Below are positions 1 through 64,000 of a DNA stretch of 64,000 nt, piece by piece. Source of the stretch: an uncultured Elusimicrobia bacterium (GTDB taxonomy: Bacteria; Elusimicrobiota; Endomicrobiia; Endomicrobiales; CAIRNS01); NCBI GenBank assembly GCA_903880015.1, contig CAIRNS010000028.1, forward strand, positions 1 through 64,000, read 5' to 3'. Below the pieces are notes generated by a model. The model did no database searches. It saw only the letters and a program-made list of their open reading frames with translations, and was not told the DNA's origin. Made by a program: the position numbers and the translations under genes. The first letter of the stretch is position 1. Every line of letters starts with the position of its first letter.

Positions 1-1
1 C

Positions 2-208
2 GAACTGGTATTCCATAACGGAAAGCTAGTAAAATACAGTGCAAAAGACGGTTTTGACGCGCTTTTGAGGCGTCCTGTCCTATCTGGCTCCCCAGATTAC
101 ATATTTACCGAACTCTATACTATCTATCCATCAGTAAGAATTAGCATGAATGCAATAAAAAATGAAATACATCTTTTTAAATCAATAATAAAAGCCATTG
201 CTATTTAA
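2..208 (+). CDS. hypothetical protein, C-terminal fragment
   Basis: An open frame enters from the left edge and runs 68 codons to TAA at 206-208. I do not recognise the product. It is mixed alpha/beta in appearance and ends in an Ile/Lys-rich helix. It belongs to the A+T-rich mobile region and points toward the minus-strand operon that follows, ending convergently with it. Its start and most of its sequence may lie upstream of the window. Confidence 0.45.
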   Translation, partial: ELVFHNGKLVKYSAKDGFDALLRRPVLSGSPDYIFTELYTIYPSVRISMNAIKNEIHLFKSIIKAIAI

Positions 209-280
209 CTGGGATGGAGTTAATGATGACACTAAGGAAGGAATGATCTAATATTTTCACACTGTAATACAAATATCCTA

Positions 281-316
281 ATAAAAAAGGGAGTATCATA
301 TTTCAGATACTCCCTT
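281..316 (-). terminator. Rho-independent terminator of the minus-strand small-gene operon
   Basis: An 11-bp perfect stem (287-297 with 306-316, arm AAGGGAGTATC) closes an 8-nt loop. On the minus strand it is followed directly by a T-rich run (286 downward). It lies 7 nt after the stop of the gene ending at 323. There is no T-run on the plus side. Confidence 0.85.
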
Positions 317-322
317 GGTGTG

Positions 323-553
323 TCAGCTATAAAAGAACTCCATTGCCGACCATGTGTAGAAATACACATTGCCGTTTGTATAGTACCTGTAATCTTTAGG
401 AAACCTCCTCATCCTGATTTTTGTTGTCTCATCAACATCGCATGCCCGTAGAAAATCTTCTCGGTTAATCTCCTTCGCATTCTCAATGACGGACGATAAT
501 AATTCAAAATACTTGAAAGGATCGTCAACGCAATTTCCGATGCAGGCTTTCAT
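323..553 (-). CDS. hypothetical 76-aa protein
   Basis: Last gene of a minus-strand operon. Its ATG overlaps the stop of the upstream 159-aa gene in an ATGA arrangement (550-553), indicating translational coupling. No known domain was recognised. The protein is acidic near the N-terminus and rich in Tyr/Phe toward the C-terminus. A strong terminator follows at once. Function unknown; probably an accessory gene of the mobile element. Confidence 0.6.
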   Translation of the reverse strand: MKACIGNCVDDPFKYFELLSSVIENAKEINREDFLRACDVDETTKIRMRRFPKDYRYYTNGNVYFYTWSAMEFFYS

Positions 554-1029
554 TGATTCGCCTCCTGTAAAATTCTGTCAATCACTGCATGACCGCCTTT
601 GTATAGCTCTGGATACACAACGCGTTCTCCCGATGAAGTAATCGCAATAACACATTCCTTTTTGAATTTAGGATTGAGTTGTTTCTCATCAATCCATTTT
701 CTGATTGCGTCCGCTTCACCAATGAAGTTATAGCAGGCATTTCCCGAGAAGGTTGATCCCTCCGAATCAACCTTGAATGGCTGGATTTCGCCTTCAAAAG
801 CAGCACCGTCCCATTCTTCAAGCGGTGCAGTTTGGTATGACCTCTTTACGGCAGGGAGCAGATATAGTTTGCGCTTGCCGAGCGGCTGTATGATGACATC
901 AAACCTCGTCACATCCGCCTTGTTCTCTCTGAATCCTTTTACCTCAAACTGCGCTTTTGACGTGATGGCAATCAGCTCATTGATCACATACGTCGTGTAA
1001 AACAGGCCTTCTTTAAAAATACCTTTCAT
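550..1029 (-). CDS. hypothetical 159-aa protein
   Basis: The ATG at 1029 is preceded on the minus strand by a GGAGAAAGTCC-like ribosome binding site. No family was recognised. The sequence is soluble, without signal peptide or membrane segment, and predicted alpha/beta. It is the third of four minus-strand genes (after the zinc-ribbon-like and RadC-like genes) and is coupled to the 76-aa gene by a 4-nt overlap. Likely an accessory gene of the element. Confidence 0.6.
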   Translation of the reverse strand: MKGIFKEGLFYTTYVINELIAITSKAQFEVKGFRENKADVTRFDVIIQPLGKRKLYLLPAVKRSYQTAPLEEWDGAAFEGEIQPFKVDSEGSTFSGNACYNFIGEADAIRKWIDEKQLNPKFKKECVIAITSSGERVVYPELYKGGHAVIDRILQEANQ

Positions 1030-1094
1030 GGACTTTCTCCTTGAATAAAATATGCGGCAGATGTTACCCCTCTCTTATAACTTCGACCTCTTGA

Positions 1095-1538
1095 TCAAAG
1101 AACACCCTTTTCTTTCATGGACAGATATGTCCCGTTGTATCCCACGATGATATGATCCAACAGAACGATCTGCATAAGCTCACTTGCTTTTTTCAGCATC
1201 TTAGTGGCCTCGATGTCCTGTGGCGAAGGCGTCGGGTCTCCTGTTGGATGGTTGTGGAACAAGACGATTGCCTCCGCGTTACAAAGCATCGCCGCTTTGA
1301 AGACTTCTCTTGTATTGATCGGTGCATAACTTGTCGTTCCTTTTGCCACCTCTTCGATCCCGATGACGTTATTTCTGACATCCAGGAGCACCATAACAAG
1401 ATATTCCCGGTCAAAAGACTGCATTTCCTTTTTTATGCACTCAACCACTGCATGAGGGCAATTGGTATGTTCAAGTTTTGCCCGGGATTCTCTTACAACC
1501 CGCAATCTGATCAGGTATTTCTTGTACAAACTTTCCAT
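1095..1538 (-). CDS. RadC-like JAB/MPN-domain protein
   Basis: About 147 aa if started at the ATG at 1538, which has AAGGGAGG upstream; a longer frame reaches 1571 but lacks such a site. It holds the JAMM metalloprotease-type metal site of the RadC family, HNHPTGD followed by SPQD, and the family ending DHIIVG. Full-length chromosomal RadC has an N-terminal helix-hairpin-helix region that is largely missing here. Short RadC copies of this type are common on plasmids and integrative elements next to anti-restriction genes. The biochemical activity of the family remains unsettled. Confidence 0.85.
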   Translation of the reverse strand: MESLYKKYLIRLRVVRESRAKLEHTNCPHAVVECIKKEMQSFDREYLVMVLLDVRNNVIGIEEVAKGTTSYAPINTREVFKAAMLCNAEAIVLFHNHPTGDPTPSPQDIEATKMLKKASELMQIVLLDHIIVGYNGTYLSMKEKGVL

Positions 1539-1561
1539 GTCATCCTCCCTTGGATATTTTC

Positions 1562-1831
1562 TCAAAAACAATCTCTGTCAATGCCGTCCTGATACCAATC
1601 CTCGTCAATCACATTTTTACCTTCGGGATAGATGTTTAGAGACTCAACATCTCCAATGCAATCGCCGCATATGAGCCCGAAATCGGTCAGATAAGCTGTC
1701 TTGATCGCACCCCCTTGCGTATCTATCAATACCGTGTTACAATAATTACAAACCCTCACTTCTCCCTCGCGAACATTAACTTCAATAGCCTCATCTTCTG
1801 GAACATTGAAGTGTTTTTTTGCGGATTTCAT
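1562..1831 (-). CDS. small zinc-ribbon-like protein
   Basis: An 89-aa product with two CxxC pairs (CNYC and CGDC) about 30 residues apart, suggesting a single zinc-binding knuckle pair. It is the first gene of the minus-strand operon and lies 23 nt before the RadC-like gene. The N-terminus is basic and the C-terminus acidic. No family was recognised. Upstream of the ATG at 1831 there is no strong ribosome binding site, so the start is uncertain. Confidence 0.55.
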   Translation of the reverse strand: MKSAKKHFNVPEDEAIEVNVREGEVRVCNYCNTVLIDTQGGAIKTAYLTDFGLICGDCIGDVESLNIYPEGKNVIDEDWYQDGIDRDCF

Positions 1832-1921
1832 CCGAGCGGTTTTTTCATATGTTTAATCCTCCCTTTATTAATTTCTCTTTCTCGACCTGCGGCAATTAAA
1901 ACCCCGGAAGAGGTTTCTTAA

Positions 1922-1979
1922 AAGACGGGAATTTATGGCTTTTTGGACACTTGGCGTATAAGCCATTTTCTCCCGTCTT
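1922..1979. repeat. interrupted inverted repeat upstream of the XRE gene
   Basis: AAGACGGGA (1922-1930) and ATGGCTT (1935-1941) are mirrored by AAGCCAT (1960-1966) and TCCCGTCTT (1971-1979), each arm split by 4 unpaired nt, with an 18-nt centre. It lies between the divergent RadC operon and the XRE regulator. It could be a bipartite operator or an RNA hairpin in the regulator leader. Confidence 0.6.
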
Positions 1980-2013
1980 ATGCCGGCATCATAATTCGTT
2001 TAAATTGAACACC

Positions 2014-2334
2014 ATGATCAATGAGCGACAAAGACCAAAGATACGGAACAGACTCCGCTATTGCAGAACGACGATGAATCTCAAACAAAAAGAACTGGCT
2101 TTCCTGATGGATCTGGAGCCAACTCAGATTTCGAAATGGGAACAGAATCTCAGATTGCCTGGCATTTATAATGCCGTCGGTCTGGCGGTTGCCACCGGTC
2201 GCATGGTCGATGAGGTGTTTTTTGATTACAGAAAAGAGTGGCAGGAAAGAATTCAGCAAAGACGCAAATTGCTACTCAGTCCGGTTGGCAGAGAATTGAT
2301 GAAAAGTTATTCACAGAGGATGACGGAAAAGTAG
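2014..2334 (+). CDS. XRE-family helix-turn-helix regulator
   Basis: About 106 aa from the ATG at 2014; the frame opens further to a TTG at 1951, which would run through the inverted repeat. The core shows the classic phage-repressor-like HTH: RNRLRYCRTTMNLKQKELA, then ISKWEQNLRLP, and a VGLAVATGRMVDEVF ending typical of HTH_3 proteins. The C-terminal tail is basic. It sits immediately upstream of a dense operator array and is the obvious candidate to bind it. No good ribosome binding site precedes either start. Confidence 0.85.
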   Translation: MINERQRPKIRNRLRYCRTTMNLKQKELAFLMDLEPTQISKWEQNLRLPGIYNAVGLAVATGRMVDEVFFDYRKEWQERIQQRRKLLLSPVGRELMKSYSQRMTEK

Positions 2335-2348
2335 AAAAAAGCGCGCAA

Positions 2349-2408
2349 CGTTATCGTTAACGATAACGATTAATAACGTAACGATTAATACATAAAAACG
2401 TTAACGAT
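2349..2408. promoter_or_regulatory. operator/iteron-like array with a perfect 20-bp palindrome
   Basis: A perfect palindrome CGTTATCGTTAACGATAACG occupies 2349-2368. It overlaps the first of two AACGATTAAT direct repeats (2365-2374 and 2380-2389, 15-nt period), and CGTTAACG (8-nt palindrome, 2399-2406) runs into the next ATG at 2409. The shared unit is TTAACGATA. The array lies between the XRE gene and the next gene, so repressor binding here would cover the downstream start. Plasmid-type replication iterons are the alternative. Confidence 0.75.
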
Positions 2409-2666
2409 ATGAATATAAAGAAGAACGAAATACAACCTGACTCCGCTTTACAAAGAGAGGTGCTGGCAAGAGAAATATCGATGGGATTAGGGGATATGAT
2501 GAATTTAAAATATTATCAACTCATAACGAAGAAATATCCCGAACGGATATTAAGAGATATTTACAATCACGTGAGGCTGATTCCGCAAAGTCAGATCAAA
2601 AAATCAAAAGGCGCATTATTCAATTATCTTTTACAAAAGCATGACAAAGACAATCATCGCAATTAA
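2409..2666 (+). CDS. hypothetical 85-aa protein
   Basis: Basic, helical and unrecognised. The ATG directly follows the operator array without a ribosome binding site, so a leaderless mRNA or another start (the GTG/ATG inside the frame) is possible. The 3' end overlaps the RuvC-like gene by 26 nt, which suggests the two are translated together under control of the array. Confidence 0.55.
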   Translation: MNIKKNEIQPDSALQREVLAREISMGLGDMMNLKYYQLITKKYPERILRDIYNHVRLIPQSQIKKSKGALFNYLLQKHDKDNHRN

Positions 2667-3138
2667 TCCCGGAACCAGATACTGGGGTATCAGTATCTTT
2701 CAGGGCAGAGACTTGGTGACTTTCGCAGTCAAGACATTTGCAGATAGAGGTTCAGTTAAACACAGAACCAAAGCAGCCAAACTGGCTTTTCTCTCTTTAT
2801 TCGACAAGTATGTTCCAGACATACTTGTCATCGAGAAGCCATTTTGCTTTTGGAGCAAGCAGTCAAGATTTCTCAGTAAAATAACCGAAGAGATCAGAAA
2901 CTCTGCCAGAATGCAGAGAATGAAAGTTTGCGAATACTCCCCAAAAACTGTAAGAAAAGTTATCTGCAATGATGAAAATGCCAAGAAGACAGATACAGCG
3001 AAAATAATCTGCTCAGCGAACTATTATCCTGAACTCGAAATCTTTCAGGGAAAGAGAAACAAAGAAAATTACTGGGGACGCATGTTTGACAGCATTGGAC
3101 TTGGCATTTGTTATTTAAATATGAATAAGAAACATTAA
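2641..3138 (+). CDS. RuvC-like RNase H-fold protein with altered active site
   Basis: 165 aa. The N-terminus AINPGTRYWGISIF matches the first strand of RuvC-type Holliday junction resolvases (usually IDPG), ILVIEKPF carries the second catalytic position (Glu65), and MFDSIGLGICYL matches the C-terminal DALALAI-type helix (Asp150). The first catalytic Asp is Asn9, and the position three residues before Asp150 is Arg instead of an acid. Only two of the four usual metal ligands remain, so it may bind junctions without cutting, or use a variant site. It is overlapped by the previous gene and belongs to the element's core. Confidence 0.7.
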   Translation: MTKTIIAINPGTRYWGISIFQGRDLVTFAVKTFADRGSVKHRTKAAKLAFLSLFDKYVPDILVIEKPFCFWSKQSRFLSKITEEIRNSARMQRMKVCEYSPKTVRKVICNDENAKKTDTAKIICSANYYPELEIFQGKRNKENYWGRMFDSIGLGICYLNMNKKH

Positions 3139-3148
3139 TGCCCATATT

Positions 3149-3157
3149 TGGTATAAT
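3149..3157 (+). promoter_or_regulatory. extended -10 promoter
   Basis: TGGTATAAT forms an extended -10 element about 50 nt before the gene at 3207. No convincing -35 is visible, as is usual for extended -10 promoters. A strong AAAGGAGA ribosome binding site follows at 3193-3200. Confidence 0.55.
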
Positions 3158-3206
3158 ATAGCGGGTAATGCGTTAGGGGAATGATATTTTCCAAAGGAGA
3201 TTATCA

Positions 3207-3710
3207 ATGGCCGTTACTTTGAAGAAAGAGGTAGTTGTTGATCGTTGGTCCATGGTTGTTGAGGAAGCACAGGGAAAGGCTGAAGAAGTCTTCAAAGATA
3301 CCGAGAATCTGATCCAAAAGTCAGAAATTCCCGGAGTGACATCTGAAAGAGTGAAGGCCAATCCCGGCCTTCTTGCCGGAGTTTTCGGAAATGAAAGAGC
3401 TTTTATCAGAGTCGTCAATAAAAATTTGAAGCGTTATGAGATGTTCATCGGTGTCAGGGATTACGGAAAGAATCTTGACCTATCATGGTATCTGACGTAT
3501 GAACCGGGCATGATAGCTGGGCTTATCTCTATCGTAACATCCCGCTTATTCCCCGGAAGAGCATGGACTCCAAAATTAAACTTATTTCAGCAGCAGGATT
3601 TGACAGCTTATACAACTGTTATTCATCATTGCTTTCTTCAGTCTATCGAAAAAATAACTAAAGGTCAGTCAATCGACAAAAAATCGAAAGGCTTTTTGGG
3701 AATCTCTTAA
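3207..3710 (+). CDS. hypothetical 167-aa protein paired with the VirD4-like ATPase
   Basis: The start is set by AAAGGAGA 7 nt upstream. Residues 1-50 are a charged helix, possibly coiled coil, and the middle contains a WYLTYEPGM segment followed by a moderately hydrophobic stretch. No family was recognised. It ends 18 nt before the VirD4-like ATPase gene and has its own promoter, so it likely works with that ATPase. Its role, for example as a membrane partner or substrate adaptor, is a guess. Confidence 0.6.
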   Translation: MAVTLKKEVVVDRWSMVVEEAQGKAEEVFKDTENLIQKSEIPGVTSERVKANPGLLAGVFGNERAFIRVVNKNLKRYEMFIGVRDYGKNLDLSWYLTYEPGMIAGLISIVTSRLFPGRAWTPKLNLFQQQDLTAYTTVIHHCFLQSIEKITKGQSIDKKSKGFLGIS

Positions 3711-3728
3711 TCCGGTCCGGAGAAATGA

Positions 3729-5834
3729 ATGAGTTTCTGGTCGTTCTGTTTGGATTTCTTCGGGGTGAGCAGCTCCGATCAGGTTGAAAAGAAGTCTGGT
3801 CCTCCCTGCATGCGGGATGAAGCGATACCCGACACATTCAATCTTGGCTGGCATTATTCCGAAGATAAGAATGAATATCAGCTGGCCAAGATTTCCAATA
3901 ATGACCGGAATTCACACTTCTATGTCATAGGTTCTACCGGCACCGGCAAATCAAAATTCCTTCAATATCTGATTTTGCAGGATATTCTGGAAGGCAGAGG
4001 AGTCGGGATCATTGACCCGCACGGTGATCTGATTGAAGACGTTAAAATCCTCCTGGCCAGGGCTTTCAAAGGTGAATTTGAAGAATCACTGGCTGATCAA
4101 GTAATCATAATTGACCCCACCGATCCAAATCAAACAGTTACATTCAATCCTCTGGAAAAACTTCCCGGAATTTCAGCCGCAGAACAGGCTAACGAATTAG
4201 TCTGTTCATTTAAAAAGATATGGGCCGACTCCTGGGGCGTGAGAATGGAAGACCTGATGAGGAATTCTCTCATAGCTCTTTCAGAGGCTGAACTTACCCT
4301 GGTTGAACTTTCATCTTTTCTCACAGACAGAAATTTCCGTGAAGTTGTTTTGGAAAGGGTAAGTAATCCCGTAGCAAAAGAATATTTTCAACGGTTCAAT
4401 GTATTGACCGACAGGGGGCAGATACCCTGGATCGAACCTATAATGAACAAAATAAACGCCGTCTTTTGCGATGACAGAATCAAACAGATATTTTCATCGA
4501 CAAAAAGCTCGTTCAATTTGAGGGAAGCGATGGATGATGGCAAAGTGCTTCTCATCAAGCTGGACAAAGGAAGACTCAAGGATTCCGCTAATCTTTTGGG
4601 CAGTCTTCTTATGGCTAAAATCCAGATGGCAGCTTTTTCCAGATCGGATATCGAACAGAAAAAAAGAGTTCCGTTTTATCTCTATATTGATGAATTCCAG
4701 AATTTTGCCAATGATTCGTTTGCCCTTATTCTTTCCGAAGCCAGAAAGTACGGATTGTATCTCACGATGGTTCACCAGAGCTTGTCTCAAATACCAGAAG
4801 AGCTCAGAGACCTGATATTAAGCTGCGCTGGAATCCAGATATATTTCAGGCTTGGACGACAGGACGCTCAGCTTCTTGCCAAAGAAGCGTTCGCTTATTC
4901 AGGAAGTTGGGAGAGATGGATAGGAGCTCTTCAAAATCTCGATCCGAGAATCTGTTATATTAAAAATAAAATTCAGGGCGGAATCACTCATGTGAACGCG
5001 ATGCCGATAGAATCCGCAGCCGAACTTTTAGAAATGGAAGAAAGCGATTGTCAGAAGTATATGGATAGTTTGCCTTTTGGGAAAAATTATCTTGTAGAAA
5101 GAAAAACACTAACTTTGCTTTCCGGAGAGAGACGCGGACTGATCAATAAAGAGATCGGAGAAAGGCGCAAGAAAGAAAAGATATTTAAACCTGATGAGGA
5201 AGTGTTTTCTCCCAAACAGGACAAAGTCCCGAAATTTGAAGTCGTCAAAGAAAATATACGGATTAAAGAGTCCATATCTGAAGATAATATTGATATAACT
5301 GGCATAAAGGAACCAAAAGACAAGAGCCAAACCCAACATCAGTACTTGCAGAATCTTATAAAGAAAATGGCAGAAGAAAAAGGATACAAGGCAGTCATTG
5401 AACAGCCGACACCTGACGGGCAGGGCAGAGTTGACGTGAGCCTTGAAAGAAACGGCAGAAGAATCGCCTGCGAGATTTCAGTAACAACAAATAGTGAACA
5501 CGAGTTTTCCAATATAGAAAAGTGCCTAAATGCCGGATATGAAAAAGTGATTTTGTGTTCTCCTGATAAAAAGAATCTGGATAAGGTGCGAACACTGGTG
5601 ATGGATAAGCTGGAAGATGCAGGGATAGAAAAGGTCACATTCTTTGAACCTGAAGACATCGTATTTTATTTTGAAAACGAGATTGCTCAGGAGCTGAGCA
5701 ATGAATCAAGAGTAAAAGGCTACAAAGTGAAGGTGAATTACCAGCCGTTGAATCATGCCGACAAGAAAACCAAACGGGAAGCCGTATCTCACGTGCTCTT
5801 GGGAGCGTTGCGAAGGATGAAGAGCAAGAGTTGA
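3729..5834 (+). CDS. VirD4/TraD-like coupling ATPase with C-terminal nuclease-like domain
   Basis: 701 aa. A RecA-type motor domain has Walker A GSTGTGKS (68-75), the IIDPHGD strand of TraD/TraG/VirD4-type proteins, and Walker B LYIDEF near 316-322, followed by MVHQSLSQIP and a TraG/D_C-like motif around FRLGRQDAQLL. Ordinary coupling proteins have N-terminal membrane helices; none is obvious here, so it may be soluble or use a partner such as the 167-aa protein. Residues about 550-640 form a separate alpha/beta domain with GRVDVSL...IACEIS, which resembles the D...ExK core of restriction-endonuclease-like folds with Ser in place of Lys. It probably moves DNA across or near the membrane; the tail's nuclease activity is inference. 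Confidence 0.8.
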   Translation: MSFWSFCLDFFGVSSSDQVEKKSGPPCMRDEAIPDTFNLGWHYSEDKNEYQLAKISNNDRNSHFYVIGSTGTGKSKFLQYLILQDILEGRGVGIIDPHGDLIEDVKILLARAFKGEFEESLADQVIIIDPTDPNQTVTFNPLEKLPGISAAEQANELVCSFKKIWADSWGVRMEDLMRNSLIALSEAELTLVELSSFLTDRNFREVVLERVSNPVAKEYFQRFNVLTDRGQIPWIEPIMNKINAVFCDDRIKQIFSSTKSSFNLREAMDDGKVLLIKLDKGRLKDSANLLGSLLMAKIQMAAFSRSDIEQKKRVPFYLYIDEFQNFANDSFALILSEARKYGLYLTMVHQSLSQIPEELRDLILSCAGIQIYFRLGRQDAQLLAKEAFAYSGSWERWIGALQNLDPRICYIKNKIQGGITHVNAMPIESAAELLEMEESDCQKYMDSLPFGKNYLVERKTLTLLSGERRGLINKEIGERRKKEKIFKPDEEVFSPKQDKVPKFEVVKENIRIKESISEDNIDITGIKEPKDKSQTQHQYLQNLIKKMAEEKGYKAVIEQPTPDGQGRVDVSLERNGRRIACEISVTTNSEHEFSNIEKCLNAGYEKVILCSPDKKNLDKVRTLVMDKLEDAGIEKVTFFEPEDIVFYFENEIAQELSNESRVKGYKVKVNYQPLNHADKKTKREAVSHVLLGALRRMKSKS

Positions 5835-5865
5835 AAGAAGTGAATATTAAGCAAGGAGATCAAAA

Positions 5866-7518
5866 ATGTCGTATGCCATGCAGGTATTTGTTTCTTCTCA
5901 GTGTTATGAACTTCGCGATTTACGATCAGTCATCCGTGACTTTCTTCTTAAGCAGCAAATAAATCCGCAGCTTAGTGATGATATAGACTTTCCTACTGAA
6001 CCTGGCAAAATACCCTACGTGACATGTTTGCAAACTTTAGAAGAATGTCCACTTGTAATTGGAATAATTGAAAAAGCATATGGAACGAGTTATGTAGACT
6101 GGGGCCAATATAAGGAATATTCAGGTTTAAGTCCAACACATGCAGAATTGCGCCATACCATCACAACGGGCAAGACACTATTGCTCTATGTCAACAAAGC
6201 TACCATGGCACAATATGTTGAGTGGTGCTCTGATCAACAAATTTATGAAAAAGCAATTCATAAGCACGGTCCAGATATTAAGACATTGAAATTAATACAT
6301 GAGCTTAAGCATTTGAATCCGGCTCCGTACATAATGCAATATAGTGATGCTGCTGAAGTCATACAATCGTTGGAAGGTAAATTACTTAACGAAATATGTA
6401 AGTCGTTCAAAAATTACGAACGGAAAAATCGCGATCAAGTAGGATATATAGTTGACCAAGTGCTTAATTCAGATATAGAGATACAGCAAAAAGTTCACGA
6501 AAAACTCAATCCGATTTTAGTAAAAGAATACGAAGATCTGAAATCAAAGCACAAAGAGCTAGAAACGAAATTGACAGAAGTTGAGCGTACGCAGGATTCT
6601 CTAGAAAAAATACAGACAGAAAAGGTGACAATTGAAAAACGCATTAACGCCCTGCAAGAGCAGTTGAATATTTCACGAATTATGCTGGCCAGTGCTGCTG
6701 TTCGAGATACGCGTTGGCTTGAGCGAATCAGAACACAACTAATGCCAAAACAGAATTCTCGGGTTCCGTTTCATAATGACGCTGAAGTTGCAATACGTGG
6801 ATATCATTGTTCAAATATGCGCGGCAAACCTAAACTACTTGCGGTTACATGGGCTCAACTACCATATAATGAAAACGGATTACATCGCGGGTATAAGGCA
6901 GGATTGATTTTTAATGGTTCGGAATTCTCACCAGGAATTACATGGGCACAACGACAAAAAGATAAAACTACTGATCAAATCCGCTGGTTATTACCCAATA
7001 TATATTTTGGCGATTATCTTGAGGTTTCGACTGGCGAAGATCCCGATGAAACGCCGTTGTGTTATCGTGGGAGTGAATTTGCTGTCAGAAATCCTCAAGG
7101 AGAGCTATCGGATTGGATAGAGTTCTCATTCTCATTTGATGATCAAAAACTAAAATCTATCATGATGCAGAATGCTGAAGAGGGGCATCATAAAGTACAT
7201 TGTAATGATAATCAGGGTGCCATTGAACCACTGAGAAAAGCAATGGTATTTTCTCAGTTTTTGATAGGGGGAAACTCCGAGGAAACAATAAAACTTCGCA
7301 ATGAATGGAATGACGCATTAGATAACGCTACTAGGGCAAAGCTTAGATTTCGCGAAGGCACACGAATTTGTGTAATTTCTGGCACGTATTCAAAACAAAC
7401 AGGAGTAATTGAAAAAATTGGACTCCGACAGTCTACCAAGCACTACTGGATAAAACCTGATAATGGCGATCCGCTCTTTCCAGCAGGAGATGATGAGGTT
7501 GATATTCTTAATATTTGA
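5866..7518 (+). CDS. DUF4062-domain protein, candidate defence gene
   Basis: 550 aa with AAGGAG upstream. Residues 5-165 match the DUF4062 pattern: QVFVSSQCYELRDLR at the start, a LEECPLVIGII strand, GTSY, and SPTHAELRHTITTGKTLLLYV. DUF4062 is a Rossmann-like domain usually fused to other modules in signalling or conflict proteins. A coiled coil spans about 205-275. The C-terminal 260 residues are unrecognised, but the last 50 (GTRICVISGTYSKQTGVIEKIG) look like a small SH3/KOW-type barrel. It follows the VirD4-like gene by 31 nt and ends convergently with the two-HTH regulator. A defence role is inferred from family and location only. Confidence 0.7.
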   Translation: MSYAMQVFVSSQCYELRDLRSVIRDFLLKQQINPQLSDDIDFPTEPGKIPYVTCLQTLEECPLVIGIIEKAYGTSYVDWGQYKEYSGLSPTHAELRHTITTGKTLLLYVNKATMAQYVEWCSDQQIYEKAIHKHGPDIKTLKLIHELKHLNPAPYIMQYSDAAEVIQSLEGKLLNEICKSFKNYERKNRDQVGYIVDQVLNSDIEIQQKVHEKLNPILVKEYEDLKSKHKELETKLTEVERTQDSLEKIQTEKVTIEKRINALQEQLNISRIMLASAAVRDTRWLERIRTQLMPKQNSRVPFHNDAEVAIRGYHCSNMRGKPKLLAVTWAQLPYNENGLHRGYKAGLIFNGSEFSPGITWAQRQKDKTTDQIRWLLPNIYFGDYLEVSTGEDPDETPLCYRGSEFAVRNPQGELSDWIEFSFSFDDQKLKSIMMQNAEEGHHKVHCNDNQGAIEPLRKAMVFSQFLIGGNSEETIKLRNEWNDALDNATRAKLRFREGTRICVISGTYSKQTGVIEKIGLRQSTKHYWIKPDNGDPLFPAGDDEVDILNI

Positions 7519-7533
7519 TAGTATGTTCATAGT

Positions 7534-7923
7534 TTAATAAGAGTTGAAAAATTTATTTAGTTTATCTTTCATCCTTTTTGTCGGTTTATGCAGTTCTTTT
7601 TCCCAATCGGAAACGGTTCCAGGGTCAATGTTCAGTAGTGCGGCGAATTTCCTGTGGCTCAGTCCGGATAGTCTGCGGTAGAATATGAGTTTGTCTTTCA
7701 GGGTTTTGAACTCAGTATCAAAGGGGTTATAGCCCAGAAATTTAATGATCTTTGGAAAGAATGATATTATGGGGAAAGACCGGTGGTTCTCCCAACCATT
7801 TATAGACATGGTATCCGAACCTATCATTTGAGCGACATCCTTTTGAAGAAGCTTCAAATCGAGTCTTCTTTTTCTGATATGATCTCCCAAGGTTTCAAGG
7901 ATTTTAGGATATGATGAATCCAT
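7534..7923 (-). CDS. regulator with two tandem helix-turn-helix domains
   Basis: 129 aa from the ATG at 7923 (a longer frame to 7971 would run into comM homology). The first HTH covers LGDHIRKRRLDLKLLQKDVA...SINGWENHRSFP and the second covers LKDKLIFYRRLSGLSHRKFAALL...VSDWEKELHKP. The helix patterns are alike, pointing to an internal duplication. Double-XRE proteins of this size occur at the ends of integrative elements. It is the outermost gene of the element, reading inward from the comM junction. Confidence 0.75.
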   Translation of the reverse strand: MDSSYPKILETLGDHIRKRRLDLKLLQKDVAQMIGSDTMSINGWENHRSFPIISFFPKIIKFLGYNPFDTEFKTLKDKLIFYRRLSGLSHRKFAALLNIDPGTVSDWEKELHKPTKRMKDKLNKFFNSY

Positions 7924-7967
7924 TAGTTTTTGAGAGTGAAGTGTTATCCTGCCGAAAGGCAACGCAT

Positions 7968-8450
7968 ACATGCAAGTGCGGCAATTATGGCCACGCGGAG
8001 AAGAAGTGCCTGTGTAACCCGTTTCAAATAAAAAAGTATCAGGCGAGAATATCCGGGCCTTTGCTGGACCGCATTGATATTCATTTGGAGATTCCGTCCC
8101 TCAAAGTATCTGAATTAATCAATGACTCAGCAGTCCCCGGCGAGTCATCGGCAAATATCAGAGAGCGCGTTATCGAGGCGCGCAAAAAGCAAAAAGATAG
8201 ATTTGCGGGTACAAAAATTCATTGTAACGCCCAGATGAGCTCCCGTCACCTTAAAAAATATTGCTGCCTGAATCCTGAAAATAAGGATCTTATGCGCGCC
8301 GCCATAGGAAAGTTCGGGTTTTCAGGAAGAGCGTATGATAGAATCTTGAAAGTCAGCCGCACCATCGCCGACCTTGAGGGGAGCCCCGAAATAAAAAAAA
8401 CTCATATAGCTGAAGCAATCAATTACCGCCATATGGACAGAGACGGATAA
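7968..8450 (+). pseudogene. comM: comM (yifB) 3' fragment, Mg-chelatase-like AAA+ protein
   Basis: Homology begins at CKCGNYGHAEKKC and runs through SGPLLDRIDIHLEIP, VPGESSANIRERV, FSGRAYDRILKVSRTIADLEG and INYRHMDR, the C-terminal third of ComM/YifB, a hexameric helicase used in natural transformation. Walker A/B and the N-terminal Lon-like domain are absent. Upstream is element DNA with no matching frame, so the gene was cut by the element and the 5' part is elsewhere or lost. It cannot function alone. Confidence 0.85.
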
Positions 8451-8534
8451 ATTTTTGTGCAGGATTAGAGGGATTTTTCCCGTCATTTCCGTCGATCTAC
8501 AACCCCTTTTGTAAACCTCATTTCAAAAAACTAT

Positions 8535-8563
8535 TGACAACTACGCGCTCATGCATTAGAGTA
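8535..8563 (+). promoter_or_regulatory. candidate promoter for a short transcript
   Basis: TTGACA (8535-8540), 17 nt, TAGAGT (8558-8563). A better -10 sequence TATAGT overlaps it but at 22-nt spacing. No coding sequence follows on this strand before a terminator at 8611-8657. Confidence 0.4.
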
Positions 8564-8569
8564 TAGTGC

Positions 8570-8657
8570 AACCAAAAGAAGCAAGCAGGCGTACCTAAAA
8601 TCTAATAGTAGGCTGCCCGGCAAAATAATAAAATAAAAGCCCGGCAGCCACTTTTTT
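8570..8657 (+). ncRNA. candidate small RNA ending in an intrinsic terminator
   Basis: The interval between a TTGACA promoter and a strong terminator is about 88 nt, contains no plausible frame on the plus strand, and ends in a GC-rich hairpin. It matches no RNA family I can recognise. It could instead simply be the 3' tail region of comM. Confidence 0.25.
8611..8657 (+). terminator. Rho-independent terminator downstream of comM remnant
   Basis: GGCTGCCCGGC (8611-8621) pairs with GCCCGGCAGCC (8639-8649) with one mismatch, around an A+T-rich 17-nt loop, followed by six T (8652-8657). It lies 160 nt after the comM stop and faces the end of rsmG. Confidence 0.75.
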
Positions 8658-8711
8658 GTGTAGGGACCAGAGTGCTGTTTTTGGGCAAGGGGTTGTTTCG
8701 GCCGGGTGGTA

Positions 8712-9470
8712 TCAGAGAGGGTTTTTTTCAGGGACGCCAACGCGCCGCGGGTATAGCGGCGGGGTTGGCGTTATTTTTTTGATGATGACGATGCAGTATT
8801 TCTTTATTTGTCCTGCGGCATCCGGCAGGTCGTAGAAAAAGGTGTCTTCATGGCGCCCGCCTAACAAAGACATAGTTTTATATGCTGTTTTGATGTCTTC
8901 GGCGCCCATAATCGATTGTTCTGTTTTGTACAGCAGCACATAGCCCCCCACTGCGGCAAGGGGGAGAGCAAACTCAAGGTTGGGGATAAGCTTCGCCACT
9001 GCCCGCGACAGGACAAAGGCGTACTGTTCGCGATGAGCGCGATCCTGTCCGATAGTTTCCAGGCGGTCGTTGAGTATGGTGAAATCTATATCTGTCTGTG
9101 CGCGTATATGTTCAAGAAATGTGCATTTTTTAGTAATCGATTCTACCAGCGTCAGCGCAATCCCGGGGCAGGCAAGTTTGACGGGGATGCCGGGAAATCC
9201 GGCGCCGGTGCCGATGTCTATGACCGGAGAAGGGATTGCGGCAGTATCGTTTGCGGGGGGGAGTTTTTTTATGACCGATAGGCCGGCGAGTGAGTCGGCG
9301 AAATGGCGCCAGAGCAGTTCTTCATCGCTTTTAAACGAAACAAGATTGAACTTTTCGTTCCATTCCTTGAGCTGTGTCAGCAGCAGTGTGAATTGTTGTT
9401 CCGCTCCGGGGGTAAGGGTGATGGAAAAAGTGTCGCGGAGATAGTCCTTCCACATATTCCACTGGTCCAT
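8712..9470 (-). CDS. rsmG: 16S rRNA (guanine527-N7)-methyltransferase RsmG
   Basis: 252 aa from the ATG at 9470, 2 nt after the stop of the QueG-like gene, with AAGGAAG inside that gene's end. It shows the GidB pattern: ready N-terminal helix, FNLVSFKSDEELLWRHFADSL, SAM-binding IDIGTGAGFPGIPVKL, and the closing YPRRVGVPEKNPL. It uses S-adenosylmethionine to methylate G527 in 16S rRNA. Last gene of the six-gene minus-strand operon. The usual parA/parB partners downstream are absent. Confidence 0.95.
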   Translation of the reverse strand: MDQWNMWKDYLRDTFSITLTPGAEQQFTLLLTQLKEWNEKFNLVSFKSDEELLWRHFADSLAGLSVIKKLPPANDTAAIPSPVIDIGTGAGFPGIPVKLACPGIALTLVESITKKCTFLEHIRAQTDIDFTILNDRLETIGQDRAHREQYAFVLSRAVAKLIPNLEFALPLAAVGGYVLLYKTEQSIMGAEDIKTAYKTMSLLGGRHEDTFFYDLPDAAGQIKKYCIVIIKKITPTPPLYPRRVGVPEKNPL

Positions 9471-9472
9471 CC

Positions 9473-10144
9473 TTAAACTTCCTTTGCGGTGCCGGTGCAG
9501 GCCTTTACGCACACCCCGCAGATCATTTGTCCGATGCGTTGTATTTTAGTAAATTCCTTTAATTGAACATGACAGGCCTCGCGGTCAAACCCCGTATCGG
9601 CTATCGCTGAGGCGGGACAGATCTCAACGCACTGCCGGCAGGTGCCGCAGTTGCCGGGGATTGCGCTATCCGTTGTCAACGGCGCATCGGTAAGAATAGA
9701 AACATAGCGAACATGGCTGCCGTAGCGTGGGCTGACCATCAAATTGTTCCTGCCGTACCAGCCGTGCCCGGCGAGGCGGGCAATCTCGCGGTGGGAAACA
9801 GAGCCGAGCTGTTTCTCCCAGTCCATCACCTGCGATGCGGGGATGGGGAAAGCGTCAAAACCCTGGTTTTGTATCCACGCGGTTATTTTTAAGGCGGTCT
9901 GATCAAGCAGAATATTCGTCCGCTGATAATGAAAATAGTATATCTGATTGGGCATATCGACGACGGTGTCCAGCACAGATCGGGACAATCGGAATCCCAG
10001 GGAAATCCCGAAAGGGAACTTCTTGATAGTGTTTTCCGGTAATAGAAACGAGTCGCGAATCGGCAGTATGTCGGCAACGCCAAACAGCGCCATTCCTTCG
10101 CGGTGCGCTAAATCTTTTAGGGCAGTATAGTTTTTTTGATGCAC
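9473..10144 (-). CDS. QueG-like double 4Fe-4S cluster protein, short form
   Basis: 223 aa against about 300-380 for epoxyqueuosine reductase. It retains HGWYGRNNLMVSPRYGSHVRYVSILTDAPL, the first cluster motif CGTCRQCVEICP, and a second cluster group CGVCVKAC, as in QueG. The HEAT-repeat end is missing and the N-terminal DUF1730-like part is short. QueG makes queuosine from epoxyqueuosine in tRNA using cobalamin and Fe-S clusters; whether this shortened version does so is unclear. Placement beside mnmG and rsmG fits an RNA-modification role. Confidence 0.75.
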   Translation of the reverse strand: MHQKNYTALKDLAHREGMALFGVADILPIRDSFLLPENTIKKFPFGISLGFRLSRSVLDTVVDMPNQIYYFHYQRTNILLDQTALKITAWIQNQGFDAFPIPASQVMDWEKQLGSVSHREIARLAGHGWYGRNNLMVSPRYGSHVRYVSILTDAPLTTDSAIPGNCGTCRQCVEICPASAIADTGFDREACHVQLKEFTKIQRIGQMICGVCVKACTGTAKEV

Positions 10145-10153
10145 GCTACCCTC

Positions 10154-10405
10154 TCATTTCGCATATCGCAGTTTTAGGAAAATAACGAACAGAACGAACC
10201 CAAAAGTAATGACATTGGCAATGATTATCGGCAGTGAACTTGTGAATATGCCGTACATCATCCACAACAGCGATCCCGCTGCCAGTATGCCGTAGGTCTG
10301 CATAGAAACATCATGAGCGGATTTGGAGCGCAGTATTTTCATCGCCTGCGGGACAAACGAAACAGTTGTCAAAAAGCCGGCGCAATAGCCCAATACTTCA
10401 ATCAT
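10154..10405 (-). CDS. SemiSWEET sugar transporter
   Basis: 83 aa with three membrane helices. It shows the PQ-loop/MtN3 pattern: GFLTTVSFVPQAMKI near the N-terminus, MQTYGILAAGSLLWMMYGI in the middle and a hydrophobic third helix. SemiSWEETs dimerise to carry sugars passively across the inner membrane. The ATG overlaps the end of mnmG by 8 nt, so translation is coupled. A sugar transporter inside an RNA-modification operon is unusual. Confidence 0.9.
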   Translation of the reverse strand: MIEVLGYCAGFLTTVSFVPQAMKILRSKSAHDVSMQTYGILAAGSLLWMMYGIFTSSLPIIIANVITFGFVLFVIFLKLRYAK

Positions 10406-12161
10406 GTTTTTTCATCCCTTTCAATTTTGCAAGATACAGCATGACCACAACGATGTCTGCCGGCGAGATACCCGGGATTCGTTGTGCCTGACCAAGCGTT
10501 TCCGGTTTGACGATCTTTAGCTTTTGACGGGCTTCCGTAAGCAAACTGGGAATCGCGTCATAATCAAAATCAGGCGGGATGCGCCGAGATTCCATGGCGC
10601 GCAGTTTCGCCGCCTCCTGTTTTTGCTGCTTAATATATCCCTCATATTTCTGTTCTATGTGAATTTCATCGTCAAGCTGTTCCTGTGTCCAGGGGGACAT
10701 ATCCGCCGGTTCAGGGACATCCTTGCCCGCCAGTTTTTGTGCGAGGGTTTCCCGATAGGAACAGAATTTCGTATACATTGTATCAGAAATAAGTCCGATT
10801 TTATAGCCATGGTCCATCAAGCGCATATCAGCGTTGCCGGAACGCAGCGTCAGGCGGTATTCCGCGCGGGAGGTAAACATCCGGTAGGGTTCATCTACGC
10901 CTTTGGTTACTATGTCATCTATCAACACGCCGATATAGGCCTCGTCTCGTGACAAGATAAGCGGTTGCTCGCCGGTTAGTTTTAGCCCGGCGTTAATGCC
11001 GGCGATAAGTCCCTGCGCCGCCGCTTCTTCGTAGCCGGTAGTGCCGTTGATTTGTCCGGCGAAGTAAAGGTTTTCGATGGTTTTAGTTTCCAGGGACGCT
11101 TTCAGTTGTGTCGGCGGACAAAAATCGTATTCTATGGCGTATCCGTACCGCATGATAACGGCGTTTTCAAGCCCCGCAATGGAGTGGACGATTTGTTCCT
11201 GCACATCCGCCGGCAAACTGGTCGATATGCCGTTGACATACATTTCCGCCGTGTTAAATCCTTCCGGTTCCAAGAAAACCTGGTGGCGCGTACGGTCAGC
11301 AAACCGGACCACTTTGTCTTCTATCGACGGACAGTAACGGGGGCCGACGCCCTTAATTATTCCGGCGTACAGCGGTGAGCGGTCAAGGTTGGCGCGGATA
11401 ATGTCGTGCGTCGCTTCGTTGGTATAGGTAAGCCAGCAGGGAAGCTGGCGGTGTGCTGTCTGCCATGTTTTGCGGTCGGTAAAATGGGAAAAGGGAATCG
11501 GTGGGACATCGCCCGGCTGTTCCTGGGTGCGCGTGTAATCAACGCTGTTGCCGTTGATGCGAGGCGGTGTCCCGGTTTTAAGGCGTTTTATTTCAAACCC
11601 AAGATCAGTGAGTGAATGCGACAAACTGTCGGCGGGGAATTCGCCGAACCTGCCGCCGGGGAACTGGGTCAATCCCACATGGATGACCCCGCGCAAAAAG
11701 GTGCCGGTTGTAATGATAACGGCGTCGGCAAATATGCTGGTGTTGATTTTTAGCTCAACGCCGGTTGCCCGGGTTCCGTCAACAAGAATGCGTATCGCTT
11801 CACCCTGGATGATATCAAGATTTTTTGTTTTTTCAAGCGAAGCTTTCATCAATAGATGATACAGCTTCTTGTCGCATTGCGCGCGCGGGGACCAGACTGC
11901 TGCCCCGCGGGACATATTGAGCATACGGAATTGAAGCCCCGCCGTGTCCGTTGTCCATGCCATCTCGCCGCCCAGCGCATCAATCTCGCGGACAATCTGC
12001 CCTTTGGCTATGCCGCCGATGGCCGGATTGCACGACATTTGAGCGATGGCGTCCAACTGCAGCGTAACGAGTGCCGTTTTAAACCCGCGCCTGCTCGCTG
12101 CCAGCGCTGCCTCGCACCCCGCATGCCCCGCCCCGACGACGATAATATCGTATTTATTCAT
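10398..12161 (-). CDS. mnmG: tRNA uridine-5-carboxymethylaminomethyl modification enzyme MnmG
   Basis: 587 aa from the ATG at 12161 (MNKYDIIVVGAGHAGCEAA), slightly shorter than the usual 620-630. FAD-binding GAGHAG lies at residues 9-14, CNPAIGGIAKG follows, and TSRAEYRLTLR and the C-terminal LTEARQKLKIVKPETLGQAQRIPGI-type region are present. With MnmE it modifies the wobble uridine of several tRNAs. The upstream ATG at 12176 is possible but adds non-conserved residues. It lies 30 nt after the GT2 gene and overlaps the SemiSWEET gene. Confidence 0.96.
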   Translation of the reverse strand: MNKYDIIVVGAGHAGCEAALAASRRGFKTALVTLQLDAIAQMSCNPAIGGIAKGQIVREIDALGGEMAWTTDTAGLQFRMLNMSRGAAVWSPRAQCDKKLYHLLMKASLEKTKNLDIIQGEAIRILVDGTRATGVELKINTSIFADAVIITTGTFLRGVIHVGLTQFPGGRFGEFPADSLSHSLTDLGFEIKRLKTGTPPRINGNSVDYTRTQEQPGDVPPIPFSHFTDRKTWQTAHRQLPCWLTYTNEATHDIIRANLDRSPLYAGIIKGVGPRYCPSIEDKVVRFADRTRHQVFLEPEGFNTAEMYVNGISTSLPADVQEQIVHSIAGLENAVIMRYGYAIEYDFCPPTQLKASLETKTIENLYFAGQINGTTGYEEAAAQGLIAGINAGLKLTGEQPLILSRDEAYIGVLIDDIVTKGVDEPYRMFTSRAEYRLTLRSGNADMRLMDHGYKIGLISDTMYTKFCSYRETLAQKLAGKDVPEPADMSPWTQEQLDDEIHIEQKYEGYIKQQKQEAAKLRAMESRRIPPDFDYDAIPSLLTEARQKLKIVKPETLGQAQRIPGISPADIVVVMLYLAKLKGMKKHD

Positions 12162-12190
12162 AGTATTGATGTGCAACTTGCAGCGGATTG

Positions 12191-12880
12191 TTAATCAAAA
12201 AAACCGTATCGAATGATGCACCGCAGAGTCGATATTCCATCTTTCCAGCCGATCTTTTTGCCTTCTTTGTATGTCCGGCGTGAATATGAGATAGGAACTT
12301 CACATATCCGGCACTTGAGCTTGGCAATTTTTGCCGTGACTTCTGGATCAAAACCGAACCGGTTTTCAACGAGCTGTAAACGATTGATAATCTCATGGCG
12401 AAAAACCTTGTACCCGACTGTGATGTCGGACAGATTGAGTCCCGTTGTCGTGTTGGAACTTACGGTTAGCAAGCGGGTACACAGAAAATGCCAATAATAC
12501 TTATCTCGGCGTACGCCGTTACCAGGAAATCGTGATCCGTAAACAACATCTGCTTTTCCGTCAATAATAGGCATGAGCATGGCGGGGTAATCGGTGGTTG
12601 AATATTCAAGATCGGCGTTCTGAATCAAAAAAATATCGCCGGTTGCCCGGACAAACCCGGCCCGCAGTGCCGCTCCCTTGCCACGGTTGTGCGGTTGAGT
12701 CACAATAATAACAGATGGGTGCGTTACTGACGCCAGGCGGGTTGCCGTGCCGTCAGTTGAGCCGTCGTCGATAACAATAATTTCTTTGTCTGGGGGGAAA
12801 GGTGCCGTTGCCACCCGGTCTATTGTTTCGAGAATTCGCTCCTGTTCGTTATACACAGGGATAATAATCGATATTTTCAT
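12191..12880 (-). CDS. family 2 glycosyltransferase, DPM1-like
   Basis: 229 aa from the ATG at 12880 (MKISIIIPVYNEQE); upstream codons to 12952 are not conserved. GT-A fold: the IIVIDDGSTDGT motif, then LIQNADLEYSTTDYP (variant DxD region) and GSRFPGNGVRRDKYYWHF, typical of polyprenyl-phosphate mannosyl/glucosyltransferases. No membrane helix is obvious, so it probably acts at the cytoplasmic membrane face. It is the second gene of the operon between the YgiQ-like gene and mnmG. Confidence 0.88.
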   Translation of the reverse strand: MKISIIIPVYNEQERILETIDRVATAPFPPDKEIIVIDDGSTDGTATRLASVTHPSVIIVTQPHNRGKGAALRAGFVRATGDIFLIQNADLEYSTTDYPAMLMPIIDGKADVVYGSRFPGNGVRRDKYYWHFLCTRLLTVSSNTTTGLNLSDITVGYKVFRHEIINRLQLVENRFGFDPEVTAKIAKLKCRICEVPISYSRRTYKEGKKIGWKDGISTLRCIIRYGFFD

Positions 12881-12952
12881 GAGCTTCAGTTGCCTTTTCC
12901 GATACGATACTATTGCAGAACAAGATGCTCTATTACGGGATGCATATATCAC

Positions 12953-14683
12953 TCATTTCAGTGCCGTTTTTTGCTGTTCTTTTCTGAAGGGGTTCTTTTC
13001 CACGAACACTGGTTGGCGTGTGAATGGATTAACGCCTGTCCAGTACATTACTGTCGACCAAGTCGACGGCGTAGGGGTAAATATTTGAATCTGTTCCGGC
13101 TGCATTTTCAGTTCGCGCTGTGCGAATTCCTTTAAACGCTGCATGTCGTTCATGGTACAGCCCGGGTGTGCCGCAATAAAATAGTAGGTCATGAATTGAC
13201 GTTTGTTAAAGCGCTCGTTTGCGTTCTTAAAGAGCGCGATAAATTTTTTCAAGGGCACCGTGTTCGGTTTACCCATTGCCTGCAGTACCGGCTCAACAAT
13301 GTGTTCCGGTGCGATCTTCATTTGTCCGGAAACATGATGCTCGACGATTGCATCGACATATTCCTGCCCTGATTTCTCGTCTTCCAACACCATGTCGTAG
13401 CGTATGCCCGAACCGACAAACACTTTCTTGACACCGGGGATTCCGCGCAATTTTTTCAACAGGTTAAGTTGTTTGCGGTGGTCGATCGGCATCATTCTGC
13501 AGGGCGCGGGGAACAGGCACCGTTTATCACCGCAGTCGCCGATGGTAATTTTTTTCTCGCATTCAATGCCGTACATATTTGCCGTCGGCCCGCCTACATC
13601 GGAAATATAGCCCGTAAATCCGGGGAGCTGTGTAATCCCCTGCACTTCCTTGATGATGGATTGTTCACTGCGGGAAGTCACCGTTCTCCCCTGGTGCACG
13701 GCAATCGCGCAAAAATTACATTCGCCGTAACAGCCCCGATGCGTGGTTACCGAGAAATTGATCGTTTCAAGCGCCGTTACTTTCCCGCGATTTTTGTATG
13801 CGGGATGATGGGCTCGCGTATAGGGGAGGTCATATATTTCGTCAAGTTCGGCTGTAGTCAGGTGCGGTTGCGGCGGATTTTGCACCAGATAGCGGTCACC
13901 GTGTTTTTGACATAGGCCGCGCGCGGTTAAAGGGTCGGTATTATGATAGAATGCCCTAAATGATTCTGTAAATTCATTTTTGTCAGTAGATGCTTTTTCA
14001 AATGACGGCAATTCGATATAGTGCGGGGGTATTTCAGCGGCGATGTAGCAGATACCTCTGATAGAAGACAGCAGTGCGCCCAGCGGCGCGTTTGTGCCCG
14101 TTTTTTCCGGTGTGTTGACGGTGTCGCCGGCGGCTTGCAGTTTTGTTGCCAGCTCAAGAGCCGCTTTCTCGCCCATGCCGTATATGATGGCGTCAGCTTT
14201 CGCATCGAACAAAACTGAGCGCCGTATCTTGTCATTCCAAAAATCATAGTGGGCGATTCGGCGCAAGCTTGCCTCTATGCCGCCGAGCACGATGGGTCGG
14301 GTAGTTTTGAAATGTTTACGGATAAGATTGGTATAGGCAATGCTTGCTCGGTCCGGCCGGCGTATGTTTATCCCGCCCGGGGTCAGGTCATCTTGTTTGC
14401 GGTATTTTTTTGTGGGCGTATAATTGGAAACCATGGAGTCGATTGCGCCGGCTGTCACGCCCCAGAACAAAGCGGGCTCGCCCAGCTGCCGGATGTCGGC
14501 AGGCGTGTTGATATCCGGCTGGGAAATAATGCCGACTTTAAACCCGTGGCTGACCAAATAATTGCCGATGACGGCCGTGCCGATAAACGGACTGTCGATA
14601 TAGGCGTCGCCCGTCACAATGATAATATCAAGTGACTGCCAGCCGAGCAGGGAAGCTTCTTCTTTTGTTGTTGGTAGAAACAT
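12953..14683 (-). CDS. YgiQ-family radical SAM protein
   Basis: 576 aa. It has the UPF0313/YgiQ N-terminus (DIIIVTGDAYIDSPFIG), a cobalamin-domain-like GGIEASLRRIAHYDFW segment, and a radical SAM cluster motif at Cys318, Cys322 and Cys325. The C-terminal DUF3362 part includes MTYYFIAAHPGC and QIFTPTPSTWSTVMYWTGVNP. The reaction is unknown. First gene of the minus-strand operon. A 12-bp palindrome ACCGTTAACGGT lies just upstream (14688-14699). Confidence 0.92.
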   Translation of the reverse strand: MFLPTTKEEASLLGWQSLDIIIVTGDAYIDSPFIGTAVIGNYLVSHGFKVGIISQPDINTPADIRQLGEPALFWGVTAGAIDSMVSNYTPTKKYRKQDDLTPGGINIRRPDRASIAYTNLIRKHFKTTRPIVLGGIEASLRRIAHYDFWNDKIRRSVLFDAKADAIIYGMGEKAALELATKLQAAGDTVNTPEKTGTNAPLGALLSSIRGICYIAAEIPPHYIELPSFEKASTDKNEFTESFRAFYHNTDPLTARGLCQKHGDRYLVQNPPQPHLTTAELDEIYDLPYTRAHHPAYKNRGKVTALETINFSVTTHRGCYGECNFCAIAVHQGRTVTSRSEQSIIKEVQGITQLPGFTGYISDVGGPTANMYGIECEKKITIGDCGDKRCLFPAPCRMMPIDHRKQLNLLKKLRGIPGVKKVFVGSGIRYDMVLEDEKSGQEYVDAIVEHHVSGQMKIAPEHIVEPVLQAMGKPNTVPLKKFIALFKNANERFNKRQFMTYYFIAAHPGCTMNDMQRLKEFAQRELKMQPEQIQIFTPTPSTWSTVMYWTGVNPFTRQPVFVEKNPFRKEQQKTALK

Positions 14684-14838
14684 AATTCACCGTTAACGGT
14701 CATTCCCGAATGCCTCTGTCGGGGACATGATTTTTCGATTGTTACTATCAGGGCACATCCGGATGGGAAAAAAGGTAAACGACTTATCAGAAGGTCAGTG
14801 TGCGCCTTTGTCAGGGATCACATACACAAAAACACCGG

Positions 14839-14925
14839 CGGAAGGAGAGGGATTTGAACCCCCGTTAGAGCAAGCCCTAAACTGGTTTTCAAGACCAGCG
14901 CCTTAAACCGCTCGGCCATCCTTCC
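14839..14925 (-). tRNA. tRNA-Ser (anticodon TGA)
   Basis: The acceptor arm GGAAGGA pairs with TCCTTCC. D-arm, an anticodon stem GGTC...GACC-type with loop containing TGA, a long serine-type variable arm, and the T-arm GGGTTCAAATCCC are all present. CCA is not encoded. The 5' part (14886-14925) is the portion duplicated at 34654-34693, so this gene is the target of an island and its present 5' half and upstream DNA come from that island. Confidence 0.95.
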
Positions 14926-14926
14926 A
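14886..14926. repeat. left attachment-site repeat (attL) in tRNA-Ser
   Basis: 41 nt identical to 34654-34694, in direct orientation. It runs from the anticodon loop to 1 nt beyond the tRNA 5' end, and with one mismatch it extends 4 nt further to 14882. Tyrosine recombinases commonly use the anticodon arm of tRNA genes as crossover site. Confidence 0.88.
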
Positions 14927-15265
14927 AATTGCAAATTATCAACAATTATCAATATTTTTATGTATGACAACAAATGACACGGAATGACAAGAAAAGACAT
15001 TAAATGAACATTGAAATGGCACAAATTTGGCACAAGTACTGTTCCTCTTGGCAAATCTGCATGCCACTCTCTCCTGTGTAATATATTTTACCTTTTCTTG
15101 CCACGTAATACAAATTGCTTTTGCTAAGATCAACTTAAAAAAGTAGCGCATGATTTGCCCCCTTTCATTTTACACATTAAATTTGAAAATCCCGGGAAAA
15201 ATCTCTTAACCATAAATTCATGGATTCTTTATTCTATATTCAGTATGGAATAGTATACTTACCCC
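14927..15265. other. non-coding left end of the island
   Basis: These 340 nt hold no supportable gene. They contain one copy of the 21-bp inner-end repeat (15016-15036, TGGCACAAATTTGGCACA core), several A+T-rich stretches, and the -10 region of the giant gene. The small frames here cross the tRNA or show no coding character. Confidence 0.6.
15254..15259 (+). promoter_or_regulatory. -10 box of a leaderless giant-gene mRNA
   Basis: TATACT ends 6 nt before the ATG at 15266, which begins the signal peptide. No ribosome binding site fits between them, so transcription probably starts at or next to the ATG. The -35 region is poor. Confidence 0.5.
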
Positions 15266-18200
15266 ATGAGTAATAAATATTCTTTCCATAAACTTACCGC
15301 GATCCTGACGCTCGGGGCATTCTCGTTCTCATCTATTCTTGCCGAACCACTCTTAAGCGTTACCAGTATTGTCGAAGACCGCGCGAAAGAGGTGTCTCTG
15401 TCCGCAAAGATCAACCAGGAGACGCTCCCTCTTAACCTTGGCAGGATCGTAGAAAGTGCTTCGAACGGATCGGACGCTCTGGTCATACTTGTTCAAGACC
15501 TGCATTGCCATCCGCAGGTCCAGAAGAATATTGCCGGCATTCTCGCCTATTTTGAAGGACAGCATCATCTCTCGGGGATCTTTGCCGAAGGCGCGCCGGC
15601 GGGAAAGGTAGATACGACGCTGCTTACGACGCTCCCCGACAAAAAAATACAGGCTCAGGTTTTGAAGGATTTTCTGGAGAAGGGACTTATAAGCGGAGTG
15701 GAGTATTACGCCGTTACCGCGGCCCCGGACAAGCTGTACGGCCTTGAACAATGGGATGTGTATCAATCCAATCTTGCCCGGATCAAGAAAATATTTTCAG
15801 AGCAAGCTGACGCGCCCCGCGTGACCCTCGAGCTGTCATCGCGCGTTCGAGAATTGAAAGAGCGCTATTGTTCCCGCAAGGCTAAACGGATCGAGAGATT
15901 TGTCGATGCGTATATCGCGGACGTTCCGGCGAACTACAAACGGATCTACAGCCTGGCGCGCAAGGTAAACACCGATGTGAAGGAATATCCTAATTTTTAC
16001 CGATATTTGCAGATCGCGGAGCGCAAGAAAGCCATCCGCGAGCACCAGCTTAACAAGGAGTTAAAAAGCTACCTCAAGGATTTGCGGGGTATCGTCCCCT
16101 TTGCTATCTTCCAGCAGCTTACCAGCAAATTGCGCGACACCGGGTCTAACGACTCCTACCGATCCCTGGTTGAAGTGGCGAATATATATACACCCGAGTT
16201 GAGCGTATACTATCCTCAGTTGGCCAATTTTTTTCAAGTCATACAGCTCAATCATCGTGTTAACCCCATCAACCTTGTGTTGGAGGAACGTGATTTTAAA
16301 CGGGACCTGCTTGCCCGATATGCGGCCAGTCCCCTGGAAAGGGAAATACTGTTCATCGATGAGATGGCCCGTCGGCTCAATGACTATGCGGCCCTTAAGA
16401 TGTCCCCGGAGGAATTCAAATATTTTTCCCGCAATAAAGGCCCGTTCAAAGCCCTGCTCGTCAAGTACTTTGGATATGAGGATGTGAAAGACGCAGTGGC
16501 CCTGATCGATAACGATGACCTGAACCAGTATTTTACGACAAATCTCAACCGCGACACTATCTTCCTCAACAACTTGACCCGGAACATCGGCGCTCTCCCG
16601 CTGTCAACCGATCCTTTTCGGGCAACCCGCGACGAAAACCTGCTCGGCAGACTGGATAGTTTCAAAACTATCTATGTTGCGATAACCGGCGGATTCCATG
16701 CCGACCTGGCCGCCCAATTGGATCGTGCGGGCATTTCGTACGTAAGCATCGTGCCGAACGTGACCCAGAACTATGACGAAACGATCTACCGAAAACTGCT
16801 CGCCGGGAAACTCAATATCGCTGATATCGCCTCCTCAGCTTTCGCGCCGGCGCTTCTCGCCCTGGGTATGGAGCCGGGAACACTCAACGCATTTCTCTGG
16901 AAGTGGTACAAGGACGCGGTCAGCGGCGGTTTTTCTCCCCGCAGCGTGTATGAAGATATTAAGGGATGGATAGACGCGAACCACATTATGGCGTCTGTTT
17001 CGGTAAAAGAAGATGAGGCTGCGGGCACGTATGTTCTGGAGATCAATGGGCAAGAATACCCCTTTGCCCGTACAAACGGCGCCGGGTACGAGCCGGTCGC
17101 AGTTCCCGACGGATCAGCGTTTGATGCAGATGCGGACGGCGATCCGTCTTTCGCTGAAGCAGTATTCACACTTCCCGTTCCACCGGCCCCTACTATCAGG
17201 AAACCCGTGTCCGGCCGCAATAAAAGCGGGTTAGCTGCAATTCTAAAAAACGTGCGCACTACTCTCTATCTGCGGGGTTTCTGGCCCTTGTCGCTGCCGA
17301 AAATTGATCTTTCGAAAGGAAAGATACTTTTGTTCATCACGGCTCTTTATCTTGCGTTCAGCATGGCGGTGATGCCGTTCACATCGAATACGGCGCATGC
17401 CGCTGCTTTGAATCCTCGTACGCCTTCCGTACAGGTATACAATGATCCACTGTATGGATCACCCCATTCGGTCTCAGACATTACGGCCGTCCAGATATCC
17501 GGGAACTCCCCGCGCAGTCCAGCGCGATCAGCAACCCTTGCGCCGGCAGCTCCTGTCATGCCGGGATCAGCCGTCGCGCAGGCAAAGGCTCCCGGTGTAC
17601 GGGATCCGGCAACAGCATTGCGCGGAGCGGGGGTGTATCATGAAGCTGATAGTGGTATTCCTTCTGGTTATTTGAACATATATACTGATCCTGCGGACCC
17701 GGACGTGCATTTTTTGACGTCACGAGACAGGATGATCTATCTCATGCAGATCCATGGAACCGTGTACCAGTTTGCTTTCTATGGTACCGAAGGCCAGATG
17801 GTAAGAGCCGCGGGGATTATCGGTAATGACTCTGATCATAATGACACTGTCGGCCCGGCAAATGCCCGGATATGGAACATAGACACAGACAAACGAATGG
17901 GCGGCAGGTTGTATGAAGGCCGGGGTGTGCTGGTGCCGTTGGCAGATCCCGGTTTGATCGGTAATCCGGACGCGATCCTCGCGGCGGAGGATTTTTTCGG
18001 CCAGCCCGGGGTCACCGCGCGCGTAACGGGCAAAACAACAATAGTGTATATAAACGGCAAGGAGTACGTGTATGTTCCGGGCGCGTTGTCGATCGACTGG
18101 ATCACGGGGGAAATGGATTTGACGCCCACGCCGGCCGACGTGTTCGATCCCATCGCCGCGCCGAAGGTCAAGCTGATAGAAATTCAGAGTTCGCAGGTTG

Positions 18201-21200
18201 CCGGGTACACCAAAGTGTATTATGATCAGCACCGGTCAAACTCCGGCGTATGGATGAGCCCTGACGGAAAAATGATGGTCAGGGAATTGGATGGCCATTT
18301 TTACGATGTGGGCAATATGGGGTATGACGCGTTGATGCTCGATGAAATAGGGATGAAAGGCAACGACCGTGACAGTGACGGACGCATTGATCCGCCGTAT
18401 GCAAAAGCCGCCCTGTTGAACAATCATATTTACCACGGCTGTGGCAAGCTTGTCCCGGTGTTGGAGGACATTACCGATCCTGCCGTCCAGTATTCTGAGT
18501 ATGCTGTAGAGGATATATACGCGGAACCAGGAATTGAAACGAGGGTTGTAAGCTATCGCCTGCCTGGTGGTACTATCAATGTCACCCAGGTTAAATACCA
18601 CGGTGTTTGGTATCGTTATATCCCGGGAGAATTCAATCGCCCTCCTGCCGCAACTGCTGCGGCAACTCAGAGCCCCGCTCAACAAACCGCCGCGGCTCAG
18701 CCGACTGCACAAGCACAGCTTTCCGCGCAACCGGGAGGAATTGCCCCGGCTCAACAACCACAGACTCCCGCACAATCAGGGGTTATTGCCCCGACTCAGC
18801 AACCACAACAAGCGGTGGTTCAGGCACCCGCGCAACCCGGGGCTGTTGCTCCGGCCGCAGTCAACAACGGGGCCTGGTTCAACAACATCATCAATTATCT
18901 CCAGAATAAGTTCGCCTGGGTCATCGGCGCGGCGCTGATCGTTACAGCGATGATATTTGGAAAGCTTAGAAATAAAAAAGACGTGATCGGAAACATTGCT
19001 GATGCGCCTGAGGGCCCTCTGCCGGACTACTCCCCGAACGAGAAGTATTTGCGGAGCGAATACCAGGCAGCCTTTGACGCGCTCGAGGGCGAAATGCCTG
19101 ATTTGATCATGGTCATGACAGATAATAATCCCGCAAAGGCTCAATGGTGCAGGGAGTATTTCGGCAGCAGGCAGGGAGCTCTCAAAGAAGTCCCGTTCGA
19201 GGTGGTGAGCGCGCCGGGACAAGATACCGGCCGTACGTTGATGGAGGTATTCAATACGCTGCGGCAGGAGAAGTTTGAAGAACTTGCTGTACGCTATCCC
19301 GCCTTGCGCGGCAAGAGGCCGGATCAACTTTCTGTGGTCATTTTGAATGTTGACGGGCTTGACCTTAACACCTTCAGTCGTTCTCTCCCGGCAACAGCAC
19401 GGGGAAAAACTATTACACCGCTTGATCTTTCCCTGGCCAACGGCATTCGTTCCACACAGAAACTGCGGGAACAGGGGCGGGGAGGGATGGTTGTCATGAA
19501 TCCCGGCGCCGCCTATGTGGGGCCGATGACCCGTACGGGAGACATCACCCTGGTTGGCGCCAATGTCAGCTACGAACAAATGCTGCAGCAGCAGCTGCCG
19601 CTTATGATCAATAATGGTCGGGTTCGCAAACTCTACCATAAATTTAACGACACCCAGATCGAGAACGCGCTGGAAAAAACAGCCCTCACCGGCATGTACC
19701 ACCTGAGCAACATGAAGCTTAAACAGATGCAAACGTTTACCGGGAACATGATCCTGAGCTTTGATACCCCCGCCAAATACCAGCAGTTCATGGAGTTCGC
19801 GGAGATCGTGTGTGCCCAGGTGAACGCCACGTACCGCAACAAATCACCGCCGCAGTTCGATATGTTCACTCATCTTTTGATCCCTCTGGTCATGAACTCC
19901 AACGGTGAAAATCCCACCGGATTTTTTATAAAACTTCGTGATGCCTTCGGCGATGAGAACGACCGCGACTTCTATAAAGATTTCTACCAGGACCTGTTCC
20001 TCTTGTACCGCCGGTTGTTCCCTCAGCACTTCAAGAATATTCAGATGACCGCCTTTGTGCCATCTGACGCGGTATATACTCCCATCTCTGATGCAAACCA
20101 TCCCTCCGTCTCGTCTACGCGGGACCAACTGCTTTCATTACAGCATGCTTCTCAGGAAGCCGCGCCCGCGCCTCCCGCCATAACCAGTAAAAAACTGCAA
20201 ATAAGAAATATTCTCATCTTTTCCCTCACCAGCATGGCGGTCGCGCTGGTTATCAACGGTATCGCCCTCGCGGTGATACCCGCCGGCGCGGCGCTGCTGA
20301 TGATCAAAGGCAGGCCGTCGAACAAGCTGCGGTTTTCGGACGCTTTCGTTTTCAGCGCGGCCCTTCTTTCGGTAACGCTGGCGGCGGCAGGAGTGTTGCA
20401 GCTTGCGTTATTGGTCGCCGGTTCAACGCTGGTAGTTTTGATCAGCACCTTCCTTAACGGCCGGAGACAGCAACGCAGCAGGGCGGCGGCGCTTGCCTTT
20501 ACGCCCTCTGCACCCTCGCGTGTTCAGCATACGGAAAACAGCGAAAGTAGCACTACCGCGGGTGTTTCCACTCCTCTTGACAAGTCTCGTGAACTGATTG
20601 AGGAGTGGGGCCAGCTTCTGCTTAATATTAAAGCGAGCGCGCAAGACTATGACAGTATGTTGTTAAAGGCTAAAAAGGTAATGCAGCTGACGCTCCTTTC
20701 AAAAAAATCATTCGGCCCCAATACTCGGCCTACCGCAATGCTATACCGGCGGTTGGCTGAGCTTGCCCTTGAAACTGAGCGCCGGATCGCCGTTGAACGG
20801 CAAGATACCCCGTTGCCAAAGAGTGAACTCGGGGCGCTGGATCCTCTGCGCGATCAGTTCGTCAGCGTGCATCTTTACGCCATTGAGTATCTTCACGCGC
20901 TGGATTTCTCCGCAAACCTGGAAACGCTTTCCAGCTACATCTATCATAAGCAAAACTGGATGGAGCGTTCAGGACTCATGCCCCTTAACCGGTTGATCCA
21001 TGGTATGACGCGGGGCATTTCGGTCTCACGCCGGTCGCTCCAGGAACAGACCCGGCGCGTGGCAGGCATCGGAAATTTCATCGTTGGTCCCGATAATCCT
21101 CTCTATGATCATTCCGTTACCGCGGCCGAAATAAACGAGTATGTTCACAGTCTTATCAGCAAGAATTCCCGTTATAATGTCGGGATATTTGAGTCATGGT

Positions 21201-24200
21201 ACAACCGCAAAGGACTGCAGAGGACCATATCGATCGTGACCGGGTTGCAATCCCTGCTGGTAGCAGTACCCGTACTTTTGACCGGGAATGTCGGCATGCT
21301 GGCTGCCTACGGCGGCACAGCGGGTTTTATCGTTATCGGGATCCTTATTCCTCTGGCGACAGGATTGGGATTAAAGATATACCTGCATTGGCACTTCATA
21401 CGCAAGGGTAGTAACAACTCGTTCTACGAGGCGCATACACAGGCATCAAGCCGTCTCCTGACCGGTTCTCCGGCATTGAAAACGTCGCTCGAGCGGGCTA
21501 TCTCCCGCAAAGGTCGTTTGAGCGAAGCACAGAATATCATCGTCAAGAAGGAAGAAAACGGAAAAACGATCTTTGATGTCGCTCAGGGGTGCCTTGATGA
21601 ATGGGAAGATATTCTGCAGCAGTCCGCGGGTTCTGCGCTCACAGAAAATGATCTGCGCAGAATCAGGGACAACGCGCTGGAGGTAATGCGAGTCCTGCCG
21701 TTGACCGCTGCGTCGCTCCAGTCTCCCACTATCGAACAAACGGTCTTTGTGTACAATAGATTCATTGAGCTGACGGAAAAAACTTCAGTGATGATACTGG
21801 TGCTTGACGAAACAACGAAAAACGAAGCCGGTCCGGAAATATCTTCCATAAAAGAGATATATGAGTACGCCATCGAATATTTTTCCATTTTGGAACAAGC
21901 GACAAATATTGCCATATTATCTACGTACCGGATTCCAAAAAATGCGCCGTGGTACATACTGGAGCGGCTACATGTAATGGATCTGGTTCGCATATTATTC
22001 TTCATAGGCCCCGGGATCACCGTTTCGAAAAACCGGATTTTCTCCTCGCTGGCGCGTCTGACAACATTGGGCAACACCATTAAGCCCGGGCTCTATGCGA
22101 ATTCTACTTCGAGTATAGCCGTCGGAATATCCCGGGACATTGAGGCCCAGCGCAACAGTGAGTATTTTGAAGTCGGCATAACTGATCTTTGGAAAGTTAG
22201 TAAGATGCTCCGAAAGTTCCAGCCAATCGCCGTTTTGATCGTTCCGGCGCTGGAAATGGTTTTCTTTTCCATGCCGCTGACCTGGTCGGTTTTTGTATCA
22301 TTTTTTGTGATGGGGCTTGGCCTCTCGCTGGTGTTTCACTGGGTACCTATCCTGAGTAATTGGTTGGGAATAAAATACGTGCCTCATAAAAAGCTTTTGG
22401 CCGCGTTGAGCGCAGTATCGCCCGAAGGCAATGTTCACTCCGCCCGGGATGCCATTTTGCAAAAAGAATACGATGAACTAAGTTCAGTCATGGATCCGGG
22501 AAAAACGATGCCGGACCTGGTGCTGGTCATGACCGGGTCAAACAACCAGCAGCAAGGTTTCATGGACTATTTTGAGGCTAACATGCCCGCGTCGCTCTCT
22601 CCTGTTCCCTGTGGGTTCATCTCCACTTCAGGGGAGGGAACGGGCAGGCCAATCCTTGACGCGTTCGATTTCTTCGCGTCGGTCCGCTGGGAGGAACTGA
22701 GGGATCGTTACCCTCAGCTTAAGGGTAAAGATGTCTCTGATCTCAGGATAGTTGTTATCAATGTTGACGGCTCGGACCGGGACACATTAAGCCAGCCTCT
22801 CCCGCTGCAAGTCGACGGTAAAGAGCTGACCCCGCTGGACCTTGCGCTGTATAACGGGGTGCGGGCGGTCCAAGGCCTGGCCCAGGAGAACCGCGCCGGT
22901 ATGGTTATTCAGGATCCCAGTACCGTCTACCTGGGCCCCCTGAAGCGGACGGGCGACATTACTATGATCGGTTCGACGGTGGGGTATGGCCAGATGCTGG
23001 AACAGGGATCGACCCTTCTGTTGAGGGATTTTAATTCCGGCAGGGTGCGCAAACTTTTTCACGCGTATGATGACGCCAAGATCCAGAACATGCTGGCAAA
23101 GAAAACGCTGCGCGGGCTGTATCAGTTAGATAATAAAAATGTGGGACAGATGCAGGCGCTTACGGGTGATATGATCATCAGTTTTGACGAAGCCGCGAAG
23201 TTCGAAAAGTTCATGAAGTTTTTTACCCTGGTGCGCAAGCAGGTTATACTGCCGTATCGCGGGCAGGCCCCGCCTGATTTCGACTTTATCCTGCACCTGA
23301 TGATACCGTATGTCATGCTTTACAATAAAGATGATCCGATGGGCATGTACGCGAAGCTGGAAGAAACCTTCGCGGCGTTCGGCGACCGCAACCACTTCGA
23401 AGAGTTTTATTGGGATCTGTTCAGGTTGTATGAAGATCTGTACGCAGCCATTGGCAATGGTATCGAGATCAACGCGTCCATCGGGACGGAATCTGTCTTT
23501 ACGAGTATATACTGCCAGCCGGGTAGAGGCCAGAATGCTTTAGAAGAACAGCTGGGCCGCCTGTCAAACGTCACCGATTCGGGCAGCGCCCGGCCGCGGC
23601 GCTTCACTCAATTTGGTTCCCCGCGCGATCGGGGCCGGGGAAAACCGGGTGGAAATAATTTGATCGCTCTGCAGCCTTCTTTAAGTGAAGAAGAGGAAGC
23701 CTTTACGCGAAAAAAACGGGACGTCAACGCCATTTTTCTGACTGTTTCACAAGCCCTTCCTAATTCGAACATTTCCATTACGGCTGAACTTGAGAAAATT
23801 AAGGATGAAGGACAGCTTTCGCGGTATATTTCCAGGGTTATCAGCGGTCTGGACACGTATCTGCGCCCCCGCGCGAAAGATCCCGTCATCATTGACGCCA
23901 TACAACGGTTGGGATCTATCGTGACTGAATTGACGAAAACAAAAATTGTTCCAATTTCGGGTCAAGGCCGCGCCCTTGGCTCGCGGGGTTCTGAGAATAT
24001 GTCAGCTTCGCGGCCGCGGCCGGATGCCCCGGGCCTGCCGGCCAGCGAGTTGAACGAACAAAAACGTTTGGTTCTCGAACAGCTAAAAGAATTGGGCGTT
24101 CTGAGGGCGCGCGAGGGCGGCATACCGGCGAGCCTAATGAGATACAGCGTTGAAACCATTAAACGGCGCGCGGCGGTCCTGATGGCGCAGGGACAACCTT

Positions 24201-27200
24201 TAAACACCTCAACCATCCGTACTCAGGAGACGCGTGAACAAGCGAAAGAGCTTGCCCGCCTTGAAGCGGCAAAGAGCGCGGGCACGTATGATGAATCCGA
24301 CTTTAGTCACGCCGTGCGTTCCGCGGGGGAAATGCTGCAGAAAATACAGAACCCTCTGGTCCTGCCCGCGATAGTGAAGCATGAGATCGCGCAGGGGTTA
24401 TCGACTGAAGATCAGAAGTGGCTCACGTCGCGCGCCCCTTTGCTCGCGGAAAGATCGGCGGTATTCGTCATGAGCGGTACCGATGATACCGCGATCGCTC
24501 AGATGCGCGGTTGTGCCGTTCTTGGGATGAACGTCATCGGCGTTTCTCTACTTGAACCGGACGCTTCGCGTGAACAGCTGAGAGGGTACGCGTACGATGA
24601 TGGCCGGGGGCAGTGGAAAAACTATATGATAAATGTCCCCGTTGAAGGGGTGGACGTCGGGGTAAAAGTCTGGGCCGAACCGCGCTGGAATGATTCAAAC
24701 CCCCTGGTGGTGCTGCATCTGGAATTGTTATCTGAGCAAGAACAGATGACTCCTCGGGCTAAGGATATTGCCCGCCTCATGGCGGTGAACAGCCCTGATG
24801 ATCCGGAACGCAAGACATATGAACAGATACTGCGCGGCCGGGGCGCCTTGTCCGTTATCTCTGAGGGGCGTCCAGAATTTAAAGAGTGGGTTACGAGCTT
24901 TGATCTGCCGCACAAGGATTTTAGTGTCGCGGTGGTGCAGATGAACGGCGCGGACAGTATCTTCGCGTCGCCGCGAGCTGTTGACGATGGTTATACCAGC
25001 GACATGGAACTCAACAAAATAGTGTATAGCCTTAACCTGTACAATGGCGATGTTGTCACTGCAAAGGCCATGGACAGAAAGACAGCGGAGCGGGTGGGTG
25101 TGCCCGCGAACCTTTTGGAATATTTCGCGGGAGATGTGGACCGGATAAAAGCGGGACTGGTAACCGCGGATGTTTCGAGTTTTGTATCGGATAGCGAAGG
25201 TTCTTCAATGAAATTTTACCTCCTCTATCCGGAGTGGAATGGAACGGTATACGAATGCAGTTCCCTGAGTATGGCTGATTCTCCCGTCGCTATGGCGAAA
25301 CGCTATATCGAAGAGATGTGGATGCCGGCCCAGCCCCTTAAAATTGCCGTACCCGCTCCGGAAAGGACCGGTGTTTCCTCCCGGCAGGCGCAGGCAGCAT
25401 CACGGTTGGCTCCGGTAGTCAAACTTCACTCGTTAACCGACCTTGGCCGTATCGCGGCACGCATTAAAATGGAAACACCGGACGTTAACACAATCCTTCT
25501 GGAGCCTTTCTCGCTGCGGATAACCGCTGAAGATCACCTGTATGGAACGATAAGCGGCTACTGCGTCGATCCCGGGCTTGTCGACTGGAATACCGAAATA
25601 GCGCGCCTCGGCCTTGCCGGAAACGCCCGCGCGGACCTTTCTCGCGTATTGGAAAGCGCTGAGCCCTCGCAGAACATCGGCGAAATGGCGCAGGAACTAA
25701 ATCGCTTCTATGTGGCGCTGCAATGCTATCAGGCTCTCATGAAAAATATGCAGTTTAAAAATGAGTTTGAGCAATTCGTGAACAACCCCGAGTACGGCAG
25801 GGAAAGCGTTAATGCCGCCCGCTATCTTATGGCATACCGTATAATGGGAATGCCGCCCGCGAGCGCGCAGGAGATCACCGGCATTGCCAACGACCCCCGC
25901 AATCAGCAAAAGTGGCAGTTGTACGTTTCCGTATTCGCCTATATGTTTTTTGTCGCTCGCAACCAACTGCGCGCGGAGGTGGCTGCCGCTCATCAAAAAA
26001 ATATCAACGTGCTCTTTGATTATTCAGTTCTTACCGCTCGAAATTCAGCGGACGTCGTCTATCACGAAAGTTTTTTTAGCGAGAACAACGACAAGATTCT
26101 TATCTCTCCGGTTGTTGACGGCAAGATGCGCGGCGAGTTTGTCCTCAATAACGGCCGTTTGGATCCTGAAAACGGGTACGCTCCCACGAGCGCGGCGCTT
26201 CAGTACTGGATGCGAGAGTTCGGCTTTGACGGCGTCAAGATCTCCGGGATCAGTGCCTACGAAAGCGTCAGGGACGCCTATAATTCACCCACGGTGTTTT
26301 TTGCCCGGCTTGCCGGCGCGGCGCGCGGCGTGAAGCACGACGCGATCCTGGTCGTTGAACCGTTTATGGACCAGCGGCATGGCCACAACAGCAGCGGACT
26401 GGTTGACGCGTACACCCTCATTGATGTTACCGACAGGAATCAGTTGAATCGTCAGCGCATGAGTGACGAGATCGGCCGCCGGGGAAAAATATGGCTCCGC
26501 GTTTTGCCTTCAAATAAACATGTCTCAGACGCGTATGTGGACATGTGTAAACAGGCCCGGGAAGCGTCGCTGTCAGATTACGTCAGTTTCCCCCTAGAAC
26601 AGGAAGAAGGGGAGTATACAGACATAATCGGTTTCCTTCGCTCTATCATTGGGGACGCTGTTATGGGTAGTGAGCCGGTCAACGAGAAAGGCTATTTCGA
26701 TCAAGGATACGCGCAGTGCGGCGCCCTGCGCATTCCGGCATCCGCTCTCACGGCGCTCCAGACACGGCCCGTCGAAGAGTTTACTCTCCGCTCTCAAATT
26801 GGAACGGACACGCTCATGGATCTCCGGGTGCCCGGTTTGGCGGTACTGGGCGTGGCCTATCAGTTCTTAAAATCGGCGGGAGACCCGGGCAAACGATCAC
26901 TGGTCCACCACAGCCGCAATGACGATTTCTTTATCAAAGCGTTCGATGTGTTAGCGCGCGCCGGCGTCACTGAAAAAACCGCTCCGGAAATATGGGCGTA
27001 CTTGAACAGCCTCCACAGCCGGGCGCTGGCTTCGCCTGATGATGAAATGAAGGTAAACCGCACCATAGAGTTGTTCGGGTTCATGCAGGCGCTCCAGGAA
27101 GCGGTTTCTTATGCCGCTTATGTCAGTCGGGGAGGCACAGAACGGAGTGTTGATAAAAAAGTGTTCAAAAAACTGTTGGCTGCCGCCGATTCGTTTATCG

Positions 27201-28384
27201 CGCAAAAAGTCGATGGTGCCACCGAGATTGTGGCCGGATATCCGTGGTTCGCCGAAAGCAGGAGCAGAGACATTTTTACCAGTATGTCCGGCATCCTGCT
27301 GGCTACCGGGCGTTCCGCTGAAGCCCGTGAGATGTTTGAATTCTTCGCCGCTCATCAACAGGGCGACGGTCTTATGCCGAACCGTATCCTAGCTGACGGA
27401 AAAGCAGAGTACAACACCGCGGATGGTTCTTTGTGGTATATAGAAGCGCTTGAGCAATATTATCAGCGCACTGGAGACAAAGAATTTATCATAAAGATGC
27501 AGCCCGTGGTAAACCGCATCATAGAATGCTATGCCCGTCCGCAGGGAGATATCCGTTTGGATACAGATGGGCTGGTGGTAACGCCTGCCCAGTGGACGTG
27601 GATGACTGCCGCTCCTCAGGGAATTACTTTCACGCCGCGAAACGGGAAAGCGGTGGAGATTCAGGCTCTGTTCTACAATGCGCTGGCTATCGTGGCCGAT
27701 ATTAACCGGTTGGCGCACGACCAAGCTCAGGCCGCCCAATGCGAAGAATTAAAAGCACGGGTAGGACAGGCTGTCAATACTCGATTCTTTGAAGAAGGAA
27801 GAGACTATCCCGCTGATGTGGTAGACGGTGATTCGCGCGGAAACGCTATTCGCCCAAACGCGGTCTTTCTGCTATCTCTCAGCAAAGTGGATGATCTGCT
27901 CCGTCAGGAACGCAAGGAAGCAATACTGAAAACTTTGGAAGAAGAATTGCTTACCCCGTACGGCGTGCGGACGTTATCGCCGCGCGATGAGCAATACACC
28001 GGTATGTATGACACGTTCCTGCCTCAAGAGATTAAAGACCGTGCCTATCATCAGGGCACGGCGTGGCCGTTCTTGATCGCTCATTACGCCCGTGCCAAGG
28101 CTAAGGTCAGGTCACAGGACAAAAATACTAAAAGGGAGATACTTTCCTCTATTAACAATCTGGTGCATATTCTGATAGCGAACAACACGCTCCCCGAGTT
28201 GTTCAGCGGCGATGAACCTCAAACGCCGGGCGGCGCGGTATCTCAGGCCTGGTCCGTGGCCGCGCTGCTTGAAGTGTATGATCTGCTCAAAGATTCATCC
28301 AAGCATTTCGCCCTGGTCACCGATCGCGACTTCGATGACGCCACCAACCCCGAGATCTACAAACACCTGTTCGGCGCCGGATAA
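15266..28384 (+). CDS. giant 4372-aa exported/membrane protein with glycogen-debranching C-terminus
   Basis: Uninterrupted 13.1-kb frame. Residues 1-27 are a signal peptide (KLTAILTLGAFSFSSILA). Residues 60-500 form an alpha/beta domain with QDLHCHPQVQ and ITGGFH motifs, loosely like ChaN/TraB folds. A membrane helix lies near 687-710. Two copies of a 147-residue module follow (795-942, 977-1124), then a Pro/Gln/Ala linker to 1200 and a helix near 1220. Two copies of a 350-residue domain (1252-1610, 2401-2747) may be degenerate nucleotidyltransferases. Between them lie two copies of a helical-plus-membrane module (1772-2045, 2109-2369) and a membrane cluster (1647-1733). Residues 2929-3800 are unrecognised, with a barrel-like stretch near 3640. 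Residues 3960-4360 match the amylo-alpha-1,6-glucosidase (GDE_C) domain: GYPWFAES at 3991, NTADGSLWYIEAL, TWMTAAP, VEIQALFYNAL, AYHQGTAWPF and LPELFSGD. The ending domain should hydrolyse or process alpha-1,6-branched glucans; the rest is structural or unknown. The location is inferred as envelope. Confidence 0.88.
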   Translation: MSNKYSFHKLTAILTLGAFSFSSILAEPLLSVTSIVEDRAKEVSLSAKINQETLPLNLGRIVESASNGSDALVILVQDLHCHPQVQKNIAGILAYFEGQHHLSGIFAEGAPAGKVDTTLLTTLPDKKIQAQVLKDFLEKGLISGVEYYAVTAAPDKLYGLEQWDVYQSNLARIKKIFSEQADAPRVTLELSSRVRELKERYCSRKAKRIERFVDAYIADVPANYKRIYSLARKVNTDVKEYPNFYRYLQIAERKKAIREHQLNKELKSYLKDLRGIVPFAIFQQLTSKLRDTGSNDSYRSLVEVANIYTPELSVYYPQLANFFQVIQLNHRVNPINLVLEERDFKRDLLARYAASPLEREILFIDEMARRLNDYAALKMSPEEFKYFSRNKGPFKALLVKYFGYEDVKDAVALIDNDDLNQYFTTNLNRDTIFLNNLTRNIGALPLSTDPFRATRDENLLGRLDSFKTIYVAITGGFHADLAAQLDRAGISYVSIVPNVTQNYDETIYRKLLAGKLNIADIASSAFAPALLALGMEPGTLNAFLWKWYKDAVSGGFSPRSVYEDIKGWIDANHIMASVSVKEDEAAGTYVLEINGQEYPFARTNGAGYEPVAVPDGSAFDADADGDPSFAEAVFTLPVPPAPTIRKPVSGRNKSGLAAILKNVRTTLYLRGFWPLSLPKIDLSKGKILLFITALYLAFSMAVMPFTSNTAHAAALNPRTPSVQVYNDPLYGSPHSVSDITAVQISGNSPRSPARSATLAPAAPVMPGSAVAQAKAPGVRDPATALRGAGVYHEADSGIPSGYLNIYTDPADPDVHFLTSRDRMIYLMQIHGTVYQFAFYGTEGQMVRAAGIIGNDSDHNDTVGPANARIWNIDTDKRMGGRLYEGRGVLVPLADPGLIGNPDAILAAEDFFGQPGVTARVTGKTTIVYINGKEYVYVPGALSIDWITGEMDLTPTPADVFDPIAAPKVKLIEIQSSQVAGYTKVYYDQHRSNSGVWMSPDGKMMVRELDGHFYDVGNMGYDALMLDEIGMKGNDRDSDGRIDPPYAKAALLNNHIYHGCGKLVPVLEDITDPAVQYSEYAVEDIYAEPGIETRVVSYRLPGGTINVTQVKYHGVWYRYIPGEFNRPPAATAAATQSPAQQTAAAQPTAQAQLSAQPGGIAPAQQPQTPAQSGVIAPTQQPQQAVVQAPAQPGAVAPAAVNNGAWFNNIINYLQNKFAWVIGAALIVTAMIFGKLRNKKDVIGNIADAPEGPLPDYSPNEKYLRSEYQAAFDALEGEMPDLIMVMTDNNPAKAQWCREYFGSRQGALKEVPFEVVSAPGQDTGRTLMEVFNTLRQEKFEELAVRYPALRGKRPDQLSVVILNVDGLDLNTFSRSLPATARGKTITPLDLSLANGIRSTQKLREQGRGGMVVMNPGAAYVGPMTRTGDITLVGANVSYEQMLQQQLPLMINNGRVRKLYHKFNDTQIENALEKTALTGMYHLSNMKLKQMQTFTGNMILSFDTPAKYQQFMEFAEIVCAQVNATYRNKSPPQFDMFTHLLIPLVMNSNGENPTGFFIKLRDAFGDENDRDFYKDFYQDLFLLYRRLFPQHFKNIQMTAFVPSDAVYTPISDANHPSVSSTRDQLLSLQHASQEAAPAPPAITSKKLQIRNILIFSLTSMAVALVINGIALAVIPAGAALLMIKGRPSNKLRFSDAFVFSAALLSVTLAAAGVLQLALLVAGSTLVVLISTFLNGRRQQRSRAAALAFTPSAPSRVQHTENSESSTTAGVSTPLDKSRELIEEWGQLLLNIKASAQDYDSMLLKAKKVMQLTLLSKKSFGPNTRPTAMLYRRLAELALETERRIAVERQDTPLPKSELGALDPLRDQFVSVHLYAIEYLHALDFSANLETLSSYIYHKQNWMERSGLMPLNRLIHGMTRGISVSRRSLQEQTRRVAGIGNFIVGPDNPLYDHSVTAAEINEYVHSLISKNSRYNVGIFESWYNRKGLQRTISIVTGLQSLLVAVPVLLTGNVGMLAAYGGTAGFIVIGILIPLATGLGLKIYLHWHFIRKGSNNSFYEAHTQASSRLLTGSPALKTSLERAISRKGRLSEAQNIIVKKEENGKTIFDVAQGCLDEWEDILQQSAGSALTENDLRRIRDNALEVMRVLPLTAASLQSPTIEQTVFVYNRFIELTEKTSVMILVLDETTKNEAGPEISSIKEIYEYAIEYFSILEQATNIAILSTYRIPKNAPWYILERLHVMDLVRILFFIGPGITVSKNRIFSSLARLTTLGNTIKPGLYANSTSSIAVGISRDIEAQRNSEYFEVGITDLWKVSKMLRKFQPIAVLIVPALEMVFFSMPLTWSVFVSFFVMGLGLSLVFHWVPILSNWLGIKYVPHKKLLAALSAVSPEGNVHSARDAILQKEYDELSSVMDPGKTMPDLVLVMTGSNNQQQGFMDYFEANMPASLSPVPCGFISTSGEGTGRPILDAFDFFASVRWEELRDRYPQLKGKDVSDLRIVVINVDGSDRDTLSQPLPLQVDGKELTPLDLALYNGVRAVQGLAQENRAGMVIQDPSTVYLGPLKRTGDITMIGSTVGYGQMLEQGSTLLLRDFNSGRVRKLFHAYDDAKIQNMLAKKTLRGLYQLDNKNVGQMQALTGDMIISFDEAAKFEKFMKFFTLVRKQVILPYRGQAPPDFDFILHLMIPYVMLYNKDDPMGMYAKLEETFAAFGDRNHFEEFYWDLFRLYEDLYAAIGNGIEINASIGTESVFTSIYCQPGRGQNALEEQLGRLSNVTDSGSARPRRFTQFGSPRDRGRGKPGGNNLIALQPSLSEEEEAFTRKKRDVNAIFLTVSQALPNSNISITAELEKIKDEGQLSRYISRVISGLDTYLRPRAKDPVIIDAIQRLGSIVTELTKTKIVPISGQGRALGSRGSENMSASRPRPDAPGLPASELNEQKRLVLEQLKELGVLRAREGGIPASLMRYSVETIKRRAAVLMAQGQPLNTSTIRTQETREQAKELARLEAAKSAGTYDESDFSHAVRSAGEMLQKIQNPLVLPAIVKHEIAQGLSTEDQKWLTSRAPLLAERSAVFVMSGTDDTAIAQMRGCAVLGMNVIGVSLLEPDASREQLRGYAYDDGRGQWKNYMINVPVEGVDVGVKVWAEPRWNDSNPLVVLHLELLSEQEQMTPRAKDIARLMAVNSPDDPERKTYEQILRGRGALSVISEGRPEFKEWVTSFDLPHKDFSVAVVQMNGADSIFASPRAVDDGYTSDMELNKIVYSLNLYNGDVVTAKAMDRKTAERVGVPANLLEYFAGDVDRIKAGLVTADVSSFVSDSEGSSMKFYLLYPEWNGTVYECSSLSMADSPVAMAKRYIEEMWMPAQPLKIAVPAPERTGVSSRQAQAASRLAPVVKLHSLTDLGRIAARIKMETPDVNTILLEPFSLRITAEDHLYGTISGYCVDPGLVDWNTEIARLGLAGNARADLSRVLESAEPSQNIGEMAQELNRFYVALQCYQALMKNMQFKNEFEQFVNNPEYGRESVNAARYLMAYRIMGMPPASAQEITGIANDPRNQQKWQLYVSVFAYMFFVARNQLRAEVAAAHQKNINVLFDYSVLTARNSADVVYHESFFSENNDKILISPVVDGKMRGEFVLNNGRLDPENGYAPTSAALQYWMREFGFDGVKISGISAYESVRDAYNSPTVFFARLAGAARGVKHDAILVVEPFMDQRHGHNSSGLVDAYTLIDVTDRNQLNRQRMSDEIGRRGKIWLRVLPSNKHVSDAYVDMCKQAREASLSDYVSFPLEQEEGEYTDIIGFLRSIIGDAVMGSEPVNEKGYFDQGYAQCGALRIPASALTALQTRPVEEFTLRSQIGTDTLMDLRVPGLAVLGVAYQFLKSAGDPGKRSLVHHSRNDDFFIKAFDVLARAGVTEKTAPEIWAYLNSLHSRALASPDDEMKVNRTIELFGFMQALQEAVSYAAYVSRGGTERSVDKKVFKKLLAAADSFIAQKVDGATEIVAGYPWFAESRSRDIFTSMSGILLATGRSAEAREMFEFFAAHQQGDGLMPNRILADGKAEYNTADGSLWYIEALEQYYQRTGDKEFIIKMQPVVNRIIECYARPQGDIRLDTDGLVVTPAQWTWMTAAPQGITFTPRNGKAVEIQALFYNALAIVADINRLAHDQAQAAQCEELKARVGQAVNTRFFEEGRDYPADVVDGDSRGNAIRPNAVFLLSLSKVDDLLRQERKEAILKTLEEELLTPYGVRTLSPRDEQYTGMYDTFLPQEIKDRAYHQGTAWPFLIAHYARAKAKVRSQDKNTKREILSSINNLVHILIANNTLPELFSGDEPQTPGGAVSQAWSVAALLEVYDLLKDSSKHFALVTDRDFDDATNPEIYKHLFGAG

Positions 28385-28422
28385 ATAGTTAGTGTTTTCT
28401 GTAATTGAATACGAAAGTGTGG

Positions 28423-29805
28423 TTATCGTTCGAGAGGCGAATTTCCTGAAGTGAATGTTCCCGTTTGGATGAGTTCTTCGATTTTAAAAACACCGAGTTT
28501 TCTGCCTTTGAGAAATCCAGCCCACGCCGATTCTGCCAGTACGCCGCTTTCTCTCAGGTCGAACAGCCATTCGTCTGCATGTTCGATAGGACCCGCCGGA
28601 TTGATGCCGGCATGAACATCCTGGAGCCATTCTCTATTAAGCTCTTCGTGTGTACCGACCGCCGGCGCAGTCAGGATGGGTAGGCCGAGCGCGCAATAGA
28701 ACGATAGTTCGCTTGGTTTTGTCCAGAGAACATCCGTGGATCGCAAAACAGCGTTGAACTGTTTGAGATACGAGTATACGTTTTCATGGTAAATGATCTC
28801 GATGCGGTCCCCGAAGAAACGCGACAAATCCAGGGAACAGATATACCGGATAAACTGCTCATAGACCTCCCGGTGAATGCCCGCCGAAAGGTATACCCGT
28901 ACCCGGCCCTCCGCTATTTTATGACGCAAACTGCGCAGAATTCTCTGCGCCATGCCCGCCTGCGCTCCTGATCCACCGACCGCGAAGGTCAGGGTTAAAC
29001 AGTCGGGTAATTGTTCCGGTGACGGGGAATTCCCTAGAAAATAATCAATCGATCTTTTATGGATATTATAAAAGTTGTTTTTTGGGTCCAGCCTCATAAG
29101 CCGGCCTAGCACATCACCTTTGAGTATTCCAAGATCCTCTTTGGACCCGATATTCTCTTTGGGGAGAGGAAATCCCGTCAAAAAAATATTTGCTTCCGGG
29201 ACGCCGTATAGCAGGAGCCGCTTTTTTACTTGTGAGCAGGGGGCTAGATAGCGAATACCGCTTGCGCGGGGATCGCGAGGAACCCAGATGCGATTGATAT
29301 CTGCATCGCAGAGCAGCAGATAATTATTTTGATCCTTATCGGCGAAGTGGTCGGCTGCTATGGCGGACGCGTAAAAGGTATGAATAGCCGGGGCGCTTTC
29401 CCGCCGCAGCGTGTCGACGACCGTTGCGCATAATCCCTTTTGTTTGATCAATTTCTCAAGATGCTTGACTCCGAAGGTGGGCGTCGACAAATCAAGCACG
29501 GGGTACATGGGAGGGATTGCCTGGGCACGATGCAGAAGCCAGAGAAATATTTTCCCTAGGACCGGCAGTTCGCCCGCTTTTGACATGAAATAATACAGTG
29601 AACGCACTTTCTCCCACATCCTGTATTCACCGTGCCCGCACAAATCGCGGGAGCCGTCGATGAGAATGTTCCCAATAGCGATATCCCGCAGTGTGTAGGC
29701 GGCCCGGGTATGCCCAAGGCCCATGAGGACAGTGATTACGAACGCTTTTCCCCGGCACCGGAGATGTGCGCAGTGATGGCCGGTGGGGTTACTTAAGCGA
29801 GCCGG
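28423..29805 (-). CDS. GT-B-type glycosyltransferase, MGDG-synthase/MurG-like
   Basis: 460 aa from the ATG at 29805, which overlaps the glgC end by 17 nt; the longer frame to 29925 lies inside glgC and is not conserved in style. The N-terminal strand FVITVLMGLGHTRAAYTL resembles GT28-type enzymes that start with a GHxxAA loop. The C-terminal half has GGSGAQAGMAQRIL and TKPSELSFYCALGLPILTAPAVGTHEE, the nucleotide-sugar-binding region of MurG/MGDG synthases. Donor and acceptor are unknown. Last gene of the island's minus-strand operon, ending 38 nt from the giant gene, tail to tail. Confidence 0.7.
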   Translation of the reverse strand, partial: PARLSNPTGHHCAHLRCRGKAFVITVLMGLGHTRAAYTLRDIAIGNILIDGSRDLCGHGEYRMWEKVRSLYYFMSKAGELPVLGKIFLWLLHRAQAIPPMYPVLDLSTPTFGVKHLEKLIKQKGLCATVVDTLRRESAPAIHTFYASAIAADHFADKDQNNYLLLCDADINRIWVPRDPRASGIRYLAPCSQVKKRLLLYGVPEANIFLTGFPLPKENIGSKEDLGILKGDVLGRLMRLDPKNNFYNIHKRSIDYFLGNSPSPEQLPDCLTLTFAVGGSGAQAGMAQRILRSLRHKIAEGRVRVYLSAGIHREVYEQFIRYICSLDLSRFFGDRIEIIYHENVYSYLKQFNAVLRSTDVLWTKPSELSFYCALGLPILTAPAVGTHEELNREWLQDVHAGINPAGPIEHADEWLFDLRESGVLAESAWAGFLKGRKLGVFKIEELIQTGTFTSGNSPLER

Positions 29806-31108
29806 CATGATTGTATTGGTCGGCGATAATGACGCTGTTGTCCGGAAGACGTGTGCCGCGCGGTATGATAACGATTCCGTTGATAATATGGAACGGAGAA
29901 TGGTCATCGTTCTTGACGAACACATCTTCGTCGGGACAACCGATGATGCGGGAACCTTTGCCGATCACGACATTCTTGTCGATGATCGCGCGCTTAATGG
30001 TAACTCCGCGTTGGATGCCGTAATTTTCGATCGGCCCGCCGGCAGCGGTCTGTTGAGTGTCATTGCCCATGATTACGGCTTCATCGATGGCACACCCGCT
30101 GTGCACATAAGTCCGTATGCCGACGATACTTCTTTGGATATGGGAAGAATGGATAATGGACCCTTCGCATATGATGGCCTTATCGATACGGCTGTCGAAG
30201 ATCTTGGGAGGCGTCAGTGATCGTTGATGCGTATAGATCGGCATGGCGGCATCATAGAAAGAGAACGGAGGATTTTCTCCAGCCAACTGCATGCTGGTGT
30301 TAAAATACGACGAAATTGTGCCGATATCTTCCCAATACCCTTCGAATTCATAGGCGTATATTCGATGCGTTGATATGATCTGCGGGAAAATGCCTTTTCC
30401 GAAATCGTGCTGCTCGCTGTTTTTCAAAACATCGAGGAGAACATGTTTGTTAAATATATAGAGCCCCATGGAACCGAGAATGTCCTTGCCGTCGCTATGG
30501 GCCTGGGGAAGCCGGAATTTTTTAATGATGTCTGGGTCTTCGGGTTTTTCATGAAAATCAATGATCCTTTTGTCCCCACCCACGCGAATGATGCCGCTTT
30601 TGGAAGCATCGCTGTCAGGCATGCGCAAGCACGACAGGGTAACGTCGGCGTTCTTTTCGATATGCTGTTCGAGTATCTTGGTAAGATCGACGCGGAAAAG
30701 CTGGTCGCCGGAAAGAATGAACACATAATCCGCGTCCAGCCCTTCGAGATACCGTATGCTCTGGCGAACGGCATCAGCTGTGCCTTGCGCGTAGTCATAG
30801 TTCGTCGGGCTTTGCTCCGCCGCCAGGATCTCAACGAAACGGCTGCCGAACGTATCGAATCGGTACGTTCTGGTGATATGCCGGTTGAGCCCGGCGCTTA
30901 AGAACTGCGTTAATACATAAATCATGCCGATGCCGGAATTGATGCAGTTGCTGATGGGAATGTCGATCAGGCGGTATTTCCCGCCCACCGATACCGCGGG
31001 CTTACAGCGGGATTTTGTCAACGGATACAGGCGCGACCCTCTGCCGCCGCCCAAGATAAGCGCGACTGTTTTATTACTCATGATCGAACGGGTGTCCTGT
31101 GATTTCAT
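29789..31108 (-). CDS. glgC: glucose-1-phosphate adenylyltransferase (ADP-glucose pyrophosphorylase)
   Basis: 439 aa. The ATG at 31108 overlaps the upstream stop as ATGA and has GAGGAG before it. LILGGGRGSRLYPLT and RCKPAVSVGGKYRLIDIPISNCINSG form the nucleotide-binding start, FHEKPEDP the middle, and FEGYWEDIGTI the sugar-phosphate site. A left-handed beta-helix end shows hexapeptide repeats (IIDKNVVIGKGSRI). It makes ADP-glucose from ATP and glucose-1-phosphate, the committed donor for bacterial glycogen. No glycogen synthase is next to it, so ADP-glucose may feed a neighbouring glycosyltransferase or a synthase elsewhere. Confidence 0.95.
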   Translation of the reverse strand: MKSQDTRSIMSNKTVALILGGGRGSRLYPLTKSRCKPAVSVGGKYRLIDIPISNCINSGIGMIYVLTQFLSAGLNRHITRTYRFDTFGSRFVEILAAEQSPTNYDYAQGTADAVRQSIRYLEGLDADYVFILSGDQLFRVDLTKILEQHIEKNADVTLSCLRMPDSDASKSGIIRVGGDKRIIDFHEKPEDPDIIKKFRLPQAHSDGKDILGSMGLYIFNKHVLLDVLKNSEQHDFGKGIFPQIISTHRIYAYEFEGYWEDIGTISSYFNTSMQLAGENPPFSFYDAAMPIYTHQRSLTPPKIFDSRIDKAIICEGSIIHSSHIQRSIVGIRTYVHSGCAIDEAVIMGNDTQQTAAGGPIENYGIQRGVTIKRAIIDKNVVIGKGSRIIGCPDEDVFVKNDDHSPFHIINGIVIIPRGTRLPDNSVIIADQYNHAGSLK

Positions 31109-32262
31109 GAAGCGCTCCTCTCTATGATCCTGCTCTTGTCGCCGATAGTTATGCTGCGTCCGCGCCAGCGGACGATCGAACTGAAGATGGGGACGAAATA
31201 GATGATACCAAGCAGCAGGTCTTTAACTACAATGGCCAGCGGATACGCCGCGATGATCCACAGCTTTCTCCGGTCCAATTCGTTAACGACCCGGAAGTTC
31301 ACGTATTCCAGCAGCATCTTACCTGCATAGGCGGCCGCGAACAGTTGTATGCCGTCACGGCCGAGAATAATTGCCGCGAAGAGAGCGATAAATAACGGAT
31401 TTATCAGTATCTCCAGCAGATATATCTTCCTGTCGATATGGTATCTCATCTTCGCCCAACGGCTGGCCCTTGCGCAAAATGACCGGACGGTGGTCGTGCT
31501 ATTGTAATTGGTGATCCACGTAAAATTAGTGGATAGGGGAATGCCGGCGCGCGTATAGACATCACCCATGCAATAATCTTCGGCCAGGTATTCCTTGAAA
31601 TACCCGAATCCGCCAAACGTGTTCAAAGCGTCTCTTTCGATCAACATGGACTTTCCCACAATGATCGGCCTGCTAAATAAACGCCAGGCAGTGATAACGT
31701 TAGGTGATACAAAAAAGTTGATATACGCGTTCTCCATAAGGCTGCCCACGGTTCCGCTGCCGCCGCCGGTGATGGGCGAAAAAACGATCTTGGATCCTTT
31801 AGCGGCGTACTCGCCGACCAGCATATTAAGCGAATCGGGCAGAACCCGGGTATTTGAATCGCTGACCCAATAGAGTTCCCCATGGGAATCAGCCGCCATT
31901 TTCTCTAACGTTTCTATCTTGGGATTAAGTATTTTGTGTGTGCCCGTATCAACTATCCTGGTGGGAATGTGACGGTATTTCTGCTGTATTTCCCGCAGAA
32001 AGCCGACCACTTCATCTTGCAGAGAATCAACGCCAAACACTATTTCATAACGGGGATAATCCAGCGTGTAGAAGCTTTCCAGGTTATCGCCAAGTCCATC
32101 TTCAAAATTCTTTATTGGTTTTAAAATACTTACTCTAGGGTAATAGGACAAAGGAGGGGTATCCGAAGCCCGTGCCCTTTTGCATTGGACGGTTTGCAAG
32201 GTGTAGAGCACAAGGACGCTAAACGACACAGCAAGAATGATAACAAAAGCGGTCAATAACAT
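31105..32262 (-). CDS. GT21-like (ceramide glucosyltransferase/HpnI-type) membrane glycosyltransferase
   Basis: 385 aa. An N-terminal membrane helix is followed by VSILKPIKNFEDGLGDNLESF, the usual GT21 opening. The catalytic motifs are SDSNTR (DxD-like), EDY (about residue 230) and RASRW, matching the D, D, D, (Q/R)xxRW pattern. Three or more C-terminal membrane helices follow. The family transfers glucose or N-acetylglucosamine to lipid acceptors such as ceramide or hopanoids. It is coupled to glgC by a 4-nt overlap, so the ADP-glucose made next door is a candidate donor, although GT21 enzymes usually use UDP-sugars. Confidence 0.85.
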   Translation of the reverse strand: MLLTAFVIILAVSFSVLVLYTLQTVQCKRARASDTPPLSYYPRVSILKPIKNFEDGLGDNLESFYTLDYPRYEIVFGVDSLQDEVVGFLREIQQKYRHIPTRIVDTGTHKILNPKIETLEKMAADSHGELYWVSDSNTRVLPDSLNMLVGEYAAKGSKIVFSPITGGGSGTVGSLMENAYINFFVSPNVITAWRLFSRPIIVGKSMLIERDALNTFGGFGYFKEYLAEDYCMGDVYTRAGIPLSTNFTWITNYNSTTTVRSFCARASRWAKMRYHIDRKIYLLEILINPLFIALFAAIILGRDGIQLFAAAYAGKMLLEYVNFRVVNELDRRKLWIIAAYPLAIVVKDLLLGIIYFVPIFSSIVRWRGRSITIGDKSRIIERSAS

Positions 32263-32365
32263 GCTTGAATTATAGCGCTTTACTGTTATCTTAAAATAAA
32301 GATTATGTTAGGTTTGTATTAAGCCGGGAACGAGGCAAGGGGCGGCAGGTGGTTCGAAGGATAGA

Positions 32366-33082
32366 CTAGGGAATGACTTTAAGATCCGCCGAACCGTCTT
32401 CCTGTATGATATACAGATATGAAGGATGGTTATTCCAGCAGCCGATGTTAATATATTCACAATTATCCTGCTTGAGCTTGTAGACAAAGTGGGTATGTCC
32501 GCATATGATGACATCACTGTTCTTTTTCTTCGCATACGCAATGGCATATTCCCCGATCTGTTCGGTCATGCGCATCCAATTATCAGCAAATTTAAAAAGC
32601 ATTTGATCAAAAAAGTGTGATGATACATAGCGCTGCAGCGATGTGTAGAACGCTGCCAGAAGCCTTCCTAAATAATCATTGCTGGTTATAAAACTGTCGA
32701 ATTGATGCCCGTGGAGCGCGATGAACTTTCGTCCGTTCACTTCCCACTCATGCTCTTTGAGCGCCGGGATGCCGATCAACTGAGCCATGAAATGAAAGAA
32801 TTTGATATCGTGGTTGCCTTCAAGCCAGACGACTTCCACTCCCCGCCGCGAAATTTTCCCGATATGTTCAAGCAGTTCCCAGTGGGAGCTGGTAAGGTTG
32901 CGGAAATTCAGGTCCTCGAACATATCCCCGGCGATAATAAGCCGCTTGAAACGATACTCTTTGAGCGTGCACAGCAGATCATACGCCCGGCTCATCGGCG
33001 ATCCGAGATGAACGTCAGAAAACAAGATGGTATTTACTGTGGTGATCGTATTCATGGTGTCTGCGCTGGTTTTGGCCATCAT
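32366..33082 (-). CDS. calcineurin-like metallophosphoesterase, LpxH-like
   Basis: 238 aa with AAGGGGA upstream of tandem ATG codons at 33082/33079. Metal-binding motifs are DVHLG, GDMFEDLN, GNHD and GHTH, the order of UDP-2,3-diacylglucosamine hydrolase and related enzymes. It may cleave a pyrophosphate or phosphate bond in a lipid or nucleotide-sugar intermediate. It is 103 nt upstream of the GT21 gene on the same strand, so probably co-transcribed. Confidence 0.88.
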   Translation of the reverse strand: MMAKTSADTMNTITTVNTILFSDVHLGSPMSRAYDLLCTLKEYRFKRLIIAGDMFEDLNFRNLTSSHWELLEHIGKISRRGVEVVWLEGNHDIKFFHFMAQLIGIPALKEHEWEVNGRKFIALHGHQFDSFITSNDYLGRLLAAFYTSLQRYVSSHFFDQMLFKFADNWMRMTEQIGEYAIAYAKKKNSDVIICGHTHFVYKLKQDNCEYINIGCWNNHPSYLYIIQEDGSADLKVIP

Positions 33083-33310
33083 TGTCCCCTTGTATCAATT
33101 ATCTAAAAAAATATCAATAGTTTGCGAGAGGAGGGGGCGCTGCTGCAGCTCGCGAGAGAGGTGCTGATGTATTTCACGCCTTTTCGTTAGGCAGCAAGGG
33201 CAGTTTTCGATGAGTGATCGGCTGAAGTGGCTGATCTTGAAAGTTAGTGTTTTCTCATCTTTTTTGCCGTTCTTTTGCGCATTATAGTATACACCATTGC
33301 TCTTAACTGA

Positions 33311-33718
33311 CTACTCGTTAGAAGGAAGTTTTGTCTTTACCCAAACGAGGAATCTTTCTGTGTGCTTCATGATCTCTAAAGCGTCTGGAGCATTACATAG
33401 AGTATCCATGTATTCAACCAGGGTTTTCTTTCTTATTACAGCCAAGGCATGTTTTGCCTGGGCCGTGCCGTCTGGTATAAGCTCAATCAAAAGCCCAACC
33501 GCATCCTCATGGTTCTGGCTTGAACTTACTACGCCATGACGGTAAACAAGGACCGCGTCAATCCCGGAAATAATCGCGTGTATTCCATTTAACGCGGCCG
33601 CATCATAATTATGATCATCATAGCACTGTTTCATAACTGCGCTGAACTGCTGCGCCTTCTTGAAGTAATTAATGTACGAAGTCTTGTCCCTTCCTTTACG
33701 CGGTCTTTTACCTACCAT
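33311..33718 (-). CDS. HEPN-domain protein, putative toxin of HEPN/MNT pair
   Basis: 135 aa, helical and basic at the N-terminus (KRPRKGRDK). NYDAAALNGIHAIISGIDAVL and SQNHEDAVGLL resemble the paired helices of HEPN proteins. The catalytic Rx4-6H motif of HEPN RNases is not clear, so toxicity is uncertain. It overlaps the upstream nucleotidyltransferase gene by 11 nt, the classic antitoxin-first order. It sits at the right end of the island. Confidence 0.7.
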   Translation of the reverse strand: MVGKRPRKGRDKTSYINYFKKAQQFSAVMKQCYDDHNYDAAALNGIHAIISGIDAVLVYRHGVVSSSQNHEDAVGLLIELIPDGTAQAKHALAVIRKKTLVEYMDTLCNAPDALEIMKHTERFLVWVKTKLPSNE

Positions 33719-34325
33719 TGATAAACTCCTCCGGAGATCTGCCGGATACCACTTTGCCCGACAAAATCCTTGAAAATAGTGTTTTGTTGGTCTTGTATTT
33801 GACTTTTAGTTCAGCGATCGTCATTACGATAGGCGACAATCGGTTCCCCGTTTGTTCATAAAACCTTAGTTCTGCGTCAGAAAGGAAGTCGTTTATTAAA
33901 TTGCTTTCACTCTCGTTCTTGGTAAGGATGAAAATATCTACATCGCTTGCCGGTCTTTCCTCGCCCTTAGCCGAGCTCCCGAACACAACTACTGACAACA
34001 TATTACTGGTTTTTTCCAGAAAAATTGCCTTTAATACGTCGTCCAGCAACTTCCCTTCTTTCTGAAAGAGCGTATGTAGTACATCCTTTACCAGCACGTT
34101 CTTCTCGTTGAGGGAAAACACATATGCGCCGCCTACGCGCTTTTTTATCACTATTCCATGGGCATTAAGGTCATCAAGGTTGCGGTAAACCTGCATATGC
34201 GATATTTTGGAAAAACGCGCAAGTTCCCGTCCGGTCATTTCCGGCCTGGTTTCAAAAAGGAATCTCAGCAGCCGTACCTTTGTCGGCTGCGAAAATATCG
34301 TATCGAGATAATTTTTAAACTGCAT
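33708..34325 (-). CDS. nucleotidyltransferase (MNT) with N-terminal winged helix, putative antitoxin
   Basis: 205 aa from the ATG at 34325, preceded by GAGGG. Residues 1-75 form a winged helix (PTKVRLLRFLFE, GRELARFSKISHMQVYRNLDDL). The minimal nucleotidyltransferase core follows: VVVFGSSAKGEERPASDVDIFIL (GSx10DxD). In studied HEPN/MNT pairs the MNT AMPylates the HEPN toxin. Here the fused winged helix may also repress the operon. A longer frame to 34373 lacks a ribosome binding site. Confidence 0.85.
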   Translation of the reverse strand: MQFKNYLDTIFSQPTKVRLLRFLFETRPEMTGRELARFSKISHMQVYRNLDDLNAHGIVIKKRVGGAYVFSLNEKNVLVKDVLHTLFQKEGKLLDDVLKAIFLEKTSNMLSVVVFGSSAKGEERPASDVDIFILTKNESESNLINDFLSDAELRFYEQTGNRLSPIVMTIAELKVKYKTNKTLFSRILSGKVVSGRSPEEFINGR

Positions 34326-34653
34326 AGCACCCTCTGTATAATATTTGTTCCATGTGTAACATATAGTATACAATAATTATATTCGTGTCAATAGATTGTT
34401 TAAAGTTGATCGTAGGATATTATTCATATTCGTTTCGGATTGGAAATCGTGGGTTAGCGTCGCGGGGCTTACCAACAGATCTGGGGAGTAGTTTTGGAGG
34501 GATTTTTGTAAAATATCAGTCCCTGACGCGAGACTATGGCACAAATTTGGCACAAGCTGCTAAATGTTACGATGAATTCTAAACGCAAAACTCATTGTAA
34601 ATTCAATGGAAGTAGAATGATTTTTGCTCCCGGTACGGTAACACGTACGCTGA

Positions 34654-34694
34654 TTTTCAAGACCAGCGCCTTAAACCGCTCGGCCATCCTTCCA
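34654..34694. repeat. right attachment-site repeat (attR), partial tRNA-Ser
   Basis: 41 nt identical to 14886-14926 and in the same orientation. It corresponds to the tRNA-Ser 5' end through the anticodon loop, without a 3' half, so it cannot make a tRNA. It marks the outer right border of the island. Confidence 0.88.
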
Positions 34695-34713
34695 TTATTT
34701 CATTAACACATAA

Positions 34714-34742
34714 ATTATAGCAATCTTTCAAGCGGCGGGCAA
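34714..34742 (-). promoter_or_regulatory. orphaned tRNA-Ser promoter
   Basis: On the minus strand, TTGCCC, 17 nt, TATAAT ends about 20 nt before the partial tRNA 5' end. This placement suggests it is the original promoter of tRNA-Ser, separated from the 3' half by the island. Confidence 0.6.
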
Positions 34743-35042
34743 GGCAAGGCTATAACAAAAGAATGATTCTTTGGTGGAAAGATTATTCAAAGGCATTTCT
34801 GGCACAGAAATCCCCGTATTTGCGCGCGGTGTATTTTTTGTGTAAACTATTTGTGTCAGTGCTCAGTGGAAATACCTTTTTAGCTGTACTGCGGTTCTGG
34901 TCACCAACATTCCTTCCGTATCATTGCATTATCTCTGCATCCCCGGCGGTTATGCCGGAGAGCAATCGGAGCGCATATTATTACTAATTCATCTCATGTT
35001 TCGACACGCCCATGGTTCCCATTCTTCATCCTGTTCCTGCTT

Positions 35043-36554
35043 GTGTTGTTTCATGCCACCGCCAATTACTGTTGGTTGATTCTAGACAAAAGCGTGCCAT
35101 ATTCTGATCTGGGATATCATCTCAACGGGGCGCTTACTATTTTAGATCGTGCAGGCAACAATCCCTTGTTGATGGTTTGGTACGGGGCGCACTACATAGT
35201 TAACGGATTTTATCCCGCATTGTTTCATACTGTCATGGCCGCAAGTAAGGCCATGTTTGGCCGCTCGATTGTCAGTGCGGCGATGGCGAACACGCCTTTT
35301 ATCGCACTGCTGCTCGTGTCTGTTTATTTTGCGGGAAAAAAGATTGCCGGGAAAACTGCGGGGATGCTTGCCGCGTTTTTGGTTATGTTCTATCCGCATG
35401 TTCACGCGCTGTCCCGCCTGCCGCTACCTGACTTTGCGCTGACGGCTATGGTTGCCGTTAGTTTCTGTCTTTTGTTGTACACTGAAGGTTTTACGCGGAC
35501 TGTCCCTTCGTTGTTGTTTGGTCTGTCGCTCGGTCTTGGAATGTTTACCAAAATGACCTTTGCAGCTTTTTTGTCAGGTCCGCTTGCATTTACTGTGGGT
35601 GTAATATTGTTCGAAGGGCGCTTGCGAAATAAACGAGTGATATTCAATACGATAAGCGCTATTGCCTTGGGCGCGGGTATAAGTGCACTGTGGTATATTC
35701 CGCATGTTGGTTCATATTGGCCAAATTATGAGCGTTCCATCTTTGAAGATGGTAAGATGTTTGACTGCCCGCCCGTGTTTTCGGTTGATTCATTGTTGTA
35801 TTATGCTCGCATGCTTGCCATCGAACAATTACAGCCTTTCTTCCTCGGATTGTTCTGTCTGGGTAGTGTTGCCTGGCTTGTGCGGGTAGGCGAGCGGAAG
35901 TACAAAGCTTTGCTTGCATTTTCCATCGCCGTCACCTATACCATCTTTTTTTTGATATTTACCAAGGAGAGTAAATCGCCCCTGCCGTATCTGGTGTATT
36001 TTTCATTGATTAGCTCAATCGGCATCGTGGGTCTGATGCGTAGGCCTTTGCGTCATCGGATGATATCGCTGATATGTCTCGTTGGTCTTGTCGGTTACGC
36101 AACGGAGGTGTTTGGGATTCAGTTCGCCTGGCTGCAATCCCCCGTCGCCTTGTTGTTCAATCTCCGCTGCGGTTCACCGTTTTACAGCTCGATGCAGCCG
36201 GTTACTGAGAGCATATCCTTTGAGCCGGTTATACACATGGTCCAACAGCTTGCAGGGAAGCGAGGCGATATTCGGATCGAGCTCTACGGTTTCGATGATA
36301 ATCGATATTTTAACGAAGCGGCCTGGAAACACGCCTGCCACCTGAAGAATCTCCGCTGGCAGGTGTTCGAAATGCCGCCCCGCAGGTTTTGGTTGACGCC
36401 GGATATTATTCTGACAACTGTCCCGCCGGAGTCAAAATTATTGAGCAGTATCGCGGGCAAATACCACGTGGAGAGAAAATTCAAGCTGCCGAATGGCAAA
36501 GATGGATACGCATTTGTCCTCAATGATATTACCGCACCGCCACAACAACGATGA
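35043..36554 (+). CDS. PMT/ArnT-like membrane glycosyltransferase
   Basis: 503 aa from a GTG, with about ten membrane helices. An acidic first loop (SVPYSDLGYHLNGAL) follows the first helix and RLPLPDFALTAM lies in a later loop, as in GT39/GT83 enzymes that use polyprenyl-phosphate sugars. The in-frame sequence upstream of 35043 stays open and encodes more hydrophobic residues (WFPFFILFLLVLF), so the true start may be 45-120 nt earlier with a rare codon, or the 5' end is damaged. It lies just outside the island. The substrate is unknown; it could glycosylate proteins or lipids on the periplasmic side. Confidence 0.72.
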   Translation: MLFHATANYCWLILDKSVPYSDLGYHLNGALTILDRAGNNPLLMVWYGAHYIVNGFYPALFHTVMAASKAMFGRSIVSAAMANTPFIALLLVSVYFAGKKIAGKTAGMLAAFLVMFYPHVHALSRLPLPDFALTAMVAVSFCLLLYTEGFTRTVPSLLFGLSLGLGMFTKMTFAAFLSGPLAFTVGVILFEGRLRNKRVIFNTISAIALGAGISALWYIPHVGSYWPNYERSIFEDGKMFDCPPVFSVDSLLYYARMLAIEQLQPFFLGLFCLGSVAWLVRVGERKYKALLAFSIAVTYTIFFLIFTKESKSPLPYLVYFSLISSIGIVGLMRRPLRHRMISLICLVGLVGYATEVFGIQFAWLQSPVALLFNLRCGSPFYSSMQPVTESISFEPVIHMVQQLAGKRGDIRIELYGFDDNRYFNEAAWKHACHLKNLRWQVFEMPPRRFWLTPDIILTTVPPESKLLSSIAGKYHVERKFKLPNGKDGYAFVLNDITAPPQQR

Positions 36555-36688
36555 TGCCGCTCCCTTCCCGTTTTTATCCCAGTCATTAAAAAAGTCCTAC
36601 CGTCGTTTCAAGGGACAAGGTGGTGGGTAATTGCGCTGTCAGTGCTGATTCCTCCGTGTTTGTATAATCCTATTTGCCGGGCTGTTGG

Positions 36689-36717
36689 TTGAAGCGATAT
36701 CAAATATATAGTATAAT
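36689..36717 (+). promoter_or_regulatory. promoter of tRNA-Ser(GCT)
   Basis: TTGAAG (36689-36694), 17 nt, TATAAT (36712-36717), ending 19 nt before the tRNA. Confidence 0.8.
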
Positions 36718-36736
36718 CAACAATCGTAAGAAGCGT

Positions 36737-36831
36737 GGAGAGGTTGCCTAGTTGGCTTAAGGCAGTGGTTTGCTAAACCGCCATACGGGTTTATACCCGT
36801 ATCGAGGGTTCGAATCCCTCCCTCTCCGCCA
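36737..36831 (+). tRNA. tRNA-Ser (anticodon GCT)
   Basis: GGAGAGG pairs with CCTCTCC. The anticodon loop TTGCTAA carries GCT, a long variable arm contains ACGGGTTTATACCCGT, and the T-arm is GGGTTCGAATCCC. CCA is encoded at 36829-36831. Confidence 0.96.
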
Positions 36832-36934
36832 CTGTTCGTTTTTGTGAAATCGGAAGAAACAGCTTCGTCGCAAAGCCCCTCGGCATAGTATTTCCCGACT
36901 GGTTGGCGTCATTAAGAAAGATACTGAAAGAAAC

Positions 36935-36961
36935 TCCTAATTTTTTTGTTAGGGATTTTTT
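36935..36961 (+). terminator. weak terminator after tRNA-Ser(GCT)
   Basis: A 6-bp stem TCCTAA/TTAGGG (one G-T pair) is followed by TTTTT. It lies 100 nt past the tRNA and just before the next gene. Confidence 0.35.
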
Positions 36962-36974
36962 ATCCCCTATATCA

Positions 36975-37361
36975 ATGCGCATCTGGGACATACATCCAAA
37001 ACTTTTGTGCCGCAGACATTTGCTCGCCGAACATCGCGAACTGCATGGTCTGTGGAATATTTTAACGAAACATAAAGGCAAGGGCGGCTATTCACGCCAT
37101 CCTGAAACCTTGCGCTGGGCAGGCAAACAAAAAGCCCTCTACAATCGGCATGAGAAATTAATCACAGAGTTTGAACGCCGTCTATATCAGCATCACACGC
37201 CGCTTGATAAAAGTTTTGCCACCGGCTCTGGCAGTCAGCGCGTTTTCATTAACACCGTCAGCGAGCAAAAAATAATTCTTAATAGAAAGCCGTGTGAATG
37301 CCAGATTCCGGTGAGTCAGGCAGAATGTAAGCCCGTCTGTGGTTCTGTGCGCCGGGGTTGA
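36975..37361 (+). CDS. pyrimidine dimer DNA glycosylase (endonuclease V family)
   Basis: 128 aa from the ATG at 36975 (MRIWDIHPKLLCRRHLL); the frame upstream is not conserved. AEHRELHGLWNILTKHKGKGGYSRHPETLRW matches the T4 DenV-like family, whose N-terminal amine and an essential Glu remove UV-induced pyrimidine dimers. The C-terminus after about residue 100, Cys-rich, is variable. It lies 55 nt before a DnaQ-like exonuclease on the same strand. Confidence 0.85.
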   Translation: MRIWDIHPKLLCRRHLLAEHRELHGLWNILTKHKGKGGYSRHPETLRWAGKQKALYNRHEKLITEFERRLYQHHTPLDKSFATGSGSQRVFINTVSEQKIILNRKPCECQIPVSQAECKPVCGSVRRG

Positions 37362-37416
37362 CTGCGCCGGTAGGGAAATATTTTCAGATGATTATCCTTG
37401 AGGAATATATAATTCC

Positions 37417-37968
37417 ATGGTAGAAGCATTTCCGCATCCTCTTGCTTTTCTTGATGTTGAAACAACCGGGTTGTGGGCGGCACGCAACGATAAAGTGTGC
37501 GAGATTGCGATATTGCGTCTTGATAAAAGCGGGATCACCGAATGGCAGACGCTTATCAACCCGGGCAGACCTATCCCGCCTGAAATCAGTTCCATCAACG
37601 GCATAACCGATCATATGGTGAAGGATTCTCCGCGGTTCTCCGCGGTGACCGACACCATCCTGTCGTTAATCGAAGACGCTGTTGTGGTGTGCCACAACGC
37701 ACCGTTTGATCTTGGATTTCTGACGGTAGAATTTGCCGCGTGCCAATTATCGTTTCCGCGTTGCCCCATTGTTGACACCCTAACCATCGCTCGCCGCCAT
37801 TTTTCTTTTCCTTCCAATACATTATCCAACATCGCCACCCATTTAAACATTCCCATGACCGCCAAACACCGCGCACTTGCGGATGTTAACACCACCTACC
37901 ATATTTTCAACCATTTCCGTTCTGTTGTTAACATTGCCCACTTATTGCCGCCCGGCATGCATGAATGA
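37417..37968 (+). CDS. DnaQ-like DEDDh 3'-5' exonuclease
   Basis: 183 aa. Exo I FLDVETTGL, Exo II HNAPFDLGFL, and Exo III HRALADV (His and Asp) give the complete DEDDh set. It resembles the polymerase III epsilon subunit and is a stand-alone proofreading or repair exonuclease. TATAAT ends 3 nt before the ATG and GAGG lies upstream. With the preceding glycosylase it may form a small repair unit. Confidence 0.9.
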   Translation: MVEAFPHPLAFLDVETTGLWAARNDKVCEIAILRLDKSGITEWQTLINPGRPIPPEISSINGITDHMVKDSPRFSAVTDTILSLIEDAVVVCHNAPFDLGFLTVEFAACQLSFPRCPIVDTLTIARRHFSFPSNTLSNIATHLNIPMTAKHRALADVNTTYHIFNHFRSVVNIAHLLPPGMHE

Positions 37969-37999
37969 TTTTTTGCGGATTTTTTTGTGATTTATCCTC

Positions 38000-38028
38000 T
38001 TGACAACGAAAAACGCATAATGTATAAC
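38000..38028 (+). promoter_or_regulatory. promoter of the HTH gene
   Basis: TTGACA (38000-38005), 17 nt, TATAAC (38023-38028), giving a leader of about 35 nt before the ATG at 38070. Confidence 0.75.
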
Positions 38029-38069
38029 TATGGCAAGTAATACCAAAGCAAGCAACAGGGTGATAGAAT

Positions 38070-38312
38070 ATGGAAAATTCCGGCGGTCACAAAGAGTTCA
38101 AACAAGTGATGGATATTATGGAATTATCCGCGTACCTGGGCATTGGAAAATCGAAAATATATAATCTTATCCGGCACAAGAAAATTCCCGCCTCCCAGAT
38201 CGGCCGGCAGTATCGTTTTTCAAAAGATGTCATAGATTCATGGCTTAAAGAGCGCATTATAACCACCAGAAATGAGCCGACGCTTCCCTTGTCCGATGAA
38301 GACAGCAAGTAG
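38070..38312 (+). CDS. excisionase-family small HTH DNA-binding protein
   Basis: 80 aa. MDIMELSAYLGIGKSKIYNLIRHKKIPASQIG followed by YRFSKDVIDSWL is the helix_turn_helix_17 (MerR-like excisionase) pattern. It has its own promoter and precedes the small tandem-repeat gene by 73 nt. Stand-alone members act as transcription factors as well as recombination directionality factors. Confidence 0.88.
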   Translation: MENSGGHKEFKQVMDIMELSAYLGIGKSKIYNLIRHKKIPASQIGRQYRFSKDVIDSWLKERIITTRNEPTLPLSDEDSK

Positions 38313-38385
38313 AAGGGGACGGACCGGCGCAGAAAAATAGCGGTAGCTGGGTTGGAAAATTTAAAAAGAGAGGGGGTGAAGTAAA

Positions 38386-38649
38386 ATGGCAGAAAAAGTG
38401 GCAAAAGCTGGAGTGAAACGGCAGGACGGTTATCTCTACTTCCTCGATAAAGCTGGCGATGTCTCCCGGGTGAAAATGGCTCGCGGTGGCAAAAAGGGCG
38501 GCAAAGCCGAGAAGGTAACGAAAGTCGGTGTGAAGAAAGAAGATGGGTATCTTTACTTCATCGATAAAGCCGGCGATGTTTCTCGCGCGAAGATGGTTCG
38601 TCGCGGAGGAAAATCCAAGGTTAAAGCAAAAGCAAAAAAGAAAAAATAA
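38386..38649 (+). CDS. 87-aa basic protein built of two tandem repeats
   Basis: Residues 2-35 and 41-75 are two near-identical units with GYLYF(L/I)DKAGDVSR(V/A)KM. The tail is almost all Lys/Ala/Val. GGGGGTGA is the ribosome binding site. No family was recognised; the repeat looks like a tiny beta-hairpin unit and the tail like a DNA- or RNA-binding extension. The gene ends in a strong shared terminator. Its role is unknown; a nucleoid-associated or ribosome-bound function is only a guess. Confidence 0.75.
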   Translation: MAEKVAKAGVKRQDGYLYFLDKAGDVSRVKMARGGKKGGKAEKVTKVGVKKEDGYLYFIDKAGDVSRAKMVRRGGKSKVKAKAKKKK

Positions 38650-38727
38650 GTGCCTGGTGAGGGACCTTGAACCGCGGCAACGCGACAGGGGATTGCACCT
38701 CAGCAACTGTTTCAATACACATAAAAA

Positions 38728-38757
38728 AGAGTCTCGCTTAGGCGGGGCTCTTTTTTA
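38728..38757. terminator. bidirectional Rho-independent terminator
   Basis: AGAGTCTCGC (38728-38737) pairs fully with GCGGGGCTCT (38742-38751), including G-T pairs, around a 4-nt loop. Runs of T follow on both strands, so it ends the repeat-protein gene and the opposing MFS gene. Confidence 0.88.
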
Positions 38758-38778
38758 TTGTGCTCAGACAGTGGGATA

Positions 38779-40047
38779 TTAATCAATGCCGATGACTTTA
38801 TAGAAAAGTTCGAGATTAGATACTGAGGGAACTGCTTTTACTTCCTTGATCTTTCTCAGGAATATCGAGCGGACCAATAAACGGAGAATGCCGGAAAGCA
38901 GAAAAATGCTTAAAATGCTGTTGCCCAAAATAGGCGGTAGACGGCCGACAAGCAGTCCGCCCAGCGCGGCGCCGAAGAAAATGCCCAGGCCGTTGACGAG
39001 ATTAAAGTAAGCGATGCACCGCACGCGTTTTTCTTCCGATACCGCGTCAAAGATAAAGTTTGACACCGCCAGGTTGAACCCGCCCCAGGCGAACCCCGCT
39101 ACAATTTGAATGAGCACTAAATACCAGACAGCGGATGAAAAAAGCCACAGTACCGGGACTATGGGCAAAATCAGCGAGGTAAATTGTATCACGCGGATAC
39201 AACCGGCTTTGTCGGTATATGTCCCCCATGCCGATAAGCTGGCAAGCAGAGCAATGTTGGGCGTGACCATGACGGCGACAAAGGTTAAATAATTAAAGTG
39301 CAGGTCCCTGAGCATGTAGACGCTGAAAAACGGCGATGAAAGATTGACGGCGAACGCGATGAACCCCGTAAAAAAAACAAATTTTGCGAAATTGCTTTGC
39401 CGGGCCCGGGAAACGAAATCCCAGAACGAAAATGTCGCCCCTGTTTGTGGGGTTAACCGCGGTTCGTACATTTTGCGGATATACCCCCAGGAAATGAAGC
39501 GGGCGATCATGGCGGCTGTAAAAAGAACGCCGAAGCCGGTTATGCTTTCGCGCGGGAATACGTACAGGGTGTAGCCCCCAGCCGCTGTCGCGGCAAGTGT
39601 TATAATTCCCAGGACTTTTTGGCGCCATGAAAAATACTTGCCCCGCTTGTTGTGCGGTAGGTATTGACCCATGATGCTGCCCCAAGCCGGCGCCACTGCG
39701 GCGTTGCAGACGGTATACGCGGTAACGGCCGCGATAAGCCAGGGGAGGGGGTTTACAGCGAACAGGTGCGGAACGAGAATGATGGGAAGAAACAGGACGG
39801 CCTGAGCGAACACGCCGATCAGTATAAATCGGCGCCGGCCCATTTTTTCCGTCAGGGCAGGTGACTGCAGTTGAAACAGCGCTGCCGCCAGTCCGGGCAG
39901 GGAGGTTAACAGTCCTATCTGGAAATTGGTTGCTTTGAGCGCCAGGGCAAACGGCGCGAAATAGGCGTCACCCAGCCCGAACATTACGGAATAAAAGGTG
40001 CCGTCCAAGAATGAGACGCGTAAGCTGGTGCGGATTTTGTTTTTCAT
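38779..40047 (-). CDS. MFS transporter
   Basis: 422 aa, about 12 membrane helices. TEKMGRRRF between helices 2 and 3 is the MFS motif A-like loop, and FFGAALGGLLVGRLPP lies near the end. Substrate unknown. It follows argS by 9 nt on the minus strand, probably in one transcript. Confidence 0.85.
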   Translation of the reverse strand: MKNKIRTSLRVSFLDGTFYSVMFGLGDAYFAPFALALKATNFQIGLLTSLPGLAAALFQLQSPALTEKMGRRRFILIGVFAQAVLFLPIILVPHLFAVNPLPWLIAAVTAYTVCNAAVAPAWGSIMGQYLPHNKRGKYFSWRQKVLGIITLAATAAGGYTLYVFPRESITGFGVLFTAAMIARFISWGYIRKMYEPRLTPQTGATFSFWDFVSRARQSNFAKFVFFTGFIAFAVNLSSPFFSVYMLRDLHFNYLTFVAVMVTPNIALLASLSAWGTYTDKAGCIRVIQFTSLILPIVPVLWLFSSAVWYLVLIQIVAGFAWGGFNLAVSNFIFDAVSEEKRVRCIAYFNLVNGLGIFFGAALGGLLVGRLPPILGNSILSIFLLSGILRLLVRSIFLRKIKEVKAVPSVSNLELFYKVIGID

Positions 40048-40056
40048 GAACGGGAA

Positions 40057-41679
40057 CTACATTTTTTCAGGGGCCGAAACGCCGAGGAGATTGAGAGCAG
40101 TGGTAATGGTTTTTGCGACGCCGCTGACCAATGCCAGCCGCGCGCGGGTAAGAGCGGGATCGTCGGTCAGAACGCGGCACTGCTCATAAAACTTATGATA
40201 CAAATCGGCAATTTCCATGAGAAACGCCGTCACATGGTGCGGGCTGTTCGTTTTAATGCACAGGTCTAATGTATCATCGAGTAAGGCAATTTTTTTCAAA
40301 AGGTTCCGTTCGGCGGCGGTGGTCAAGAGAGCGGTAACCCCAACATCAAACACAAACGGTTCTGTGGTGCGCGTTTCGTATTCGCGGAAAATAGAACAAC
40401 ATCGGGCATGGACATACTGCACATAAAATACCGGATTTTCGCTTGATTGTTTTTTTGCCAGTTCCAGGTCGAATTCAAGTGGCGAGTCCGGCGCTCGCAG
40501 CATGAAGAAAAACCGGCACGCGTCGCGGCCGACTTCGTTGACCACTGCTTCAAGTGTTTCAAATTCTCCCGACCGCGTTGACATCGAAACCGGCACGCCG
40601 TTGCGCGAAAGGGAAACAAGCTGGTAGAGAACAATGGTAAGCGCGGCGGGATTCCTGCCGAGCGCCGTTATGGCCGCTTTCATGCGTGCGACATATCCAT
40701 GATGGTCGGCGCCCCACAGATTGATAAGGGAGGTATAGCCCCGTCCAAGTTTGTTTTTGTGGTAGGCGATATCTGAGGCAAGATAGGTGTATCTGCCGTC
40801 GGAACGCCGCAAAACCCGGTCTTTGTCGTCACCGTATCTGGTCGATGCAAACCAGAGCGCCCCATCTTGTTCAAACGCCATGCCGGCAGTTTTTAATTCT
40901 TCGCAGATCCCCGGCACCTGCCCGACAATAGTCGATTCTTCAAACCAGCTGTCAAAGCGCACATCGAAACGGACCAGGTCCTGCTCGATGGTTGCCGTAA
41001 GCGCCGTAAGAGCGGCTTCTTTGAAATTGATAGAGGCGGCAGGAATTTTCCGGTCAATGAGCGTTTGCGCGATATCTTTAATGTAATCGCCTTTGTAACC
41101 GTCATCAGGAAAAGCGACTGTTTCGTCGGAGAGCTGGCGGTAGCGGACCTCGAGCGATGTGCCCAGCATCAACATCTGATTGCCGACATTGTTGAGGTAA
41201 TATTCGCGCGTAATATCGTAGCCAAGGTATTCATATATCCGCGCCAGACAATCCCCGATGGCTGCGCCCCGTCCATGGCCGATGTGCAGGGGTCCGGTAG
41301 GATTTGCCGAAACAAATTCAATGAGAATCTTTTGAGAAGAACTGCGAACCGGTTTTTTCCCGGCAATCACATCGGCAAGATGGGCATGCAGAACGGTGTC
41401 CGCGATATGGATATTTAAAAACCCTGCACCGGCGATGTCAACTTTTTTTATGTAATCGCACAGGCGTGTCTCAATGAGGGTTGCCAGTTCCTGGGCAACC
41501 GTCCGGGGCGCCAGTTTAAGGGGTTTGGCAATCAGGAGCGCAATATTGCACGCCAAGTCGCAGGCGATTCCCTTGGGGGGTTCATCGAGCGCGTACACAG
41601 GCAACACATTGCCACTCCGATTTTTTAACCAGTCAGACAGAAGAATATCCAATTTCCCGCGAATAGTTGCTTTCAGCAT
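40057..41679 (-). CDS. argS: arginyl-tRNA synthetase
   Basis: 540 aa class I synthetase. It has a TxxVAxELA-type N-terminal domain, the HIGH box in NPTGPLHIGHGRGAAIGD, LINLWGADHHGYVARM, and the MSTRSGEFETL site that replaces KMSKS in many ArgS. The C-terminal DALR anticodon domain contains HVTAFLMEIADLYHKFYEQCRV. Its mRNA looks leaderless, with the -10 box 8 nt from the ATG. Confidence 0.96.
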   Translation of the reverse strand: MLKATIRGKLDILLSDWLKNRSGNVLPVYALDEPPKGIACDLACNIALLIAKPLKLAPRTVAQELATLIETRLCDYIKKVDIAGAGFLNIHIADTVLHAHLADVIAGKKPVRSSSQKILIEFVSANPTGPLHIGHGRGAAIGDCLARIYEYLGYDITREYYLNNVGNQMLMLGTSLEVRYRQLSDETVAFPDDGYKGDYIKDIAQTLIDRKIPAASINFKEAALTALTATIEQDLVRFDVRFDSWFEESTIVGQVPGICEELKTAGMAFEQDGALWFASTRYGDDKDRVLRRSDGRYTYLASDIAYHKNKLGRGYTSLINLWGADHHGYVARMKAAITALGRNPAALTIVLYQLVSLSRNGVPVSMSTRSGEFETLEAVVNEVGRDACRFFFMLRAPDSPLEFDLELAKKQSSENPVFYVQYVHARCCSIFREYETRTTEPFVFDVGVTALLTTAAERNLLKKIALLDDTLDLCIKTNSPHHVTAFLMEIADLYHKFYEQCRVLTDDPALTRARLALVSGVAKTITTALNLLGVSAPEKM

Positions 41680-41687
41680 AGAGTGTT

Positions 41688-41715
41688 ATTATATCTTTAT
41701 GAGTGGTTTTGTCAA
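41688..41715 (-). promoter_or_regulatory. consensus promoter of leaderless argS mRNA
   Basis: On the minus strand TTGACA, 16 nt, TATAAT, with only 8 nt between the -10 box and the argS ATG. Confidence 0.85.
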
Positions 41716-41796
41716 GCGCAATTATATTTGATAAAATTCTTTAAGGGTGAATGGCAATCCGCAGAGGACGATTGATATTTTTCTGATGGTGTTCTC

Positions 41797-42156
41797 ATGG
41801 TCAAAGGAATGTATATTTTTAAAAAAATAATAGTTTTTTTGATAGGAACAGTTGTTACGATTATCCTTCCATTCGTATGCCTGGAGATGTTTCTTCGGGT
41901 GTATCCTATTCTTGTCCGTCCATTTGCCACCACCACAGATGTTGGCCTCTATGTAGTTGGAGAATCTACTGGGTTTGGGGAACCGTTTGGGCCTCAGATA
42001 TCATACCCAAAAATAATTTCATTTATGTTCAATGATTCTCTGGGAGGGGTGCCAATCTCTATCGTCAACCTCAGCCAATCAGGATCGAAAACGCGTAGGC
42101 AATATGAGCGATTGCGGCGACAGTTGTACCTGCATCCCCCTTCAAAAAATGATTAA
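41797..42156 (+). pseudogene. truncated SGNH/GDSL-hydrolase-like membrane protein
   Basis: 119 aa: an N-terminal membrane helix, then YVVGESTGFGEPFG, which is the first block of SGNH hydrolases (GxSxxxG), and VNLSQSGSKTR, the second block. Known members have 300 or more residues with the catalytic Asp and His near the end; those are absent here. The frame stops at 42156 and no other frame continues the homology before the HPr promoter. Probably a remnant. Confidence 0.6.
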
Positions 42157-42214
42157 TTAAGTGATAGAAAGACCAACAAAATTATGTAGTGTTTTGCAAT
42201 GTCTACAAAAGCGA

Positions 42215-42243
42215 TTGACATTATTAAATTATTTATGTACACT
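42215..42243 (+). promoter_or_regulatory. promoter of the HPr gene
   Basis: TTGACA (42215-42220), 17 nt, TACACT (42238-42243). The ATG at 42259 is 15 nt beyond the -10, leaving a leader of about 8 nt with no ribosome binding site. Confidence 0.8.
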
Positions 42244-42258
42244 ATTGCTATAGACATT

Positions 42259-42534
42259 ATGAAATATAAAATAAAAAAGCATATTATCGTCACAAATCGT
42301 CAGGGACTGCATTTGCGGGAAGCAGCGGGACTCGTTGATATTTGCAAGAAATACAATTCATCGGTCACGATATCCTGTCGCGATTGCAAGAAGGTTGATG
42401 CCTGCTCGATTTTGAATGTCCTGATGCTGGGCGCCCGCCGCGGAGACACATTAACTATTACTGCAAACGGCAAAGATGCCGATGAGGTGGTCTTTAAAAT
42501 TCATGAATACTTTTTGCAAGGGGGAGGGATATAA
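42259..42534 (+). CDS. HPr-type phosphocarrier protein
   Basis: 91 aa from the ATG at 42259, since the promoter excludes the longer frame from 42199. The phospho-accepting His18 lies in RQGLHLREA, with Arg20 as in HPr (GLHARPA is usual). The regulatory-serine region is KKVDACSILNVLMLGARRG with Ser50. No PTS enzyme gene is nearby, so it may serve a regulatory phosphorelay. Function is assigned from sequence. Confidence 0.88.
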   Translation: MKYKIKKHIIVTNRQGLHLREAAGLVDICKKYNSSVTISCRDCKKVDACSILNVLMLGARRGDTLTITANGKDADEVVFKIHEYFLQGGGI

Positions 42535-42574
42535 ACTATGAGGAGGTATACTGTATGATGAGAACCTTCGAGCG

Positions 42575-42603
42575 TTGAAGTAGACACGGATAAGGTGTAT
42601 AAT
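42575..42603 (+). promoter_or_regulatory. promoter of metY
   Basis: TTGAAG (42575-42580), 17 nt, TATAAT (42598-42603). The roughly 45-nt leader contains a small GCGGG...CCCGC hairpin and AAGGAG before the GTG at 42656. Confidence 0.8.
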
Positions 42604-42631
42604 AAACGAAATGAAAAAATGCGGGGAATAA

Positions 42632-43954
<1,323 letters not shown>

Positions 43955-44058
43955 CTCTACCAAGTGTTTGCGGATTCTTGAATTCTCGCGTTCGTGAGAA
44001 GAACGAATCACCTCAGGAACGCGGGGATTCAAGGACGCAATTTAAAAAGGAGGATATC

Positions 44059-44985
44059 ATGAGCAGAATATTTAGCGACATTACGAAAACAATCGGCAAC
44101 ACTCCGCTGGTGAAAATCAACAAGCTTGCGCAGGGTATTTCAGCCACACTGCTGGCGAAAGTGGAATCATTTAACCCGCTCTCCAGCGTCAAAGATCGTT
44201 TGGGGCTCGCGCTTATCGAGGATGCGGAAAAAAGAGGCGTGCTCAATAAAGATTCAGTAATCGTTGAACCGACCAGCGGCAATACCGGTATCGCGCTGGC
44301 GTTTATTGCCGCGGCGAAAGGATACCGGTTGATCCTGACGATGCCTGAGACCATGAGCGTTGAACGGCGTCAGCTGCTTAAAATATTCGGCGCCGAACTC
44401 GTTCTGACGGAAGGTCCCAAAGGCATGAGTGGAGCTATTGCCCGGGCGGAAGAATTGATTAAGACCACGCCGAACGCTGTGCTGTTGCAGCAGTTCACCA
44501 ATCCCGCTAATCCGGCAATCCACCGCGCAACCACGGCTGAGGAAATCTGGAAGGACACTGATGGCGCGGTTGATATCGTTGTCTGCGGTGTCGGCACCGG
44601 CGGCACTATTACCGGCGTCGGAGAAGTATTGAAAACGCGTAAACCCGGCATAAAGATCATCGCTGTCGAGCCGAAAGATTCTCCGGTGCTTTCCGGCGGA
44701 AAACCCGGCCCGCACAAGATACAAGGTATTGGCGCGGGATTTGTGCCGAAAGTATACAATCCGGCTATCGTCGATGAGATAATTCAGGTGAGTAACGAAG
44801 ATGCCGGCATTACGGCACGCGCGGCAGCGAAATCCGAGGGTCTTCTGGTCGGCATTTCCTGCGGTGCAGCGTTGTGGGCAGCGTTGGCAGTCGCCCGTCG
44901 CCCCGAAAACAAAGGAAAAACCATCGTTGTGGTCCTGCCCGATACCGGGGAACGCTATTTGTCCACCTGGTTGTTTCAGGATTGA
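44059..44985 (+). CDS. cysK: cysteine synthase (O-acetylserine sulfhydrylase)
   Basis: 308 aa from the ATG at 44059 with AAAAAGGAGG; upstream codons to 43978 are not conserved. [23 protein letters not shown] (PLP Lys45), [10 protein letters not shown], and [16 protein letters not shown], then a [10 protein letters not shown] ending are all standard CysK. It converts O-acetylserine and sulfide to cysteine. Between metY and cysK are 104 nt with imperfect hairpins that may modulate readthrough. Confidence 0.95.
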
Positions 44986-45038
44986 TATCGACGGTGCAGG
45001 TTGTATCCTTCATAAAAAAAATGCTTTAATATCTCAAC

Positions 45039-45488
45039 ATGAAAATATCGTTTAAGGGCGATTACGCCCTCAAGATTATACTTGACCTGGCGCTCCATTT
45101 CGATCGGGGTACTATTCCCATCAAGGAGATATCCAAACGGCAGGATATCCCCGAACGCTTTTTGGAGCAGATTGTCACTATGCTTAAGGGGGCCGGATAT
45201 GTCAAAACCGTGCGCGGCCCCCGCGGCGGCATCGGTCTGATTAAAAAGCCAGCCGACATAACGCTGGGCGCGGTCATCCGCCATATGGAAGGGCCGACAT
45301 CGCCGATTGCGTGTGTCAGTAAGACGGGACATTCGCCGTGCGGATTCGAAAGCAGATGTGCGTTGCGGTGTGTTTTTGAAGAGGTACGCATAAAGACCAA
45401 CGATATCGTCGATCATACGACATTCCAGGATTTGGTGGATAAAACGCATCACCTTGACGCAACCCGTACCATGGATTATTTTATTTAA
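45039..45488 (+). CDS. Rrf2-family transcriptional regulator
   Basis: 149 aa. The N-terminal winged helix (GDYALKIILDLALHF, IPERFLEQIVTMLKGAGYVKTVRGPRGG) matches IscR/CymR. The C-terminal cysteines in IACVSKTG, SPCGFESRCALRCVF could bind an Fe-S cluster. Position right after metY-cysK suggests it controls sulfur assimilation, as CymR does, or Fe-S status, as IscR does. Confidence 0.9.
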   Translation: MKISFKGDYALKIILDLALHFDRGTIPIKEISKRQDIPERFLEQIVTMLKGAGYVKTVRGPRGGIGLIKKPADITLGAVIRHMEGPTSPIACVSKTGHSPCGFESRCALRCVFEEVRIKTNDIVDHTTFQDLVDKTHHLDATRTMDYFI

Positions 45489-45520
45489 ACTGGGATTTGG
45501 GCGTTGCCCCGCGGTGTGAC

Positions 45521-46078
45521 ATGAATGAAGACAGCAATGTGATGCTGGCGTTCAAAAAGGGCGACGAACAGTCCTTTATCACCCTGCTGGGAAAATATAC
45601 TCCTCGCATCGTCAACTATCTGTACCGCACCACCGGAAACGCTGCAGACGCCGAGGACCTTGCCCAGGAAGTTTTTGCGCGCGTGTACGCCGCCGCCCCC
45701 CGCTACGAACCAACCGCCCGATTTTCCACCTGGCTCTATACCATTGCCACCAACATCTACCGCGATTATATCCGCAAGCAATCCCATGCGCCAACCGCCA
45801 TTCAAGCGACCGATAGTGACGGAGAATCAACAACGCCTGAGGCGTATGACCGTCGCGAGAAATCACTGGAAAAAATAGTCGAAGACCTTCATCGGGATGT
45901 GCAGATACACGCCTGTCTCCAGTTGCTTCCCGAAACGCAGCGCATTGCACTCACGCTGAAAATATACGAAAATGCATCGTACGAGGAAATAGCCGAGATA
46001 CTGCATACAACCGTTCCTGCCGTTGAATCACTTCTTTTCCGCGCCCGCCAGCAGCTAAAAAAGCAGTTGTCAGATTAA
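45521..46078 (+). CDS. ECF-type RNA polymerase sigma factor
   Basis: 185 aa from the ATG at 45521. Region 2 is YLYRTTGNAADAEDLAQEVFARVYAAAPRYEPTARFSTWLYTIATN and region 4 is LPETQRIALTLKIYENASYEEIAEILHTTVPAVESLLFRARQQL. It is followed by a zinc-type anti-sigma factor and then by metal-efflux genes, so it likely responds to metal stress. The first 32 nt downstream of the Rrf2 stop carry no clear own promoter. Confidence 0.94.
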   Translation: MNEDSNVMLAFKKGDEQSFITLLGKYTPRIVNYLYRTTGNAADAEDLAQEVFARVYAAAPRYEPTARFSTWLYTIATNIYRDYIRKQSHAPTAIQATDSDGESTTPEAYDRREKSLEKIVEDLHRDVQIHACLQLLPETQRIALTLKIYENASYEEIAEILHTTVPAVESLLFRARQQLKKQLSD

Positions 46079-46147
46079 TTTCGTTCCATCACCGCAAGTT
46101 TTTTGCCTTTCATGCGTTTAACTAAGTAGGACAGCAAAGGAGCGCAT

Positions 46148-46663
46148 ATGAATTGCACTGATAGTGAACGATTACTAACCCGCTTAATTGACAATGAACT
46201 GGATGCAAAAGCCGCCGCGGAAATGCGCCGGCATATTAATGAATGCCCGGCCTGCTCCGCTCAGTGTGCGGCAGAGACCCGGCTACGGACCCGCTTGATG
46301 CAATTAAATACTCTCTCTGCGTCACCGGATTTTCGCGCCCGGTTCTGGCAGCGCGTGAGCTCGGACAGCGTTGATGCGATGCCCCTATGGCGCACCATTA
46401 CGCGATGGGTTATGCCTGTTTCAATAACTTTTTCATCACTTATAGCTTTGTTCGTTATTACCATGAGCGTTTCGCCGATACTCTACGCCGCCGGCACCGG
46501 CAGGGACCGTCATGAAGCAATCGCCGCGGCGTGTTCTACTTTTGCCGGATGGAGAGGGTCGTCGGTATCGGGATTGATAAATTTTTCCTGTTTCTGCGAT
46601 CGCTGTACAATGCCCGCCTGCAAACAGTGCGGGTCACAAGAAAAATGCGCCTGTAATCATTAA
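46148..46663 (+). CDS. zinc-type anti-sigma factor with periplasmic Cys-rich tail
   Basis: 171 aa, AAGGAG upstream. The cytoplasmic domain has the ZAS motif H29xxxC33xxC36 that binds sigma. A single membrane helix spans about 87-112. The part expected in the periplasm ends in a cluster of seven Cys in the last 28 residues, with CFC, CxxC and CAC spacing. This is a plausible copper- or silver-binding sensor that would release the sigma factor, though metal specificity is untested. Confidence 0.85.
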   Translation: MNCTDSERLLTRLIDNELDAKAAAEMRRHINECPACSAQCAAETRLRTRLMQLNTLSASPDFRARFWQRVSSDSVDAMPLWRTITRWVMPVSITFSSLIALFVITMSVSPILYAAGTGRDRHEAIAAACSTFAGWRGSSVSGLINFSCFCDRCTMPACKQCGSQEKCACNH

Positions 46664-46679
46664 TGAAGGAGGATGAACC

Positions 46680-46919
46680 ATGCTGAAAAGGTATCCGTTG
46701 GCGGTCATGAGTTTAATCATCGGCTTATTATCGTTCGTCCATTTGTTCGGGTTGGAGAAAGCGGTGCTGGCGGTTATTGCGGGAAAACTCGCGCTTGACG
46801 ATGCTACCCAGAACACCGGTAAACCACGGACAATGGCCGTGATAGGGTTGACGCTGGGAATTGCTTACATCATTATTCTTGCCGCTATTGCGGTTACTAA
46901 AGGATTAAAAGGAGTATAA
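46680..46919 (+). CDS. small two-helix membrane protein (DUF4190-like)
   Basis: 79 aa with two hydrophobic helices and GAGGATG upstream. The GKLALDDA segment in the middle resembles DUF4190-like proteins. It is sandwiched between the anti-sigma and the metal-binding protein, 1 nt from the latter, so it belongs to the same operon. Its role is unknown. Confidence 0.7.
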   Translation: MLKRYPLAVMSLIIGLLSFVHLFGLEKAVLAVIAGKLALDDATQNTGKPRTMAVIGLTLGIAYIIILAAIAVTKGLKGV

Positions 46920-46920
46920 C

Positions 46921-47397
46921 ATGAACGGGAAAAGTATTGTTTCAGCGATGGTGGCAGTAGTGCTCATTATCGGCGCCGGGTCAGTCGGCATGGTTGCCGC
47001 CGCTTCAAAAAAAGCAGTCGTGGCTGCGGCAGTTGTGTATTCCTGCCCGATGCATCCCGAAGTGGTCAGCGACAAACCCGGCAAGTGCTGGAAATGCGGC
47101 ATGGCGTTGGTTGCTGCGCAGGCAATAAAAAAAACACCGGAGGAAAAAGCAGCGTTTACCTGCTCGATGTGTAAGGGCGTCAGCAGTGGCCAGTCAGGAA
47201 AATGTCCGAAATGCGGGATGATGCTTGTCGAAAATAAAGCGCCTGGTGCGCCGGCAACGACCGAAAATACCGTCGATCAAAAGGAACTCTTTTACTGTCC
47301 GCATTGCGCTGACAAGCCCAACGCAATCCCGGGCGCGTGTCCCCATTGCGGTATGCCGTTGGTACATTTTGCCGGAGAAAAAAATATCAAAAAATAG
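46921..47397 (+). CDS. exported protein with three heavy-metal-binding domains
   Basis: 158 aa. A signal peptide or membrane helix (residues 5-27) is followed by three tandem heavy-metal-binding units: YSCPMHPEV..CWKCGMALV, FTCSMC..CPKCGMMLV and FYCPHC..CPHCGMPLV. Each has paired CxxC/CxxM-type ligands, as in the HMBD of CopA/CusB proteins. It is likely a periplasmic metal buffer or chaperone for the efflux system that follows. Confidence 0.88.
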   Translation: MNGKSIVSAMVAVVLIIGAGSVGMVAAASKKAVVAAAVVYSCPMHPEVVSDKPGKCWKCGMALVAAQAIKKTPEEKAAFTCSMCKGVSSGQSGKCPKCGMMLVENKAPGAPATTENTVDQKELFYCPHCADKPNAIPGACPHCGMPLVHFAGEKNIKK

Positions 47398-47405
47398 AAC
47401 TGCAT

Positions 47406-48638
47406 ATGAACTTGAAAATAGCTTGTTCCGTCATGGCGTGTCTGTGCGCAAGTATTTCGCTGAGTTCGGCTGCGGAGAGCGCTGGGCTTGATGTGTTGAT
47501 AGCGGCCGCAAAAACCGCGCATCCCGCAGTGGTTGCCGCGCGGGAAAAATGGCGTGCTGCGCAGTGTCGCACTGCGCAGTCCCGCAGCTGGGACCAGCCA
47601 AAACTTACCCTCGAATACTGGGGCGTTCCCGAAGGCAGTTTGAATATATCCGACGCTCCCGAGAAAATGTACGGTATTAATCAGGTGCTGCCGTTCCCCG
47701 GAAAAATCCGGGCACGCTCGTCTGGCGCCGCTCAGGCGGAAGTTGCGGCGCAGTGGGAATACGCCGCGACTGTCGCGGATGTTGCCGCCCAGATTAAAAA
47801 TGCGTACGCCGAATATTACTACGCAGTTCGCTCGGTACATATTTATGCCGCGGCGGCAGACATCATGAACAATATTTCTGCAGTAGCCGAATCGCGGTAT
47901 GCGACGGGAACGGTCGCACAAAGCGATCTTTTGAGGACACAGATTGAAACTGAAAAAATGCATGCCATGCTGCTGACCGCTCGTCAGGAAAAAGGGGCCA
48001 TTGCCGTGCAGTTGCAGATTCTTTCGGGTAGTGCCGAACCCGTCATTGAAGAACCGCCACTGTTAGACACTGCGGCGCCGCTGTTGTCCTGGGAGCAGGT
48101 ACAGCAACATCTTGCATCCGGTAATCCCGCGTTGGGGAAAGCGTCAGCTGATATGGCTGGAGCCCAGTTTTCCCGGCGGTCGGCTGTGCTGGCATATTAT
48201 CCCGACCTTGATATTACCGTTAAACGAAAAACGCTCAACGGAGAATGGGCAGGCAGTGATATTATGGTGGGCGTTATCCTGCCGTTATGGTATGGGAAAC
48301 AGTCCGCGCTGTACGCGGAGTCGGGGCACGCGTTGACTGCGGCAGCGGCTGAAAAAAGCGCTATTGAACGGCAAGTAACCGCCGCGGCAAAACAGGTTTT
48401 GACCCAGCTGTCATCGACGCGTCAGTTGGCGGAACTCTACGCCGGCAGCATTGTCCCCAAATCCCGCACCGTGTTGAACATTACGCAAACCGCTTTTATT
48501 GCCGGCCGTGCGAATGTAGCCGATCTTCTTGAAGCAGTGCGCTCTTATACCGATTTTTCTCTTGCACAGGAACAGTATCGCGTGCAGTATCTAAAATATT
48601 TAGCCGAACTTGAACGCAGTATGGGTGCCGGAATTTAG
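47406..48638 (+). CDS. TolC-family outer-membrane efflux protein (CusC/CzcC-like)
   Basis: 410 aa from the ATG at 47406; a longer frame to 47337 overlaps the HMBD gene and is not conserved. Signal peptide CSVMACLCASISLSSAAES. AQSRSWDQPKLTLEYWGVPEGS and AQAEVAAQWEYAATVADVAAQIKNAY are helical OEP motifs, and AGRANVADLLEAVRSYTDFSLAQEQYRVQYLKYL is the second OEP repeat end. It would form the outer-membrane channel of the metal pump, 8 nt after the HMBD gene. Confidence 0.9.
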   Translation: MNLKIACSVMACLCASISLSSAAESAGLDVLIAAAKTAHPAVVAAREKWRAAQCRTAQSRSWDQPKLTLEYWGVPEGSLNISDAPEKMYGINQVLPFPGKIRARSSGAAQAEVAAQWEYAATVADVAAQIKNAYAEYYYAVRSVHIYAAAADIMNNISAVAESRYATGTVAQSDLLRTQIETEKMHAMLLTARQEKGAIAVQLQILSGSAEPVIEEPPLLDTAAPLLSWEQVQQHLASGNPALGKASADMAGAQFSRRSAVLAYYPDLDITVKRKTLNGEWAGSDIMVGVILPLWYGKQSALYAESGHALTAAAAEKSAIERQVTAAAKQVLTQLSSTRQLAELYAGSIVPKSRTVLNITQTAFIAGRANVADLLEAVRSYTDFSLAQEQYRVQYLKYLAELERSMGAGI

Positions 48639-48660
48639 GTTTTAGACCGGCGGGGATGCC

Positions 48661-49491
48661 ATGAAGAACAAAATCTTTTTGTTGGCGCTGATCATTCTTT
48701 CTCTGAGCATTGTTGCCTGCACACCGCGGGAAACCGGCGGTCGCCGGGAGCCTGTGGCGTCAAAAGCGGTAGTCAGTTATACCTGTCCGATGCATCCCCG
48801 TTATATTTCCGATAAGCCGGGCGACTGCCCTATTTGCGGCATGTCCCTTGTCCTTGTTACCCCGTCGCTATCGACGGACAAAAAAATATCGGGCATTATG
48901 GCGGTAACGATTCCTCTTCAACGGCAGAAAGAGATTGGATTGCGCACAGTGGTTGTGGGGCAGCGTTTGCTTTCCCGCCGTATTCGCGCGCCGGGGACCG
49001 TCGATTCTGCCGGCGATGGTGCGCAATGGGTATACGCCTCTGTTCCCGAAAACGATAGCGTCTCTATCAGTTCAGGAAGCGTTGCTCGCGTTTCATTTTC
49101 TGTTGATGGGCGGCAAACATACGCCGGCAGAGTCGTTGCTGTTGCGCCTGCGATAAATGGTGTTTCCCGCAGTGTTGCAGTCCGGATTCTTATTACTGAT
49201 ACAAGCGCGACGCTTACCCCCGGTGGCTACGGAACGGTCGAGTTCATCGTTCCTCTGGGAACTCATCTGGCAGTCCCGGCTGATGCGGTGATAGATACCG
49301 GCAGCCGGTGTATGGTGTATGTCGTTACGGGGAACGAAACCTTCGGAGCACGCACAATCGTTGCAACGCGCAGTAACGATGCGTGGTATACGGTAGTTTC
49401 CGGACTCTCGGCGGGAGAGGCGGTTGTTACCAACGCCGCTTTTCTCGTTGATTCCGAAAGTCGCTTACAGGCGGGATTGAAGGATACATAA
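48661..49491 (+). CDS. efflux RND periplasmic adaptor (CusB-like), short
   Basis: 276 aa. A lipoprotein signal with lipobox IVAC (Cys20), then one heavy-metal-binding domain (YTCPMHPRYISDKPGDCPICGMSLV), then barrel and beta-barrel parts (GLRTVVVGQRLL, RIRAPGTVDSAGDG) and the membrane-proximal GYGTVEFIVPLG. CusB is about 400 aa. The alpha-helical hairpin that reaches TolC seems very short or missing between about 105 and 150. It may still bridge CusA, or act chiefly in metal capture. Confidence 0.8.
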   Translation: MKNKIFLLALIILSLSIVACTPRETGGRREPVASKAVVSYTCPMHPRYISDKPGDCPICGMSLVLVTPSLSTDKKISGIMAVTIPLQRQKEIGLRTVVVGQRLLSRRIRAPGTVDSAGDGAQWVYASVPENDSVSISSGSVARVSFSVDGRQTYAGRVVAVAPAINGVSRSVAVRILITDTSATLTPGGYGTVEFIVPLGTHLAVPADAVIDTGSRCMVYVVTGNETFGARTIVATRSNDAWYTVVSGLSAGEAVVTNAAFLVDSESRLQAGLKDT

Positions 49492-49492
49492 T

Positions 49493-52400
49493 ATGATAGA
49501 AAAAATTATTGACTGGTCTGTTAAAAATAAAGCGTTTGTGCTCCTTGGCGTTATATTCGCTGTGGTGTGGGGTGTGTGGTGCATCAAAAATATTCCGCTC
49601 GACGCTATCCCGGATCTCACTGATACGCAGGTGATTCTGTCCGCTCGCTGGGACCGGCCGCCGCAGGTGATCGAAGATCAGGTAACCTTTCCCGTTGTTT
49701 CGGCGCTCCTGGGCGCCCCCAAGGTCAAGGACATTCGCGCGGTTTCCGACTATGGCTATGCGTTTGTCTACATCATCTTTGAAGACGGCACGGACATGTA
49801 CTGGGCGCGGTCGCGCGTTACGGAATACCTTTCCAAGATTACCCAGCAGTTGCCCGCAGGGGCGAAGCTGGAGCTCGGACCCGATGCCAGCGGTGTCGGC
49901 TGGATATATGAATACGCTCTGGTTGATGAGACACGCCGCCACTCGATTGACGAACTCAGGGCTTTCCAGGATTGGAACCTGAAATTCGCGCTGGGTTCGG
50001 TCAAAGGCGTTGCCGAAGTTGCTTCGATCGGTGGTTCCGTGCGTCAGTATCAAATCGAGGTTGACCCGACGGCGCTGAGTGCGTACCGGATACCGCTTGC
50101 CGATGTCATCAAAGCGGTGAAAATGTCCAATCAGGAAACCGGCGCGCGTCTGCTTGAATTTTCCGGGACCGAATATATGGTGACGGTCAAAGGATATCTA
50201 GCATCCCTCAAGGATATCGAGAATACTGTCATCAAAGTTGATAGTAACGGCGCACCGGTCACCATCAAAAATATCGCGCGGGTGTCAATTGGCGGCGATC
50301 AGCGGCGCGGGGTATTGGATTTTGACGGTACCGGCGAGACCGTCGGCGGCATCGTCGTGATGCGTTCTGGTGAGAACGCTTTGCATACCATCCGCCGGGT
50401 GAAAGAACAGTTGGCGCGGATTCACATGCCTGAGGGCGTGAAAGTGGTCGCGGCGTACGACCGCTCAGAACTTATTATCAAAGCTGTCGGGACGCTGAGA
50501 AAGAAACTCATTGAGGAAATGATAGTCGTCGCCCTGATTATCCTGTTGTTTTTGCGCCACATACCCTCGGCCATTATTCCAATCATCACTCTGCCCATAG
50601 CGGCAGTCATCGCGTTTATCCCGATGTATTACATGAAACTGACATCCAATATCATGTCGCTGGGCGGCATTGCTATCGCTATCGGCGCCATGGTGGACGC
50701 CGCCATTGTCGTCGTTGAGAACGCGCATAAAGAAATCGCGCGGTGGCAGGATGAAGGCCGACACGGTGATTATCGTACCGTGCTGGTCAACGCTATAAAG
50801 GAAGTCGCCCGACCGTCATTTTTTTCGCTGATTGTTATAGCGGTCGCGTTTATTCCGATATTTTCTCTCGAAGGCATTGAGGGCCGGATGTTTACGCCCT
50901 TGGCGTTCACCAAAAATTTTGCGATGCTCTTTGCGGCTCTGCTTGCCATTACGCTCGATCCGGTTCTCCGCATGCTTTTCACGCGGATGGAACCGTATAC
51001 ATTTTCACCGCGGCGGATTTCCTCCGTGATGAATGCCGTAGTGGTCGGCACCATTGAGTCCGAGGAAAAGCATGGCATATCCCGCTTCTTGTTCCGCGTG
51101 TACGGGCCCGTGGTTGATTTTGTTTTAAAAAAACCAAAACAGGTCATTGCCGGGGCGGTCATCGTTTTTCTTGCGACGGTCCCATTGTTTTTCCACATTG
51201 GACGGGAGTTTATGCCGCCGTTAAATGAAGGAAGTATTCTGTATATGCCGACAACATTGCCGGGCATATCTGTTACCCAGGCCAATGAACTTCTGCGGGC
51301 GCAGGACACGCTGTTGTGCTCATTTCCGGAAGTTGTCCATGTGTTCGGCAAAGCGGGACGCGCCGATACTGCGACGGATCCCGCACCGCTTTCCATGATG
51401 GAAACGACCGTTTTATTGAAACCCCAAGACCAGTGGCGGGCGAAAGAACGGTGGTATGGATTTTTGCCCGGGTTCCTGAAACCGCCGCTCCGCCTTATCT
51501 GGCCGGACAGGATTTCATGGGAAGAGCTTATCGGTCTGATGGATAAAAAACTTACCCTGCCCGGACAGGTCAACGCATGGACGATGCCGATTAAGGGGCG
51601 TATCGATATGCTGACCACCGGCGTGCGTACGCCGGTCGGCATCAAGATATACGGCGACGACTTGACGGTCATCGAGCGCATCGGCGCCGATATAGAGCGT
51701 CAGCTGGCATCACTTAAAGGAACGCGCAGTGTCCTTGCCGAGCGGACTGCGGGTGGATATTTCGCAAATATAACGATGGACCGGGTAGCATTGGCGCGGT
51801 ACGGATTATCGGTGGATGATGTTCAGTCGACGCTTGCCGCTGCGGTCGGCGGTGAGACGGTCACCCAGACGGTGGAAGGCCGGCGGCGGTTTCCCGTCAG
51901 CGTGCGCTATCCCCGGGCTTTGCGCGATACGACCGAGGCTGTTGCGCAAACCTTGATTGCGACGCCCGGCGGGGCTCAGATACCGTTGTCGGCGGTGGCA
52001 ACCATCCGCCGTGAAACGGGGCCCGGCATGATTCGCGACGAAAACGGGCAACTTACGGGCTATGTGTATGTCGATGTCGCCGGCCGCGACCTCGGCAGTT
52101 ATGTCGAGGAAGCGAAAACGATAGTCGAAAAAACGATTCAACTGCCGGCGGGATACCGCATTGCGTTCAGCGGTCAGTACGAACTGATGCAGCGCGTCAA
52201 AAGCCGCATGATGGTTGTGGTACCCCTTACGCTGTTCATTATTTTTATTCTTCTGTACTTCAACACGCGGTCATATGTAAAGACAGGCATCATTCTTATG
52301 GCGGTGCCGTTCTCTCTTATCGGCGCTGTGTGGGCAATATATCTTTTGGGGTACAATATTTCTATCGGCGTATGGTCGGGCATCATTGCATTGCTGGGCG

Positions 52401-52732
52401 TCGATGCGGAGACGGGTATTTTTATGTTGTTATATTTAGACCTTTCCTACAATGAGCGGGAGAAAAAGGGATTACTGCGCACACAGGACGATCTTAAGGC
52501 CGCTATACATCACGGGGCAGTCAAGCGCATCCGGCCGAAATTGATGACGGCGGCCGTCTTGTTTTTAGGGTTGCTGCCCATCCTTTGGGCGCAAAGCCAC
52601 GAGATTGGGGCGGATGTCATGAAGCGAATCGCCGCTCCCATGGTGGGGGGTATCGGCACATCGTTCCTCATGGAATTACTGGTATATCCCGCCGTATATT
52701 TCCTGTGGAAATCAAAAAAATTCCCCCGATAA
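49493..52732 (+). CDS. heavy-metal efflux RND transporter (CusA/CzcA-like)
   Basis: 1079 aa, typical length. ATG 1 nt after the adaptor stop. IPLDAIPDLTDTQVI and YFNTRSYVKTGIILMAVPFSLIGA flank the two porter halves. The proton-relay helix is GAMVDAAIVVVENAH, the CusA-type form that suggests monovalent ions (Cu, Ag) more than Zn/Co. It pumps ions from cytoplasm or periplasm with TolC and adaptor partners. Confidence 0.93.
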   Translation: MIEKIIDWSVKNKAFVLLGVIFAVVWGVWCIKNIPLDAIPDLTDTQVILSARWDRPPQVIEDQVTFPVVSALLGAPKVKDIRAVSDYGYAFVYIIFEDGTDMYWARSRVTEYLSKITQQLPAGAKLELGPDASGVGWIYEYALVDETRRHSIDELRAFQDWNLKFALGSVKGVAEVASIGGSVRQYQIEVDPTALSAYRIPLADVIKAVKMSNQETGARLLEFSGTEYMVTVKGYLASLKDIENTVIKVDSNGAPVTIKNIARVSIGGDQRRGVLDFDGTGETVGGIVVMRSGENALHTIRRVKEQLARIHMPEGVKVVAAYDRSELIIKAVGTLRKKLIEEMIVVALIILLFLRHIPSAIIPIITLPIAAVIAFIPMYYMKLTSNIMSLGGIAIAIGAMVDAAIVVVENAHKEIARWQDEGRHGDYRTVLVNAIKEVARPSFFSLIVIAVAFIPIFSLEGIEGRMFTPLAFTKNFAMLFAALLAITLDPVLRMLFTRMEPYTFSPRRISSVMNAVVVGTIESEEKHGISRFLFRVYGPVVDFVLKKPKQVIAGAVIVFLATVPLFFHIGREFMPPLNEGSILYMPTTLPGISVTQANELLRAQDTLLCSFPEVVHVFGKAGRADTATDPAPLSMMETTVLLKPQDQWRAKERWYGFLPGFLKPPLRLIWPDRISWEELIGLMDKKLTLPGQVNAWTMPIKGRIDMLTTGVRTPVGIKIYGDDLTVIERIGADIERQLASLKGTRSVLAERTAGGYFANITMDRVALARYGLSVDDVQSTLAAAVGGETVTQTVEGRRRFPVSVRYPRALRDTTEAVAQTLIATPGGAQIPLSAVATIRRETGPGMIRDENGQLTGYVYVDVAGRDLGSYVEEAKTIVEKTIQLPAGYRIAFSGQYELMQRVKSRMMVVVPLTLFIIFILLYFNTRSYVKTGIILMAVPFSLIGAVWAIYLLGYNISIGVWSGIIALLGVDAETGIFMLLYLDLSYNEREKKGLLRTQDDLKAAIHHGAVKRIRPKLMTAAVLFLGLLPILWAQSHEIGADVMKRIAAPMVGGIGTSFLMELLVYPAVYFLWKSKKFPR

Positions 52733-52755
52733 ATTGAATTTTCAAAAGGGATGTT

Positions 52756-52833
52756 GTAGCTGCAGAGCTTGCTCTGCCGGTGGTGATTCCACTGTATAAA
52801 ACCTTACGGCGGCGAAGCAAGCTTCGCGGCTAC
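52756..52833. repeat. pair of inverted REP-like hairpin units
   Basis: Two 24-nt units face each other (52756-52779 plus strand, 52810-52833 minus strand). Each contains a perfect 7-bp stem around TT: GCAGAGC/GCTCTGC in the first and GCGAAGC/GCTTCGC in the second. The two base changes are compensated, so the hairpin is what is conserved. They lie between cusA and metX. Confidence 0.8.
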
Positions 52834-52872
52834 GCACAATCACAAAATTTCATAAATGGTTGTAATTTATTG

Positions 52873-52901
52873 TTGACAGAACGGCTTGATTGTGTTATAA
52901 T
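52873..52901 (+). promoter_or_regulatory. full-consensus sigma-70 promoter of metX
   Basis: TTGACA (52873-52878), 17 nt, TATAAT (52896-52901). The leader is about 25 nt and has no clear ribosome binding site. Confidence 0.92.
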
Positions 52902-52933
52902 CCTACTAAGTCGATGGTAATAATAGATTAACT

Positions 52934-54067
52934 ATGAATACACTGGGTATTATTCAAACAAAAGAAATTACTTTTGCTCAGCCGCCGGATGAATTGATAC
53001 TTGAATCCGGACAAAAGCTGGGGCCTGTCACCGTTGCGTATGAAACATACGGCACGCTTAATGCCGCCAAATCAAACGCGATACTGGTGACCCATGCCTT
53101 TTCCGGCGATGCGCATGCCGCGGGTTATCATGAAGGCGAAGAAAAACCTGGCTGGTGGGACGCGATGATCGGTCCCGGCAAAGCATTTGATACTGATAAA
53201 TATTTTGTTATTTCATCGAATGTTATAGGTGGATGCAAGGGCAGCACCGGTCCGGCTTCGATCAATCCGGCAACCGGAAAACCATACGGTCTTGATTTTC
53301 CCATTATCACCATTCCCGATATGGTTCATGCGCAAAAACGCCTCATTGACCATCTGGGCATTGACACGCTTCTCAGCGTCGCGGGCGGCTCCATGGGGGG
53401 TATGCAGGCGTTGCAGTGGGCGGTAAGCTATCCGGAAAAAATCCGTTCGGCGATTCCTATTGCAACAACCCTTAAACATTCGCCCCAGCAAATAGCATTC
53501 GACGAGGTTGGACGCCAGGCCATCATGGCCGATCCTGACTGGCACGAAGGCGACTACTACGGCAAGGCGCATCCTGAACGCGGCCTTGCCATCGCGCGGA
53601 TGGTTGGCCATATTACCTATATGAGCGATCAGTCGATGGAGGAAAAATTTTCCCGTCGCCGCAAAGAAAACGATTATGCCTTCAGTTTCAAGTCGGACTT
53701 TGAAGTGGAAGGATATTTGCGCTATCGCGGCGACACATTCGTTAAGCGCTTCGATGCGAACTCGTATCTGTACATCACCAAGGCAATGGACTATTTTGAT
53801 GTGGCTGGGAAAAAATTCATTGCCGCCGACAAAAAAGTAGACGCTCAGTTTCTGATATTATCTTTTCAGTCGGACTGGTTGTATCCGTCTTATCAGAGCC
53901 GTGATATCGCCAACGAGTTGCGCATGCGCAGTATCGATGTGACGTATTGCGAGATAAAATCAACCTATGGGCACGACGCATTTCTTCTGGAAGTGGATGC
54001 GGAAACGCATCTCATAAAACATTTCCTGGAAAAAGTAAGCCAGCAAAAAAAATCGCCAACGGTCTGA
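52934..54067 (+). CDS. metX: homoserine O-acetyltransferase MetX
   Basis: 377 aa alpha/beta hydrolase fold. [13 protein letters not shown], the nucleophile elbow [14 protein letters not shown] (Ser153), [21 protein letters not shown] and the final YGHDAFLLE (His) give the catalytic set. It acetylates homoserine with acetyl-CoA and feeds metY at 42.7 kb. metW follows, as is usual. Confidence 0.95.
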
Positions 54068-54105
54068 TGCAATCACAACACGCATGATAGGGAAAGTATA
54101 AAGCT

Positions 54106-54702
54106 ATGGCAGAAATTCGATACGACCATCAGGTTATTTCCGGCATCATTGAGACCGGGTCAAAAGTCCTCGATCTTGGGTGCGGCGGGGGCGATTTGCT
54201 CAAATATCTGGTAGATACGAAAAATGTCCAGGCCCAGGGAATAGAACTCGATGAAGAAGCCATTCACCGGTGCGTTGCCAAGGGCCTGAGCGTTTACCAC
54301 AGCGATATTGATTCAGGGCTCAAGGGCTATCCGGACAAAACCTTTGACTATGTCATTCTTAATCAGAGTTTACAGCAGGTAAAAAATATCGATTATGTGA
54401 CTGATGAATCTCTGCGGGTGGGGAAAAAAGTCATCGTAGGGTTCCCTAATTTTGCTTTCATTGCCAGCCGCAGTACCCTGTTTTTCCAAGGCCGAGTGCC
54501 GATTACCGCGTCACTGCCGTACGAGTGGCACAACACCCCCAATCTGCGGTTCCTGAGCATCGATGATTTCGAGTACTATTGCGAGCAAAAAAAGAGTCAA
54601 GTCATAGATCGTCGCTATATCGGTGTGCCCCTGCTGGCCGAAGCATTCCCCAACCTCTTCGCTGAAAGCGCTATATTCCTGATCACCGCTACCCCCGAAT
54701 AA
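54106..54702 (+). CDS. metW: methionine biosynthesis protein MetW
   Basis: 198 aa SAM-dependent-methyltransferase-like fold: VLDLGCGGGDLLKYL, QGIELDEEAIHRCVAKGL, FDYVILNQSLQQV and YEWHNTPNLRFLSIDDFE, all typical of MetW. It partners with MetX; it is adjacent by 38 nt. Its exact reaction is not settled; in other bacteria it is needed for MetX activity. Confidence 0.95.
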   Translation: MAEIRYDHQVISGIIETGSKVLDLGCGGGDLLKYLVDTKNVQAQGIELDEEAIHRCVAKGLSVYHSDIDSGLKGYPDKTFDYVILNQSLQQVKNIDYVTDESLRVGKKVIVGFPNFAFIASRSTLFFQGRVPITASLPYEWHNTPNLRFLSIDDFEYYCEQKKSQVIDRRYIGVPLLAEAFPNLFAESAIFLITATPE

Positions 54703-54760
54703 ATAAAAATATCGTTGTTCCTTACATGCTGATGCGTTCTCTTTGTGAAAAAAGGTCTTT

Positions 54761-54789
54761 TTGACAAAGGAATAATAATAGTTTAGAAT
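54761..54789 (+). promoter_or_regulatory. promoter upstream of the 128-aa gene
   Basis: TTGACA (54761-54766), 17 nt, TAGAAT (54784-54789). It implies an untranslated leader of about 130 nt before the ATG at 54926. Confidence 0.7.
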
Positions 54790-54925
54790 GACTTTCTTGC
54801 TTACTCGTACCATTTACTATTTAATAATAGTATGTGCTATGGTGATGTGTGAATTGCTTAGGGGCAAATAAGGGGTATGTTCGTTCGATTACCGGTTCGA
54901 TAGTAACGAGCGACATGTTTAAACT

Positions 54926-55312
54926 ATGCGTACGATACTTTTGCTTGCCATTGCAGTTGGATTGGGATATTGGATAGTCACGGACACCATGAACAATGGG
55001 AAGTTGGAGCAGGCTCTCGATACATATTTATCTCCGGCCAATGCCGCTTCAGTCGAATATTTCTGGGCTGGTGCTTTGAGTATTATTGGTCATACTCCGG
55101 CTGCATTGTATCGCAATCGGCGGGTCATCCAGAAACATCCCGATTCTCTCTATGCGCCGCTTGCTTGGGTAGACATAATTGACCTGCTCGATGCTCAGCA
55201 TGACCGCGCAGGTGTTTTTCGTGAGGCTGATCAGTTCGTTGCCGCATATCCCCAACATCCCAAGGTCGCCTATGTGCGCAAAAAAGTTAATGTTCTGCAA
55301 AGCGGTATTTAA
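54926..55312 (+). CDS. small membrane-anchored TPR-like protein
   Basis: 128 aa. An N-terminal membrane helix (residues 3-19) is followed by a solenoid of helices (ALYRNRRVIQKHPDSLYAPLAWVDIIDLL, AADQFVAAYPQHPKVAYVRKKV-type) resembling one or two TPR units such as in YfgC/BamD-type proteins. It directly precedes the NlpC/P60 gene, perhaps as a helper for envelope work. Confidence 0.65.
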   Translation: MRTILLLAIAVGLGYWIVTDTMNNGKLEQALDTYLSPANAASVEYFWAGALSIIGHTPAALYRNRRVIQKHPDSLYAPLAWVDIIDLLDAQHDRAGVFREADQFVAAYPQHPKVAYVRKKVNVLQSGI

Positions 55313-55318
55313 TTGCGC

Positions 55319-56134
55319 ATGAATAATACAGCACACAGGTTTTTTGGCTTGTCGCATCGGGCCCGCGGTATTCTCATCATTGCACTGGCATTGCTGTGCG
55401 CCGGTTCTCTTTCAGCTTCCTATGTTCTCACGCTCGGGACATTCGCGAAATCTGATGCTGAAGCGTTGCATCAGCGGTTGGCGACGCGCGGTTATCCGGT
55501 GTTTCTGTTATACGGTGAAACATACGAAGTGCGCATGGGCAATTTTGACACCCGCGAGAAGGCCGAAGCGATGGCTGAAAAACTGCGTGCCGAAGAAAAG
55601 ATTATAGCGGGCGTAGCCGAGGAAGGGGATCTCGGTCAATATGAGTTTACCCTGGACGATTCAAACGAACCGGGCAGAGAGGTCAATGCAGACACGCGGA
55701 AATCGTATGATGATCCGCGGGCCCAGAAGATTGTCTCGCTGGGATTGGATTTGTTCGGGCGCCCCTACAAATACGGGGGGACTTCGGTCGGCAAGGGAAT
55801 AGATTGTTCGTATTTTGTTCAGGTAATCTTTCGGGAGCTCGGTATATCCTTGCCGCGGACTTCTCGTGATCAGTCCTTGTGCGGAACGGCAGTTGAGCGC
55901 GCGGACCTGCAAGTCGGCGATTTATTATTTTTTCAAAAAACATATCGATATAAACAAAAAAATCAAAACCGGCGCCGTGCGATAGTCCGTATTAATCATG
56001 TGGGTATTTATATCGGCAATCATGAATTTATTCACGCGACGATCAATGTCAAACGAGTGACTATTTCAAATATTGATGAACCATACTTTGTCAAACGCTA
56101 CGCGGGAGCCCGCCGTGTCCTGTCGGATAAATAA
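55319..56134 (+). CDS. NlpC/P60 peptidoglycan hydrolase with SPOR-like domain
   Basis: 271 aa from the ATG at 55319 (TTG at 55313 is alternative). A signal anchor is followed by a SPOR-like domain (YVLTLGTFAKSDAEALHQRL, YEVRMGNFDTREKAEAMAEKL) and then an NlpC/P60 domain: GRPYKYGG, GIDCSYFVQ with catalytic Cys163, and INHVGIYIGNHEFIHAT with the His residues. It should cleave peptide stems of peptidoglycan at the division site. Confidence 0.92.
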   Translation: MNNTAHRFFGLSHRARGILIIALALLCAGSLSASYVLTLGTFAKSDAEALHQRLATRGYPVFLLYGETYEVRMGNFDTREKAEAMAEKLRAEEKIIAGVAEEGDLGQYEFTLDDSNEPGREVNADTRKSYDDPRAQKIVSLGLDLFGRPYKYGGTSVGKGIDCSYFVQVIFRELGISLPRTSRDQSLCGTAVERADLQVGDLLFFQKTYRYKQKNQNRRRAIVRINHVGIYIGNHEFIHATINVKRVTISNIDEPYFVKRYAGARRVLSDK

Positions 56135-56139
56135 TTACT

Positions 56140-57258
56140 ATGGATTTTGAACAGCGCGCTATTCTAACGATTCATCTGATACCCGAAATCGGTCCGCGGC
56201 GGATGCAGCGCTTGATAGGGCACTTCGGTTCCGCTGTCGCAGTACTTAAGGCAACAGCGGCGGAAGTGCGGGGAGTTGAAGAAATTCCCACCGATCTCGC
56301 GGCCCGCATCGCTTTTGCCGCGCGCGATATCGATGTTGACGGGGAGATTGCGGCGGCAGACAAAATCGGTGCGCGTATTTTTACTTTTATTGATGCGGGA
56401 TATCCCGCCCAGCTGAAAAATTTGAGTGATTTTCCGTCAGTTATCTATGTGCTTGGCTCGATTGAGTCGTGCGATGCATTAGGGGTTGCCGTGGTCGGTA
56501 CGCGACGCTCGACACCCTACGGCCGAACGGTTGCCGCTCAGTTTGCCGGGGCCTTTGCCCGCGGCGGGATAACGACGATTTCCGGACTCGCGCGCGGGAT
56601 TGATACGGAAGTTCATCAATCTTCGATTGACGCCGGCGGCAGGACCATCGCGGTTCTGGGCAATGGGTTCAATCACCATTATCCTCCTGAAAATAAACAT
56701 TTGGAAGAAAAAATTGCTGCGCATGGCGCTCTGGTAACCGAATTCTCCCTGGGTTCATTTCCTGACCGCATTCATTTCCCGCTGCGCAATCGGATTATCT
56801 CCGGGCTCAGTTGCGCGACGGTCGTCGTTGAGGCGGGTATAAAAAGCGGGGCGCTGATAACGGCCCGTTATGCGGCTGATCAGGGAAAAGATGTGTTCGC
56901 CGTTCCCGGCCCGATTTCATCGGAGTATTCCAAAGGGCCTCACTATTTGCTTAAATCGGGAGCCCGGCTTGCTGAAACGCCGGAAGATGTCATTGAAGAA
57001 CTGCGGGCATCCGGAGAGCTGTTCCCTGTGCCCCGTCGTTTTCGGGAAAAAGCGGTACCGCTGGAGTCGCTGGATGAACAGGGGAAAAAATTACTGGCGT
57101 TAATCGACGCCGAGTTTAACGGCGTGTCGATTGATTATCTTACCGAATCATGCGGGCTGTTGTCCGGAGATCTTGCTCAGCAGCTGCTGGATCTTGAACT
57201 CAAAGGGCTCATCCGGGGACTTCCGGGGAAAATGTATGTGCGTCAGGCAGAGAATTGA
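56140..57258 (+). CDS. dprA: DNA processing protein DprA
   Basis: 372 aa. An N-terminal helix-hairpin-helix/SAM region, then the Rossmann-like core GTRRSTPYGRTVAAQFA, SGLARGIDTEVHQSSIDAGGRTIAVLG, YPPENKHL, ITEFSLG-type and FPLRNRIISGLS. A C-terminal winged helix (SIDYLTESCGL) follows. It loads RecA on incoming single-stranded DNA in transformation. Six nt after the NlpC gene. Its presence next to a broken comM is notable. Confidence 0.95.
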   Translation: MDFEQRAILTIHLIPEIGPRRMQRLIGHFGSAVAVLKATAAEVRGVEEIPTDLAARIAFAARDIDVDGEIAAADKIGARIFTFIDAGYPAQLKNLSDFPSVIYVLGSIESCDALGVAVVGTRRSTPYGRTVAAQFAGAFARGGITTISGLARGIDTEVHQSSIDAGGRTIAVLGNGFNHHYPPENKHLEEKIAAHGALVTEFSLGSFPDRIHFPLRNRIISGLSCATVVVEAGIKSGALITARYAADQGKDVFAVPGPISSEYSKGPHYLLKSGARLAETPEDVIEELRASGELFPVPRRFREKAVPLESLDEQGKKLLALIDAEFNGVSIDYLTESCGLLSGDLAQQLLDLELKGLIRGLPGKMYVRQAEN

Positions 57259-57298
57259 CAGAGGGACGAGAAAAAAGAAATTAACGGGAGATACTTTC

Positions 57299-59365
57299 AT
57301 GGCGAAATACCTGGTCATTGTCGAGTCACCGACTAAAGAAAAAACAATCTCAAAGATTTTGGGGCCTGACTATGCGGTGAAAAGTTCCTACGGCCATATC
57401 CGCGACCTACCCAAAAGCCAGCTGGGTATTGATGTAGATAACGGATTCACGCCGAAGTATCTCAATATTGCGAAGGCAAAAAAAATTCTGCCGGAACTCA
57501 AAAAGCTCAGCGCGAAGGCAACAACGGTCTATCTGGCTACCGACTATGACCGCGAAGGGGAAGCTATTGCCTGGCACTTAAAAGAAGCTATCGGGTTACC
57601 CGCTGCCAAATTTAAACGGATTACCTTCCATGAAATTACCCCGGAGGCGATCAAGGGGTCGCTGACACATCCGCGGAGCATTGACATGGATCTTGTCGAC
57701 GCTCAGCAGGCCCGCCGGGTGTTGGACCGGTTGGTCGGGTATAAATTGTCGCCGTTGTTGTGGAAAAAAGTGAAATCAGGGACCTCCGCCGGCCGCGTCC
57801 AGTCGGTTGCCGTGCGTATGATTTGCGACCGCGAAGAGGAAATAGAAAAGTTCAAACCGCAAGAATATTGGTCACTGGCGGCGAAGCTGGCAAAACGCGA
57901 CGAAAAAGCAGCTGAGTTTACGGCGATGCTGGTGGCGCACGAAGGGAAAAAATACGATAAGCTTGATTTGAACAATAAAATACTGATGGATGGCATTGTC
58001 GGTGAATTGAGCAAAGCGTCCTACACGGTATCGTCAATAGAACGCAAAGAGCGGCGCCGCCAGCCCTATGCGCCGTACACGACTTCTACTATCCAGCAGG
58101 ACGCTTCCCGCCGTATATATTTTTCCGCGGCGAAAACCATGAAGATTGCCCAGCAGTTGTATGAAGGTATCTCTCTCGGCAGTGAGGGTTCGGTGGGGTT
58201 AATTACCTATATGCGTACGGATTCCGTCAGTATCGCTGAGCCGGCCCGCAAAGAAGCGCGGCAATACATCGAGAAAACATTCGGCAAGACATTCGTGCCT
58301 GAAAAAGCACGCATGTACAAGACAAAGACAAAGGGCGCGCAGGAAGCGCATGAGGCCATCCGTCCCACCTCCGCTGTCAGGGCGCCCCGAGATGTTAAGC
58401 AATATCTTTCTGCGGACGAATATAAGTTGTATGAACTGATTTGGTGCCGGTTTCTGGCAAGCCAGATGACCGATGCCGTGTATGATACCGTCAGCGCCGA
58501 TATCACGGCAAAAACATATGTATTCCGGGCATCGGGGAGCACGCTGAAATTCGACGGTTTTCTCAAAGTGTACGACATGGTGAAAGCTGAAGAAGCGGAT
58601 GACGAAGAGGAAAAAACCGCGGTCCTGCCGCCTTTGTCGGAAAAGGAACTGCTTAATCTTATCGAGCTTCTGCCCGCGCAGCATTTTACGGAACCCCCAC
58701 CGCGCTTTAACGAAGCAAGTCTCATAAAAACCCTGGAAGAACACGGTATCGGCCGTCCGTCGACATACGCGCCTATCATCAACACGATTGTCCAGCGTAA
58801 TTATGTGCGCCTTGAATCCCGGCGGTTTTTCCCGACTTCCTTGGGCAAGGTGGTTAACGATGTCATGAAAACCCATTTTGCTCAAATTGTCGATGTGGCC
58901 TTTACCGCAGCCTTAGAAGAAAAACTTGACCGTGTTGCTGAAGGAAAATCACCGTGGGCAAAAGTTATCGAAGAGTTTTATGGACCGCTAAAGAAGGATA
59001 TTGCTGCCGCCGAGGTCAATCTTGTCCGGCAAAAGATCGAGCCGCAAAAAACGGATGAAGTGTGCCCAAAGTGCGGCAAACCGATGGTTTTGCGTGACAG
59101 CTGGCGCGGTCAATTTCTTGCGTGTTCCGGTTATCCGGAATGCAAAACGACATTCTCTGTTGATAAAGAGGGGAAGAAAATAGTGAAGCCCCCGCCGGAA
59201 GTTACCTCGTTTACCTGTGAAAAATGCGGCAAGGCGATGCTTAAAAGAATCAGTAAGCGCGGCCCCTTTTTGGCGTGTTCCGGGTTTCCCAAGTGCCGCA
59301 ATATCAAACCCTGGCGCGAAGACGGGCAGGATGCAGCAGCAGTTGTCCCGCCGCCGGAGAAATAG
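57299..59365 (+). CDS. topA: DNA topoisomerase I
   Basis: 688 aa from the ATG at 57299; the longer frame overlaps dprA. TOPRIM LVIVESPTKEKTI with DYDREGEAIAWHL, catalytic Tyr304 in LITYMRTDS, and EEHGIGRPSTYAPI complete the type IA core. Two C-terminal zinc fingers (CPKC/CSGYPEC and CEKC/CSGFPKC) end the protein. It relaxes negative supercoils. The dprA-topA-xerC order is widely conserved. Confidence 0.96.
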   Translation: MAKYLVIVESPTKEKTISKILGPDYAVKSSYGHIRDLPKSQLGIDVDNGFTPKYLNIAKAKKILPELKKLSAKATTVYLATDYDREGEAIAWHLKEAIGLPAAKFKRITFHEITPEAIKGSLTHPRSIDMDLVDAQQARRVLDRLVGYKLSPLLWKKVKSGTSAGRVQSVAVRMICDREEEIEKFKPQEYWSLAAKLAKRDEKAAEFTAMLVAHEGKKYDKLDLNNKILMDGIVGELSKASYTVSSIERKERRRQPYAPYTTSTIQQDASRRIYFSAAKTMKIAQQLYEGISLGSEGSVGLITYMRTDSVSIAEPARKEARQYIEKTFGKTFVPEKARMYKTKTKGAQEAHEAIRPTSAVRAPRDVKQYLSADEYKLYELIWCRFLASQMTDAVYDTVSADITAKTYVFRASGSTLKFDGFLKVYDMVKAEEADDEEEKTAVLPPLSEKELLNLIELLPAQHFTEPPPRFNEASLIKTLEEHGIGRPSTYAPIINTIVQRNYVRLESRRFFPTSLGKVVNDVMKTHFAQIVDVAFTAALEEKLDRVAEGKSPWAKVIEEFYGPLKKDIAAAEVNLVRQKIEPQKTDEVCPKCGKPMVLRDSWRGQFLACSGYPECKTTFSVDKEGKKIVKPPPEVTSFTCEKCGKAMLKRISKRGPFLACSGFPKCRNIKPWREDGQDAAAVVPPPEK

Positions 59366-59374
59366 TATTTTCGT

Positions 59375-60253
59375 ATGGAACGGGCATCAGTCATCACTGA
59401 AAAATATTTACAGTATTTGCGGGCTGAACGAAACTATTCGTTTCATACCGTTCGCGCGTACCGCGTTGATATAACGGAATTCTTTTCATTTCTCGCTCAG
59501 CGGTATCCCGCCGCAAAGCTCACGGATTGCGACCGCCTTATTCTGCGGGATTATTTTGTGTTTTTGCAGGAGCGTCGCCTGAAGCGGTCATCAGTAGTCC
59601 GCAAGATAGCTGCGGTGCGTTCATTGTTTAAATACCAGGTCCAGGAAGGCGTTGTCTCCGCAAATCCTTTTCGTCATCTTGCCACCCCGAAGACCGATAA
59701 AAAGATTCCCGTGTTTTTGTCCGAAGAAGAGATTCGTTCGTTATTCGCCTTGCCGGAAATTTTGCTGCGCGACCGCGCGATGCTGGAGCTCTTATATTGC
59801 GGCGGCATCCGTATTGAAGAATTGGTGGGTTTGACGATTCCTGACATTGATTTTATCAGCGGGACCATGCGGGTCTGGGGTAAAGGGAATAAAGAGCGGG
59901 TGGTTCCTGTCGGGGATCAGTGTCTGGGAGTAGTGCGCGAATATATAGCGGGACGCCGCGGGAAATCTTCCGGTGGGGCGGCATTATTTATCAATAAAAG
60001 CGGCGAACGGATTTCCGTCAGGGGCGCGCGCAAGGCGCTGCATCGTTGGTTTGCGATTGCTCAATTCAACAAAAAAGTGAGCCCGCATACCCTGCGTCAT
60101 AGTTTTGCCACGCACCTGCTGGACCGGGGTTGCGATTTGCGCAGCGTTCAGGAAATGCTGGGCCACAAAAGTTTAGCCACAACGCAAATATATACCCATG
60201 TGACGGCAGCCAGCCTAAAAAAAGTTTACGACAAAGCGCATCCGCGGGCATAG
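59375..60253 (+). CDS. xerC: tyrosine recombinase XerC/XerD
   Basis: 292 aa. The SAM-like N-terminal domain is followed by the catalytic set: Arg in CGGIRIEELVGL, Lys in WGKGNKERVVP, HxxR in HTLRHSFATHLLDRG, and GHKSLATTQIYTHV with Tyr. It resolves chromosome dimers at dif. It sits 9 nt after topA, so belongs to that operon and is not an island integrase. Naming XerC over XerD rests on synteny. Confidence 0.92.
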   Translation: MERASVITEKYLQYLRAERNYSFHTVRAYRVDITEFFSFLAQRYPAAKLTDCDRLILRDYFVFLQERRLKRSSVVRKIAAVRSLFKYQVQEGVVSANPFRHLATPKTDKKIPVFLSEEEIRSLFALPEILLRDRAMLELLYCGGIRIEELVGLTIPDIDFISGTMRVWGKGNKERVVPVGDQCLGVVREYIAGRRGKSSGGAALFINKSGERISVRGARKALHRWFAIAQFNKKVSPHTLRHSFATHLLDRGCDLRSVQEMLGHKSLATTQIYTHVTAASLKKVYDKAHPRA

Positions 60254-60348
60254 ATTTTCTTGTTGTTCCCAGGGAAGTCAGTGGGCATGTAGTTCGAGGA
60301 TGACGGTCATGCGATAGGACTATGCAATGATATTAATAGTGAGGTGTT

Positions 60349-61251
60349 ATGCACGATAGTGTGCGGTTGTTGATGGAAGAGACGGATTGCGAGCAGGGCG
60401 AAGCAGAGCTTGCCCTTGAACTTGCCGGCAATGATCTTGAGCAGGCGATCAAAACCATCGGTAGTTTGCTGCGCCATATTTATGCGTTGAAAGGTAAGTT
60501 TTCTTTCCCGCAAAAAAATCTCTATGGATTGTTACTGGTAGTCATAAATACCAAAACGCAGGAAATCTACCGGTTGCGCTCCGTTGTTTCCTACAATCCC
60601 GCGCTCTATGAAAATCCACCGTCAATGGATTGGTTTACTCTTGAAAAACGGATATTTACCTACCGTCTCGACCAGGGCAGTTTGCCTGATTTTACTCAGG
60701 AGTTTGAAGAGCGCTTGCGGTCATGCTTGATTGGCAATAAGGATATTTTCCATCAGTTCAACATAGACACCGTATCAAATCTTTTTACTCACTTTTTTGA
60801 GTCTGAGGGCGGCACGGTCAGTTTGGCGGCTGAAGAACTTAACTTGACTCAATTTCGTCAGCTGCCGAACGACATGAACGCCATTGACAACAAAGCGACC
60901 GTTCTTGAAACCGATGTGGGCATTGTTTTTCTGACGGTGACGCTTGAGGATGAAGAATCAGGGCGGGAAGTCAGCCGGTTAGCGCAGGGCGATGTAATCA
61001 TTGCCCGCATTACCGATACGCGGGATATAGCCCATTACCTCGCGCATTTAGTTGGAGCTAAAAAAGGAGGGGAGATGATCCCTCTGCCGGCGTCAATAAA
61101 AAAAATATCGATAGCAGGAGATATGGCTGAAGTGCAGGTGTATTTTGCGCCGAATATTATCGGGGTTGCTCACCTTAAAACTGATATGCGGGTAAAAACA
61201 GTTGATCCGCATCCTCAGTCATGGTGGAAAAAAATGATTCCCTGGGAATAG
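60349..61251 (+). CDS. hypothetical 300-aa protein with N-terminal UBA-like domain
   Basis: Residues 1-42 (VRLLMEETDCEQGEAELALELAGNDLEQAIKTIG) match the three-helix UBA fold of EF-Ts and NAC proteins. The rest, about 250 residues, is alpha/beta and unrecognised. It lies alone between xerC and mazG with GAGGTG upstream. A role at the ribosome or in protein handling is conceivable from the UBA module only. Confidence 0.65.
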   Translation: MHDSVRLLMEETDCEQGEAELALELAGNDLEQAIKTIGSLLRHIYALKGKFSFPQKNLYGLLLVVINTKTQEIYRLRSVVSYNPALYENPPSMDWFTLEKRIFTYRLDQGSLPDFTQEFEERLRSCLIGNKDIFHQFNIDTVSNLFTHFFESEGGTVSLAAEELNLTQFRQLPNDMNAIDNKATVLETDVGIVFLTVTLEDEESGREVSRLAQGDVIIARITDTRDIAHYLAHLVGAKKGGEMIPLPASIKKISIAGDMAEVQVYFAPNIIGVAHLKTDMRVKTVDPHPQSWWKKMIPWE

Positions 61252-61265
61252 GCGGTTGGAAGTGA

Positions 61266-61697
61266 TTAAGCTTTTTTGGTCGTTTTTATTTGTATCTTCC
61301 GCTTGCGGGCTTTTTCGAGTTTTTTTATCTCAGCCCACTGCCGTACTACCTCATCCGCAGTTTTTAATTTCTTCCCGCTGAACACATGCGGATGGCGCCG
61401 AATCAACTTTTCTGAAATGCCTTGAATCACATCCGCAACGGTAAATAGTTTTTTTTCAGCGGCTAACTGGCTATGAAACATAATCTGCAGTAATACATCG
61501 CCCAGCTCTTCTTGAAGGTTTTCCCAATCATTCTTGCGGACAGCAGTCCTCACTTCGCGCGCTTCAGAAAACAGGTAAGGAAGAAGTGATTGATGGGTTT
61601 GATGTTTGTCCCATGGGCATCCCCGTGGTCCGCGCAGTCGCTCCATAATGACCACTAAATCCTCGAACAATTTTCCTGATCGTTGTGTTTTTTTCAT
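61266..61697 (-). CDS. mazG: MazG-type nucleoside triphosphate pyrophosphohydrolase
   Basis: 143 aa from the ATG at 61697 with GGAGAA; the longer frame is not conserved. One MazG domain: LVVIMERLRGPRGCPWDKHQTHQSLLPYL, EEARE-like EAREVRTAV, EELGDVLLQIMFHSQLA, and LIRRHPHVF. It hydrolyses NTPs to NMP and pyrophosphate. E. coli MazG has two domains; this single-domain form resembles shorter homologues. Confidence 0.88.
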   Translation of the reverse strand: MKKTQRSGKLFEDLVVIMERLRGPRGCPWDKHQTHQSLLPYLFSEAREVRTAVRKNDWENLQEELGDVLLQIMFHSQLAAEKKLFTVADVIQGISEKLIRRHPHVFSGKKLKTADEVVRQWAEIKKLEKARKRKIQIKTTKKA

Positions 61698-61848
61698 GGA
61701 TTCTCCGATTGACTTTTTCCCTAGTAAATGGTATATTTTTTTTTGAAAGAAAACAAGATTTTTTAAAGCGAGAATGTGTCCTGGTTCTATCGTTGGCGGC
61801 AAGACAATGCGCAGCTGTTGTTGAACGATTTTTCTTCCGGGAGCGTAC

Positions 61849-62226
61849 ATGGGAAACAAGATGCGGGTGCTGATCATCGATGATGATCCGGATGTTCTTG
61901 ATTTTCTCAAAGCATTTTTTGTCAGCATTAATCATGAAGTTGTGACCAGCTTGACCGCTCAGGACGGGATGAAATCTCTGGTGTCGGTAACGCCAGATCT
62001 TGTCCTGCTTGATATTATGATGCCGCAGAAAAACGGGCTGGAGATGCTCCGAGAGATAAAGGCGTTGGATAAAGATGTCCCGGTGGTCATGATTACGGCG
62101 TACAAGGATGCTGAACGGGTTATCGAGGCGTTTCGTCTCGGGGCCAAGGATTGCTTGCTCAAACCGTTTAACTTAGATTACATAAAAAATACGGTTATTC
62201 CCCGCGTTAAGATCCGCCCTAAATAG
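61849..62226 (+). CDS. stand-alone CheY-like response regulator receiver
   Basis: 125 aa. IIDDDPDVLDFL holds the acidic pair, LVLLDIMMPQKNG the phospho-Asp55, VVMITAY the Thr and LLKPFN the Lys. No output domain and no histidine kinase nearby, so it must act through protein contacts. Divergent from mazG. Confidence 0.9.
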   Translation: MGNKMRVLIIDDDPDVLDFLKAFFVSINHEVVTSLTAQDGMKSLVSVTPDLVLLDIMMPQKNGLEMLREIKALDKDVPVVMITAYKDAERVIEAFRLGAKDCLLKPFNLDYIKNTVIPRVKIRPK

Positions 62227-62282
62227 TAGTGTCGCGTTGTTGTCCGAGTCCCTTCTTTTTTGTCTCGCAATATTTGTTGCAC

Positions 62283-62366
62283 GCCGAGGTGGTGGAACTG
62301 GCAGACACGCAGGTCTCAGAAGCCTGTGACCGCAAGGTTGTGCGAGTTCAAATCTCGCCCTCGGCA
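62283..62366 (+). tRNA. tRNA-Leu (anticodon CAG)
   Basis: GCCGAGG pairs with CCTCGGC. The anticodon loop CTCAGAA carries CAG, the variable arm is long as in Leu tRNAs, and the T-arm is GAGTTCAAATCTC. No CCA encoded. Confidence 0.95.
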
Positions 62367-62480
62367 TACTAATAAAATGAAGTGCCTCGGCAGAACGGGC
62401 GCTTTTTTTATTGGTGTAAGAATTTGCCGGCGCAATAATAAAATGCTTTAAATATGCGTGACAGTATGGGCTAAACCGCT

Positions 62481-62942
62481 ATGGAAAAAAAGACCGTAAC
62501 AACCAATCGCAGGGCTTTTCATGATTATGCTATCCTCGAGACATTTGAGGCGGGGATGATGCTGGCCGGGTACGAAGTGAAGTCACTGCGTAACGGGGAC
62601 GCGAACCTGACCGATGGCATGGTGCGGTTCTGGAGGGACGAGGCGTTCCTTGAAGGGGTTCACATTGCGCCCTATGCTCAGCAATCGACGCATATCATTG
62701 ATTATGATCCCCGCCGGCGGCGCAAGCTGCTGATGCACCGGCAGCAGATTGTCCGGCTTGCCACGCGCGTCAGAGAAAAGGGATTGACGGTCGTGCCGCT
62801 TGAATTGTATTTTTCGCCCCGCGGGATAGCAAAGGTTTCAATCGGGCTCGCCAAGGGGAAAAAGACCGTAGATAAACGAGAGAGTCTCAAAAAGCGAGAT
62901 ATAGAGAAGGAAACCCGACGGGAAATGGGCGCGCGCCGCTAA
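62481..62942 (+). CDS. smpB: SsrA-binding protein SmpB
   Basis: 153 aa. NRRAFHDYAILETFEAGMMLAGYEVKSLRNGDANLTDG, FLEGVHIAPY, RRRKLLMHRQQI, and GLAKGKKTVDKRESLKKRD are standard. It delivers tmRNA to stalled ribosomes. The tmRNA gene itself is not in the window. Its last 3-4 nt overlap the opposing MATE gene. Confidence 0.96.
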   Translation: MEKKTVTTNRRAFHDYAILETFEAGMMLAGYEVKSLRNGDANLTDGMVRFWRDEAFLEGVHIAPYAQQSTHIIDYDPRRRRKLLMHRQQIVRLATRVREKGLTVVPLELYFSPRGIAKVSIGLAKGKKTVDKRESLKKRDIEKETRREMGARR

Positions 62943-64000
62943 CAGATGTTTTTTGAACACGCCTCGGGAAGAGGCGTTATGACGGCGGGAGGATGTTCGA
63001 TAACAAGCATCTTCTTCCATTGACCGGCTCGAAACCGCAGCAAAAACACAATACCGATAACGATAGTGTAGGCTGTTCCCAGCGTCCATGCGGCGTACAT
63101 GCCGGCGTGGAATACGGTAATGGCCAGATACATCGGCACTATTAAAATCCCCACCGAACAAACCCCGATGGTTTTCATGACAAAATGAGTATCGCCTGCC
63201 CCCTTTATTGCTGACGCAAAAATTATATTCATCGCATCGAACAACGAATATACTGCGATAAAACGCAGGAGCACCGTTATGGTATGCTGCATGTCTACAA
63301 ATGCGGTGAACGATGATTTCGCCGCGAAGGGTGCGATAAATACTGACGGGAAGCATACGAACAACGCACTGACAAAAAACATATACGCGAATGAAATATG
63401 GAACGCGGTATAGGCCGATTTTTCGGCGATATCAGGCCGCTTCCTGCCGAGATATTGCCCCACTAAAATGGAAGCTGCGATTCCCGATCCAATCATTGGC
63501 ATAAAGATCAATGTGTTGATGTTGAATGCGATACTGCTGGCGGCCAGCGCGGTGGTCCCCAGTGCGCCCATGATCATAATAAATGCCGTAAATCCGGCGA
63601 TATCGATGAAGAACTGGACGCCGTTGGGAAATCCGAATTTGAGCAGTCGCCATAGCAAAGTTTGGCTTATCCGCCAAGAACCGAATGCGTATTGCGAACG
63701 GTTTTTTTCAAAGATAATGCAGGCAAGGTAAAGAAAAAATGCGGTTGCCCCGGCTGCGACGGTAGCAACGCCCGCCCCGAATATTCCCCATCGGGGGAAT
63801 CCCCCATTACCGAATATCAAAAGATAGTCCAGAACAATATTGACGCCCATGGAGACGCAATTAACCCACATGACCGTCCATGTCCTGCCGCGCCCCGCAT
63901 AGAACCCCGCCATCACCGCCGCCCCCAGAGGGAAGAACGATCCGTAGCACAGCGTTCTAAAGAAAATGACTTCGTTCTCCATCACCTCAGGCGGGTGATG
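62939..64000 (-). CDS. MATE-family efflux transporter, N-terminus beyond window
   Basis: At least 353 residues are visible, continuing open to the right edge, against about 450 for the family. Around nine membrane helices are present, with the second-half opening FGFPNGVQFFIDIAGFTAFIMIMG and the GQYLGRKRPDIA loop. The likely cargo is a drug or other cation, by Na+ or H+ exchange; unknown. The gene is read leftward and ends against smpB. Confidence 0.88.
   Translation of the reverse strand, partial: HHPPEVMENEVIFFRTLCYGSFFPLGAAVMAGFYAGRGRTWTVMWVNCVSMGVNIVLDYLLIFGNGGFPRWGIFGAGVATVAAGATAFFLYLACIIFEKNRSQYAFGSWRISQTLLWRLLKFGFPNGVQFFIDIAGFTAFIMIMGALGTTALAASSIAFNINTLIFMPMIGSGIAASILVGQYLGRKRPDIAEKSAYTAFHISFAYMFFVSALFVCFPSVFIAPFAAKSSFTAFVDMQHTITVLLRFIAVYSLFDAMNIIFASAIKGAGDTHFVMKTIGVCSVGILIVPMYLAITVFHAGMYAAWTLGTAYTIVIGIVFLLRFRAGQWKKMLVIEHPPAVITPLPEACSKNIC

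What the first reader, a model, noticed from the sequence alone, without database searches (positions are those of the whole stretch)
15266..28384. A single 4372-aa exported membrane protein ending in a glycogen debranching domain
The frame runs 13.1 kb without a break, starts with a signal peptide, passes through several membrane clusters, and ends in a recognisable GDE_C amylo-alpha-1,6-glucosidase domain with the conserved GYPWF, NTADGSLW, AYHQGT and LPELFSGD motifs. A cytoplasmic-type debranching enzyme at the end of a secreted giant is unexpected. It may display or process alpha-glucan at the cell envelope. Domain assignment of the C-terminus is strong; of the N-terminal 3800 residues weak.
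Basis: partly seen in the sequence, partly recalled or inferred. Interest (0 to 1): 0.9.

Follow-up and report, generated by a model that had tools for sequence, protein, structure and literature searches.

The report
Giant membrane protein with decaying debranching enzyme
An uncultured bacterium related to termite-gut Endomicrobia carries a real 4,372-residue protein ending in a sugar-debranching enzyme domain that has lost a key catalytic residue; it belongs to a family of about 16 giant proteins in this genome that share one start module and have picked up different metabolic enzyme domains.

Summary
In detail: one unbroken 4,372-aa frame (15266-28384) with a signal-peptide-like start, membrane segments and a strong GDE_C domain (E 7.5e-89). 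It is not an assembly fusion: same-architecture ORFs (3,235-3,669 aa) occur in three other genomes. The lineage is Endomicrobiales (Elusimicrobiota). Their other parts resemble ordinary sugar and nucleotide enzymes. (2) A GH77/GH13-like barrel precedes GDE_C, so the C-terminus is a eukaryote-like two-domain debranching enzyme. The catalytic residues of both domains are intact in two relatives. Here the barrel nucleophile is Ser, and the glucosidase Asp (Asp1241 of the yeast enzyme, essential by mutation) is Thr4114. In family-f6 relatives the domain is eroded although the giant frame is kept. Most likely the window protein is a membrane-anchored scaffold whose C-terminus binds, but no longer efficiently cleaves, alpha-glucan. 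Topology is unresolved: the start looks exported, but hairpin charges place the body in the cytoplasm.

The parts
15266..28384 (+). giant ORF, 4372 aa
   Evidence: same-architecture relatives
15266..15355 (+). signal-peptide-like N-terminus (aa 1-30), a pattern shared by the paralogs
15428..16795 (+). N-module (aa ~55-510): alpha/beta core with helical insert; motifs QDLHC, EGAP, GxEYY, GLE, R429, GGFH
   Evidence: alignment A1; AlphaFold pLDDT 82; weak ChaN/Tiki match in 1 of 23 members
17324..17380 (+). internal signal-peptide-like hydrophobic segment (aa 687-705, followed by AHA-A)
18911..18967 (+). transmembrane segment (aa 1216-1234), K/R on its C-terminal side
19013..20185 (+). RepA copy 1 (aa ~1250-1640), unknown domain
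   Evidence: alignment A3; normally found as two copies in one ORF, in 17 of 150 genomes
20213..20455 (+). hydrophobic hairpins not shared with the homologs aligned
21224..21373 (+). membrane hairpin 1 (aa 1987-2036) with K/R flanks
22226..22345 (+). membrane hairpin 2 (aa 2321-2360) with K/R flanks
22418..23545 (+). RepA copy 2 (aa ~2385-2760)
25418..26665 (+). GH77/GH13-like glucanotransferase barrel (aa ~3385-3800), catalytically degenerate
   Evidence: PF02446 E 5.7e-4, 1.5e-5; residues
26243..26245 (+). Ser3660 where L058/L059 have the nucleophile Asp
27182..28273 (+). GDE_C (GH133) amylo-alpha-1,6-glucosidase domain (aa 3973-4336)
27605..27607 (+). Thr4114 (ACT) where CgGDE Asp1241 / TWMD Asp stands
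   Evidence: PMC4837477
28196..28198 (+). Glu4311 = CgGDE Glu1492, retained
29789..31108 (-). GlgC glucose-1-phosphate adenylyltransferase, near neighbour on the opposite strand (context)
   Evidence: TIGR02091 437 bits, cut-off 425

Best explanation
The protein is a membrane-anchored giant scaffold of a multigene family typical of Endomicrobia. Its N-module is shared by the family and its C-terminus descends from a eukaryote-like two-domain glycogen debranching enzyme (glucanotransferase barrel plus amylo-1,6-glucosidase). SHOWN: the frame, the shared N-module, the domain assignments, the loss of the barrel nucleophile and of the glucosidase's Asp, intact residues in two relatives, decay in others while the giant frame is kept. 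INFERRED: in this genome the C-terminus mainly binds alpha-glucan (the glucosidase domain is still about 50% identical to intact enzymes, so the fold seems under constraint) and tethers glycogen or maltodextrin to the membrane, with little or no debranching activity. INFERRED: the body faces the cytoplasm, held by hairpins dipping into the membrane.
For: Same architecture in L057, L058, L059. 16 N-module loci in the genome. N-module giants in 55 of 199 related genomes, frames up to 11,894 aa. GDE_C E 7.5e-89; GH77-like match. L058/L059 keep VRLDAL / VAEAFE / SHDSPR and TWMD / (L,I)PEVFSGN; window has VKISGI and TWMT; L057 and f6 further decayed. TWMD also present in standalone GDE_C of G004 (L066), in G116 (L067) and in a Latescibacteria protein (L072). 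D1241A and E1492A each abolish debranching in the yeast enzyme (PMC4837477). Glucosidase domain 48-52% identical to L058, L059, L066. Hairpin flanks 104 K/R to 36 D/E, background 0.113 to 0.117. Glycogen context: GlgC in window, GlgP, GT5, GH13.
Against: This is the only GDE_C in a 99.9%-complete genome that seems to have a glycogen pathway, so an active role would be useful to the cell. Three of four acidic residues known to matter remain (D4002, D4053, E4311). The signal-peptide-like N-terminus conflicts with a cytoplasmic body. No binding or expression data.
Confidence: 0.5

Rival explanations
1. It is still the cell's working debranching enzyme, facing the cytoplasm; another residue or water replaces Asp1241, and the giant membrane part localises it.
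For: Only GDE_C in the genome beside GlgC, with GlgP, GT5 and GH13 present; other motifs intact; a related genome has a single standalone GDE_C without signal peptide (L066).
Against: D1241A abolishes debranching in the yeast enzyme (PMC4837477); TWMD is present in L058, L059, L066, L067 and L072; the barrel in front also lacks its nucleophile.
Confidence: 0.22
2. It is an exported cell-surface or periplasmic giant, used for binding exogenous alpha-glucan, adhesion or host/prey contact, as proposed for Omnitrophota giants.
For: Signal-peptide-like start in the paralogs with a readable start; internal signal-like segment at 687; giant ORFs with membrane helices proposed as coats or adhesins in Omnitrophota (PMC10066038).
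Against: Hairpins consistently have K/R on the soluble-domain side; cargo of the paralogs derives from nucleotide-dependent cytoplasmic enzymes; no adhesin domain found by Pfam in this protein.
Confidence: 0.25
3. Assembly chimera or mis-joined genes.
For: Metagenome assembly, extreme length; one paralog has a frameshift and another an internal stop.
Against: Same domain order in one frame in three other genomes; uniform codon-position composition.
Confidence: 0.02

Closest known systems
Eukaryotic glycogen debranching enzyme (GH13 GT domain + GH133 GC domain; CgGDE 5d06, PMC4837477)
   Same: C-terminal order glucanotransferase barrel then (alpha/alpha)6 glucosidase; GDE_C motifs; E1492, D1078 and D1147 equivalents kept
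   Different: Fused behind ~3,400 residues with signal-like start and membrane hairpins; barrel nucleophile and glucosidase Asp1241 lost
Archaeal-type GDE (TIGR01561)
   Same: Best NCBIfam match to the GDE_C part, E 3.3e-54
   Different: Score 185 against a curated cut-off of 364; different N-terminal architecture
Giant ORFs of Omnitrophota / Velamenicoccus archaeovorus (PMC10066038) and Elusimicrobiota 'huge proteins' (PMC11573180)
   Same: Very long ORFs with membrane helices; Elusimicrobiota already listed as enriched in >5000-aa proteins
   Different: Here a shared N-module defines a multigene family and cargo is recognisable metabolic enzymes; the passages I read describe no such family, and no COG was assigned to Elusimicrobiota huge proteins
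ChaN/Tiki/TraB/erythromycin-esterase superfamily (for the N-module)
   Same: Order of motifs (D/E-x-H after an early strand, E after the next, Arg helix, GGxH near the end), helical insert; one member matches PF04187 at E 0.0011; EreA-like 3b55, 2rad, 6xcs among weak fold hits
   Different: No significant sequence, profile or fold match

Membership tests
GH133 / GDE_C | Full-length profile match above gathering score | tested here: met
   298.6 bits, cut-off 21, positions 2-367 of 367
GH133 / GDE_C | Catalytic Asp (CgGDE D1241, TWMD) | tested here: not met
   Thr4114; nt 27605-27607 ACT
GH133 / GDE_C | Catalytic residue E1492 and residues D1078 and ScGDE D1147 equivalents | tested here: met
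   E4311, D4002, D4053 by alignment
Bifunctional eukaryote-like GDE | GH13/GH77-type glucanotransferase domain directly upstream | tested here: met
   GH77 match 3497-3610, below curated cut-off; supported by homologs with an intact triad
Bifunctional eukaryote-like GDE | Glucanotransferase nucleophile, acid/base and third Asp present | tested here: not met
   S3660, E3698 kept, HD lost
ChaN/Tiki/Ere superfamily (N-module) | Significant profile or fold match | tested here: inconclusive
Exported protein | Signal peptide with AxA-type cleavage site | tested here: inconclusive
   Pattern in paralogs, read by eye; no SignalP available
Glycogen debranching enzyme by activity | Hydrolysis of alpha-1,6 stubs | not testable with these tools
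   needs biochemistry

The most novel reading that the evidence does not exclude
Endomicrobia carry a lineage-wide family of giant membrane proteins that works as a collecting platform: a common signal-bearing N-module is joined to whole cytoplasmic or eukaryote-like metabolic enzymes (debranching enzyme, 1,3-beta-glucan synthase, phosphoglucomutase, kinases), which then lose catalysis but are kept as ligand-binding parts of a sugar-sensing or sugar-tethering membrane structure.
Probability: 0.3. Interest if true: 0.85.

Novelty: new variant of a known kind. Interest (0 to 1): 0.68.

Why it matters
Giant proteins of Elusimicrobiota were known mainly as a length statistic with no functional assignment (PMC11573180). 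A shared N-module ties them into one family (about 7.5% of this genome) and gives a handle to find them. A natural series from apparently intact (G088, G093) through impaired (window) to eroded enzyme domains (G002, family f6) makes the question 'what are giant bacterial proteins for' testable in one gene.

Tried and rejected
Assembly artefact: rejected by same-architecture relatives. First thought of an Omnitrophota genome: record titles of matching contigs say Endomicrobia. GH94 (cyclic-glucan-synthase-like) reading: GH94 matches only weakly (E 0.003). RepA as a nucleotidyltransferase: no profile match; fold model too poor (pLDDT 59) and no fold hit. N-module as TraB or ChaN by profile comparison: no. 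First genome-contig scan with a single sequence found nothing. No paper found that describes this family.

Full report
OBSERVATION. The frame 15266-28384 (+) is open over 4372 codons, with the same codon-position G+C pattern along its whole length. The frame is not a chimera: ORFs with the same N-terminal module and the same C-terminal ~1,000 residues occur in G002 (L057, 3669 aa), G093 (L058, 3501 aa) and G088 (L059, 3235 aa). Six more distant relatives (L060-L065, ~2,800-3,150 aa) share most of the length, with a strongly diverged C-terminus; L061 starts at its contig edge and lacks the N-terminal part.

LINEAGE. The window is contig C28 of a 1.81-Mb genome, 99.9% complete. Contigs of relatives carry the titles Endomicrobiales/Endomicrobia (JAFGGC010000002.1, CALFVX010000016.1 and JANXDG010000064.1 have exactly the lengths of G004:C37, G088:C16 and G093:C35), so the genome lies in the Endomicrobiales, phylum Elusimicrobiota.

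A FAMILY OF GIANTS. The N-terminal 600 residues hit 16 distinct loci in this genome, in frames of 929 to 8,368 aa; the frames sum to about 45,500 aa, some 7.5% of the genome. Two run off contig ends, one has a frameshift and one an internal stop. Only the N-module (aa ~1-510, 25-35% identity) is shared with the window protein; beyond it the paralogs match each other in one pair only (P6/P7). Their other parts contain PGM plus UDPGP, 1,3-beta-glucan synthase plus a GH2-type barrel, GT2 plus ROK, cytidylate kinase plus metallophosphatase, HD, and a PRPP-synthase N-domain. By eye several keep their main motifs (P-loop GQSGAGKS, HD, DxD) and some have lost others (the EGRD motif of cytidylate kinase, the zinc motif of ROK); the comparison with the canonical motifs is from memory. 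The N-module occurs in 55 of 199 relatives, multi-copy, in frames up to 11,894 aa.

N-MODULE. Conserved features are QDLHC...Q, EGAP, GxEYY, GLE, an Arg (R429), GGFH and P497. AlphaFold (pLDDT 82) gives an alpha/beta core with a long helical insert. Motif order and topology recall the ChaN/Tiki/Ere superfamily; one of 23 members matches PF04187 (E 0.0011), and EreA-like structures appear among insignificant fold hits. Profile comparisons were negative. I call it a lead, not a membership.

C-TERMINUS. Upstream of GDE_C lies a GH77/GH13-like barrel, making a eukaryote-like glucanotransferase plus glucosidase pair. In L058 and L059 the barrel keeps nucleophile Asp (VRLDAL), acid/base Glu (VAEAFE) and the third Asp (SHDSPR), and GDE_C keeps TWMD and (L/I)PEV. 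In the window the nucleophile is Ser3660, the HD is lost, and the glucosidase Asp is Thr4114; codon ACT is two changes away from the nearest Asp codon. By alignment this is Asp1241 of Candida glabrata GDE: its position just before the TPRxGxxVE stretch is placed, and the identity of TWMD as the D1241 site rests on that placement plus my recollection of the GDE sequence. Mutation of D1241 abolishes debranching (PMC4837477). E4311 (E1492), D4002 (D1078) and D4053 (ScGDE D1147) remain. L057 has lost more (no TWMD, GYPWF or YHQG), and in family f6 the domain is shrunken, yet the giant frames stay open. Only 3 of 84 genomes of the order have a recognisable GDE_C.

CONTEXT. GlgC lies nearby on the opposite strand (29789-31108; TIGR02091 above cut-off). 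GlgP, a GT5 protein and a GH13 protein are elsewhere in the genome. This is the genome's only GDE_C and only GH77-like match.

TOPOLOGY. The paralogs with a readable start begin with a positively charged, hydrophobic, often AxA-terminated segment, which points to export of the N-module. Yet in L057 no hydrophobic segment separates N-module and RepA (sequence), and 20 isolated hairpins across the family have flanks with 104 K/R to 36 D/E against an even background, which points to a cytoplasmic body. These hairpins are not all independent, several being orthologous. Both cannot hold in the simplest model; I lean to a cytoplasmic body but leave it open.

MIDDLE. RepA is present twice (aa ~1250-1640, ~2385-2760), about 39% identical to each other. 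It is found in 17 of 150 genomes, normally as two copies in one ORF; its fold is unidentified.

CONCLUSION. A real, conserved giant; its debranching domain is most likely a glucan-binding pseudoenzyme or badly impaired enzyme in this genome. The family it belongs to is more interesting than the single fusion.

Noticed in passing
G000:C7:105583-130600 (L022, L023): An 8,368-aa N-module giant contains a eukaryote-type 1,3-beta-glucan synthase domain (PF02364 E 2e-31; 0 of 14 control genomes) followed by a GH2-type barrel; G017 has a stronger match (E 1.8e-64) in a 3,691-aa frame, others look decayed.
   Followed up: partly
L058:2790-13295 and L059:3134-12841, aa ~630-760: After the N-module these relatives carry a membrane segment and a zinc-peptidase-like motif (KDGKIYINSS...FKHEINHLLL).
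   Followed up: no
window 1-8000: Low-G+C stretch (0.39-0.42 against ~0.50) with a conjugative coupling-protein-like gene (3729-5834), a RuvC-like gene (2641-3138) and a DUF4062 protein (5866-7518): looks like an integrated mobile element.
   Followed up: partly
G000:C2:118762-120317 (L033) and G000:C10:45601 (L032): Two N-module paralogs are interrupted, one by a frameshift early in the N-module and one by a TAA: pseudogenes or assembly errors.
   Followed up: partly
L066:5591-7189: G004 has a standalone 532-aa GDE_C without signal peptide, 52% identical to the giant's C-terminus, with TWMD intact.
   Followed up: yes
window 15248-15268: TATACT lies only a few bases before the ATG and no clear Shine-Dalgarno is seen; the transcript may be leaderless. 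The simple promoter scan found no sigma-70-type pair there.
   Followed up: no
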